Of a stretch of 35,485 nucleotides of DNA, positions 1 through 35,485 are shown piece after piece. Origin of the DNA: a virus; IMG/VR virus record IMGVR_UViG_3300028800_000220, positions 1 to 35,485 of that record. The stretch is one strand, 5' to 3'. The notes below the pieces were generated by a model. The model was not told the origin of the DNA, made no database searches, and saw only the letters and a program-made list of their open reading frames with translations. The stretch's first letter is position 1; every line of letters starts with the position of its first letter. A program made the translations under genes and the position numbers.

Positions 1-85
1 CTAAATCTTTCCTCTAGGCTTCTTGTGGTAAGACCAATATATTTTTTATCAGTCAATATATTGGTTATTTTATATACAAAACCCA

Positions 86-727
86 TTACTTCTTATTCCT
101 CGATGCGTAAGCAGCATCTATTCCATTTTTCCAAGCGAAATCTTTTAATTTTTCATCATTACCAAAATGATGCTCTATTCTATCTTTGTGCTTTTGTTCA
201 ATTTGCTGTTCTAATCCCGGATGATCTTCTAAATAATTGCAAAAAACTTCTGATTTCAACATAGATGCGCTAAAATGCTTTATAGACAAATCTAAGTTTA
301 AACAGATGGTTTCTTTCATTATCTCTACATCTAAACTTTTCTTGAACTCATGGACTGTATTTCCAGCCCCAAATTCGATAGAAAGAACGCTAAACTCCAC
401 TTCGTCTGGTTTTAATCCTTCTTCATTTATCTTATCGTACAATCCCTTATCTATAGTAATATGAGTCATGAATTTATCGTAAACAGTTCCACAATGCTTT
501 AGGCTGTTGTAAAAATCTTCATAAGTCTTATCTGCGCCTTCCACCAGAAGCATAAAATACTTTTTTCCATCTCTTTCAGATGTAAAAATCGTAGTCTTAA
601 ATCTCAATTTCTCTGGGTTTGGCGTTTTTATATCAAACTTTTTAACCTTTTCTTTTATTTCATCAAGATTCATCTCTTTTTTGTCATTAAAAACTTTTAA
701 GGACATGTGAAGAGGAACCCCTTCCAT
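86..727 (-). CDS. 2H phosphoesterase-like protein
   Basis: 213 aa from the ATG at 727. A TTG three bases upstream also reads in frame, but ATG is preferred. The chain has two H-x-(S/T)-hydrophobic motifs, HMSL near residue 7 and HITI near residue 89, about 82 residues apart. Each is followed by a beta-strand-like stretch, the second by a segment ending in EFGAG. This is the signature spacing of the 2H phosphoesterase superfamily (2'-5' RNA ligase, cyclic phosphodiesterase and the phage anti-CBASS enzyme Acb1), whose two histidines act on 2',3'- or 3',5'-cyclic phosphates. The C-terminal 80 residues are charged and unassigned. The gene starts directly after the stop of the 33-codon gene upstream, so the two are probably translationally coupled. 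The substrate is unknown; an RNA-repair or anti-defence role is inference. Confidence 0.5.
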   Translation of the reverse strand: MEGVPLHMSLKVFNDKKEMNLDEIKEKVKKFDIKTPNPEKLRFKTTIFTSERDGKKYFMLLVEGADKTYEDFYNSLKHCGTVYDKFMTHITIDKGLYDKINEEGLKPDEVEFSVLSIEFGAGNTVHEFKKSLDVEIMKETICLNLDLSIKHFSASMLKSEVFCNYLEDHPGLEQQIEQKHKDRIEHHFGNDEKLKDFAWKNGIDAAYASRNKK

Positions 728-730
728 CAA

Positions 731-832
731 TTATGTTTGGCCCTTTATCTTAACATGCCACAGAACATCTCCACCCTGCTGGGCTCGTTCTTTGTAGATG
801 TCATGTACGCCTTCTCCGACTTTATTAGCCAT
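731..832 (-). CDS. Small hypothetical protein (33 aa)
   Basis: A 33-codon frame starts with ATG at 832 (MANKVGEGVHDIYKERAQQG) and ends with TAA immediately before the TTG/ATG start of the downstream gene. The product is charged and soluble-looking, with no recognised domain. The tight stop-start junction and the otherwise unexplained gap between two genes argue that it is translated. No strong Shine-Dalgarno sequence is visible, which lowers confidence. Confidence 0.4.
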   Translation of the reverse strand: MANKVGEGVHDIYKERAQQGGDVLWHVKIKGQT

Positions 833-853
833 ATAAGTACTATTTTACCATAA

Positions 854-1702
854 TTAAAAGTTGCCGACGAAAAATCTAGACGAAAAAATATTTCTAATCT
901 GCCTTTCTAGCTTTGCTCTTTTTTGCATTAATTCTTCTATGCGCAACTGATATATGCGTGGGCCAGGCATAGAGCTGCTTTGCGAAATTCCATCTTGACT
1001 TTGTGATTGACTTGTAAAGATGAATGTGGCCGCAATCTCGCTCAAGATATCTATGGCAGCAATACAGCCGATCAATTCATTGACGACCGTAGGTATCTTG
1101 CCTTCTTGATTAGACATTCCAGCCGTATATTTTATTTGCCAATAAGCCGGGACCCAGTTCAATCCGTCCATGACACTTAAGAATGCAATACCTGCATTTC
1201 CAACTGCACCCTGCACTGAATTCACGCCGTAAGCAGCTAAGAGCGGAATCACATTGATTAACCTCTTAGAAAAGTTTGCAGTTTCGATCCATTCGGCAGG
1301 TATTTCAAAGATGGTATTTTTATCAGCACTCACGATGGCCAACTGTTCAATACTGATAATCGGACCCTGTTCGGCTACCAAATTGATGTAAGCCTTATAG
1401 TCCTCTTGTTTGAAAGGCAATTTGTTTTGGAATTGTTCTGGAGTAATAGTAACTTTTAAATCTACTTCGGCTACGTTGGAGGCGAGATAAATGCGATCCT
1501 TGAGGTCATCGTCAGAGAATGTATCGCCATTGAAAAAGAATAGAGGGATGCCCTTTAGGAATCTCGATTTTAATTGCTGCGGAGTAAGCATCGGTTCGAC
1601 ACGCTGCATCAAACCAGACACAACAGAAGCGTGAACCGGATAGATAGCCGTTCCGTAACCTTTTCCTATAATCGTAGAAACATTATTTGGTGTATTAGCC
1701 AT
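854..1702 (-). CDS. Putative virion structural protein
   Basis: 282 aa from the ATG at 1702, which overlaps the stop of the preceding gene as TAATG; an in-frame ATG at 1711 gives three more residues. GGATG lies about 10 nt before the 1702 start. The sequence mixes short beta-rich and helical segments, with a hydrophobic stretch around residues 160-190 and a basic, probably helical C-terminus (LMQKRAKLERQIRNI). I recognise no family. The late-gene strand, the coupling to another beta-rich gene and the shared upstream promoter-like element suggest a tail, neck or baseplate component. Confidence 0.5.
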   Translation of the reverse strand: MANTPNNVSTIIGKGYGTAIYPVHASVVSGLMQRVEPMLTPQQLKSRFLKGIPLFFFNGDTFSDDDLKDRIYLASNVAEVDLKVTITPEQFQNKLPFKQEDYKAYINLVAEQGPIISIEQLAIVSADKNTIFEIPAEWIETANFSKRLINVIPLLAAYGVNSVQGAVGNAGIAFLSVMDGLNWVPAYWQIKYTAGMSNQEGKIPTVVNELIGCIAAIDILSEIAATFIFTSQSQSQDGISQSSSMPGPRIYQLRIEELMQKRAKLERQIRNIFSSRFFVGNF

Positions 1703-2178
1703 TAGCAACATCCATTGTTTACTGGGAAGATAACGTCCAGCATATTAAGAACACTAAATCTATTGATTGTATTTCCCTGATAAATTGCAAATTGAATGTT
1801 TCCACCGCAAATCGCTTGGCTTGCGGGAACTGAAACAGACCAAATAGAGCTATCGGCGGGGCTGACCTGGGTTGCGATTAGCGTGATGGCAGTGTTAAGA
1901 TCAACTGACGGGAAAGTAACGGTGACTTGATATGGATTATTGTTAGAGCCAATTCCAACCAAATATCTTAGACCAGCAGTAGGTCCTACTGGCGTTATCC
2001 CACTGAAAATACTGCCAAAATATCCACTACTATTTGAGGCTTGAGTAGCCTGATTAGCATCGTAAAGTTGAAAATACAGCGTTATGGGGTCGCCATTGTT
2101 GACGATCCACTGATTACCGTAGGTAAACGCGTTTATATTAAAAAAAGAGGTTATTACTTTTGCGGCGAACAACGGCAT
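1702..2178 (-). CDS. Putative virion structural protein (beta-rich)
   Basis: 158 aa, preceded by a clear GGAG seven bases before the ATG. The composition is rich in N, S, T, G and aromatics, with alternating hydrophobic strands, typical of small phage beta-sandwich proteins. It ends in NNGCC. No named family is recognised. Its stop overlaps the start of the next gene, so the two form a short operon. A GCAATCTTAA element lies 33 nt upstream, inside the end of the inserted GIY-YIG gene, and is the likely promoter. Confidence 0.5.
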   Translation of the reverse strand: MPLFAAKVITSFFNINAFTYGNQWIVNNGDPITLYFQLYDANQATQASNSSGYFGSIFSGITPVGPTAGLRYLVGIGSNNNPYQVTVTFPSVDLNTAITLIATQVSPADSSIWSVSVPASQAICGGNIQFAIYQGNTINRFSVLNMLDVIFPVNNGCC

Positions 2179-2210
2179 TGTATTTACTCCAAAAAGGGTA
2201 TATTCTATAG

Positions 2211-2220
2211 TTAAGATTGC
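2211..2220 (-). promoter_or_regulatory. AATCTTAA element upstream of structural operon
   Basis: Reads GCAATCTTAA on the minus strand, followed by CTATAGAATATA, 33 nt before the ATG at 2178 and its GGAG site. The same 10-mer occurs before the genes at 6114 and 26151. It overlaps the stop codon of the GIY-YIG gene. The promoter role is inferred. Confidence 0.45.
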
Positions 2221-2966
2221 TTGAGATTTCCAATAGTTGAGTTAACATATTGAAATGTTAGCCCTTTGTGGCTAATTCTTGATTTTTTCAAAATTTCAGA
2301 TATATATTTTCTTCCTATATGTAATTCTTTCGCAGCTTGAGATAAAGAAGCATAAACAATACCATTAGAACATTGAATTTTTATGCCCCTATTTTCTCTT
2401 AAGGAAATGCTTATTTTAAGCTTAGATTCTTCTTTGTGTTTTTTGCCATACATAGGGTGCAATTCACCATTTCTACCAAAACAAGGTGCATTTTCGCCAG
2501 ATTTTCCATACATTGGATTATTTTCACCAATGGTGGCTTCTGATAGAGTCTTTTTTATTTCTATGGCCCGTTGTTCTCCATAAATTTCTGTTAATGTTTT
2601 GCCTTTATTTGCCTGATTTCTTTTTATTAAATCAAATCTTTTTCTACCGTAAGCTCCATTTTTTTGTCCAGTTAAGCCTGAACCAGGCGAACCACCTTCG
2701 GAAATGTTTAATAATTGAACTCCTAAATGTTTGTAATATTTAATTAATTCTATTTCTTTGTTTAAAGCATCCTTTTCATTATCAAAATATTCTATAATAT
2801 CAATTATAGGTTTCAATGTTTTTTTAGATAACAGGCCTATCCATTCCAAATGTGCGGCACTACGTTTTGTTAGTGAATAGGCTCTTCTTCCCTGTCCTTT
2901 CCCAATATATTGGACTTGATTATTTTCCGGATTTCTGTGACAATATACATAGAATTTCTTGTTCAT
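2211..2966 (-). CDS. GIY-YIG homing endonuclease with NUMOD repeats
   Basis: 251 aa. The N-terminus carries the GIY-YIG nuclease signature (YVYCHR at about 7, then QYIGKGQGRRAY with the catalytic Arg region at about 19-30). The middle has NUMOD3-type repeats (NPMYGK, NAPCFG, HPMYGK at about residues 150-180) that contact the DNA minor groove. The C-terminus has a NUMOD1/helix-turn-helix-like segment (SLSQAAKELHIGRKYISEIL). This is the free-standing, Seg-like homing endonuclease architecture. The gene is AT-rich compared with its neighbours and sits between a structural operon and thymidylate kinase. No ribosome binding site precedes the ATG; instead AATCTTAT ends 4 nt before it. Confidence 0.9.
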   Translation of the reverse strand: MNKKFYVYCHRNPENNQVQYIGKGQGRRAYSLTKRSAAHLEWIGLLSKKTLKPIIDIIEYFDNEKDALNKEIELIKYYKHLGVQLLNISEGGSPGSGLTGQKNGAYGRKRFDLIKRNQANKGKTLTEIYGEQRAIEIKKTLSEATIGENNPMYGKSGENAPCFGRNGELHPMYGKKHKEESKLKISISLRENRGIKIQCSNGIVYASLSQAAKELHIGRKYISEILKKSRISHKGLTFQYVNSTIGNLKQS

Positions 2967-2970
2967 ATTA

Positions 2971-2978
2971 ATAAGATT
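2971..2978 (-). promoter_or_regulatory. AATCTTAT element 4 nt before GIY-YIG start
   Basis: AATCTTAT on the minus strand, then TAAT, then the ATG at 2966. No Shine-Dalgarno sequence fits in the gap. The same element with the same 4-nt spacing precedes the genes starting at 7578 and 11081, suggesting a promoter that yields a leaderless or near-leaderless mRNA. Confidence 0.4.
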
Positions 2979-3015
2979 ATGACACAGGTAAAACTACGGT
3001 GTCAAGGAGATATTT

Positions 3016-3669
3016 ATGCTTAAAATAGAATTCGAGGGAGTGGATGGTTCGGGGAAAACCACATCATTACGATACTTTATCGAACAAGCTCAAAAACGGG
3101 GCTTAAATGTAGTAGAAACGCGAGAAGTTGGAAACCCCCATATCCCAGCATGCGTTAAGCTCAGAGAATTCGTCCTAGACCCAAATAGCAGCCTATCCGG
3201 GGAAGCTATGGAGCTTCTATTCTCCGCTATGCGTTACGAAAATGATAAGTGGTTGCGTAACCTGGAAGTAAGTGAAAATCCTCCAGATTTGATGGTTTCA
3301 GACCGTGGATGGTATAGTCATTTAGCTTATACCGACCACAATGTGTCTAAAGATTTTACAGATTTGCTTTATAGGGGCGTTTTAGAGCTTGAGACCAGGC
3401 TTCCTGAAATTGTCATCTATTTTAGGGTTAATACTGAAACTGCCCTTAAACGCAGGGTTAAACGTGGTGGAGCAATGGATGTTATTGAAATGAAGGGTGT
3501 TGAATACCAAGAGAAAGTACGTGAATCATTTGAAGAATATATCTTTGAAGACAACAACGACCCTTCAACTGGTACTGTTTTCTTTAGCGTAGATGCTAAT
3601 CAAGATTTGGATAATGTCAAGTCTCAGTTAAATAACATTTTAGAGGTTATAATCGACCAATATGTATAG
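3016..3669 (+). CDS. tmk: Thymidylate kinase
   Basis: 217 aa, close to the family's usual length. Phosphorylates dTMP to dTDP for phage DNA synthesis. The P-loop is FEGVDGSGKTTS at residues 6-17. The DR-type motif is SDRGWYSHLAYT at about 95-106, and a lid-like basic segment ALKRRVKRGG lies at about 143-152. The start is ATG with AAGGAG seven bases upstream; the leader contains a short GACAC/GTGTC hairpin. It overlaps the next gene by 8 nt. It is the only nucleotide-metabolism gene of this type in the window. Confidence 0.9.
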   Translation: MLKIEFEGVDGSGKTTSLRYFIEQAQKRGLNVVETREVGNPHIPACVKLREFVLDPNSSLSGEAMELLFSAMRYENDKWLRNLEVSENPPDLMVSDRGWYSHLAYTDHNVSKDFTDLLYRGVLELETRLPEIVIYFRVNTETALKRRVKRGGAMDVIEMKGVEYQEKVRESFEEYIFEDNNDPSTGTVFFSVDANQDLDNVKSQLNNILEVIIDQYV

Positions 3670-3985
3670 TGCCTGGATAGCTATGATGTGTGCTGGCATC
3701 ATCAATGCTACTCAAAAAACAGCATGTATTAAAAGTCTAGAAGCGGCAGGTATTCAGTCTGGAATTGTAGAAAAGACTAAGAGGATAGAGCATCAAGCTC
3801 AAATAATGGCTGAGAAACGGGTGATATGGGTTAGTCCGCAGGCCCGATTTGCTATGGCTACTATCTATACAGTTGGAGTGAAAAAACAAGTAGCCATACC
3901 TTTCGATATGGCTTACCCTTTTCAAAGAATAGAATTTCAAGGCTCAACGAACAAAGCTTTGCTTTTGTTCAAATGGACTTTTTAG
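3662..3985 (+). CDS. Hypothetical protein
   Basis: 107 aa. The ATG overlaps the 3' end of thymidylate kinase by 8 nt, so the genes are translationally coupled. The N-terminal 15 residues are moderately hydrophobic, followed by a helical basic region and a C-terminal beta-rich part ending FKWTF. No domain is recognised. Its stop overlaps that of the convergent ice-binding-like gene, leaving no room for an intergenic terminator. Confidence 0.55.
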   Translation: MYSAWIAMMCAGIINATQKTACIKSLEAAGIQSGIVEKTKRIEHQAQIMAEKRVIWVSPQARFAMATIYTVGVKKQVAIPFDMAYPFQRIEFQGSTNKALLLFKWTF

Positions 3986-6114
3986 TTACCAACGATGTTA
4001 TCTTGCAACGTAACCGCAGTCTGCGCGTACAGTCTTCCGTGTACGGTTGCTGTAGTTTGAACTGCAATATTTGTCGCTGACAAAATGATACCATTGAATA
4101 TAGAACTTACACCGAGCGTCACGGCGCCAGTAACTTGCCAGAAGACGTTGCTTGCCAGCAATCCACCAGTAAGTACGATATGCGTAGAGGCCGCTAAGTT
4201 GAGCGTACCGCTAATCTGCATAATGAACACGTCGCTTGGTCCGCCACTCAACGTAAGAGTGGTAGGAATCGTAACGCCGGTAGACCACGTATAAAGGCCG
4301 GGAGTAAGGGTGAGTCCACCCAAGTTTCCACTACCAATATTAACAATCGAATTGAGAGTACGACCTGCAGCATCGTTGTATGCGGTCGTCATGTCGCCAA
4401 TAGCTGTCGTAAGATTGGCTGGAGTTGGTACAGCATAATCAGCCGCATAGATATCGCCAGTCACATTAGGTGCGGTAGAGAATTGTCCACCGCCATCGAG
4501 TGTGAGAACAAATCCGGTGATAGCCGTGTGCGCTATTGGGCTTACTGCCATCGAACCGGTGATTGCAGATCCAGACGTATCGCTGATACCAGCTTCCGAC
4601 AGAATTCTGTAGTTACCAGCAGTTGCGAGATTAACAGCTGTAGGACCGATAACATATGCTGCGCTTGCGATTGCAGAGTTCGTTAAACCAGCCTTTGTAG
4701 CTAATACTTTTAAAGTCTCACCAGTCGCAACACTAATTGCTCCGGTATACAAAGTGCTTCCAGTAGTTGGAGTAGATCCGTCCGTAGTGTAGTAGAAAGT
4801 TGCTCCAGCTGTAACAGAAGAAAGAGTCACAGATTGCGTGGTACCATAAGTTCCAGCAGCCGGGAAGAAAGTCGGAGTAGCGACAGTTCCCGCCCCAGAG
4901 ATAGTATATGCCGCAGAGCCAATAGCAGAATTTGAAAATCCAGCCTTAACTCCCAACACTTTTACGGTTTCGCTAGAAGCAACCGAAATTGGACCAGTAT
5001 ATAGCGTGCTTCCCGTAGTCGGAGTAGAACCGTCCGTAGTATAGTAAAAAGTTGATCCAGCCGTAATCGAAGAGACCGTCACCGACTGCGTACCAGAATA
5101 AGATCCAGCTGCAGGAGAGAAAGTCGGAGTAGCGACAGTTCCTGGTACCGAGATTACATAAGCCGCAGTGCCAACAGTAGAGTTTGAAAACCCAGCCTTC
5201 GTAGCCAACACATTTACAGTCTCATTTGCAGAAACAGAAATGGGCGTACTGTAAAGAGGACTCAGAGTAGTGGGAATCGAACCGTCTGTAGTATAGTAAA
5301 AAGCTGCTCCAGCCGTAGCCGAAGACAAAGAAACCGATTGCGTTCCATAGTATGATCCAGCCGCAGGAGAGAAAGTCGGAGTAGCGACCATGCTAAGAAC
5401 CGCATTGATGACAATGGTAACCGTATTAGAAGTTACGGTAGAAGTCATTCCAGCCAAAGCGCTTGCGATAGCCAGTGCCGTTTTGGTGGCCACGACAGTA
5501 TTGGTGTCGGTGCTATTAATAGTAACTTCAATTCCTGTAAAACCAGGAGGGGTAGGATTCGTATTGCTACCGCCAGCAACGTTGTACCAAACCATATATT
5601 GATTTGTATTTCCAGCATTTGCTAACGTAAAAGAAGATCCAGGGCCAGTAGAAGGAAAGGTACTTCCAGCCGACAGTCCGAGAGTAACCGTAGTCGGAAG
5701 TCCAAGATTCGATACCGTAAAAGTAGTCGCACCAGGCAACGAAACATTCTTCGGAGGATTGGTTCCAAGAGCCGTGATAGGATTTGGAACAACAGAAAAG
5801 AGATTATGAAGAAGGGGGATCGCTGCAGGAGAGATACCGCCAGCCATATTAGAGGCCACGTTTCCAGCAACCACTTGATCTGCGAAACCGTCAATCATGT
5901 ATTGAAGATCGATAAACGAAAGAGGACGCGTTCCCAAGATAGCTGCCTGAAGATCGTTACCAATATTTTTATTACTCATGGCATCTTGCAGCCTGGTAAG
6001 AGTATCCGGAGAAAGTTTAGCGCCGCTTGTGATTGCGCTGGCTAACTCATTACCGGCAGATACCAAGGTGAGGGCATCCTGAAGAGCTATAATAGTATGA
6101 TTAGTTAAAGCCAT
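3982..6114 (-). CDS. Virion-type protein with chitobiase-like repeats and DUF3494 ice-binding-like domain
   Basis: 710 aa. Residues 1-110 are a helical, probably virion-anchoring part, and 120-240 a beta-rich domain. Residues 243-321, 327-405 and 411-489 are three tandem 84-residue repeats with FYYTTDGSxPTT and ETVxVLATKAGFSNS motifs, matching the chitobiase C-terminal (CHB_HEX_C_1) beta-sandwich. Residues 492-708 match DUF3494 (type 1 ice-binding fold): NLATAGNYRILSEAGI, then AVSPIAHTAITGF, and near the end VFWQVTGAVTLG and GRLYAQTAVTLQDN. No signal peptide is visible, so export is unlikely; a fibre, decoration or adhesin protein is the best guess. AAGGAG precedes the ATG and a GCAATCTTAA element lies 49 nt upstream. 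Ice binding itself is not shown by sequence: many DUF3494 proteins act as adhesins. Confidence 0.8.
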   Translation of the reverse strand: MALTNHTIIALQDALTLVSAGNELASAITSGAKLSPDTLTRLQDAMSNKNIGNDLQAAILGTRPLSFIDLQYMIDGFADQVVAGNVASNMAGGISPAAIPLLHNLFSVVPNPITALGTNPPKNVSLPGATTFTVSNLGLPTTVTLGLSAGSTFPSTGPGSSFTLANAGNTNQYMVWYNVAGGSNTNPTPPGFTGIEVTINSTDTNTVVATKTALAIASALAGMTSTVTSNTVTIVINAVLSMVATPTFSPAAGSYYGTQSVSLSSATAGAAFYYTTDGSIPTTLSPLYSTPISVSANETVNVLATKAGFSNSTVGTAAYVISVPGTVATPTFSPAAGSYSGTQSVTVSSITAGSTFYYTTDGSTPTTGSTLYTGPISVASSETVKVLGVKAGFSNSAIGSAAYTISGAGTVATPTFFPAAGTYGTTQSVTLSSVTAGATFYYTTDGSTPTTGSTLYTGAISVATGETLKVLATKAGLTNSAIASAAYVIGPTAVNLATAGNYRILSEAGISDTSGSAITGSMAVSPIAHTAITGFVLTLDGGGQFSTAPNVTGDIYAADYAVPTPANLTTAIGDMTTAYNDAAGRTLNSIVNIGSGNLGGLTLTPGLYTWSTGVTIPTTLTLSGGPSDVFIMQISGTLNLAASTHIVLTGGLLASNVFWQVTGAVTLGVSSIFNGIILSATNIAVQTTATVHGRLYAQTAVTLQDNIVGN
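4648..5388 (-). repeat. Three in-frame tandem repeats (252 bp each)
   Basis: Encodes residues 243-489 of the virion protein. Three 84-codon units each start with VATPTF and end with AAYxI. The second and third units are the most similar. The repeats are coding, part of a beta-sandwich stalk, and could expand or contract by recombination. Confidence 0.85.
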
Positions 6115-6162
6115 GAAAAATCTCCTTAAGGTCTTCCCGCTTATGCGAGTGAATATTCACTA

Positions 6163-6172
6163 TTAAGATTGC
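6163..6172 (-). promoter_or_regulatory. AATCTTAA element upstream of ice-binding-like gene
   Basis: GCAATCTTAA on the minus strand, followed by TAGTGAATATTC, 49 nt before the ATG at 6114. It lies in the divergent gap shared with the metallophosphoesterase gene. Identical 10-mer to sites at 2211 and 26179. Promoter role inferred. Confidence 0.45.
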
Positions 6173-6195
6173 TTCATATATGGTATATTAGGCTT

Positions 6196-6828
6196 ATGAA
6201 AATAGTATGTATAAGCGATACGCACTGTCAAATATCTAAGGTAATCCTGCCTGAAGGGGATGTGCTTGTTCATTCTGGGGATCTTACCTATCGTGGAAGT
6301 ACACACGAGATAGCTAACGAACTGAAATCTTTAAAGAAACAAGCCACAAATTTCAAGAATGTCATTATTACAGCGGGTAATCATGACTGGTTAGCTGAGA
6401 AAGATCCTACAATGATGAAAACTCTTTGTGGAGACAACGGTATCACCTATCTACTTGATTCTTCTGTAGAAATTGACGGAAAAGTGTTTTATGGTTCACC
6501 TTGGCAGCCAGAGTTTTTTAACTGGGCCTTTAATGTGCCTAGAGGACCAGAATTAGCCGCTATTTGGAAGAAGATTCCTGATAAGGTCGATGTGTTACTT
6601 ACCCATGGACCACCAGCTGGCATATTAGACCTATGTCCTGATGGTAGTAGGGTTGGCTGTGAAGATTTGTATAAAAGAGTTATCGAGGTAAAGCCGGAAC
6701 TTCATGTTTTTGGTCATATCCATCATTCTTATGGAATGCATCTTTTTAATGGTACAACATTTGTTAATGCGAGCATTTGTACTGAACAGTATAGACCAAC
6801 TAATAAGCCAGTAGTAGTAGAACTATAG
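6196..6828 (+). CDS. MPPED-type metallophosphoesterase
   Basis: 210 aa from the ATG at 6196, where the protein begins MKIVCISDTHC; the upstream in-frame TTG would add a tail not typical of the family. Calcineurin-like metal-binding motifs appear in order: DTH (residues 8-10), GDLTYRG, GNHDW, THGPP and GHIHHSYG. The block GSPWQPEFFNWAFNVPRG and GCEDLY places it close to MPPED1/MPPED2 (UPF0046) phosphodiesterases, which hydrolyse cyclic nucleotides or similar small substrates weakly. No Shine-Dalgarno sequence precedes the start; TATATT lies 6 nt upstream of the ATG. The substrate is unknown; cyclic-nucleotide signal degradation is a speculation. Confidence 0.85.
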   Translation: MKIVCISDTHCQISKVILPEGDVLVHSGDLTYRGSTHEIANELKSLKKQATNFKNVIITAGNHDWLAEKDPTMMKTLCGDNGITYLLDSSVEIDGKVFYGSPWQPEFFNWAFNVPRGPELAAIWKKIPDKVDVLLTHGPPAGILDLCPDGSRVGCEDLYKRVIEVKPELHVFGHIHHSYGMHLFNGTTFVNASICTEQYRPTNKPVVVEL

Positions 6829-7578
6829 CTTGTTAGATTTTCTTAGGTTTTCTGCTGCTGGTAGATATTGTAAGTTCCAAGGTACGTGAAGACCTCTAAC
6901 TTCTTCCCCGTTTAGTGGAACGATATGATCGACGTGAAATCCCTTAGGACAATTGACGTAAATACGTTTAATCTCTTCTTTTTGATGGTCAGATAGCCAT
7001 TTTGGGGTAGCTTGGATTTTTTGAGCACGATAAAAGGCCGTTCTGGAATTTTTTGCAGGTTGATTTCTTTTGTCGTATTCTCTTTTTATTTCTTTACGTT
7101 TTTCTGGATTTTCTTTGTCCCATTTAGCAGCGTTAGCTATGTATTCATCTGTTTTAGCTAAATATCGATTTTTATCCCATAATTTAACAAGATCTGGATT
7201 TTTATTTTTGTATATTTTTACTCTAGCCTTAATTTCTTCTGAATTTTCCTCATAAAAATCTTGATAGCACTTCTTACAAGAAGATACTAAACCTGTAAGT
7301 CTTTTCTCATTTTTATGGAAGTCATCTACCGGTTTATTCTCTTTACACTTAGAGCATCTTTTCATCCCATCCACTATTGGTTCGTGATTTAACCATCGTC
7401 TAGCTAGCGCCGCCTTCTTTTGTTCTGGGGTTAGAATTATTCCCCTTTCCCTAAAGAGTTTTTGTAGGCTAGGCTTTTTCATTCCTGTAGCTTTTACAAT
7501 ATCAGGAATAGCTTCGCCATCCATTCTCATTTCAACTGCTTTAGAAATAATATCATTTGTGTATTTAATCTTACTCAT
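6823..7578 (-). CDS. HNH homing-type endonuclease
   Basis: 251 aa. N-terminal residues 1-50 look like a helix-turn-helix (IPDIVKATGMKKPSLQKLF). A zinc-ribbon-like CSKCK...CKKC follows at about 75-105, then a long basic helical linker. The C-terminus is an HNH nuclease (HVDHIVPLNG, then HVPWNLQYLPAAENLRKSNK), a pattern common in phage free-standing homing enzymes. The stop overlaps the convergent metallophosphoesterase stop. There is no ribosome binding site, and AATCTTAT sits 4 nt before the ATG. Confidence 0.88.
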   Translation of the reverse strand: MSKIKYTNDIISKAVEMRMDGEAIPDIVKATGMKKPSLQKLFRERGIILTPEQKKAALARRWLNHEPIVDGMKRCSKCKENKPVDDFHKNEKRLTGLVSSCKKCYQDFYEENSEEIKARVKIYKNKNPDLVKLWDKNRYLAKTDEYIANAAKWDKENPEKRKEIKREYDKRNQPAKNSRTAFYRAQKIQATPKWLSDHQKEEIKRIYVNCPKGFHVDHIVPLNGEEVRGLHVPWNLQYLPAAENLRKSNKL

Positions 7579-7582
7579 AAAT

Positions 7583-7590
7583 ATAAGATT
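7583..7590 (-). promoter_or_regulatory. AATCTTAT element 4 nt before HNH gene start
   Basis: AATCTTAT followed by ATTT and the ATG at 7578. The 15-base stretch AATCTTATATTTATG is identical to that at the start of the protease gene (11081). No ribosome binding site is present. Confidence 0.4.
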
Positions 7591-7616
7591 ACACTACTAT
7601 TAGAAAAAATGCAAGG

Positions 7617-7651
7617 GAAATAAAAAAGGCCGGTATCTTACGATACCGACC
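7617..7651 (-). terminator. Rho-independent terminator of the capsid operon
   Basis: On the minus strand a 10-bp stem (GGTCGGTATC/GATACCGGCC, one G-T pair) with a GTAA loop is followed by TTTTTTATTT. It lies about 30 nt after the major capsid protein stop. Confidence 0.85.
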
Positions 7652-7679
7652 CTTTTAAAAGGACATCCTAACTAGTTAA

Positions 7680-9077
7680 TTACGTAGGATTATTCGGAGC
7701 CAACTGACCCGTGATATTCTCAAGGATCACGTTCTTCCTCGGTTGGTATGCAGCCAAGGACAAGAAGCGGAAATGAGCCTCCGGAAGTGACAGATCGCTA
7801 ACCGCAAGTTTCAGCTTGCTGTAAGGAGCCAACTGTCCGAATCCCATCGTATTCGCCTGAACCAAGAAGCCCGTGACCGAGCCAGGTTGACGATTTCCGA
7901 GATCCGTGAACGTCGCACCCGATCCAGCGCCATTCGCCGCGACCTTACCGATGAACTTGGCAACCGCTGCCGTTCCACCGAGATCCGAGCGATACACGCA
8001 GTAGTACTGTCCCGTACCGGTGATGGTCAGAGTGACCTTATCGCCAGCCGTAACAGCCTGAGTCTGCGCCGCAGACGGGAGAGACTCACCACGCATCGTC
8101 ACCGCAGTGACATAATATGCATAGCTACCGGTTTGGAGCAACGAACCCGCCGGGCCACCATCAGCGATGGTGAACGTCGGAGCCGCCGGGCTACCACTTC
8201 GCGGACGCGCCGGGCGCGTTTTGCCAGACAGGAAGCGCGAAGCTTCGAGCGAGACAACCGCACTAGAGGTCCACTGAGTACGCAAATGAGCACCAGTCGC
8301 TTCCTGAGCAGAGCCAGCAAGCATGATACGTTCTTTCGCGTGCGCGATCTTGTTATACGCGCTCAAGCTGATCGGATCAAGAACCAGTCTGTCCGCAGCG
8401 CCCATGTTCATGGCCGAACGAACCGAACTATCTTCGATCACTGACTGAGTAAGAGTTCCGCCGACCGACAGTACAACCGTCTGATCCGAACCATATTCAG
8501 CAAACATAAGATCCTGAGTATTTTGCTGACTGTCCGACTGACGAACCTGTTGATCAAGTCCAATCATATTCGGAACCTTAGCAACCGCAAGGGGGTTACC
8601 ATCAAACACGCCCGCGTTCGAGAAATCGCTCTGTCCACGGAAAGAGTCGAACTCGATATCGCCAGCGAGCTTCATCGCAGCGTCCGCAGCCGCACGATCT
8701 TCTGCCTTCACGCCATCGAACGCGCCGATGTAGTTAGCAGCAACCGTGACTCTACGAGTCGTGCTGTAGTATGCCATCGGCACCACTGCACGGACATAGT
8801 TAGACGTGTCTTCTTCGCCGATTCCGCCTTCAAACTGGGCCGAACCACCAAAGATACCATAATCCAACTGACGATTAAACTGATGCAATTGAGACTTCAC
8901 ATCCTTCGAAGGAAGCATCTTTTGCAGTTTAATATGACTGTCATCAAACGTTACATTGTGCATAACGGGCGAGAGATCCTCGACCATCAAAGCGGCTCCC
9001 TGAGCCAATTGTCCTGGAGCAGCATTGTAACTTCCTGCTTCAAGCGCCTTCATAAGTGACTGAAGTTGTTCAATCAT
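7680..9077 (-). CDS. Major capsid protein with inserted Ig/FnIII-like domain
   Basis: 465 aa from the ATG at 9077, chosen because AAGGAGA sits 7 nt upstream; an in-frame GTG further upstream would place that site inside the gene. Residues 20-290 and the C-terminal 60 residues look like a large-phage HK97-fold capsid subunit (helical, basic segments such as KAEDRAAADAAMKLA, then YSKLKLAVSDLSLPEAHFRFLSL). Residues about 300-400 form a beta-rich insert (SPAAPTFTIADGG, YAYYVTAVT, GESLPS, YYCVYRS) resembling Ig/fibronectin-III domains that decorate capsid surfaces. The gene sits last in an operon after the scaffold-like gene and before a strong terminator, with high-quality codons and raised GC, as expected for the most abundant virion protein. 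The HK97 fold is inferred from context. Confidence 0.75.
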   Translation of the reverse strand: MIEQLQSLMKALEAGSYNAAPGQLAQGAALMVEDLSPVMHNVTFDDSHIKLQKMLPSKDVKSQLHQFNRQLDYGIFGGSAQFEGGIGEEDTSNYVRAVVPMAYYSTTRRVTVAANYIGAFDGVKAEDRAAADAAMKLAGDIEFDSFRGQSDFSNAGVFDGNPLAVAKVPNMIGLDQQVRQSDSQQNTQDLMFAEYGSDQTVVLSVGGTLTQSVIEDSSVRSAMNMGAADRLVLDPISLSAYNKIAHAKERIMLAGSAQEATGAHLRTQWTSSAVVSLEASRFLSGKTRPARPRSGSPAAPTFTIADGGPAGSLLQTGSYAYYVTAVTMRGESLPSAAQTQAVTAGDKVTLTITGTGQYYCVYRSDLGGTAAVAKFIGKVAANGAGSGATFTDLGNRQPGSVTGFLVQANTMGFGQLAPYSKLKLAVSDLSLPEAHFRFLSLAAYQPRKNVILENITGQLAPNNPT

Positions 9078-9103
9078 TGTATTCTCCTTATTAAAATCCA
9101 CTG

Positions 9104-10144
9104 CTATTTAAGCAAATGGCTAATTCCTGTTACGTTTACTTGTCCTTGTTCGTAGTAAACGTTGATTGCGTCTCTATCTGATTTCTGTAACGAAGGTTCA
9201 GATGCTTTCTTACAAAGAATGGTATGAATATCAGCCTTCGTAAGTGTCTTTTCACTATCTTCCCCGGCGCCTTCGCTCTTCGCGATAACATCCATGGACG
9301 TGATAGCCTTGCCTGCAGGAGCAGCTTTCTTCTCAAGCAGCTTGGTCAAAAAAGCCGCAACTCCATCAAAGTTTTTCTTAAGTTCTTCGTATTTTGTGTT
9401 CGCCGAGCCAAGTTCCGATTTAAGCAACTCAACTTCGGTGTTTTCTGACTTTTGCATTTGAACTCCATCTGCCTTGCTAGCCGGTGATTTTGCACCTGGC
9501 GAATTGTGAGGCGCTTGTTCTTCAATCTTTCCACCATTTCGTCTAGCAGCTTCAGATTTGTTAATCTTTGCGCCGTTAGCATCGCTGGCTGGCGATTTCG
9601 GACCAAGAGCATTGTGAGGAGCACCCGCATCAATTCCACCATTTTTAGGATCAGAATCTAGGTTCTCGCCCTTCACTTTTGGCTGCGGAGGATTTTCAGA
9701 TTTGGTATTACCAATTCCGCCACCCTCTTCAGACTTGCCCATCATTCCGCCACCGCTAACGCATTTCATAATCGCGTCATGGTGTGCTTTTAGCTCGCCT
9801 TTTGACATGGACATATACATTTTATGCATATGCTGCATGTCCTCTTCATCATAATCATGGCCTTCGCTTGGAGCCTGCTCAGGATGTGCTTCGCCTTCCG
9901 GCGCCGCTTCCTGTTCAGGTTTCTCTTCACCTTCGGGCTTTTGTTCACCTTCGGGCTTAGCTTCGGGCTTAGCTTCGAAAGGCGGCTTCTTTTCGCCGTC
10001 TTCCGGCTTTTTCTCAGGCTTCTGTTCGCCATCTTCAGACTTAGCAAGAGTATTACCGACCTCTTCGGCCTTAGCCAAATGAGCCGTGAACTCTAGTTCT
10101 ACGTCCTGTATAAGCTTTGAAAGCTGTGTTTCGGTGTACTGCAT
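9104..10144 (-). CDS. Scaffold/prohead core-like protein, Pro-Glu-Lys rich
   Basis: 346 aa from the ATG at 10144 with GGAGGG 8 nt upstream; the longer in-frame start has no such site. Residues 40-110 are a low-complexity P/E/K-rich tract built from EGEQKPE-like units. Residues 110-135 are His/Met-rich. Residues 150-235 have two copies of an APHN(A/S)xGxKSPAS block. A coiled coil follows (ELLKSELGSANTKYEELKKN) at about 240-275. KSE occurs seven times. It lies directly upstream of the capsid gene, where scaffolds are usually found, and its acidic, disordered, coiled-coil character fits an internal scaffold removed by the protease. Function is inferred from position and composition. Confidence 0.55.
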   Translation of the reverse strand: MQYTETQLSKLIQDVELEFTAHLAKAEEVGNTLAKSEDGEQKPEKKPEDGEKKPPFEAKPEAKPEGEQKPEGEEKPEQEAAPEGEAHPEQAPSEGHDYDEEDMQHMHKMYMSMSKGELKAHHDAIMKCVSGGGMMGKSEEGGGIGNTKSENPPQPKVKGENLDSDPKNGGIDAGAPHNALGPKSPASDANGAKINKSEAARRNGGKIEEQAPHNSPGAKSPASKADGVQMQKSENTEVELLKSELGSANTKYEELKKNFDGVAAFLTKLLEKKAAPAGKAITSMDVIAKSEGAGEDSEKTLTKADIHTILCKKASEPSLQKSDRDAINVYYEQGQVNVTGISHLLK

Positions 10145-10168
10145 GGTATAACCCTCCAGTCCAACCAA

Positions 10169-10873
10169 TTAAACCAACTTCGTGGGCCAGTATAGATCAT
10201 CAATCGTGGCAACCGGTGTAGCTGCACTAACAGTAGCCGCAGTGACTCCAGCACCATTGGCAACTTCAACGAGAGTAAGAGCAACGCCAGTTTTAATGGC
10301 TTCGAATTCAACCGCAAGAAGGTCAGCCGGAGAAACCCACGTCGATGGATTGCCGGGCGTGCCGAATGCAGAGAATGTAATCGTTGCATCGCCAGTGCCA
10401 CTAGCCTTCGTCAAAGTGCCCGAAGCCGTAGGAGCAAGAGTTCCAGTAGAAGTCAACGTCGTACCGCCAGCAATCGTAGAGTTAACGATAAAAGAATTAC
10501 CGTTGTTAGTATAAACAGCCCCTGCAGTAGCATTGGCTGAAGTTACGGTGTACGAATAAGTCTGCGCTGCGCCCTGCTCATATCCTAAAAGGAGCTTATG
10601 GGGAGCATAAGAATCCGTGTCATTTCCGAAGATATCTTTAGAAACAGCATCAATGCCCGCGATTTCGATAAAGATAACGGGATTGCCCGTACCGGCACCT
10701 GCAGCCGCATTATAAAACAGGACATAAGGCCACGTTCCGCCCGCAGCGTCAGGAGCCGAAAAGCCCTGAGTAAAAGAATTCATAGAGGCTGGGGTTCCGC
10801 TCTGACCGAAACGGATCTGAAGCTTGTTTGTGAGGTCTCTCATGAGCGCTATAGCTTTTGCATTTGAGTACAT
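10169..10873 (-). CDS. Capsid-operon structural protein (decoration-like)
   Basis: 234 aa, first gene of the capsid operon; AAAGGAG precedes the ATG. Residues 1-100 contain a helical start (AKAIALMRDLTNKLQIRFG) and aromatic-rich strands. Residues 105-170 match a recurrent phage beta-domain (YSYTVTSANATAGAVYTNNG, then STGTLAPTASGTLTKASGTG). Residues 175-234 resume the first domain (WVSPADLLAVEFEAIKTG). The insert type is frequent in virion surface proteins of environmental phages. A head decoration or head-tail joining role is inferred from position only. Confidence 0.5.
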   Translation of the reverse strand: MYSNAKAIALMRDLTNKLQIRFGQSGTPASMNSFTQGFSAPDAAGGTWPYVLFYNAAAGAGTGNPVIFIEIAGIDAVSKDIFGNDTDSYAPHKLLLGYEQGAAQTYSYTVTSANATAGAVYTNNGNSFIVNSTIAGGTTLTSTGTLAPTASGTLTKASGTGDATITFSAFGTPGNPSTWVSPADLLAVEFEAIKTGVALTLVEVANGAGVTAATVSAATPVATIDDLYWPTKLV

Positions 10874-10890
10874 TTTAAATCTCCTTTAGT

Positions 10891-10931
10891 TGTGTCTAGA
10901 CACATTTTCCATTTCTATTTCGATAGAAATG
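10891..10931 (-). promoter_or_regulatory. Leader hairpins upstream of the capsid operon
   Basis: In the 5' leader of the capsid operon, a perfect 14-bp palindrome (TGTGTCTAGACACA, 10891-10904) sits next to a 9-bp stem with a 4-nt loop (CATTTCTAT/ATAGAAATG, 10910-10931), both upstream of AAAGGAG. They may protect or regulate the abundant capsid mRNA. A variant promoter-like element (GCAATAGTTTAAGTATATC) lies just upstream at about 10942-10960. Confidence 0.45.
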
Positions 10932-11068
10932 ACAACTCTTTGATATACTTAAACTATTGCTGCGGATAAAAAAAATATATAATTTCAATAACTTATAATC
11001 AAAATACCGCACTTTTACTATAACTACATGATATAAAATAGCTATGAAGTATCTCAAAAACATACGGC

Positions 11069-11076
11069 AATCTTAT
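11069..11076 (+). promoter_or_regulatory. AATCTTAT element 4 nt before protease start
   Basis: GCAATCTTAT, then ATTT, then ATG at 11081. No ribosome binding site is present. It is the plus-strand counterpart of the sites at 2971 and 7583, with the same 4-nt spacing. Confidence 0.45.
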
Positions 11077-11080
11077 ATTT

Positions 11081-13327
11081 ATGAATAAGTGTTCTTATAT
11101 TGATGGAATAGCCTCTTCTCAGGCGATAGATTCAAGCGGCGAAATAGTGGATCTAAAAGGACTAGACACCTCCTCTCTTATTGGTGCGGTTCTGAATTGG
11201 GAACACAAAAGCGACAGTCCTTCCCAGATTTGTGGTAAGATATTGAAAGCCCACAAGATTTTCTCTAAGGAAGACTGTCAAGATGATAGGCAGTCATATT
11301 TTTGGAATAAGTACAAGATTCCATTCCTTTATATAATGGGTCGTCTTTTTGATGATCCAAAGAACCCAAAACCATCTGCTTTGGAAGTTGCCTCTTTGTT
11401 TAAAGACGACGCTGAACATCCCAACGAACCACCTGTCGTGGGTTTTTCAGTAGAAGGGGCAAAAATCCCCGGAGCAAAAGAGGGAATGACTATTACTCGT
11501 TCTATTGCTCGTAAAGTGACGATCACAAATTTACCTTGCAATAAGACTTGCGTTGCTGAACTAATGCCGTCACCTAAGGAATCGACAAATAAAGACAATC
11601 TACTTGGCTCTCTTTTCAAAGGCGAAATGGAATTGTTTAAGTTTGAGTCTACTTATGAAGAAATTCTTCAGAAAAAAGAAAGCGAAAGAATACCTACTTC
11701 TCAAAATGAAACCAATGAAGTTGTAAAAGGTACCGCAATGGATGTTGGTGCAGGCTACGAACCCAGCACGGGTGGCGGTCAGGGTGGAGGCGCCTCTGGC
11801 GGTGGAGCATTCATTGGAAGCCAACTAGCCATGTCAGAAGAAATGGATAAGGGCGAAGATGACGAATATAAACGATGGAGAGGGGCTGCAACTAGAGTAG
11901 GAGCCAGAAAGGCTGCAGTGTCTAGAAAAATCAACGATCATATAAAAGCAGGCGGAAAAAGCGATGCTCCAGAGATGGCAGATCATTGGGCACGATATAA
12001 AGATCTGCATGAACAATCAAAACAAATCAATGCAATGAATCCAAGAAAAAAATTAGCAAAAGGTGAGAATGGAGATTGGAAAAAAGAAGGATATACCTTA
12101 CGTTATGCCAAGGGAAATTTTAATACTGGCGGCCAACACTTAGTTCAAGCATTTGATAATAAAGGTAATCATATTGGAGAGACCGAACTTAGTGAGCATC
12201 ATTCCAAGGCATCCGGTGGACGCTTGCACCCCGTACAAACCTTTGTCGATCATAGGCATCGCAGGAAGGGAATTGCTTCTGCTATGTATAATCACGCAGA
12301 GGAGAAGACTGGTTTGAAAATACATCCGAGTCATAAACAAACAATTGAAGGTAAAAAATTCTCTGACAATAGAAAATCTGAAGATCTTAAAAAAGCTCTT
12401 ACCGCTGGATCTGCAATGGCTACACCTTCTCAATTGGTAGGCGGCGCCGCATTGGGGAAAGAAAGTCTTGAAAAACGTCCTAAGATGAATGCTATGATTA
12501 AAAAAGAAGAATTAAAGAAAGATACGGCGCCTACGGCTCCAACGCCTTCGCCTTCACCTGCACCGGTAACCGCAGAAGGAGTGCAGGCAGGATTCAACAA
12601 TGCACTTGGATTTGGTGGATCTTTGAAAAAGAAAGAAAAATCGCATTGGTATGAGCGTGCAGATCAAGCTTATAGTACTTGGGATAAAAAGAATCAGTTT
12701 AAGGACTATATGAAGAAAAGAATGCCTCATTTGGCCGAAGGAGAAATCGACTCTATCGGTAGAGTGTTGGCATTAAAAAAGACTGTTCAGGCTGAAGGCA
12801 AACTGTCTAAGATGTATGCAAGTTATTTTGGAAAAGCAGAAACCGGACATGAAATAGGCGTACATTCACAAGCCGATCAAGCAATTGCTTATGGAAAAAA
12901 GGGCATAAAAAGAGTAGGTGGAGTTTCTGCTGCAGGTGCAGATTATAGAGGCGCCGACGTTCATATGGCTAGAGTTAAACACAAAGAAGCTCTTCATGAA
13001 TTGAAACAAATGCCCTCTCCAAATCTTCCTAAATCTGAAAATATGAAGAAGAGCTATGAACCAGATCCTTCTCATGCTAAACAAAGCGGATATCATCCCA
13101 CTGAACCTGGCACCGAGTATATTCATGGTCTTCCTAAGGGACACCCCTCATTAGGAGAACATAAAGGCCATACTTATCGTAAGCTTTCGCCTCCTACTAA
13201 AGACCACAATTTCCATACCTGGGCTGTTAAAACGCCTAAAGGTCAGAATTATAAGGTTAATTTGCCCGCCCATACTGGTGGAAGCAGAGAGTCGATCCAC
13301 GAACACATCAACGCTCGTACAAAATAG
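11081..13327 (+). CDS. Prohead protease (XkdF-like) fused to a GNAT domain
   Basis: 748 aa. Residues 1-165 resemble phage prohead/XkdF-like serine proteases: an N-terminal YIDGIASSQAIDSSGEIVD strand pair, a candidate catalytic His in NWEHKS (H42) and Ser in VVGFSVEG (S123). A Gly-rich linker (about 230-243) follows. Residues about 335-420 look like a GNAT acetyltransferase, with the acetyl-CoA loop HRRKGIASAMYNHAEEKTG. The remaining 320 residues are basic and of unknown fold, with a Pro-rich linker at about 490-505. The ATG has no ribosome binding site but an AATCTTAT element 4 nt upstream. It is encoded opposite to the capsid operon it would serve. The protease assignment rests on weak similarity plus neighbourhood; the GNAT call rests mainly on motif A. 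Confidence 0.6.
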   Translation: MNKCSYIDGIASSQAIDSSGEIVDLKGLDTSSLIGAVLNWEHKSDSPSQICGKILKAHKIFSKEDCQDDRQSYFWNKYKIPFLYIMGRLFDDPKNPKPSALEVASLFKDDAEHPNEPPVVGFSVEGAKIPGAKEGMTITRSIARKVTITNLPCNKTCVAELMPSPKESTNKDNLLGSLFKGEMELFKFESTYEEILQKKESERIPTSQNETNEVVKGTAMDVGAGYEPSTGGGQGGGASGGGAFIGSQLAMSEEMDKGEDDEYKRWRGAATRVGARKAAVSRKINDHIKAGGKSDAPEMADHWARYKDLHEQSKQINAMNPRKKLAKGENGDWKKEGYTLRYAKGNFNTGGQHLVQAFDNKGNHIGETELSEHHSKASGGRLHPVQTFVDHRHRRKGIASAMYNHAEEKTGLKIHPSHKQTIEGKKFSDNRKSEDLKKALTAGSAMATPSQLVGGAALGKESLEKRPKMNAMIKKEELKKDTAPTAPTPSPSPAPVTAEGVQAGFNNALGFGGSLKKKEKSHWYERADQAYSTWDKKNQFKDYMKKRMPHLAEGEIDSIGRVLALKKTVQAEGKLSKMYASYFGKAETGHEIGVHSQADQAIAYGKKGIKRVGGVSAAGADYRGADVHMARVKHKEALHELKQMPSPNLPKSENMKKSYEPDPSHAKQSGYHPTEPGTEYIHGLPKGHPSLGEHKGHTYRKLSPPTKDHNFHTWAVKTPKGQNYKVNLPAHTGGSRESIHEHINARTK

Positions 13328-13332
13328 CCTTT

Positions 13333-13391
13333 CTTACCCATGGTAAGTAGAGATCTTAAACCGCCCTTAAAAAAGGCGGTTTTTGTTTTTT
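13333..13391 (+). terminator. Rho-independent terminator after the protease gene
   Basis: A CTTACC/GGTAAG hairpin (13333-13347) is followed by the stem CCGCC/GGCGG (13361-13379) and TTTTTGTTTTTT. The second hairpin and U-tract are a typical intrinsic terminator ending the protease transcript. Confidence 0.85.
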
Positions 13392-13419
13392 CTATAGCTT
13401 TAAATTTGGACTGTGATAT

Positions 13420-13427
13420 AATCTTAA
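13420..13427 (+). promoter_or_regulatory. AATCTTAA element upstream of the NAD-salvage genes
   Basis: TGATATAATCTTAAGTGTAAGG, cited here as the AATCTTAA core, lies 71 nt upstream of the PRPP synthetase-like ATG and just after the protease terminator. It also contains a TATAAT-like hexamer. Likely promoter of the accessory operon. Confidence 0.5.
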
Positions 13428-13445
13428 GTGTAAGGCAGGTTTGCT

Positions 13446-13493
13446 AAGTTATCCTAGATTGATGTGGATGCTTCGTAGACCTAAGATAAGGAG
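13446..13493 (+). promoter_or_regulatory. Leader hairpin abutting the ribosome binding site
   Basis: TTATCcTAG (13449-13457) can pair with CTAaGATAA (13481-13489), a stem that runs into the AAGGAG site (13488-13493) of the PRPP synthetase-like gene, so folding could limit ribosome access. The 11-mer AAGTTATCCTA and the AGGAGCCT of this leader recur at 15783-15812, in the RNA candidate after the NAMPT-like gene. Confidence 0.4.
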
Positions 13494-13498
13494 CCTAT

Positions 13499-14272
13499 AT
13501 GATTTATCTTAATGATGAAAAAATTGTTCCTACCATTTTTCCCGACAAGACCTCTCAAATTTGGAAAGTAAAAAATATCCCAACCGGCTATGTTGTTGCT
13601 AAAGTAGTGTGGATCTTCGAAAACGAGGGCGAATTTCTTCATTTGGCTCAGTTAAAGACTCTTCTAGATTATTATAACGTATTGTATTCCAAATTAACAA
13701 TGCATTATTTGCCATACGGTAGGCAAGATAAGGAAGTATCAAATGATACCACTTTTGCCTTAACTACCTTTGCAAAATTACTTAATTCTTTAAATTTTCA
13801 AAAAGTTACAATCGTCGATCCGCATAGTCCAGTTGCGTCTACATTAATACACAATTGCGAAGAATGGTATCCTCAAGACTATATCAATTCTGTTATGTTT
13901 ACTTGTAAAACAGATGTAGTTTGTTATCCAGACGACGGAGCCTACTGTAAATACGTCCCAATGTATCAATTTTCTCAACCACATATTCATGGAGAAAAAG
14001 TCCGCGATCAACTTACCGGCAATATCACTAGTTATAAATTGATCAATGATTTAGGTAATCTTGGCAATATTGTTGGAAAAAGTATTATGATTATCGATGA
14101 TATATGCGATGGTGGAATGACTTTCAAATTGTTAGCCAAAGATCTCTTGGCTGCAGGTGCTAAAGAGGTAAATCTCTTTGTCACTCATGGGATATTTTCA
14201 AAAGGTTTGAAAACTCTCAAAGATTCAGGGATCAACCGTATATTCACTCAGGATGGAGAAAAGAGTGAGTAA
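13499..14272 (+). CDS. PRPP synthetase-like enzyme (Prs or Adps-type)
   Basis: 257 aa against about 315 for cellular Prs. Motifs are YLPYGRQDK (residues 70-78, ATP site), IVDPHS (105-110) and the phosphoribosyl-binding loop IIDDICDGGMTF (198-209). Cellular enzymes make PRPP from ribose 5-phosphate and ATP. In the phage NARP1 pathway a Prs-like enzyme (Adps) instead pyrophosphorylates ADP-ribose. The loop reads DGGMT rather than the usual DTGGT, and the protein is shortened, both compatible with a specialised phage enzyme but not proof of ADP-ribose use. The gene is followed after 27 nt by the NAMPT-like gene. ATG preceded by AAGGAG. Confidence 0.85.
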   Translation: MIYLNDEKIVPTIFPDKTSQIWKVKNIPTGYVVAKVVWIFENEGEFLHLAQLKTLLDYYNVLYSKLTMHYLPYGRQDKEVSNDTTFALTTFAKLLNSLNFQKVTIVDPHSPVASTLIHNCEEWYPQDYINSVMFTCKTDVVCYPDDGAYCKYVPMYQFSQPHIHGEKVRDQLTGNITSYKLINDLGNLGNIVGKSIMIIDDICDGGMTFKLLAKDLLAAGAKEVNLFVTHGIFSKGLKTLKDSGINRIFTQDGEKSE

Positions 14273-14299
14273 ACTATTTCATATATAGGAGATTATAAT

Positions 14300-15778
14300 A
14301 TGAAAACTTTCAAAATGTCAGCAATGCTACTGTGTGATTTTTATAAACTTTCGCACAGATTGATGTATCCAAATAAGACCGAAGTCGTTTATTCTACGTG
14401 GACGCCCCGCGCTTCTAGAATGAAGGATGTTAATGAGGTAGTTGTTTTTGGAAATCAAAGAGTGGTCAAGTTTCTAAATGACTTCTTTCAAGAAAATTTC
14501 TTTTCTAGACCAAAAGCAGAAGTGGCTGCTGAATATGCTAGAATCGTCAAGTGTACCCTTGGTGTTGCTGATCCAGATGTTAGTCACATTGAAGCGCTAC
14601 ACGATCTTGGCTATCTACCGTTGCTCATTAAAGGAGTTGCAGAAGGTACTGTTGTTCCCTTGAGAGTTCCTACTTTAACCATTCAAAATACTGATCCCAG
14701 ATTTTTCTGGCTCACAAACTATGTTGAAACCCTTCTGTCTTGTGAACTATGGCCCGCTTATACAGCGGCTACTATTGCACATGAGTATCGCAAACTTCTT
14801 GATGATGCCGCAATGAGGACAGTTGGCAATACTGATTTTGTTCAATTTCAAGGGCACGATTTCTCCATGAGGGGAATGGGCGGCCTAGAAATGGCTACTA
14901 ATACGGGTCTTGGTCATTTGTTATCTTTTGCTGGCACGGATACTATCCCTGCTATTTTGGCAGCCGAGTATTACTATGGTGCTAATGTGGAAAAAGAACT
15001 TGTTGGCACTTCAATCCCAGCAACTGAACATAGTATTCAATGCGTTTACGGTGACGATATGGCATATTTAGACAATATGCTTTCAAAGGTTCACCATAGT
15101 GGATTTGTTTCCATCGTCTCTGATGGTTATGATTTCTGGGATGTGATTGGTCGAGTTATTCCAGCCCTTAAGGAAAAAATCATGGCCCGCAATGGTGGCC
15201 CTCTTGGTGATAGGGTTGTTATTCGTCCAGATTCTGGCGATCCGGTCCTAGTTGTTTGCGGAGATCCAGAAGGAAAAACTGAACTCGAACGTAAGGGTGC
15301 AGTAGAAGCTCTCTGGGATATCTTTGGCGGTACCGTTACCGAGAAAGGTTATAAACTTCTCGATTCCCATATTGGCCTTATCTACGGTGATGCCATTACG
15401 CTACGACGTGCAGAGGAAATCATCAACCGTCTTGCCGAAAAAGGATTTGCTTCCATTAATGTGGTATTGGGAATTGGATCTTTTTCGTACCAGTATAATA
15501 CCAGAGATACGTTTGGTTTTGCTTTAAAATCAACATCTTGTGTCGTTGATGGGGTAGAAAAACAGATCTTCAAAAATCCCAAAACTGATGACGGCATCAA
15601 GAAGTCACAAAAGGGAAAAGTTCTTGTTTACAGGACTAGTGGAAAGATCACCTATAGCGATGGCCATAGTCTGGATTCTGAACTTTCTGTAGATATGTTG
15701 CGACCTATCTTTAAGGATGGTATGCTACTTAATGAAGAAACATTTGAACAGATCAGAGCTAGACTTAAGAATGGATAA
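14300..15778 (+). CDS. Nicotinamide phosphoribosyltransferase-like enzyme (NadV/Namat-type)
   Basis: 492 aa, full length for NAMPT. The catalytic and ligand regions are recognisable: QFQGHDFSMRGMGG (183-196), PATEHS with His244 (equivalent to the human active-site His), IVSDGYDFW, VIRPDSGDP (R309, D311), YGDAITL, and the GIGS-type phosphate loop in VVLGIGSF. It condenses nicotinamide with PRPP to NMN, or, as Namat in NARP1, with ADP-ribose pyrophosphate directly to NAD+. It forms an operon with the upstream Prs-like gene; TAGGAG lies before the ATG. No NMN adenylyltransferase is seen in this window, which favours the two-enzyme NARP1 arrangement, although one could lie elsewhere. Confidence 0.9.
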   Translation: MKTFKMSAMLLCDFYKLSHRLMYPNKTEVVYSTWTPRASRMKDVNEVVVFGNQRVVKFLNDFFQENFFSRPKAEVAAEYARIVKCTLGVADPDVSHIEALHDLGYLPLLIKGVAEGTVVPLRVPTLTIQNTDPRFFWLTNYVETLLSCELWPAYTAATIAHEYRKLLDDAAMRTVGNTDFVQFQGHDFSMRGMGGLEMATNTGLGHLLSFAGTDTIPAILAAEYYYGANVEKELVGTSIPATEHSIQCVYGDDMAYLDNMLSKVHHSGFVSIVSDGYDFWDVIGRVIPALKEKIMARNGGPLGDRVVIRPDSGDPVLVVCGDPEGKTELERKGAVEALWDIFGGTVTEKGYKLLDSHIGLIYGDAITLRRAEEIINRLAEKGFASINVVLGIGSFSYQYNTRDTFGFALKSTSCVVDGVEKQIFKNPKTDDGIKKSQKGKVLVYRTSGKITYSDGHSLDSELSVDMLRPIFKDGMLLNEETFEQIRARLKNG

Positions 15779-15782
15779 ATAG

Positions 15783-16014
15783 AAGTTATCCTACGAGGCC
15801 TCGGTAGGAGCCTGAACGCATCTGGGAGATACTCGCAAGGTATCCTTGTCAGTGGCGGATAAAGGGTTTCAGGTAGACCCTCCGTTGGGAACCAGAGAGA
15901 GGCCAACATCAAAGTTGCAGAGTGGTCAAAATCTGATGCTCAGATGCGTATTCCGATGAACCGGATCTCGTATCTGGAGACAGAGATTATAGTTAAGAAT
16001 CTTCTTGCAGGGAA
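15783..16014 (+). ncRNA. Structured RNA candidate R1
   Basis: A gene-free stretch after the NAMPT-like gene. It starts with a TCCTAC/GTAGGA hairpin (15789-15809). A perfect 9-bp stem then closes a 131-nt domain: ACGCATCTG (15816-15824) with CAGATGCGT (15941-15949). Inside are GATAC/GTATC, AGGGT/ACCCT (extended by CGG/CCG) and GTTGG/CCAAC hairpins. It contains GTCAGTGGCGG, also seen in the 20941-21250 region. It ends just before the AAGGAG site of the next gene, so it may be a separate RNA or a 5' leader. No known family recognised. Confidence 0.5.
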
Positions 16015-16034
16015 AAAATAAAAAGGAGCCTCAA

Positions 16035-16241
16035 ATGGAAAAGCATTCCCCCTTTATGACCCCGGAAGAAGTAGAAAAGCACTGGGAATATATTCGTGCA
16101 AGTTCGCAAGAATTTGAGTCATGGCCTGAATGGAAGAAACAATCATTCTCTGTAAATTACCGAACGGAAAGTCTGCAGAAGCAACCCAAACTAGCTTCTA
16201 TAGACACTAAAGAGCCTTCCACAATTATTCTCGAAAAATAG
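16035..16241 (+). CDS. Small hypothetical protein (68 aa)
   Basis: Starts at the ATG at 16035, nine bases after AAAAAGGAGCC; an upstream in-frame TTG has no such site. The product is charged and Trp-rich at the N-terminus (PEEVEKHWEYIRASSQEFES), with a disordered tail. No family recognised. It lies between two structured RNA candidates. Confidence 0.6.
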   Translation: MEKHSPFMTPEEVEKHWEYIRASSQEFESWPEWKKQSFSVNYRTESLQKQPKLASIDTKEPSTIILEK

Positions 16242-16250
16242 ATCCTCTAG

Positions 16251-16327
16251 GGATCGCATCATTTGCGGTAATGTTGACAGCGATGGCCTCTCGGCTTGCG
16301 AGTCGTTGAGTCGGTACTATTCGATCC
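16251..16327. ncRNA. Structured RNA candidate R2
   Basis: GGATCG (16251-16256) pairs with CGATCC (16322-16327), closing a 77-nt segment. Inside, CATT/AATG and a longer CAGCGA/TCGTTG stem topped by CTCG/CGAG can form. It lies between a plus-strand gene end and a convergent minus-strand gene end, so strand is uncertain. The size resembles a tRNA, but no canonical anticodon or T-arm is present. Confidence 0.3.
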
Positions 16328-16340
16328 GGCCCGCAGCATT

Positions 16341-16574
16341 TTAAACTTTAACAGCAAATCCATTGCCAACGAAGAAATGGTCACCACAACCACCCTGAAC
16401 CACTGATGGCGCTAAGGTAAGTGGGAATTTTTGTAAAATAGTATGTTTTAGGTGAGATATGTGGCCACAGAAGGGGCAGGCCATCACGATAGTGTCATCA
16501 GAAACAAAGCAATAATCCCCCGGATTAGTAAAATGTGCCCTATTCGGTTTTTCCGTAAGGGTATTGCTTTGCAT
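16341..16574 (-). CDS. Small zinc-finger-like protein (77 aa)
   Basis: Starts with ATG four bases after the stop of the peptidase gene, so it is probably coupled to it. Residues 33-45 hold a CPFCGH motif, with a later Cys-Gly-Asp-His (CGDHF); these could form a single zinc site. The rest is beta-rich. No family recognised. Confidence 0.5.
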   Translation of the reverse strand: MQSNTLTEKPNRAHFTNPGDYCFVSDDTIVMACPFCGHISHLKHTILQKFPLTLAPSVVQGGCGDHFFVGNGFAVKV

Positions 16575-16577
16575 GGT

Positions 16578-17006
16578 TCACGGTGTAAAATATCTGCCAG
16601 AAGGACCGACAGAATGAAGATCAATGTGTATCCAAGTTGTAGTGCCCCTTTCCATACGAATTTCCAATTGATCCAATAGGGGCTCTAATTTATCCTTAAT
16701 TTCTTGAATAGTAAGACTGCCATTGCAATCAAAATCACACGCGAGATTCATGGCGTGGACATCTAAACCGGTAGGCAATAGGATTCTTTGAGCGATATTG
16801 TAGGCTTTAGACCTAAAAATGCAATGCACATTCATTGGACAGCCGAGCGCTGTTCTAACTTCTTCAAGTTTTTGACACAATGCAGTAAGTTTATCGAAGT
16901 CTGCATTGTCATCTAGTGTTGCCAATCTATTCCAATTATGTAACATTAAACAGTCTGCTACTGTAAAATGCTCAGTTACTTGTTCTGATCCATTTGTCCA
17001 ATCCAT
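16578..17006 (-). CDS. M15-type zinc peptidase (endolysin-like)
   Basis: 142 aa. It fits the Peptidase_M15_3 / D-Ala-D-Ala carboxypeptidase fold: an FTVADCL start, a CIFRSKAYN strand (counterpart of the GYRSPxxN motif), zinc ligands in DVHAMNLACDFD (His and Asp) and the third ligand with catalytic surroundings in TWIHIDL. Phages use such enzymes as endolysins or virion-associated peptidoglycan hydrolases, cutting peptide cross-links in the periplasm. No signal peptide is visible, so a holin would be needed. AAGGTG precedes the ATG. An AATCTTAAGTATATAAGG element lies 37 nt upstream. Confidence 0.8.
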   Translation of the reverse strand: MDWTNGSEQVTEHFTVADCLMLHNWNRLATLDDNADFDKLTALCQKLEEVRTALGCPMNVHCIFRSKAYNIAQRILLPTGLDVHAMNLACDFDCNGSLTIQEIKDKLEPLLDQLEIRMERGTTTWIHIDLHSVGPSGRYFTP

Positions 17007-17042
17007 AAATCACCTTGCCTTTATTAAAGTGTCCTTATATAC

Positions 17043-17050
17043 TTAAGATT
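17043..17050 (-). promoter_or_regulatory. AATCTTAA element upstream of the peptidase
   Basis: CTAATCTTAAGTATATAAGG on the minus strand, cited here as the AATCTTAA core, 37 nt before the ATG at 17006. It directly abuts the 5' end of RNA candidate A on the other strand. Confidence 0.45.
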
Positions 17051-17051
17051 A

Positions 17052-17177
17052 GCTGGCGAGGGTTTGGCTAGCCCCATCGTGATGGGAATCACGGTGAAAC
17101 CGTTCGATTCGGTATAAGGAACAATACCGTCCGGTAGGACGGGTGAAAATGTCAGGTTCGAATCCTGATTCGTTAGC
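17052..17177 (+). ncRNA. tRNA-like structured RNA candidate A
   Basis: 126 nt. GCTGGCGAG (17052-17060) pairs over 9 bp with TTCGTTAGC (17169-17177), including G-U pairs. Stacked directly on this stem is a canonical T-arm: TCAGG, loop TTCGAAT, CCTGA (17152-17168). After the 5' stem comes a D-arm-like GG-containing loop (GGTTTGGCTAGCC). In between are CATCGTGA/TCACGGTG, GGTAT/ATACC and CGTCC/GGACG hairpins in place of an anticodon arm. It ends 19 nt before the oxygenase ATG. Too long and without an anticodon loop for a normal tRNA. Confidence 0.55.
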
Positions 17178-17195
17178 CTTAATTTTGGAGAATAT

Positions 17196-18032
17196 ATGGA
17201 TGTAAAGGTAATCAGTTTAAGGTCAAAAGATTTCGATTATGATTTCATGGAATCCATAATTTCTACGGGGTTTGCGGTGGTGAAGAATTTCGGCGTAGAC
17301 CTAGGTCTTATTCGTGATACCCAAGCCGGATGGAAAGAGTTTTTCAATAAAAATAGAAGCTATAAGGATCAATTTGTCAATTCCAAAGATTCAAATTTGG
17401 GATTTACGGGATTTGGTGGCGAAAAGGCTGTAGGAGCACAAGTTGCTGATATTAAAGAATTTTTTCACTATAAACCAGGAGTACGGCTTCCAGATGAAGT
17501 GTCAGTTCTTACTCAAAAACTTTATTCTCTTCTAGAAGGAGATGTTTCTGGTCGTTTGCTTCACGCCCTAAATAGGAACGAATCAATCCCAGTAGATTTT
17601 GTTGAGGTGTGTAGAAATAGCAATAATACCCTCATGAGGGCAATTTATTACCCATCCCTGGACAGTATCAAACAAGAACCGGGTGCCGTAAGGGCAGCAG
17701 CTCATGAGGACATCAACATTCTTACACTATTGGTTGCCGCTAGTGCTCCAGGATTAGAAGTTCAAGATAATGTTGGACGGTGGCATTCCGTACCTTTTGA
17801 AGAAAACTCTTTGATCGTAAACGCAGGAGATATGCTTCAGCTTGCTAGCGGTGGGCGGTTTAAGTCTACTACACATAGGGTTGTCAACCCTGATAATTCC
17901 AATTCGGATAGGTTGTCAATCCCATTGTTTGTTCATGCCAATGGTGATACTATTCTAGTACCAGGCGTTACGGCACAACAATACCTTGATGAAAGACTTA
18001 ATGCTATTTATAAGGGCGGATATGGAAAATAG
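17196..18032 (+). CDS. 2-oxoglutarate/Fe(II)-dependent oxygenase
   Basis: 278 aa, isopenicillin-N-synthase-like. The iron triad is His170-x-Asp172 (AAHEDINILTLL) and His227 (STTHRV), with Arg239-x-Ser241 (DRLSIPLF) binding 2-oxoglutarate. The N-terminal part (IISTGFAVVKNFGV) matches the DIOX_N-type segment. Such phage enzymes are thought to modify nucleic acid or metabolites, but the substrate cannot be read from the sequence. TTGGAG precedes the ATG. The 3' end overlaps the start of the endonuclease gene by 11 nt. Confidence 0.85.
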   Translation: MDVKVISLRSKDFDYDFMESIISTGFAVVKNFGVDLGLIRDTQAGWKEFFNKNRSYKDQFVNSKDSNLGFTGFGGEKAVGAQVADIKEFFHYKPGVRLPDEVSVLTQKLYSLLEGDVSGRLLHALNRNESIPVDFVEVCRNSNNTLMRAIYYPSLDSIKQEPGAVRAAAHEDINILTLLVAASAPGLEVQDNVGRWHSVPFEENSLIVNAGDMLQLASGGRFKSTTHRVVNPDNSNSDRLSIPLFVHANGDTILVPGVTAQQYLDERLNAIYKGGYGK

Positions 18033-18630
18033 AAAAGTTTGCAATGTATGTAAACAACATAAATTACATATAGAATTTTGTAAAAATAAAGCAAGCAAAG
18101 ATGGATTAAATTATAAATGTAATAATTGCAATAAATTAGCAAGAATTAAATATTTGGTAAACAATAAAGACAAGGAACTCAAGAGACATAAATTATACAA
18201 ATTAAATAACAAAGAAAAAATTAAAAAAAATGATAAATTATATAGATTAAACAATAAACACAAAGAATATGGGAGACAAAAAATATGGAGAAAAAATAAT
18301 CCACAAAAAGTTAAAGATAAGGGCAAAAGAGCAAGAATGAAAACAGATAAATCAAAATTTAAAAATCTTTCTTTGTTATATAAATTTGGTATATCTTTAC
18401 ATGAATTTGAACTAATGGTAAAAAAACAAAGTAATTTATGTGCTATATGCAATTCGCAAGAAACTCTTTTTGATAAAAGAGCTAATAAAATAAGATCTCT
18501 TGTGGTAGATCACGATCACAGAAGTGGTAAAATTAGGGGACTTTTATGCGGTGCGTGTAATAAAGGATTAGGTTTATTTAAAGATAATTCAGAAATAATT
18601 AAAAAAGCTAGTGAGTATTTAAAATTATGA
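18022..18630 (+). CDS. Recombination endonuclease VII-type HNH nuclease
   Basis: 202 aa from the ATG at 18022, which overlaps the end of the oxygenase gene; AAGGGCGG precedes it. An N-terminal zinc ribbon (CNVCK...CNNCNK) is followed by a Lys/Asn-rich helical linker of about 70 residues and a C-terminal Endonuclease_7 domain: FGISLHEFELMVKKQSNLCAIC, the His-Me core VVDHDHRSGKIRGLLCGACN and GLGLFKDN. Relatives include both resolvase-type and mobile endonucleases. The coding sequence is far more A-rich than its neighbours and squeezed between two genes with overlaps at both ends, suggesting recent arrival as a homing element. Confidence 0.88.
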   Translation: MENRKVCNVCKQHKLHIEFCKNKASKDGLNYKCNNCNKLARIKYLVNNKDKELKRHKLYKLNNKEKIKKNDKLYRLNNKHKEYGRQKIWRKNNPQKVKDKGKRARMKTDKSKFKNLSLLYKFGISLHEFELMVKKQSNLCAICNSQETLFDKRANKIRSLVVDHDHRSGKIRGLLCGACNKGLGLFKDNSEIIKKASEYLKL

Positions 18631-19778
18631 AATTACCTATAATTTATAAGAAAAATAATTCTGGCTCCATTCAATTTTGGGAAATTGAAACTGGCGAATA
18701 TGATGGAATTGCTTGGTTTGAAACCACTTATGGGCAGTTAGGCACTGATAGTCCACAAACAACTACTGACTATATCGAGAAAGGCAAAAATATCGGTAAA
18801 AAGAACCAAACAACAGCCTTACAACAAGCGGAAGCAGAAGCGCAGGCTAAATGGGAAAAACAAAAGAAAAAGGGATATGTCGAATCTATAAAAGATGCGG
18901 AAAATGATAAGCTTGACGATCTAATTGAAGGTGGCATTGTCCCTATGTTAGCTCACAAATTTACCGATCATGGACATAAGGTAAAGTATCCGGCCTATGT
19001 ACAGCCCAAATTAGATGGCATTCGCTGCATTGCCATTCTAAAAGATGGTAAATGTACTCTCTGGTCTCGTACCAGGAAACAAATCACCTCCATGCCACAT
19101 ATTGTTAAAGATATAGAAACCTTAACTGGTATGCATATAGATGGTCATTTGTTTTTAGATGGTGAGCTGTATAATCATGATTTTAAGAATGATTTTGAAA
19201 AAATAGTATCTGCCGTTAGAAAAGAAGATCCAGAAGATGGGTATCTGAACGTTCAATATCATATTTATGATGTTATTAACGAGTCTACTTTTTATAGTAG
19301 AGAAATGAGTTTATCTAAATATTTACGTGATAAGATTATGGAAAATCATCTATCATATTTAAAAGTGGTAGAGACTATCAGAATATATGATGAAACTCAA
19401 GTCATTGATAGTTTTAACAAATTTAAGAAAGAAGGATACGAAGGTGCGATGGTGCGCAATGAAGCGGGTCTTTATGTAAATAAACGCAGTTACGATTTGT
19501 TAAAAGTAAAGGAGTTTGACGATGCTGAATTCAAAATTATTGGAATTGATGAAGGTCGTGGAAAACTCGCAGGACACGTTGGTGCTTTTGTGTGCGTCAC
19601 GACAGATGGGAAAGAATTTTTTGCTAAAATGTCTGGAGAGACAGATAAGCTCAAAGAATACTTTGAAAATCATAAACTTTGGCAGAACAAGCAACTTACA
19701 GTTAAATACCAAGGCCTTACTGGGGCAGCCAAAGTTCCGCGATTTCCTGTAGGAATTGCAATTAGAGATTATGAATGA
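18627..19778 (+). CDS. ATP-dependent DNA ligase with N-terminal WGR domain
   Basis: 383 aa. Residues 1-85 look like a WGR domain (IQFWEIETGEYDGIAWFETTYGQLG, cited as the FWEIETG and TTYGQLG parts; KNIGKKNQTTALQQAEAEA). Residues 105-383 are a nucleotidyltransferase ligase: motif I PKLDGIR with adenylated Lys128, FLDGELYNHD (motif III), EGAMVRN (motif IV), LLKVKEF (motif V), and an OB-fold tail. It seals nicks in phage DNA. WGR domains bind DNA ends or nicked DNA (PARP family) and occur fused to some phage and bacterial ligases. The ATG overlaps the preceding stop (ATGA). Confidence 0.9.
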   Translation: MKLPIIYKKNNSGSIQFWEIETGEYDGIAWFETTYGQLGTDSPQTTTDYIEKGKNIGKKNQTTALQQAEAEAQAKWEKQKKKGYVESIKDAENDKLDDLIEGGIVPMLAHKFTDHGHKVKYPAYVQPKLDGIRCIAILKDGKCTLWSRTRKQITSMPHIVKDIETLTGMHIDGHLFLDGELYNHDFKNDFEKIVSAVRKEDPEDGYLNVQYHIYDVINESTFYSREMSLSKYLRDKIMENHLSYLKVVETIRIYDETQVIDSFNKFKKEGYEGAMVRNEAGLYVNKRSYDLLKVKEFDDAEFKIIGIDEGRGKLAGHVGAFVCVTTDGKEFFAKMSGETDKLKEYFENHKLWQNKQLTVKYQGLTGAAKVPRFPVGIAIRDYE

Positions 19779-19789
19779 TATAGTTTAGA

Positions 19790-19965
19790 TGCTGGTGGCG
19801 GCGTGGAAGGACACGCACGTATGTTAGGGACGAAAGTCCGACGATTCTGGTCCGCAAATTCACATACGGGGAAGTAGAATATGGTTTGACCAGACATATC
19901 TACTGAGCGCGGCAAAAAGTAAGCGGAATTAACCGCAAGCTAGGAATAAGACCGACTCATCAGCA
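19790..19965 (+). ncRNA. Structured RNA candidate B
   Basis: 176 nt closed by TGCTGGTG (19790-19797) with CATCAGCA (19958-19965). Next comes GCGTG/CACGC with loop GAAGGA (19801-19816), the hairpin shared with candidates C and F. Further in, GTATG/CATAC (19819-19867) encloses a GGAC-GAAA-GTCC GNRA hairpin (19828-19839). An AGTAG/CTACT long hairpin and GCGG/CCGC follow. It ends 8 nt before the GGAGG site of the cytochrome-like gene, so a leader function is also possible. Confidence 0.6.
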
Positions 19966-19983
19966 CTTTATTTGGAGGACTAT

Positions 19984-20265
19984 GTGAAAAAAACAATTCT
20001 TGCTATTTTACTAATCAATTCATTGGGATATGCCCGAAATCCCACTTATACAGAAGACATCCAAGCTATCTTCAAAAATCGATGCTCTAGATGTCATGAT
20101 TATATGGCTGGAAAGAACTGGCAAAAGTATGAAGAAGCTTATAATTTTAGGTTACAAATCAAACAAAAAGTGTATACTAAGGAAATGCTAGCAGGCACTA
20201 ATGATATGCCACAGTCTGAAAGAGATCTGATCATTAATTGGGTTGATACTGGCGCTGCTAAGTAG
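19984..20265 (+). CDS. Secreted c-type cytochrome-like protein
   Basis: 93 aa from a GTG start six bases after GGAGG; no in-frame ATG lies nearby. Residues 1-18 form a signal peptide (two Lys, then TILAILLINSLGYA). The mature part has the covalent haem motif CSRCH in QAIFKNRCSRCHDY, followed near the C-terminus by MPQSERDLIINWVDTGA, where the Met is the likely axial ligand, as in small cytochrome c domains of the planctomycete-type. It would be exported and loaded with haem by the host system in the periplasm. An electron-transfer gene is unusual in a phage. It could rescue or modulate host respiration during infection, which is inference. Confidence 0.75.
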   Translation: MKKTILAILLINSLGYARNPTYTEDIQAIFKNRCSRCHDYMAGKNWQKYEEAYNFRLQIKQKVYTKEMLAGTNDMPQSERDLIINWVDTGAAK

Positions 20266-20271
20266 GGAATT

Positions 20272-20406
20272 ATGGATACGCTTGTCGCAATTATATTAGC
20301 GCTTTATATAGCGTTTGGTTTGTTTTTTAGTTTAGTAGTAGTTCCAGTAGGATTTATTATTCTGATTTATCATGGAATTAAAAGATTACGAAGCAAAAAG
20401 GATTAA
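20272..20406 (+). CDS. Small membrane protein (44 aa)
   Basis: ATG at 20272 with AGGGA five bases upstream, 6 nt after the cytochrome stop. The peptide starts MDTLVAIILALYIAFGLFFS and has one long or two short hydrophobic helices, then a basic tail (KRLRSKKD). The size and topology would suit a small inner-membrane peptide or holin-like protein. Function unknown. Confidence 0.6.
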   Translation: MDTLVAIILALYIAFGLFFSLVVVPVGFIILIYHGIKRLRSKKD

Positions 20407-20411
20407 GTTTA

Positions 20412-20521
20412 GCTGGCGGCGGCGTTGAATGAGAAACGCTCGGATGATTGCGCGAATCTTCCGCACCTTTGAGGAATCTAGGATGTTAAAACAGGGTCGC
20501 CCCCGAAGTTAGCCCGCCAGC
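20412..20521 (+). ncRNA. Structured RNA candidate C
   Basis: 110 nt closed by a perfect 8-bp stem GCTGGCGG (20412-20419) / CCGCCAGC (20514-20521). The next hairpin, GCGTT/AACGC with loop GAATGAGA (20422-20439), matches the position and style of that in candidate B. GGA-T-GATT/AATC-T-TCC and CCT/AGG hairpins follow. The opening 16 bases are nearly identical to those of B. Confidence 0.6.
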
Positions 20522-20527
20522 AACCGT

Positions 20528-20585
20528 TCTTACAGTAGCTCTGTAGGCGACGAGTGAAATCGTGACAAGCGGAGAGAGATCCGCA
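20528..20585 (+). ncRNA. Tandem hairpins (G)
   Basis: Three hairpins in a row: CTTACAG/CTGTAGG with loop TAGCT, ACGA/TCGT, and GCGGA/TCCGC with loop GAGAGA. They lie between candidates C and F and may be a separate RNA or spacer structure. Confidence 0.35.
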
Positions 20586-20589
20586 CAGA

Positions 20590-20829
20590 TTTTCAAAGAC
20601 GGCGTGGACATGACACGTGCAAATGAAACGTACCGTTACGGCGTTTAGCCCACCGGTATTTGGCCTAAGAGTTCGAGGTGGATACCCGTGACATTAGGGT
20701 AATAACGAAACCTTGCAAGTTAAGTCTTTTGGGTATTTAAGTAATTTGCGGAATAAGAATGTGATGGAGTCGGCAGATGCTCAATGACTTCATATATGGC
20801 AAGTCGGTGTAATTCCGATTCTTTGAAAA
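20590..20829 (+). ncRNA. tRNA-like structured RNA candidate F
   Basis: 240 nt closed by a perfect 10-bp stem TTTTCAAAGA (20590-20599) / TCTTTGAAAA (20820-20829). CGTG/CACG with loop GACATGA (20603-20617) follows the 5' strand, like the hairpins in B and C. At the 3' end GTCGG, loop TGTAATT, CCGAT (20803-20819) forms a 5-bp, 7-nt-loop arm stacked directly on the terminal stem, like a T-arm. The overall plan (acceptor-like stem, D-like arm, long middle, T-like arm) recalls tmRNA, but its conserved sequences are absent. Confidence 0.5.
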
Positions 20830-20839
20830 AAAATTTTTA

Positions 20840-20930
20840 GCTGGTGGCGATGTAAGTCGCTTAGAGGATACACAGGTCGGCTCTGTTTTGATTGGTCGCG
20901 TTCGAGTTGGCAGTTCACCGACCCACCAGC
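20840..20930 (+). ncRNA. tRNA-like structured RNA candidate D
   Basis: 91 nt. GCTGGTGG (20840-20847) pairs with CCACCAGC (20923-20930). A D-like arm GCGA/TCGC (20847-20860) follows at once. GTTGG, loop CAGTTCA, CCGAC (20906-20922) forms a T-like arm stacked on the terminal stem. The middle can form ACAG/CTGT with a 7-nt loop GTCGGCT (20872-20886). The cloverleaf is nearly tRNA-like, but the T-loop is not canonical and the anticodon arm is displaced by about 11 nt. Confidence 0.5.
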
Positions 20931-20940
20931 ACATTTTATT

Positions 20941-21250
20941 GGGTGCCAGTACAATGCGTGAGGCAGCTAGAAGTCAACAACCGCACTAGCCTGGTGAAAA
21001 GGACCGTGAAGGGGCCTGCCCATTAATAGTCAGTGGCGGCGAGGTAACTAGTGTACTTGCCCGTAAGGTAGGGCTGAGAAGCCTGAGTCGTAAGACGTGC
21101 CACATGATGAAGCTACGGCCCGTGCTAAGGGTAGAAACAAACGAGCCTTAATTTTTGGGTACTGAAAGCGTTCTGCACAAAGGTTCCACTAAGTTAGCAC
21201 TGATGTGGGGAGACAAGGCGCACGAGTGGCAAAATCCCGAATCGTAGTTA
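20941..21250 (+). ncRNA. Structured region E
   Basis: About 310 nt without a gene. It contains CAGTAC/GTACTG (20947-20952 with 21159-21164), GCTAG/CTAGC (20966-20990), GGCGAG/CTTGCC (21038-21061), and two GNRA hairpins, GGCT-GAGA-AGCC (21072-21083) and GTC-GTAA-GAC (21087-21096). AGTCAGTGGCGG is shared with R1. It may hold one large RNA or two smaller ones. It ends shortly before the GAGGA site of the next gene. Confidence 0.4.
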
Positions 21251-21268
21251 ATATTTTAGAGGAAAGTT

Positions 21269-21448
21269 ATGTTAAAAAAGATTCTGGCAGTACATCTGAT
21301 TATTGTTAGTGCCTTCGCGGTGCCACTTTTATTGGGATGGCTTTTTAATACATATCCGATTTCAATGGTTATATTTGTTGTGTTACTTGTAGAATTCTTT
21401 ATAGTAACAACCATATCTGCAAATGAAGATATAGATAATTTAAGATGA
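21269..21448 (+). CDS. Small membrane protein (59 aa)
   Basis: ATG at 21269, preceded by AGAGGA. The peptide (MLKKILAVHLIIVSAFAVPL...) has two hydrophobic helices at about 5-26 and 31-49 and an acidic tail (ANEDIDN). It is followed after 13 nt by the SemiSWEET-like gene, preceded by AGGAAG, so the two form an operon of membrane proteins. No family recognised. Confidence 0.6.
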   Translation: MLKKILAVHLIIVSAFAVPLLLGWLFNTYPISMVIFVVLLVEFFIVTTISANEDIDNLR

Positions 21449-21461
21449 CAGGAAGCGATAT

Positions 21462-21722
21462 ATGATCACAAAATTGTTGGGAGTTTTAGGCGGTTTTTGT
21501 TTTGGATACTGCGGAGTTCCTGCTGCATATCAAACATTTAAGGCGGGGAAAAGTGTAGGAACGCCGGTATCCATCGCCTGGATGATCTTCTTGGGCGCGA
21601 TCTTTATGTATTCTTACTTATTCTTGAATTATGGTTTTGATTTAATTTTGACGATTAACTATCTTGTAGAGGCTCTGAGTTGGGGATTGATTGTTTATTA
21701 CCATTATTTTCCGAGAAATTAA
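21462..21722 (+). CDS. SemiSWEET/PQ-loop-like membrane protein
   Basis: 86 aa with three predicted membrane helices (about 4-22, 36-57, 62-80), the size and topology of a SemiSWEET half-transporter. The first helix and loop (GGFCFGYCGVPAAYQTFKAG, then KSVGTPVSIAW) resemble the PQ-loop pattern, in which a Pro and a Gln end helix 1 and a KS(V/T)xG(T/V) turn precedes helix 2. Cellular members dimerise to move sugars across the inner membrane. A sugar or small-metabolite transport role in infected cells is inferred only. Confidence 0.6.
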   Translation: MITKLLGVLGGFCFGYCGVPAAYQTFKAGKSVGTPVSIAWMIFLGAIFMYSYLFLNYGFDLILTINYLVEALSWGLIVYYHYFPRN

Positions 21723-21736
21723 TTTTTGGAGTGTGA

Positions 21737-21925
21737 ATGAAACTATCTAAGCTAATTGAAAGATTGCAATGGTTTCAATTAAAATTGCCACCTGATGCCG
21801 AAGTAGATTTGATGATTGAAGTAAATGAACCTGAAGAATGTCAATATCAATTTCCAGCAAATGATATAGCATCAGATGGAGAAAAAGTAATTATAATGCA
21901 CGAAAAATGGGGCGTGAAAGACTAA
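21737..21925 (+). CDS. Small phage hypothetical protein (62 aa)
   Basis: ATG at 21737 with TTTGGAGTG upstream, 14 nt after the SemiSWEET-like gene. It resembles a small phage protein type beginning with KLSKLIERLQWFQLKLPPDA followed by an acidic beta segment (EVDLMIEVNEPEE); function unknown. Its stop overlaps by 4 nt that of the convergent Mu F-like gene, marking the end of the plus-strand island. Confidence 0.65.
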   Translation: MKLSKLIERLQWFQLKLPPDAEVDLMIEVNEPEECQYQFPANDIASDGEKVIIMHEKWGVKD

Positions 21926-22683
21926 GTTCTCTGTTCTTGATAGGCATCAAATCCTTCTTCTTGATACTTTAACTTGCCTTCTTTAAATCCAAAACCGGAA
22001 GATAAATACGTAAGCGTACACCTACAATGGGGATGCAAGCCAAAGGCTGATGGATTGTCCTCACCACGTTTGTGGTATCCCTGCTTGAGTTCAGAAAGTT
22101 TATATAGACGCGGCGTAACGCCATCCGGCATCAAATGTAATCTTCGACATTCATTGCACAGGACATTATCCCTAACAACCACAAAGAAAACAGTAGGATC
22201 TGCATCGCCCAAAGAAGATGAAACTCGTGCGATATCCATCATGCTTCCCAGGTTACGAAATTTGGTTCCTTCTTGCTCTGCAATGGCGGCCATATGGGAT
22301 TTGGCACGTTTAAATTCTTTATTAAGAATCGACTGCACTTCTTCCTTGGAAATCTTTCTTTTTCCTAGGCGGGCTTCTCTAGCTAGACCATCTAATTGCT
22401 CTGTGATGTCTGATTTGGTCTTGTTTTTAAGAGATTCGATATAGCCATAAGCACTTTCAAGCATGCTTTTTAGTACATCTTTTTCAATTTCATTAGGAGC
22501 TTTGTTGGCCATTCCCTGTACGAACAAATGGGATAGACCAAAGTTAGGCTGATATGAAAGTACTAGTTGCTTTTTGCTTTGTAACTTAGGGATGTTCCCC
22601 AATAGCTGAAGTGCTATTCGGTCGAAGATATCTTCTACGGTTTGGCCTAGAGCTTCCTTACCATTACTACTAATGCCAAACAC
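21922..22683 (-). CDS. Mu F-like minor head/morphogenesis protein
   Basis: 253 aa from a GTG start with AAGGA 8 nt upstream, the site lying at the stop of the previous gene. Residues 1-130 are helical. The C-terminal domain has the Phage_Mu_F signature: CNECRRLH (C176, C179, H183) and, 35 residues later, GLHPHCRCTL (H217, C220, C222), as in SPP1 gp7/Mu gpF minor head proteins. These bind the portal and DNA during head assembly. Position after portal and before the capsid genes fits. Confidence 0.85.
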   Translation of the reverse strand: MFGISSNGKEALGQTVEDIFDRIALQLLGNIPKLQSKKQLVLSYQPNFGLSHLFVQGMANKAPNEIEKDVLKSMLESAYGYIESLKNKTKSDITEQLDGLAREARLGKRKISKEEVQSILNKEFKRAKSHMAAIAEQEGTKFRNLGSMMDIARVSSSLGDADPTVFFVVVRDNVLCNECRRLHLMPDGVTPRLYKLSELKQGYHKRGEDNPSAFGLHPHCRCTLTYLSSGFGFKEGKLKYQEEGFDAYQEQRT

Positions 22684-22687
22684 TTTT

Positions 22688-23338
22688 TTATTCCTTAATC
22701 AGATTTTCAATATTAAGAATATTTGTAATATCTTTTGAAGCGTTGCTTTCTTCTTTTTGCCATTTTTCCATAATATCGTTGACGATTTTGTGCTGCATGC
22801 TGACAGATTTCTTTGCAGTATCAGACAAATTATGCTGAGCCAATGCGTTTAGCTTGAAACCTGGCTTATGCAAAGCTTTGGCTATGCCAGCAATGGCTTT
22901 TTCTGATTTCTTCATCTCTATAGCAAACTTCTCTGCCTTTCTGAGGTTTTTGATCTCATTCAAACTCTTTTGAATTTCAGGATCTGTATTTTGACCAAGC
23001 ATTCCTTCGAGTTTCCCAATATGCTGATCAAGTTCAGAAGGTTGCCCTTCCATACCAGGCTGCGGCTGCCCCTCTTCAGATTGACTCTCCATGCCCGGTT
23101 GGTCATTTCCACCTGGCTGTTCTCCGCCAGGTTGTTCTCCAGGCTGTCCACCGGCCAACGCCTGAGCTTGTGCCATCTGAGCCTCTTGAGCTTGAGCTTG
23201 AGCATCCATAGCCTGCTGTTGTTGAGCGCTTTTCATTCCTTCTTCAACGCCCAACCTAAAAGCGGTATCCAAATCATTAATGTACTTGGAACGCAATTCA
23301 AAATATTTGCTTTTGTAATTTAATTGACTATTTTTCAT
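22688..23338 (-). CDS. Gln/Gly/Pro-rich head-module protein
   Basis: 216 aa. The ATG overlaps the portal stop by 11 nt; GAGGAAG is its binding site. Residues 38-105 are low complexity (QAQAQEAQMAQAQ, then GGEQPGGNDQPG-type units). Residues 105-216 are helical, with coiled-coil potential and several KSE/KKSE motifs. No family recognised. Its position between portal and Mu F-like gene suggests an internal head or scaffold component. Confidence 0.6.
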   Translation of the reverse strand: MKNSQLNYKSKYFELRSKYINDLDTAFRLGVEEGMKSAQQQQAMDAQAQAQEAQMAQAQALAGGQPGEQPGGEQPGGNDQPGMESQSEEGQPQPGMEGQPSELDQHIGKLEGMLGQNTDPEIQKSLNEIKNLRKAEKFAIEMKKSEKAIAGIAKALHKPGFKLNALAQHNLSDTAKKSVSMQHKIVNDIMEKWQKEESNASKDITNILNIENLIKE

Positions 23339-25196
23339 CTTCTTCCTCTAATGAATCAGCGACTACCATTTTAAGTATATCCATAGCAAACGGACGTGGC
23401 AAGAAATAAGCTTGTGCAGCTGCAGGATTAACTTGAGCTACAAGTTGTAGCCATTGCAAAAAGAACGGGTCACGCTTATATCTAAGCAATGGGTCTACCA
23501 TAGCAGAAGCATCGCCCAAAAACGTACCCATTATCTCGCCAACGTTTTTGTATTTGTCTAAAATCAATTGATATCGTTCATTGAACGGAACCAAGCCGCC
23601 CATCATTTCGCCAACAGCATCTTTGTCTACCGCATTCAAGACTTCATCGTAAGACATGTGGGTAGACATATCTTGCTGTAAACGCGTAGATTCTTGTTCT
23701 TTGGATTGAGCATCAATTCCACAGAATTTGATTTCACAGATTTTGGCCAACAGCGGATCTATGAGTGGAAACAATAATTGATTAAAGAATGTCTGAAACT
23801 TTGCAATCAAAGGCCTTAATCCAGTATCCCTAGCCGCTGTGAGTTTAAATTCATTATTTGATTCAGAAAGCGTTTGGCTGTTAGTTCCGCGAGAAAGGTG
23901 ACTATATCCAGGAAGTTCATCAGGAGACATGCTGAATACGGACATGATATTTCTAGCAATTTGATCGTACATAAATTCAAATTCACGATCTTGCAGACCT
24001 TCCCCAGCAAATGGCAACCAATCGATATCGTCTTCTTTCCCAAGGCCGAATATGGGCGTTCGGAAGCTATTAGCAACGTTGTTTACAGAAGCATTGAATT
24101 GAAGCTTGATGTTGTTAAGGACTGATTCATCAACTTCATCCGATTTAATAACCAACATCCCCTTTGTGGCTCTACCGTTTTGGAAGTAAAGCTTCTTGTA
24201 CGCATCAATAGAAATGTGGGTAGTGATGGAGCTAACCGCAGTATCAATAGGAGACACTGGATAACCATTCATTTCGATATCAGTACATGGGAAAAGATTG
24301 TAAACTAACATTTCTCTGTGAGTAAATGCTTGACGTGGAGTGCCATCGATAACTTGCAACCAAGCATATTTATCTTCTTTTAACTTCTGTAGATCAATCT
24401 TGGGTTTATCACCAGTGATGCTTTCCAGCATCTTCATAGCTGTTTCTCGCAAGGTGTTTCCGATATATTCACCCTTACGAACAGTTTTATAAATAGTACC
24501 AACGTCTACCGGTCTAAAACGATGAAAAGGATAGTTCCCATCTTCATCTGGTTCTGCTTCTCTATCATAAATTATTTCTGTTCCGAATCTTGCGAAGTTC
24601 AATCCATTCTGGGTTTGAATATCCATGAATTGAGCCAAAGTCATTTTATCATGGTGTTCTAGACCAGCAGTATGGCCGCAATTAAGAATCAGGCGTTCGA
24701 CCTTTTTCATGCGCTCCGTAACTTTTTCATATTGTTCTGGAGTCAAAACATCATAAAATTCTTGTTTTAACGATAATTCCACACCTACATCAAAACGATC
24801 CTTTCGTAGATGGCCAAAAAGGCTCATCGTACTTCCACGAGCACGTAGGATGGAAGCCACTAAATGGTCTTGAAGGCGAATCTGCTTAAGAACTTCATCG
24901 GGCAGAAGTCGTCTTTTGGACTTATACAAACCAAGGTAGTTATCGGTAGGTGCTGGATTTTCAGTAAAAGCTAATCTGGGAGCTTTCTTGTTAGCACTTC
25001 CAGCCGCCTGTTGAAGCGTATACATCAATTGCGAATTGGGATTAGTGGGCTCATATCCTGCTTTTTCTAAAACACCGTCAGCAGATTGCCCCATAGAGAA
25101 AACAACGCCCTTTTTATTGGCTTCGGAAATAGTCTGAGCAGCTTTCGCCGCATCGGCTAGTTGTTTACTGATATCGTTATTTGTGGTATCACTCAT
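23328..25196 (-). CDS. Portal protein
   Basis: 622 aa, in the size range of large-phage portals. It forms the dodecameric ring at the head vertex through which DNA is packed. Recognisable portal features are the wing region with QIRLQDHLVASILRARGS near 105-122, the YKKLYFQNGRATKGMLVIK segment (about 333-351), the stem/crown region FEFMYDQIARNIMSVFSMSP, and LARxxxxxP-like FFNQLLFPLIDPLL. It is followed by the Mu F-like gene and preceded by a structural gene and terminase. AAGGT lies before the ATG. Confidence 0.85.
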   Translation of the reverse strand: MSDTTNNDISKQLADAAKAAQTISEANKKGVVFSMGQSADGVLEKAGYEPTNPNSQLMYTLQQAAGSANKKAPRLAFTENPAPTDNYLGLYKSKRRLLPDEVLKQIRLQDHLVASILRARGSTMSLFGHLRKDRFDVGVELSLKQEFYDVLTPEQYEKVTERMKKVERLILNCGHTAGLEHHDKMTLAQFMDIQTQNGLNFARFGTEIIYDREAEPDEDGNYPFHRFRPVDVGTIYKTVRKGEYIGNTLRETAMKMLESITGDKPKIDLQKLKEDKYAWLQVIDGTPRQAFTHREMLVYNLFPCTDIEMNGYPVSPIDTAVSSITTHISIDAYKKLYFQNGRATKGMLVIKSDEVDESVLNNIKLQFNASVNNVANSFRTPIFGLGKEDDIDWLPFAGEGLQDREFEFMYDQIARNIMSVFSMSPDELPGYSHLSRGTNSQTLSESNNEFKLTAARDTGLRPLIAKFQTFFNQLLFPLIDPLLAKICEIKFCGIDAQSKEQESTRLQQDMSTHMSYDEVLNAVDKDAVGEMMGGLVPFNERYQLILDKYKNVGEIMGTFLGDASAMVDPLLRYKRDPFFLQWLQLVAQVNPAAAQAYFLPRPFAMDILKMVVADSLEEEDEK

Positions 25197-25197
25197 A

Positions 25198-26151
25198 TTA
25201 CCTTACTGCTGCAAAGAACAATTTAGCAGTGTTGACACTTATATTAGTAACTGTCAAACTATAAACCGTCGATGTTCTCAAAAATATACCTGGAGCGTTG
25301 TGACCAACACCGTCTGCTAACGGGTTAATTTCATTACCAGCTATACTATTAACTATCATAGAGACATGTTGGTTAGATTCTAAATAGATAAAACGCTGTG
25401 CATCAGAGAAAACAGCAATATCATCAGTAGTTACAGGACCTTCTGTCGGAAGTAAGCCGAGAGAAGAGAATTGCAAATATTTATCAGTAACCGCTGTAAC
25501 TGTGTAATATCCTTGAGTAACTGGTGAAAATCCACCAAAAATCTGCAGAGTATCCCCAATTTGCACCCCAGCCGCACTATAGATGTCAACTTGACTGGCA
25601 AATCCTGCTCCAAGCGTAATTGGACCTTCGTTAACCCCTTGAGGGTTCACTACACTAAAACTAGTAGCCGTAAGGGCAATGATTTGCCATTGTCCTTGAT
25701 TTAAACTATTGAAAAGATTACCAATTGTGACGTAATCGCCAGCTATAACACCACCAGAGATTAAATTTAATGGGGTACCACCAGTAGAGGTAAAAGTAAC
25801 CACTGTTCCATTGACAGTAACCGTTACTTGAGTGGTAGCATCTGCGCCAGACGTTCTAGAAGTCCTAAAAGTCGGGTTTGTACCGCCTACCCATGAAAAA
25901 TTGTAAGTGGTAGTCGAAAAGGGGGCCAAAGCTATGCTATATTCCGTTGTACCGTCTTGTGTAAGGGTCCTAGCGCCGTTGACAAGGGTTTTGGTCTCTC
26001 CAGGCGCCAAATCGAAATCTAGGCTAGTAGGACCACCTACCGGAAGGCCGTTAACATCCCTGGTCCACTTAAAATTGCCACGATCAGGGGAATTTGTTGA
26101 CTTACGATCAGAATATGCATTTAGATATACTAAGAAACTGAATGTGCTCAT
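25198..26151 (-). CDS. Putative virion structural protein (beta-rich)
   Basis: 317 aa, rich in T, S, G, N and V, with repeated beta strands (TTQVTVTVNGTVVTFTSTGG; DTLQIFGGFSPVTQGYYTVT). It starts MSTFSFLVYLNAYSDRK. It sits between terminase and portal on the same strand. A GCAATCTTAA element lies 28 nt upstream of the ATG. No family recognised; head-surface or head-tail connector role inferred. Confidence 0.5.
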   Translation of the reverse strand: MSTFSFLVYLNAYSDRKSTNSPDRGNFKWTRDVNGLPVGGPTSLDFDLAPGETKTLVNGARTLTQDGTTEYSIALAPFSTTTYNFSWVGGTNPTFRTSRTSGADATTQVTVTVNGTVVTFTSTGGTPLNLISGGVIAGDYVTIGNLFNSLNQGQWQIIALTATSFSVVNPQGVNEGPITLGAGFASQVDIYSAAGVQIGDTLQIFGGFSPVTQGYYTVTAVTDKYLQFSSLGLLPTEGPVTTDDIAVFSDAQRFIYLESNQHVSMIVNSIAGNEINPLADGVGHNAPGIFLRTSTVYSLTVTNISVNTAKLFFAAVR

Positions 26152-26178
26152 TTTTTACCCTTTTGATAAAGTCCTACA

Positions 26179-26188
26179 TTAAGATTGC
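26179..26188 (-). promoter_or_regulatory. AATCTTAA element upstream of portal operon
   Basis: GCAATCTTAA followed by TGTAGGACTTTATC, 28 nt before the ATG at 26151. Third copy of the exact 10-mer. Likely start of transcripts for the structural gene, portal and downstream head genes. Confidence 0.45.
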
Positions 26189-26222
26189 TCTGTAACTAAT
26201 AAAACGCTATAAGTTATGGATA

Positions 26223-29222
26223 TCAAAAAGTAAAATAGAACCCACCTTTTTTTCCAGACGATATCACATTAGGCTCTCCACCTACCCTTTTGGCTATTTC
26301 TTCTTTCATTTGATTCTGATGAATTGAAGCCCTTTCCGCTGCGGCCATTTGCTCTGGATCGTGTGGATTTACAGGTTTTCCGTGATTATCCATCCAAACA
26401 GCCTCTGGTTTTTGGGTGCCTCGTACCGGAAAACAATTTTGACCGATATAACGTAAGGAGTCACAGATATCAGCCACCCCTCTTTCATCATCCGGGTTCA
26501 TAGTAGGATTTCCCTGCCCATCCAAAATAAATCTGTGTTTACTAATAGCCGTTATAGCTTTTTTGTTGGATTCATTTTGTATGATTTTAAAGAATCTTTT
26601 TCCACTTGCAGATGATATCTTCGACCGTACAGCCTCCACACCACCCAGTACATCTTTTTTGAAATTAGGACATTTCATACCATTTTTATTGAAAGATTTT
26701 AGATTAGAGGGCATTGCAGTATCGGCAAACCATTTATGTATTGTATATTTATCCCTATAAGCCTTTCCTACCTCTAGTTGATCTGCAAATTCCAATCCTG
26801 GAGAAGCGTATGTTTCCATGAGCCATACCTCACCATTTGGAATCATAGCCACTATCAAAAAAGTCGTATCATGAACATAACCCCAGTCTATTCCAGCATA
26901 AAAAAGTATTCCAAGATTTTTCATCGCATGAAGTAACATAAGCTCATTAACGGCTTTGTTTGTAGGTCCAAATAAAGTTTCCCAAGCTTGTTTTAATGTG
27001 ATGATATTTTCTGTTTTACTAAATCTAGGATAAACCAATCCAGTACTGCCGGGTTTCCAGCAATTGTGTACCGCGACGCCATTTGCAATGTAGCTGTGAT
27101 CTTTTTCTACTTCAATATTGTACACATACCCATTGTATGATTTTGTAGAGAGATTATCTATACGATACTGATTGTATTTATTTTCAAACTTAAACTTTGT
27201 TCGCTTTTGTTTATATATATGGTCCATGTCAATATAATGAACCAGGTAAGCTTGTTTACGATCCTTAACGGATGGTTTTTTAGTTATGCGTGGACAAAGT
27301 CCTAATCGAGCCGCAATAGTAAACAATTGTGATGCCAAATCGTAGCTTGTGGTAGTAAGTTCTTTATAGGGCTTTTTTCTCTTAGTGCCATCTCCAGCAT
27401 CAAAACCTTCAAGAATTCCCTTCAAGAAATTTAGATTCGCATCCATAAGTTTTGGGTGAAACTTTTTCTTGTCACTATATCGTCCACACATTGCCAGAAA
27501 TAATTCAGCAATAGTGGTATTGTAGTAATCAATTGTATACCCGTTTCCCTTTTTCGAAGCGAGTTCTGATGTTGACAATCCTATCGAAGAGGCAAATTTT
27601 CTAACACGTTCATGGTAATCTATCTCTCGTACATCTGAACAAAAAGTAATGGAAGTACAGCGTTTTTCTTTAGAATATGTACGTTCACTAACATATCCTT
27701 CTGCGGCATAATAGCCTATCATCCACCCAAAATCATAGTTTAAATTGAATTTTTCAGGAATGTAACGTCCCGTTGAATGCTTAAGTCTAATCTTTCCCCC
27801 CAAGGATTTAGTTTCCTTGTTTACCAAATCTTTAAATCTAATTTCTGTAGAATCATAGGGCTCATACTCTATTGGCAAAGAAACGTAATCACCTTTCGAT
27901 TTAAGGCCTCCAAAGCGATCAAATTTAAATGGTAAAATATTGGAAATACTTTTAAATTCTTTTCCATTAATAAAGTACGGGTGCTCTGGGGTTGCTATAG
28001 TGGAATCAAAATGTTTCCAGTTAACATTGTCAACTAAATAAACATCGCCTTCATATTTACGCTTAAAAACTTCAATAACCCTTTTTGATGATACAACATG
28101 CGTGATTACTCTGTCTCCTATTTTGACATTTTCTATGCTTTTGGATGTACCATCAGACATAAGAATCTGAGTTGTCGGTCCAAAACACATTAACTGTGCT
28201 TCAGCAGAATCTGGATCATTTTCTAGGAAAGACTGTATAACGGATACTATGGGTTTATGAAAACCTCCAGTTGCTTCAGGAGACTTATTAGCTAATCGCG
28301 TTTTACATACAGGCAACAGAGGACATTTTGCACATCCCTGGTGAACATTTTCTATGAGATCCCATTTTGGCTTTTCTATATCTGGAAGAATATTGAATTC
28401 TTCTATTGTCAAATTTTTTAATGGTAAATTTTTACCAATGTACACGTTTTGTTTTGGACCATTTGGTAAATGTCTCTCTGGAGGACATCTTTCACAGATA
28501 TCTATAATATTCCAGTTGATAATCTTATAATTCATGTCCGGCGCTCGATCAATGGCGATGGACATGTTTCCGTATGCATATTTACGAGTAGAAAGATATA
28601 CCTTTACACCATAAATACCTTTGCTATGACTGGTAATATATTTACCTTCGGAAAGTGCTTTGGGATCAGCTAAGTCCAACTCGTCTAGGAAAAGAACGTT
28701 GGAGTGAAGACTGTTCATTCCCTTAGGAGTACAAATAACGATTTTTATGAATGGTCTTTTTTGTTCTGGAGTTTTAAATTTAAAAAGACGTTTATTCTGA
28801 GTTAAGTTAGTCCATCCAGCGACTAACATTAATGGTTCTATTTTCATTAAAAAACTATCTATATAACCAAGAGCAACAGCCGACTGTTCTTCTGTGGCGG
28901 CGGCGTGACCAATGTCTAAGGAAAAGTGTGTCAAAAGAAGAGTCTCAAGAATAGCAACACTAACTGTTTTCATGCCTTCTCGACATGACATAAGTATATA
29001 ACCAGGATTTTTATCACCACTATTTGTTTTGAAAGTGTTGTAGATTTGCCAAATAGCATCTAATGGACTAGAATTGCTATCTGGATCAGTTATTTCTAGA
29101 GGGATTTCCAAGTCTAGAAACAGTCTAACCCAATTTTTTACATCCTCTGAAGAGTTTAGATGACTAAACATCATTTTAGAGAATTCAGTTTTTTCTAATT
29201 CTGTGAGATTTGAACAATCCAT
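26223..29222 (-). CDS. Terminase large subunit interrupted by an intein
   Basis: 999 aa precursor; about 624 aa after splicing. The ATPase part has a Walker A variant SCREGMKT (79-86) and Walker B NVLFLDELD (175-183). The RNase H-like nuclease has FYAGIDWGYVHDTT and, near the end, GVADICDSLRYIGQN. Between them is a Cys cluster (CERC at 243-246; CAKCPLLPVC at 297-306) that could bind zinc or Fe-S. The intein spans residues 346-720. It translocates DNA into the prohead and cuts concatemers. The start overlaps the 3' end of the small zinc protein gene by 38 nt. No clear ribosome binding site is seen before the ATG. Confidence 0.9.
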   Translation of the reverse strand: MDCSNLTELEKTEFSKMMFSHLNSSEDVKNWVRLFLDLEIPLEITDPDSNSSPLDAIWQIYNTFKTNSGDKNPGYILMSCREGMKTVSVAILETLLLTHFSLDIGHAAATEEQSAVALGYIDSFLMKIEPLMLVAGWTNLTQNKRLFKFKTPEQKRPFIKIVICTPKGMNSLHSNVLFLDELDLADPKALSEGKYITSHSKGIYGVKVYLSTRKYAYGNMSIAIDRAPDMNYKIINWNIIDICERCPPERHLPNGPKQNVYIGKNLPLKNLTIEEFNILPDIEKPKWDLIENVHQGCAKCPLLPVCKTRLANKSPEATGGFHKPIVSVIQSFLENDPDSAEAQLMCFGPTTQILMSDGTSKSIENVKIGDRVITHVVSSKRVIEVFKRKYEGDVYLVDNVNWKHFDSTIATPEHPYFINGKEFKSISNILPFKFDRFGGLKSKGDYVSLPIEYEPYDSTEIRFKDLVNKETKSLGGKIRLKHSTGRYIPEKFNLNYDFGWMIGYYAAEGYVSERTYSKEKRCTSITFCSDVREIDYHERVRKFASSIGLSTSELASKKGNGYTIDYYNTTIAELFLAMCGRYSDKKKFHPKLMDANLNFLKGILEGFDAGDGTKRKKPYKELTTTSYDLASQLFTIAARLGLCPRITKKPSVKDRKQAYLVHYIDMDHIYKQKRTKFKFENKYNQYRIDNLSTKSYNGYVYNIEVEKDHSYIANGVAVHNCWKPGSTGLVYPRFSKTENIITLKQAWETLFGPTNKAVNELMLLHAMKNLGILFYAGIDWGYVHDTTFLIVAMIPNGEVWLMETYASPGLEFADQLEVGKAYRDKYTIHKWFADTAMPSNLKSFNKNGMKCPNFKKDVLGGVEAVRSKISSASGKRFFKIIQNESNKKAITAISKHRFILDGQGNPTMNPDDERGVADICDSLRYIGQNCFPVRGTQKPEAVWMDNHGKPVNPHDPEQMAAAERASIHQNQMKEEIAKRVGGEPNVISSGKKGGFYFTF
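27063..28187 (-). mobile_element. Intein with LAGLIDADG homing endonuclease
   Basis: 375 residues, starting at Cys346 (CFGPTTQILMSDG, splicing block A) with a TPEHP block B, and ending with block F/G GYVYNIEVEKDHSYIANGVAVHN, cited here as its ends, so that HN precedes Cys721. Two LAGLIDADG helices (FGWMIGYYAAEG at about 498-509 and FLKGILEGFDAGDG at 599-612) mark a full endonuclease. Splicing would join AEAQLM to CWKPGSTG, between the terminase ATPase and nuclease domains. All residues for splicing look intact. Confidence 0.92.
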
Positions 29223-29379
29223 TATACAGTACCGCGTCAGTGCAATTTCGGCATTTCATAGATTCATATTCTATGCACGAAGGTTCGAAACGATCATCGT
29301 ATACAACATACGGTGTCCTTTTGTAATCATGATAGCCTAGTCTACATTTTAATCTTTTCAGCCATCTTATCGTATTCAT
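29185..29379 (-). CDS. Small zinc-ribbon-like protein (64 aa)
   Basis: ATG at 29379, six bases after the chaperonin stop. Basic N-terminus (NTIRWLKRLKCRLGYHDYKR) with Cys and His, then C-x(n)-MKCRNC, giving four possible zinc ligands (C, H, C, C), like small phage proteins of the DUF1660 type. It overlaps the terminase start by 38 nt. AATCTTTA lies directly upstream of the ATG (a variant of the recurring element) and no ribosome binding site is seen. Confidence 0.55.
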   Translation of the reverse strand: MNTIRWLKRLKCRLGYHDYKRTPYVVYDDRFEPSCIEYESMKCRNCTDAVLYNGLFKSHRIRKN

Positions 29380-29385
29380 TAAAGA

Positions 29386-31158
29386 TTACGTCCGTTCGTT
29401 GGCTTCGTTCTTATACTGTTCCGGGTTGTCTACAGCTCTTCCATATTCAGCGTCGGCACGCGCTTCTGATCTTTCAAAGGCATCATCTCTAGGATAGGCT
29501 ACAATTCCGCCCATAGTACCAAGCACACTGGCTATACTAACTGCATTACTCAATGATTCTGATACTGCCTTTGCTGCATCTAGAAGGCCCAACTCTTCAG
29601 CCTTTCCAAATACTTGGTTTTCAACATCATATACGGATTCGCTATCTTCTATAAGTCTGGCCATAATATCATTGATTTCTTCTTTATGGTAACCAGCATT
29701 GTCAAGTAACTTATGGGGAAGCGCAAGTAAAGCTTTTATCAAAACTTCACTAGCCGGATCGCCTTCAGGAAATTCTGAAGAAAGTTTCATAACCATATCA
29801 ATAGCAAGCCTGCAACCACCAGGAACGGCACCATGAATAATAGCTGAGCGGACAGCACAAACAGCATCTTCACAGCGGTCGTGAGCCTCTTTTAGCTCTC
29901 CGTTAGAACCACCAAAAATAGTAAGTTTGGCGATGCCATTGGTAATTTTTCCCAAGCGCTCTTCTAGCATGATTTTTTCTGCCGCACTTTCGGCATTTTT
30001 CATCATTGTTTTAAGTTCTTCTGCCCTGACCTCCACATTCATGGGATCTGGATCGCCAATAACAGTGCTTCGAAAGCGATAAGCCTCAAAACTTTCCATT
30101 CCTCTACCCAAATCTTCCAAAGTTGCATTTCCAATCTGTTCTCTCAATCCAAAAACTTTGGCGCCAGTAAAGGCTGCAAGATCGTGCAGAAAATGTGTTT
30201 GGCTATTCAAAAATTGTGCCATCGGTGTAATTAACGGCAAGACATTCAAGGTATTTGGATTGGAAAAGTTAAACGCAAGCTGTGTCAAAACATTTTCGCT
30301 AAATCCATGACAGACGATGACCAGATTCTTGTAATCTGAGTTCCCTTCCTCTACATATTTCTTACCAAGACCGTCTAGCAAAGGCATAAACATAAGGAGA
30401 TCATTAATGTGACCATCATAAAGAAGAAATAGGGGCTTCTCCAGGAAAGCGCGTTGGTTTGCTTGATCGTTAATAAAAGCTGTGTGTAGTTTTCCAATAG
30501 ATTCCTCAAACCCTATGGGAATTGGAAATCCATCAATCCTCTCTACGACATAATTTGGTTTTCCACTAAGTTGTCGAATTGTAATGTGGGAACTTTCTCC
30601 GAAACCAATCTCTTCAAAGGCTTTGATTACTGCATCTGCCATTTCAGAATCGCCATTAGCGCTGATTTGCGCTACCATCTTGAGTAGTTGTTTATTTTCT
30701 TCCGTAATTTTGATGGTTTTAGATTCAATAAATGGCAACAAAATATCGTTAACCACTTTTCTAATCCTGCGGGTAGCTTTCTGCGGACTATATTTAGGAT
30801 TTTTTTCGCAAAAATCGAAAAGATTTTCAATAATACTATACGACAAAATAGTAGCCGTAGTAGTACCATCTCCAACTTCTGAAGCCGTTCTGGTGGCCAC
30901 ATCTCTAGCTGTTTCAATGATTAGGTGTGCATAAGCATTTTGATCTCCTAGAGATTTGAATATAGTTACACCATCTTTAGTAATCGTATTGCTAATTCCA
31001 GGATAATCGCTTTCAATCGTTGTCAACTTTCCGCAAGGTCCTAAACTACTTCCAACAGCGTCGCTAACCCTTTTCATTGTTTTAAGAACTATTGATTGAA
31101 GTTTTTTCTGGTCAGTCTCAAACATTTTGGGACTTGTTTTAGCCTTACGATATGACAT
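29386..31158 (-). CDS. Phage GroEL-type chaperonin
   Basis: 590 aa against about 545 for GroEL. ATPase motifs are SSLGPCGKLTTI (GPxG at 40-43), TKDGVTIF and GDGTTTATIL (97-106). The second equatorial half has HDRCEDAVCAVRSAIIHGAVPGGC, matching the GroEL region with the catalytic Asp. The C-terminus lacks the GGM repeats. The apical domain is divergent. No GroES-like partner is visible in the window. Phage chaperonins of this kind are thought to fold virion proteins, sometimes without co-chaperonin. AGAGGT precedes the ATG. It lies next to terminase, within the head module. Confidence 0.9.
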   Translation of the reverse strand: MSYRKAKTSPKMFETDQKKLQSIVLKTMKRVSDAVGSSLGPCGKLTTIESDYPGISNTITKDGVTIFKSLGDQNAYAHLIIETARDVATRTASEVGDGTTTATILSYSIIENLFDFCEKNPKYSPQKATRRIRKVVNDILLPFIESKTIKITEENKQLLKMVAQISANGDSEMADAVIKAFEEIGFGESSHITIRQLSGKPNYVVERIDGFPIPIGFEESIGKLHTAFINDQANQRAFLEKPLFLLYDGHINDLLMFMPLLDGLGKKYVEEGNSDYKNLVIVCHGFSENVLTQLAFNFSNPNTLNVLPLITPMAQFLNSQTHFLHDLAAFTGAKVFGLREQIGNATLEDLGRGMESFEAYRFRSTVIGDPDPMNVEVRAEELKTMMKNAESAAEKIMLEERLGKITNGIAKLTIFGGSNGELKEAHDRCEDAVCAVRSAIIHGAVPGGCRLAIDMVMKLSSEFPEGDPASEVLIKALLALPHKLLDNAGYHKEEINDIMARLIEDSESVYDVENQVFGKAEELGLLDAAKAVSESLSNAVSIASVLGTMGGIVAYPRDDAFERSEARADAEYGRAVDNPEQYKNEANERT

Positions 31159-31217
31159 GAATACCTCTTTTCTGATACTTGCTTATATCATATGGCTACG
31201 ATATACTCTTATGACAA

Positions 31218-32714
31218 ATGAAAATTACCATATCAAATCCCACCTGCGCATTTATCGATAGCACTGATGAAGAATTGGTACGACTACGCAAGGAACTTAC
31301 GTTTACTAATACCTCAATAGTTCATGATATTAAGAGGTTATATAATAACCATTGGGCCAGGAATAAAGATAAAGAAAAATGGATGGCCAATATTGAAACC
31401 CTAAAAAGGAAGGCCAAAAGGATTTTGGTTTTTGGAGAAAATCAACCTCATATTTACCCTGGTAGCATTCCATATCTTACTGGATTTAATTTAGAAATTG
31501 ATAATAAAATCGTTTACCCCACACCAAAGAAAGTTGCATGGAAAAAACCCTTACCTTTTGAATTATACCCATACCAAGAAGAAAGTTGGGGGAAACTATT
31601 AGAGGTAAAACATGGCAACGTAGAGCTTTGCACTGGATCTGGTAAATCTGCTATCTTATTGAAATTATGTAGAGAAACAGGATTTCGTACTGCTATTGTG
31701 GCTCCTTCTAAAAGTATATTCAACGAACTATTAGAAAAGTTTGAATATCATTTTGGCAAGGGAATGGTCGGCACATTTGGGGCTGGAAAGAAAAAGTTGG
31801 ATAAGAAGTTTACAATTTGTATCGGAGATTCTTTAGTCAACATAGTTCGTGATACTGAGGAATGGAAATTTTTTTCTAACCTAGATATGCTTTTAGCAGA
31901 TGAAAGCCATACGTTTGGCGCGGAGACTTTGGAAGAGATGTGCTTTGGAGTCTTGGCAGCCATTCCCTATCGTTTCTTCTTCTCAGGCACCCAAACCAGA
32001 GGGGATGGTGCAGAAAAGCTATTACAGGCGATTATAGGCCAAACTGTACACACTTTAACTACCCAACAAGCCGTAGAGGGTGGTTACATATGTCCACACG
32101 AATATCGCATCGTAAATGTGGAATCTTCAAATCCCAACTATTACACGCAAGATGCTCTGGATATGAAGAGGAAGCACTTTCTTAAAAATCGTAATATCTG
32201 TGCCTTTATAGCCAAATTTGCAAATGCTCAATCTGATCGTGGGTTGCAAACCCTTATTTTGGTTGAAGAATTAGAACAAATTGCTATGTTATTGCCACTG
32301 CTTAGAGCACCAACGGTAATAGCCCACAGTGAAAAGAAAGCGGAAAGACTCTCAGAACTTGGTCTGTCTAAAGTAGATCCGGCTGAGAGCGTTGAAAAAT
32401 TTAATAAGGCTCAGGCTCTGAATCTAATAGGAACCTCTTGTATAGCCACCGGTACGAATATTTTTGCTAATCACTTCACTTTTAATTGGGTCGGAGGGTC
32501 CTCGGAAATTAAAACTTTGCAGGGAACTGTGGGACGATCAGTTAGGCTCTATAAACATAATCCTTGGAAAGATAAATGTATACCAAAAGAAAAGTGCGTT
32601 ATCTTCGATTTTAATGTTTATGACGTGGATATTATGGTCCGTCACCTAGAAAATAGAATCGCTTACTATAATAGATCTGGATCGGAAATCAAACATATAA
32701 AACTCACCAAATAA
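31218..32714 (+). CDS. UvsW-like SF2 DNA helicase
   Basis: 498 aa. N-terminal 110 residues resemble the UvsW small DNA-binding region. Walker A is CTGSGKSA (138-145), motif II ADESHTF (DESH at 228-231), motif III FFFSGTQTR, and motif VI QGTVGRSVR. T4 UvsW (same length class, about 500 aa) remodels branched DNA, driving the switch from origin- to recombination-dependent replication. The ATG has no ribosome binding site; TATACT lies about 12 nt upstream. It is followed by the sigma-like gene, as in T4-like phages. Confidence 0.88.
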   Translation: MKITISNPTCAFIDSTDEELVRLRKELTFTNTSIVHDIKRLYNNHWARNKDKEKWMANIETLKRKAKRILVFGENQPHIYPGSIPYLTGFNLEIDNKIVYPTPKKVAWKKPLPFELYPYQEESWGKLLEVKHGNVELCTGSGKSAILLKLCRETGFRTAIVAPSKSIFNELLEKFEYHFGKGMVGTFGAGKKKLDKKFTICIGDSLVNIVRDTEEWKFFSNLDMLLADESHTFGAETLEEMCFGVLAAIPYRFFFSGTQTRGDGAEKLLQAIIGQTVHTLTTQQAVEGGYICPHEYRIVNVESSNPNYYTQDALDMKRKHFLKNRNICAFIAKFANAQSDRGLQTLILVEELEQIAMLLPLLRAPTVIAHSEKKAERLSELGLSKVDPAESVEKFNKAQALNLIGTSCIATGTNIFANHFTFNWVGGSSEIKTLQGTVGRSVRLYKHNPWKDKCIPKEKCVIFDFNVYDVDIMVRHLENRIAYYNRSGSEIKHIKLTK

Positions 32715-32727
32715 TATCCTGTGATAT

Positions 32728-33765
32728 ATGATGTTTATGAGCAAGCATAAATATCAAGATGGGTTCGACAATTCATTTTACGTACTGGCTGGTGAGATAA
32801 CGCGAGCTATAGAGAACAACAATGACGGCAGCACGCAGCAAGATCAAGTAGAAGAATTGTTAGAAGCGGAAAGTAAATTTAAGGATACTATCCTAAAATA
32901 TCGACAAGCTACTGAAGTTTATAAGAAATTTCTACAAAAGATCTGTGTACAAAACAAGAACATTTTGAGTGCTAGACCTTATTTTAGAGAAACGGCTATT
33001 TCATTTAGTAAAAAAATCACCCCTGCCATTAAAGCAGAAGATATTGAAACCCTTAAAACTTTTAATATTAATTTTCAACTAATCAAATTCATCAAGGATT
33101 CTTGGCTTGGACCGTTTCCCAAAAGGGCAGAATTGCTGTATCATCGCGTAGACAAGGCTAGAACCGTATTGATTCAAAATAATATGCCTCTTGCGGTAAA
33201 CAGGGCTAAGCTATTCTACAGAAAAACGCCCAAGGGACACCTGACGCTTATCGATATGATCGGCATTTGCGCCATGGGACTTGCTTCTGGTGTAGACAAA
33301 TGGTGCGGCCCATATTCTCCCGTTTTTCGCAGCGTTTGCATAGGTCGCATGGTAGGGAATTTGATTGACTCTTACTCTGAAACTGTATTGCATTTTTATC
33401 CATCTGACAAAAGAGTTTTGTATAAGGCTCACACTCTCAGAAGTAGAAAGGGTATAGATGACGTAAGGGTATTGACGGAAGCTGTTAAGGAAGGGTTTAA
33501 GGAAGATGCCTTAGATGGTAAAAGTATTCCTAAGACCAAAATTAATGTTAGCGAGTTGAACTCATTGATGAATGCCGCTAGTACTGTAAGTACAGACAGC
33601 AATACTGATGAAGGATTCAACGTATACAGTTTCACCATGGACCCCCATCAAGATATTGAGGAAGAATATATACAAGAAGAAGTCACTAATCAAATGCTGG
33701 ATTTAGCTAGAGAATTACCACTTATCAATAGAAAGATTTTGAAGTTAAAAGGAGTAAAAATATGA
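32728..33765 (+). CDS. Sigma-70-like factor (late transcription)
   Basis: 345 aa. Residues about 146-230 match sigma region 2: QNNMPLAVNRAKLFYRK, then LTLIDMIGICAMGLASGVDKW, and FRSVCIGRMVGNLIDS (regions 2.1-2.4). The very C-terminus (LARELPLINRKILKLKG) resembles the start of region 4 and then stops. The 140-residue N-terminal part is helical and unassigned. In T4 and its relatives gp55, a divergent sigma factor, lies between UvsW and gp47, as here. It probably directs host RNA polymerase to late promoters, possibly the AATCTTA element. Three in-frame ATGs (32728, 32731, 32737) are possible starts; none has a clear binding site. Confidence 0.75.
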   Translation: MMFMSKHKYQDGFDNSFYVLAGEITRAIENNNDGSTQQDQVEELLEAESKFKDTILKYRQATEVYKKFLQKICVQNKNILSARPYFRETAISFSKKITPAIKAEDIETLKTFNINFQLIKFIKDSWLGPFPKRAELLYHRVDKARTVLIQNNMPLAVNRAKLFYRKTPKGHLTLIDMIGICAMGLASGVDKWCGPYSPVFRSVCIGRMVGNLIDSYSETVLHFYPSDKRVLYKAHTLRSRKGIDDVRVLTEAVKEGFKEDALDGKSIPKTKINVSELNSLMNAASTVSTDSNTDEGFNVYSFTMDPHQDIEEEYIQEEVTNQMLDLARELPLINRKILKLKGVKI

Positions 33766-34082
33766 TGATAGGCGGCAAGAAAAGATCAGTTAACAATAGA
33801 TTGATTGTTGAGACATATAAGAAGGAAAGTCTTAAGGCGGTAGAACGGAATGGCTTTGCCAGTATCTCCCAGAAACTTGCCCTTAAGGGCCTTAAAGTTT
33901 TGATTGAGGCAATGCTATCCGATAACACCCTTGTACAGAAGGGCTCTATAGTGTATATTAAGGAGGAAATCCTACATACTCAAGCGTGGGCACAAAAAAC
34001 ATTGGAGTGCGACGCCATAGAGGGGCCGTTTCTTATCGTTGATTTGGTCCATGTAGAGTTTATTGTTTCGCCAAAGGAGTAA
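33762..34082 (+). CDS. Hypothetical protein
   Basis: 106 aa. ATG overlaps the sigma-factor stop (ATGA). Basic helical N-terminus (GGKKRSVNNRLIVETYKKES) and a beta-rich C-terminal half (IVYIKEEILHTQAW; GPFLIVDLVHVEFIV). No family recognised. It sits in the sigma-to-gp47 interval, which holds small variable genes in related phages. An AAGGAG near its 3' end serves the next gene. Confidence 0.6.
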   Translation: MMIGGKKRSVNNRLIVETYKKESLKAVERNGFASISQKLALKGLKVLIEAMLSDNTLVQKGSIVYIKEEILHTQAWAQKTLECDAIEGPFLIVDLVHVEFIVSPKE

Positions 34083-34086
34083 TTGT

Positions 34087-35067
34087 TTGAAAGTTTTATA
34101 TCTAGGAGATCCGCATGTTCAGGTTTCTAACGAAGAGGAGTCTGACAATCTAATGAGCTTTATGGTGGATGTTGCCATAAAGAATTCTCCAGATATGATC
34201 GTTATTCTTGGCGACCTATTTCACAATTTTGCCGTGGTTAGAACAGAAGTCTTAGAATTCTGGAAACAATGGCTAGACACTTTTAGTGAAGCACAGAAAT
34301 TAATAGTCATGGTCGGCAATCATGATTTGGCCAATTCTGGAAATGATGCCTATAAGAGCCACGCGCTTAGTACACTTCAGCTAATGAAGAAAAAGAATCT
34401 TTCCATAATTGATAGCGCTCAAGTTCATGGTATTTTTGGATTCGTTCCATATATGCATGATCAGGAAAAATTTCTTGAAGTCGCTAATGGATTGAAAAAT
34501 TATGGAGCTAAGATTTTGGTAATCCATCAAGATATAGATGGCAGTCAATATGAAAGCGGGATGTACGCACCGAATGGTGTAGATCCAACAAAATTGGACT
34601 ATCCTTTAATCATAGGTGGACACATCCACAAAAGGCAGAGATTTGGCAATGTTATATTGCCAGGAACAGCCAGATGGTTAACTAATTCTGATGCGAATGA
34701 AGAAAAGGGCTTGTGGCTTGTTGAGCACGATGACAATACGGGGCTTATTATAAAAGAAGAGTTTATCGATACCTCTTCTGTTTGTAAGCCTATCTACAGT
34801 ATGACCTACAAGGAAGGGGAAATAGAACCGACTATTCCGGCCAATGCCAGGGTTACATTAGAAATGATCGGCACATCAATGTGGATTGATAAGGAAAAAC
34901 ACAAATTTAAGGGAAAAGCACAATTGAGATCTCGATATACCGATACCAAGAAAACAATTGAAAGAAAGGCCGGAAAGGGTTTTGATGATTTTTTGCTTAA
35001 TCTTTATGTAACCGATATGGATAGGCAAGAATTGCTTAAGTCAGCAAAGGAGATGGGCATTGTCTGA
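34087..35067 (+). CDS. gp47-like recombination nuclease subunit (Mre11/SbcD family)
   Basis: 326 aa from a TTG start at 34087, chosen because AAGGAG ends 7 nt upstream and the conserved N-terminus KVLYLGDPHVQ follows at once; the longer frame has no such site. Metallophosphoesterase motifs: GDPH, VILGDLFHN, MVGNHD, VIHQDIDG and GGHIHKRQ, in the order of Mre11/SbcD and T4 gp47. With gp46 it forms a DNA end-resection complex for recombination-dependent replication. The gp46 partner should lie just right of the window. The gene overlaps the next by 8 nt. Confidence 0.88.
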   Translation: MKVLYLGDPHVQVSNEEESDNLMSFMVDVAIKNSPDMIVILGDLFHNFAVVRTEVLEFWKQWLDTFSEAQKLIVMVGNHDLANSGNDAYKSHALSTLQLMKKKNLSIIDSAQVHGIFGFVPYMHDQEKFLEVANGLKNYGAKILVIHQDIDGSQYESGMYAPNGVDPTKLDYPLIIGGHIHKRQRFGNVILPGTARWLTNSDANEEKGLWLVEHDDNTGLIIKEEFIDTSSVCKPIYSMTYKEGEIEPTIPANARVTLEMIGTSMWIDKEKHKFKGKAQLRSRYTDTKKTIERKAGKGFDDFLLNLYVTDMDRQELLKSAKEMGIV

Positions 35068-35416
35068 TAGTACACTAAAACAGAAGTTGCAGGAAATGGC
35101 ACAGTTGGCTATTTTAGCTAACCGCATTAGTGAAGTTCAAGAGAAGAATCTCAAAAATTATCCATTTGTTTTCTTCAATGATGTCCAGGTAGTCAGAATA
35201 GATTATGATCTAGGACATGCTATAGATGAGAAAAGCAAACAAATCAATCATAGGTCTTTTATTGCTTATTACTTAACGCTAAATGAAGAATCAAATCAGT
35301 CATTTGTAGATAAAAGATTTTTGGCACTGGAAACGGCCATAAGAAGCCTATTTTGGAATGATGTAACCTTAAAGGTATATTTTAATACCAAACCAGTGTA
35401 TGAGAGTAAAGAATGA
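35060..35416 (+). CDS. Hypothetical protein in the gp47-gp46 interval
   Basis: 118 aa from a TTG at 35060 with AAAGGAG 7 nt upstream, overlapping the gp47-like gene by 8 nt. Helical N-terminus (TLKQKLQEMAQLAILANRIS) and beta-rich remainder (FVFFNDVQVVRIDYDLGHAI). No family recognised. T4-like phages often carry one small gene between genes 47 and 46. Its stop overlaps the start of the next gene (ATGA). Confidence 0.65.
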   Translation: MSDSTLKQKLQEMAQLAILANRISEVQEKNLKNYPFVFFNDVQVVRIDYDLGHAIDEKSKQINHRSFIAYYLTLNEESNQSFVDKRFLALETAIRSLFWNDVTLKVYFNTKPVYESKE

Positions 35417-35485
35417 GTAATTTACCTACTGTAGTATTAAAAGAAACGACTGACATCTCAGAAAAAGAGATGGCTAAGATAACCC
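35413..35485 (+). CDS. Partial gene at right edge
   Basis: ATG overlaps the preceding stop. Only 24 codons are present (starting MSNLPTVVLKETTDISEKEM) before the window ends. No domain is visible. Position suggests gp46 or another small intervening gene. Confidence 0.55.
   Translation, partial: MSNLPTVVLKETTDISEKEMAKIT

Follow-up and report, generated by a model that had tools for sequence, protein, structure and literature searches.

A DUF3494 ice-binding-like domain at the tip of a putative head fibre in a tailed phage distantly related to Mx1

The window analysed here, a 35,485-base stretch of IMG/VR record IMGVR_UViG_3300028800_000220, is a tailed-phage fragment with capsid (phrog_752), portal, intein-containing terminase, endolysin-like and tail genes, and without sheath or baseplate genes. 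It encodes a 710-aa protein that ends in a DUF3494 domain of the ice-binding type. We infer that this protein is probably part of the virion, and we give about an even chance to its being a head-attached fibre that displays an ice-binding domain. Given such display, the sequence evidence somewhat favours ice as the putative ligand of the tip, a function that we consider plausible. The features on which the argument draws are as follows.

854..1711, minus strand: head-tail gene matching PHROG 772 'tail fiber' (E = 1.4e-18), at the same place in locus L004 (10283-11146)
1702..2178, minus strand: next head or neck gene downstream, by gene order and size, at the same place in L004 (9873-10298)
3982..6114, minus strand: whole fibre gene, 710 aa, with ATG at 6114, stop at 3982 and an open frame
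3991..4605, minus strand: DUF3494 / Ice_binding domain (PF11999), Pfam match at residues 504-708
4645..4881, minus strand: CHB_HEX_C_1 repeat 3, residues 412-490 (Pfam)
4897..5133, minus strand: CHB_HEX_C_1 repeat 2, residues 328-406 (Pfam)
5149..5385, minus strand: CHB_HEX_C_1 repeat 1, residues 244-322 (Pfam)
5395..5763, minus strand: WYNV beta domain, residues 118-240
5866..6114, minus strand: N-terminal docking module, residues 1-34 (recurring on other capsid-adjacent proteins) and weaker motif repeats to about residue 83
6823..7578, minus strand: endonuclease VII-like gene between the capsid and fibre genes; cargo, outside the fibre
7680..9101, minus strand: major capsid protein, phrog_752 (E = 1.9e-43), 1566 bases from the fibre gene

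The fibre protein is built, in order, of a helical N-terminus, a beta domain that we call WYNV after its conserved VWYNV motif, three CHB_HEX repeats and the C-terminal DUF3494 domain. An earlier note on this DNA had given the right coordinates, 3982-6114; the coding strand is the minus strand, and the plus strand of the same stretch is interrupted by stops in the one frame that was translated. The three-repeat chitobiase-like stalk described there is borne out by Pfam, with CHB_HEX_C_1 (PF13290) matching three stretches of the protein (E = 9.5e-53). The N-terminus also lacks an export signal, as had been claimed, according to a crude hydropathy rule of our own; a signal was found in 53 of 65 cellular DUF3494 ORFs. 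The WYNV domain is present too in large tail and baseplate proteins of relatives. The model of the N-terminal part (mean pLDDT 73.9, pTM 0.54) gave matches in a viral library with E values down to 4e-6, all of them low-TM fragments of large tail-type proteins. No match for the N-terminal docking part was obtained in the PDB at E ≤ 0.001, and none for the fibre protein (P0001) among the PHROGs.

The identity of the tip agrees with what had been read from the sequence. Ice_binding (PF11999) matched over profile positions 1-207 of 208 with E = 6.3e-65 and 219 bits, against a cut-off of 28.7. Sequence searches recovered 25 distinct PDB sequences at E ≤ 1e-3, the best being 9li0 (1.6e-66) and 4nu3 (1e-65); the closest solved proteins are the ice-binding proteins of Candidatus Cryosericum odellii and Flavobacterium frigoris. 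Structure prediction and comparison, which the earlier note had proposed as a check, led to the same family: an AlphaFold2 model of the domain aligned to 25 solved DUF3494 ice-binding entries with Z 17.7-19.9, and the next fold, pilin ComZ, followed at 9.1. The model shows a long helix at 79-98 and solenoid strands; its confidence is middling (mean pLDDT 71.8, with weak ends). Nevertheless, the family assignment is firm, because sequence homology alone suffices for it. Of the tests run, the tip missed one, the NCBIfam equivalog threshold of the Bacteroidetes-type protein (IBP_CFB ice-binding protein, NF045625), with 214 bits where 400 are required; all the others place it in DUF3494.

The ice face was mapped by sequence register to TisAFP7, whose ice-binding positions and six inward residues are given in the available part of PMC7966756; the phmmer ranges 490-706 and 2-218 yield an offset of 488. 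The mapped face comprises residues 509, 511, 613, 615, 637, 639, 664, 666, 682, 684, 700 and 702 of the fibre. The flat Thr/Ser/Ala-rich face that had been named as the feature to look for is present: the outward positions form the rows GGTANA and STNTAT, small in 12 of 12 cases, and the inward positions are I, V, L, V, I and V, as expected. As for the reference faces, small residues fill all 12 positions in FfIBP (mutant 4nu3), and 9 of the 12 in the C. odellii form. Sliding the register from −3 to +3 gave 9, 10, 6, 12, 0, 9 (of 11) and 4 (of 11) small residues, where slides of two overlap the same rows.

Face statistics were computed on sets reduced to below 80% identity. Small residues occupied 739 of 798 face cells in phage domains versus 352 of 468 in cellular ones, and at least 11 of 12 face residues were small in 51/67 phage and 8/39 cellular sequences. 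In the phage set, which is dominated by one lineage, the face was more conserved than the rest of the solenoid (entropy 1.19 versus 1.75 bits, column permutation 0.007); in the sampled cellular relatives, fetched with patterns of the window lineage, it was less conserved (1.79 versus 1.33 bits elsewhere, permutation 0.978). These statistics overstate independence, because the phage sequences are related, and the first ice-face position of circularly permuted domains is unreliable, as such domains misalign at the first strand.

The N-terminal part ties the fibre to other proteins encoded near capsid genes. A scan of IMG/VR with a capsid alignment returned 62 loci, which together with the window provided 46 distinct full-length capsid proteins after capsids shorter than 450 aa, identical duplicates and L067-L070, whose capsid matches are too weak, had been left out. 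Residues 1-34 of the fibre recur at the start of small capsid-near proteins, mostly of 90-252 aa, in related phages. The C-terminal parts of these proteins are unlike one another (predicted-coil-like, beta or, by eye, WYNV-like), and residues 1-34 therefore look like a docking module. A docking-module gene was found at E ≤ 1e-3 in 29 of the 46 capsid loci, 18 of them profile seeds and 11 not, and 13 of the 29 genes, the window's included, bear DUF3494. The other 17 loci yielded no docking gene at this cut-off, in some cases because the record stops short. Against reversed proteins the docking profile gave 4 of 6848 at E ≤ 1 (best 0.08), and against cellular loci one match was listed (E = 0.82). 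Relatives of the N-terminal part were missed by a single-sequence scan, but some were recovered by the alignment-based one. One docking protein (L018) matched the head fiber family phrog_6994 weakly (E = 0.0037). A separate IMG/VR scan with the domain returned L004-L007 (three distinct sequences), which share the whole architecture at 58-63% identity over the entire protein; their fibre genes lie near a capsid gene 82-85% identical to that of the window.

The nearest isolate is the Myxococcus phage Mx1 (OR576727), whose capsid protein is 52% identical over 99%, and this distant kinship is the sole host clue for the window phage. Both phages have the same order of terminase, portal, capsid and neck genes, and the 854..1711 gene has a counterpart in Mx1 by size and order; unlike the window phage, Mx1 has neither DUF3494 nor a relative of the N-terminal part. 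Its capsid-neck interval carries a thymidylate synthase and a kinase, and that of the window carries the endonuclease. Position alone proves little, because the interval holds cargo genes too. In the more distant L075, L077 and L078 (capsid 56-58%), the docking-DUF3494 gene is located elsewhere, among non-structural genes, and in two of the three the capsid gene lies tens of kilobases away on the same record. Capsid adjacency as proof of a head protein was dropped in view of the Mx1 cargo and of these three loci. In gene context the fibre has the attributes of a head fibre, namely capsid adjacency and an anchor common to capsid-adjacent proteins, in an interval that also contains cargo. Display on the particle, which the earlier note had called likely, is well supported, if indirectly, since the N-terminal module is common to capsid-near proteins and relatives fuse DUF3494 to baseplate and sheath; the most likely site is the head.

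Two further scans yielded 17 and 69 loci. Pfam confirmed PF11999 in 10/10 proteins in each of two sets; in a third it was found in 1/10, the one protein expected to carry it. In the 2585-aa L167 protein, Baseplate_J (E = 3.8e-18) and PF11999 (2.2e-36) are present in one chain, and the 2746-aa L080 protein, a baseplate wedge by PHROG (1.7e-21), contains two PF11999 stretches. Seven proteins (L203 and six of nine others given) combine tail sheath phrog_279 with DUF3494 in a single chain. Within the same capsid family, the sheaths of G001, G003 and G009 have no insert and measure 716-719 aa in our reading; those of G007, G013 and G014 measure 916-977 aa and carry an extra domain in the same loop, with one more insert in G013.

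The DUF3494 domains in question are circularly permuted. A divergent DUF3494 profile matched with positions of about 50-196 ahead of 1-50 in 12/12 proteins given, namely ten sheaths (10/10) and docking proteins L010 and L014, in which the permuted domain splits a WYNV domain; the order was normal in 7/7 controls, the window included. With the canonical DUF3494 profile, the second piece of the permutants was weaker, and in one (L230) absent. In TisAFP7 the first and last ice-face strands adjoin in the trough (residues 22 and 213), according to the available part of PMC7966756, and a permutant can therefore keep the ice face. Permuted sheath-loop domains were seen in L237 (the 68 kb region of G014), L238, L239 and L203; such an insert marks a place where a large foreign domain is displayed naturally.

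The domain was detected in 8 of 19 records searched and in neither Mx1 nor ten others. One PF11999 match each was found in G002, G006, G009, G017 and G018, four in G007, and five each in G013 and G014. Seven of the 13 full-size family records (150-177 kb) and Mx1 have no PF11999; eight further records, chosen for PF11999, all carry it. DUF3494 is thus an optional character of this phage group. A tblastn search with four domains (P0002, L189, L203 and L008) against 50,697 phage records returned nothing at E ≤ 0.01; P0002 alone, extended to E 10, gave two Synechococcus phage tail-fibre matches (E = 9). Phage S-SKS1, a homologue according to the available part of PMC11515562, gave no PF11999 match by profile. 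DUF3494 was also observed in other phage types. In L008 (1039-3267), an unrelated phage contig, it occurs in a 742-aa protein beside long collagen-like (GPTGPT) fibre genes, and L189, L182 and L177, which are records of about 117 kb from a different type of phage, have two to four PF11999 matches each, with E values to 1e-59.

In a quick tree of 114 rows, nine phage domains, the window tip among them, form a set without cellular members (SH-aLRT 99), nested in a set of 47 (100) that holds 36 cellular proteins and both references. A second set comprises 55 phage domains (88, not starred), which serve in sheath, baseplate and docking proteins. An odd long-branch cluster in this tree consists of permuted second pieces; the first alignment of the permuted sheath domains mixes pieces. 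Both sets feed the docking module, so two DUF3494 lineages, as judged from their sequences, reached the same module; the second lineage may have cellular members too, beyond the sampled sequences. The dN of the tip was below that of the anchor in 9/9 pairs, and the six pairs that allowed dS to be estimated gave a tip dN/dS of 0.08-0.17. L011 and L013 have tips identical in DNA and anchors that differ (dS 0.41), which points to tip exchange. A tip more constant than its anchor would suit an unchanging ligand.

The display could be right and the ligand something other than ice, with the Thr-rich face binding some constant surface that hosts or soil particles present, such as a regular polysaccharide, and the fibre acting as an accessory adhesin. 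We consider this rather doubtful but worth keeping in view. The conserved positions are the very ones mapped as the ice face, and this tip is more constant than its anchor, in contrast to receptor-binding tips that are caught up in an arms race. On the other hand, the CHB_HEX repeats stem, by family name, from carbohydrate-active enzymes, and relatives add DUF3494 domains at tail and baseplate, the sites of host contact. The fold has non-ice roles, such as that of pilin ComZ (Z 9.1 against our model), in the available part of PMC6561018, and that of PMC12337378 places DUF3494 in substrate-binding proteins and ice-free habitats.

A further reading makes DUF3494 a passive, promiscuous surface domain of the virion with no ligand of its own, like the Ig-like domains of many phages. 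Its occurrence in head, sheath and baseplate proteins, its movement between them, its absence from many relatives and its insertion as a permutant in a loop would all fit. We nevertheless judge this unlikely: one face is conserved and the tip is under strong purifying selection, both of which suggest that it binds a partner, and a spacer would have no need of a flat face. Least credible, and in our view very improbable, is an auxiliary gene whose ice-binding product protects the infected host from freezing and is released at lysis. Three PF11999 genes are read in this way in the available part of PMC11515562, and the fibre gene does lie in a cargo-bearing interval; however, the fibre protein has no export signal by the crude rule, its docking module is common to other capsid-adjacent proteins, it has the architecture of a stalk, and relatives carry sheath and baseplate fusions.

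In domain, fold and flat-face position and make-up, the tip is like FfIBP, TisAFP, LeIBP and the ice-binding protein of Candidatus Cryosericum odellii; those proteins are secreted or cell-attached, whereas the fibre, having no export signal, stands on a phage docking and stalk module. The bacterial ice adhesin SfIBP likewise carries an ice-binding domain on extender domains and serves attachment rather than freezing-point depression, but adhesins of its type have a cell-wall or secretion-signal anchor where the fibre has a phage virion module. MpAFP is another bacterial ice adhesin with an ice-binding tip on extender domains, used for attachment. Phage phi29 gp8.5 and T4 Hoc are head fibres or decoration proteins with a docking part and displayed Ig-like beta domains, and they are optional between relatives. 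In contrast to these, the fibre displays DUF3494, and its docking module shows no kinship to any family matched here.

Viral DUF3494 genes are already in print as host-cryoprotection genes. The available part of PMC11515562 describes three PF11999 genes in Arctic vOTUs, interpreted in this way, and that of PMC8407431 one antifreeze protein, its family given only as 'antifreeze protein', in Southern Ocean viruses. Within those parts, both concern host cold protection, and no fusion to sheath or baseplate is described. The accessible text of PMC11515562, PMC10405475, PMC10970483, PMC12923769 and PMC10385804 assigns no virion role to DUF3494. Searches of the open-access literature turned up no account of a sheath, baseplate, head-fibre or other virion protein that bears DUF3494.

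Several other genes of the window deserve mention. A PRPP-synthetase-like gene (TIGR01251, E = 2.7e-19) adjoins a nicotinamide phosphoribosyltransferase-like gene (PRK09198, E = 4e-155; PDB 9w5x, E = 1.7e-193) at 13499-15778 (plus strand). Together they are reminiscent of NARP1, a phage pathway of NAD+ reconstitution that acts against NAD-depleting defences. At about residues 345-722 of the terminase large subunit (26223-29222, minus) the chain is interrupted by an intein that contains a LAGLIDADG domain. Three more genes are endonuclease-like, one of homing type (NUMOD3 / weak GIY-YIG) and two resembling endonuclease VII; they lie at 2211-2966 (minus), 6823-7578 (minus) and 17986-18630 (plus). 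A GroEL-like chaperonin of 590 aa is encoded at 29386-31158 (minus; phrog_5725, E = 2.6e-85). The 748-aa ORF at 11081-13327 (plus) matches a head maturation protease over its first 44 residues (phrog_1028, E = 1e-6), and its middle is GNAT acetyltransferase-like, below the Pfam cut-off. In the capsid protein (7680-9101, minus), residues of about 300-400 resemble, by eye, an inserted Fn3/Ig-like domain.

For the head fibre with an ice-binding tip, we infer the head location, copy number, ligand and benefit as follows. The N-terminal module would dock the fibre to the virion, most likely to the head, with the WYNV domain and the three CHB_HEX repeats as its stalk. At the tip, the DUF3494 beta-solenoid would expose its flat Thr-/Ala-rich face, order water and bind ice in the manner of secreted microbial ice-binding proteins. 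Many copies per particle could make attachment to ice effectively irreversible or stop ice recrystallisation around the virion, and related phages would load more DUF3494 domains on sheath and baseplate. Tentatively, and with less confidence than in the fibre itself, we picture ice-adhering virions in this group: with DUF3494 on the head fibre, on every sheath subunit (permuted, within one loop) and on some members' baseplates, a particle might present 100 or more ice faces and stay attached where its hosts gather, at ice surfaces or in brine veins. Some IMG sample numbers of these contigs may be those of Stordalen Mire peat; six such numbers, looked for in open-access papers, occurred in none.

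If this is true, phages have taken up the main microbial ice-binding fold as a part of the virion, on two or more occasions in the head module and separately again in sheath and baseplate. A non-motile particle could then choose where to stay in frozen soil, snow or sea ice, or survive freeze-thaw, and PF11999 genes in viral contigs would have to be read as virion parts rather than as host-protection genes.

Follow-up and report, generated by a model that had tools for sequence, protein, structure and literature searches.

NARP1 is a recently described system in which an Adps and a Namat act together on NAD+. The homologues from ICP1 (NrsAB), SPbetaL1 and DyoEdafos rebuild NAD+ or counter NADase defence (PMC11559045; PMC12774641; PMC13232231), and the homologue from Paenibacillus foliorum likewise belongs to this set. 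The SPbetaL1 Namat was crystallised with NAD+ (chain 9w5x). The adenine clamp of Namat has two parts: Arg40 in a loop, and a helix with the motif GSX..X..TRD, in which positions 3 and 7 are aromatic (PMC12774641). Use of ADPR-PP requires this clamp, while the older PRPP reaction does not (PMC12774641). Namat also forms NMN from PRPP in vitro, and dual use is therefore possible.

We analyzed a stretch of viral DNA of 35,485 bases (the window), which is an entire IMG/VR virus record, classed as linear and probably a fragment. Two adjacent genes in the window are, with a probability of about 0.9, a tailed-phage NARP1 operon that rebuilds NAD+ from ADP-ribose and nicotinamide against NADase defence. 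A first-pass annotation of the same DNA had proposed such NAD+ rebuilding over simple PRPP supply, and the proposal was supported by every test that the sequence allows (trees and pocket residues). The assignment draws directly on the intact genes, their family membership, the modelled fold of Adps, the clamp and catalytic residues, the operon order and the conservation in relatives. Both reactions, and a role against defence, are inferred from the characterised members. Adps would move pyrophosphate from ATP onto ADP-ribose, and Namat would join the resulting ADP-ribose pyrophosphate to nicotinamide, so that NAD+ forms directly and no NMN adenylyltransferase is needed. In an infected cell whose TIR, SIR2 or SEFIR NADase defence has released ADP-ribose and nicotinamide, the pair would rebuild NAD+ from these two products, and the phage could finish replicating.

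The gene pair and its place in the window

The window carries tailed-phage genes for a major head protein, a head maturation protease-like protein, a portal, a terminase, a helicase and an SbcD-like nuclease. The head maturation protease-like protein is encoded at 11081-13327, and the pair lies between this gene and a region of small ORFs. The Prs-like ORF and the full NAMPT-like ORF noted in the first-pass annotation exist exactly where they had been placed. Both are intact and co-directional, and they adjoin directly with 27 bp between them. Good ribosome-binding sites were read by eye in front of each gene, AAGGAG (13488-13493) for the adps-like gene and AGGAGA (14287-14292) for the namat-like gene. 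The features of the region are:

13358-13382, + strand: terminator-like inverted repeat followed by a T-rich run, 5' of the pair (inverted-repeat finding)
13425-13498, + strand: 5' leader in which a modest hairpin is predicted; contains the ribosome-binding site AAGGAG (folding, z -2.0)
13499-14272, + strand: adps-like gene, predicted ADP-ribose pyrophosphate synthetase with a Prs fold, 257 aa (profiles, trees, residues, model)
14300-15778, + strand: namat-like gene, predicted nicotinamide ADP-ribose transferase of the NAMPT family, 492 aa (profiles, residues, tree)

The pair had been described as having its own promoter-like element and a leader hairpin. A scan for sigma-70-type promoters gave 8 matches in the region versus 7.6 expected, none of them convincing 5' of the operon, and the promoter-like element was therefore not borne out. 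The leader does have a predicted fold, but its advantage over shuffled sequences is modest (z -2.0, 9/200). An Rfam search of the window with E up to 1 gave zero matches and therefore no known riboswitch. The element GTTATCCTA, common to the 5' (13448) and 3' (15785) flanks of the operon, was rejected as being within chance for the window. The 226 bases 3' of the Namat gene (15779-16004) were found to be without a clear gene, an Rfam match or a fold beating shuffles, and folds of 15776-16010 were no better than shuffles.

The pair is present as an identical copy (100%) in another IMG/VR contig, L005. It is syntenic in several related contigs, where it adjoins genes for a head maturation protease-like protein, a 2OG-oxygenase and a DNA ligase. 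Based on this shared neighbourhood the pair is a stable part of the phage group.

Other genes of the window were recorded in passing. The terminase large subunit ORF (26223-29222, - strand, 999 aa) contains an intein-like insert (Hint and LAGLIDADG_3, residues 346-720 approximately), and a GroEL-like chaperonin of 590 aa is encoded at 29386-31158 on the - strand (phrog_5725, Cpn60_TCP1). A 97-aa ORF (19972-20265, + strand) may encode a phage c-type cytochrome: it contains the haem motif CxxCH, and Pfam cytochrome c models match it weakly, under their cut-offs. Three genes scattered over the window probably encode homing or endonuclease VII-type endonucleases (2211-2966, - strand; 6823-7578, - strand; 17986-18630, + strand).

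Assignment of the two proteins to Adps and Namat

The best PHROGs family of the Prs-like protein was phrog_619 (6.6e-61), which is named ribose-phosphate pyrophosphokinase. An Adps profile from which its own clade was withheld gave the protein 225 bits, and a Prs profile of four sequences gave 47.5 bits. In two trees a branch set all Prs apart from the window protein (96/97; SH-aLRT 97). In the larger tree the protein was found in a clade of 26 rows (99) that is sister to the SPbetaL1-type Adps (SH-aLRT 92). This clade has zero characterised members, and with Adps beyond it the window protein shares just 26-37% identity. The tree comparison suggested by the first-pass annotation thus put the protein outside the Prs clade and beside the SPbetaL1-type Adps.

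The residues agree with this position. P72, S110, A148, T173, G174 and F209 match 4/4 reference Adps (SPbetaL1, ICP1, DyoEdafos and Felixounavirus Barry), while E. coli-type Prs differ. The catalytic residues R75, D77, H109, D145, K167, R169, D200 and D201 are retained. The last two are part of the following loop:

14096-14125, + strand: loop at residues 200-209 with the Adps-type sequence DDICDGGMTF, equivalent to the ribose-phosphate loop DDMIDTGGTL of Prs (alignment)

The latter sequence is that of E. coli Prs. The altered PRPP loop reported in the first reading of this DNA is real, and DDICDGGMTF is the usual Adps loop. Position 205 is Thr or Ser in all sampled Prs and Gly, Phe, Tyr or Arg in all Adps, and the altered loop is therefore a family trait of Adps. 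An ordinary Prs is expected to combine a D..DTGGT loop with a score above the curated cut-offs. The window protein has DDICDGGMT and was found to lie under every NCBIfam Prs cut-off (TIGR01251: 69 bits versus a cut-off of 113). An AlphaFold model (pLDDT 94) had Prs as its nearest fold, with a Z of 22.2 to 3mbi. A predicted Prs fold is expected whether the substrate is ADP-ribose or ribose 5-phosphate and leaves this choice unsettled; a sequence search found no solved Adps structure. Judged by its sequence, the Prs-like protein is an Adps.

The NAMPT-like protein matched phrog_448 (1.4e-186) and NCBIfam PRK09198 (517 bits; cut-off 405). It is about 59% identical (58-59%) to phage homologues including the SPbetaL1 Namat, with 59% identity and 646.7 bits to chain 9w5x. 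Both parts of the selectivity clamp were located by alignment:

14417-14419, + strand: Arg40 codon, for the residue in the selectivity-clamp loop that stacks on adenine, numbered as in SPbetaL1 Namat (alignment)
15476-15508, + strand: selectivity-clamp helix GSFSYQYNTRD, residues 393-403, with F395/Y399 corresponding to SPbetaL1 F392/Y396 (alignment)

R40 aligns with Arg40 of SPbetaL1 without a gap, and F395 and Y399 are the aromatics at positions 3 and 7. D13, Y15, F188, R191, D214, H244, R309 and D311 of the catalytic core are retained, and every published NAM, ribose-phosphate and adenine contact is present, including R40, F395, Y399, T401 and D403. The comparison of pocket residues, which had been proposed as a check, thus showed that the clamp and the catalytic core of the SPbetaL1 Namat are both complete in the window protein. 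At the clamp site, the NadV of cells and of T4-like phages read GG.LLQ..(N, D or T)RD and are without the clamp aromatics. An ordinary NadV or NAMPT would show GG.LLQ..RD or non-aromatic residues at positions 3 and 7, whereas the window protein has the full aromatic clamp. A 100/100 branch parts the Namat group from the NadV of Cupriavidus, Novosphingobium and T4-like phages, and places the window protein among the characterised Namats and across from the sampled NadV/NAMPT, in the tree comparison that the earlier annotation had proposed. In family terms, and on the basis of these residues and the tree, the NAMPT-like protein is a Namat.

Two genes outside the window were also noted. The H. 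ducreyi NadV (L034:2453-3940) nests on the Namat side of the tree yet is without both clamp aromatics, which is probably a secondary loss, as if a Namat had reverted to NAMPT use. An Acinetobacter baumannii gene in the place of NadV (L035:2501-3979) carries the Namat clamp motif GSFTYNYLTRD.

The clamp and Adps were found to go together in 161 Namat-family loci (the window, and 80 loci each from viruses and bacteria that were retrieved by their similarity to Namat). Adps was present within 5 kb in 137/137 clamp-bearing loci with at least 2.5 kb upstream, versus 0/6 loci without a clamp aromatic. The six clamp-less loci stem from only two lineages, Acidimicrobiaceae and Pasteurellaceae, so that the Fisher p of 9e-11 counts them as more independent than they are. 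A seventh clamp-less locus, from Pelotomaculum, had too little upstream sequence and was left uncounted.

These results bear on plain salvage, in which an ordinary Prs would supply PRPP, an ordinary NadV would turn it into NMN and a host NMNAT would complete NAD+. The Prs and NAMPT folds of the two proteins agree with such a route, as does the NMN-forming activity with PRPP that is still present in Namat in vitro. We nevertheless regard it as very improbable, since the Prs-like protein is under all Prs cut-offs, has lost the DTGGT loop and has the Adps-only residues, since the NAMPT-like protein has a full adenine clamp that is absent from NadV/NAMPT, and since clamp-bearing proteins always occurred with Adps and clamp-less ones never did.

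Search for an NMNAT and possible sources of ADP-ribose

The absence of an NMN adenylyltransferase from the window, noted in the first reading, was confirmed by an empty search for PF01467 (the NMNAT-type domain) in this 35-kb probable fragment; seven related records also gave none. Only two proteins in further related phage contigs had PF01467 (L288 and L289), and they were rejected as NMNAT because CoaD was their best NCBIfam match (TIGR01510; one above and one below cut-off). Thus no recognisable phage NMNAT was found in related phage contigs of 165-182 kb. The same search of a bacterial MAG (G015) found PF01467 proteins of its own, as expected. For this phage itself the absence is indirect because the window is a fragment. 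A NARP2-type pathway, where NMN from the NAMPT-like enzyme is turned into NAD+ by an NMN adenylyltransferase encoded in another part of the phage genome, would have room for its distant gene outside such a fragment. It is extremely unlikely, since relatives up to 182 kb, like the window, had no PF01467 protein save the two matching CoaD, and the sampled NadV/NAMPT sequences are without the clamp and lie on the opposite side of the tree.

Relatives often have further genes at the pair. In L008 and L057 a NADAR gene and a macro-domain gene follow it. Among 146 distinct loci we found 15 macro matches, with the proteins checked with Pfam, and 22 NADAR matches near NARP1; 10 and 15 of these, respectively, were within 400 bp, and 37/37 were on the same strand. 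Macro-domain or NADAR genes beside or between Adps and Namat are located at L008:8284-8772 and 8823-9359, L048:6407-6892, L064:6428-6979, L079:2851-3588 and L054:6645-7232. Further phage or bacterial loci with such a neighbour are L141, L153, L164, L166, L167, L174, L180, L193 and L202. The NADAR of L008 also matches a riboflavin-intermediate N-glycosidase model, so that its substrate is uncertain and its role with ADP-ribose hypothetical. NADAR adjoining NadV and NadM in phages was already noted (PMC9503650), and none of the papers searched links NARP1 with NADAR. The macro and NADAR neighbours possibly form a wider ADP-ribose recycling cassette around NARP1, and their recurrence hints at the source of some of the ADP-ribose.

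Alternatively, the pair could serve the general NAD+ housekeeping of a large phage and recycle ADP-ribose that stems not from NADase defence but from cyclic ADPR signals or from DNA, RNA or protein carrying ADP-ribose. This competes only with the anti-defence role because the two reactions are the same. It would fit the macro-domain and NADAR genes that adjoin Adps-Namat in related cassettes, always on the same strand, the presence of NARP1 on bacterial chromosomes as well, and the gene embedded in the DyoEdafos NARP1 that makes ADPR from cADPR. We consider housekeeping unlikely, however, as no NADAR or macro domain was found among the window ORFs scanned with Pfam, as the substrate of the L008 NADAR is uncertain, and as the phage NARP1 pairs tested so far counter NADase defence. 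Defence against NADases is thus the preferred role. A tentative and rather unlikely idea is that the NARP1 operons of this deep uncharacterised Adps lineage, together with macro-domain or NADAR enzymes, make up wider cassettes for recycling ADP-ribose, and may use ADP-ribose released by ADP-ribosylated macromolecules or signals, beyond the leftovers of NADases.

Comparison with known systems

The pair is a divergent new member of NARP1, and the system itself is already known. What is new is that the gene falls, in our trees, in a deep Adps clade without a characterised member. This adds to NARP1 a third Adps lineage and a phage group for which the search of deposited phage records gave no close relative (59% at best for Namat and 39% for Adps). 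With the clamp motif and the Adps loop and residues, NARP1 can be told from plain NadV/Prs salvage by sequence alone; the database names "ribose-phosphate pyrophosphokinase" and "nicotinamide phosphoribosyltransferase" obscure this difference.

The NARP1 of SPbetaL1 (Adps WIT26982.1, Namat WIT26983.1; structures 9w5w/9w5x) has the same order of Adps then Namat. Its Namat is 59% identical to that of the window with identical catalytic and clamp residues, and its Adps belongs to the sister clade. In contrast, the two Adps are only about 33% identical and differ in the loop (DDLSSFGGTF versus DDICDGGMTF), and the SPbetaL1 genes overlap while those of the window are 27 bp apart. The Felixounavirus-, ICP1- (NrsAB) and DyoEdafos-type NARP1 share the gene order and have an Adps loop, DDICDG..[TS]F, that is nearly identical to the one in the window, but the overall identity of their Adps to the window Adps is 26-34%, and in DyoEdafos RyDEP is inserted between the Adps and Namat genes. 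The H. ducreyi plasmid NadV (NC_005329) is about 50% identical to the window Namat and of the same fold family, but it is without an adjoining Adps and both clamp aromatics are replaced (GAQTYQRNTRD). Bacterial Prs have the same fold as the window Adps, with Z values up to 22.2 and about 20% identity, and the same catalytic residues, but they are about 60-70 residues longer, have the Thr of the ribose-phosphate loop that is lost in Adps and are without the Adps-specific residues.
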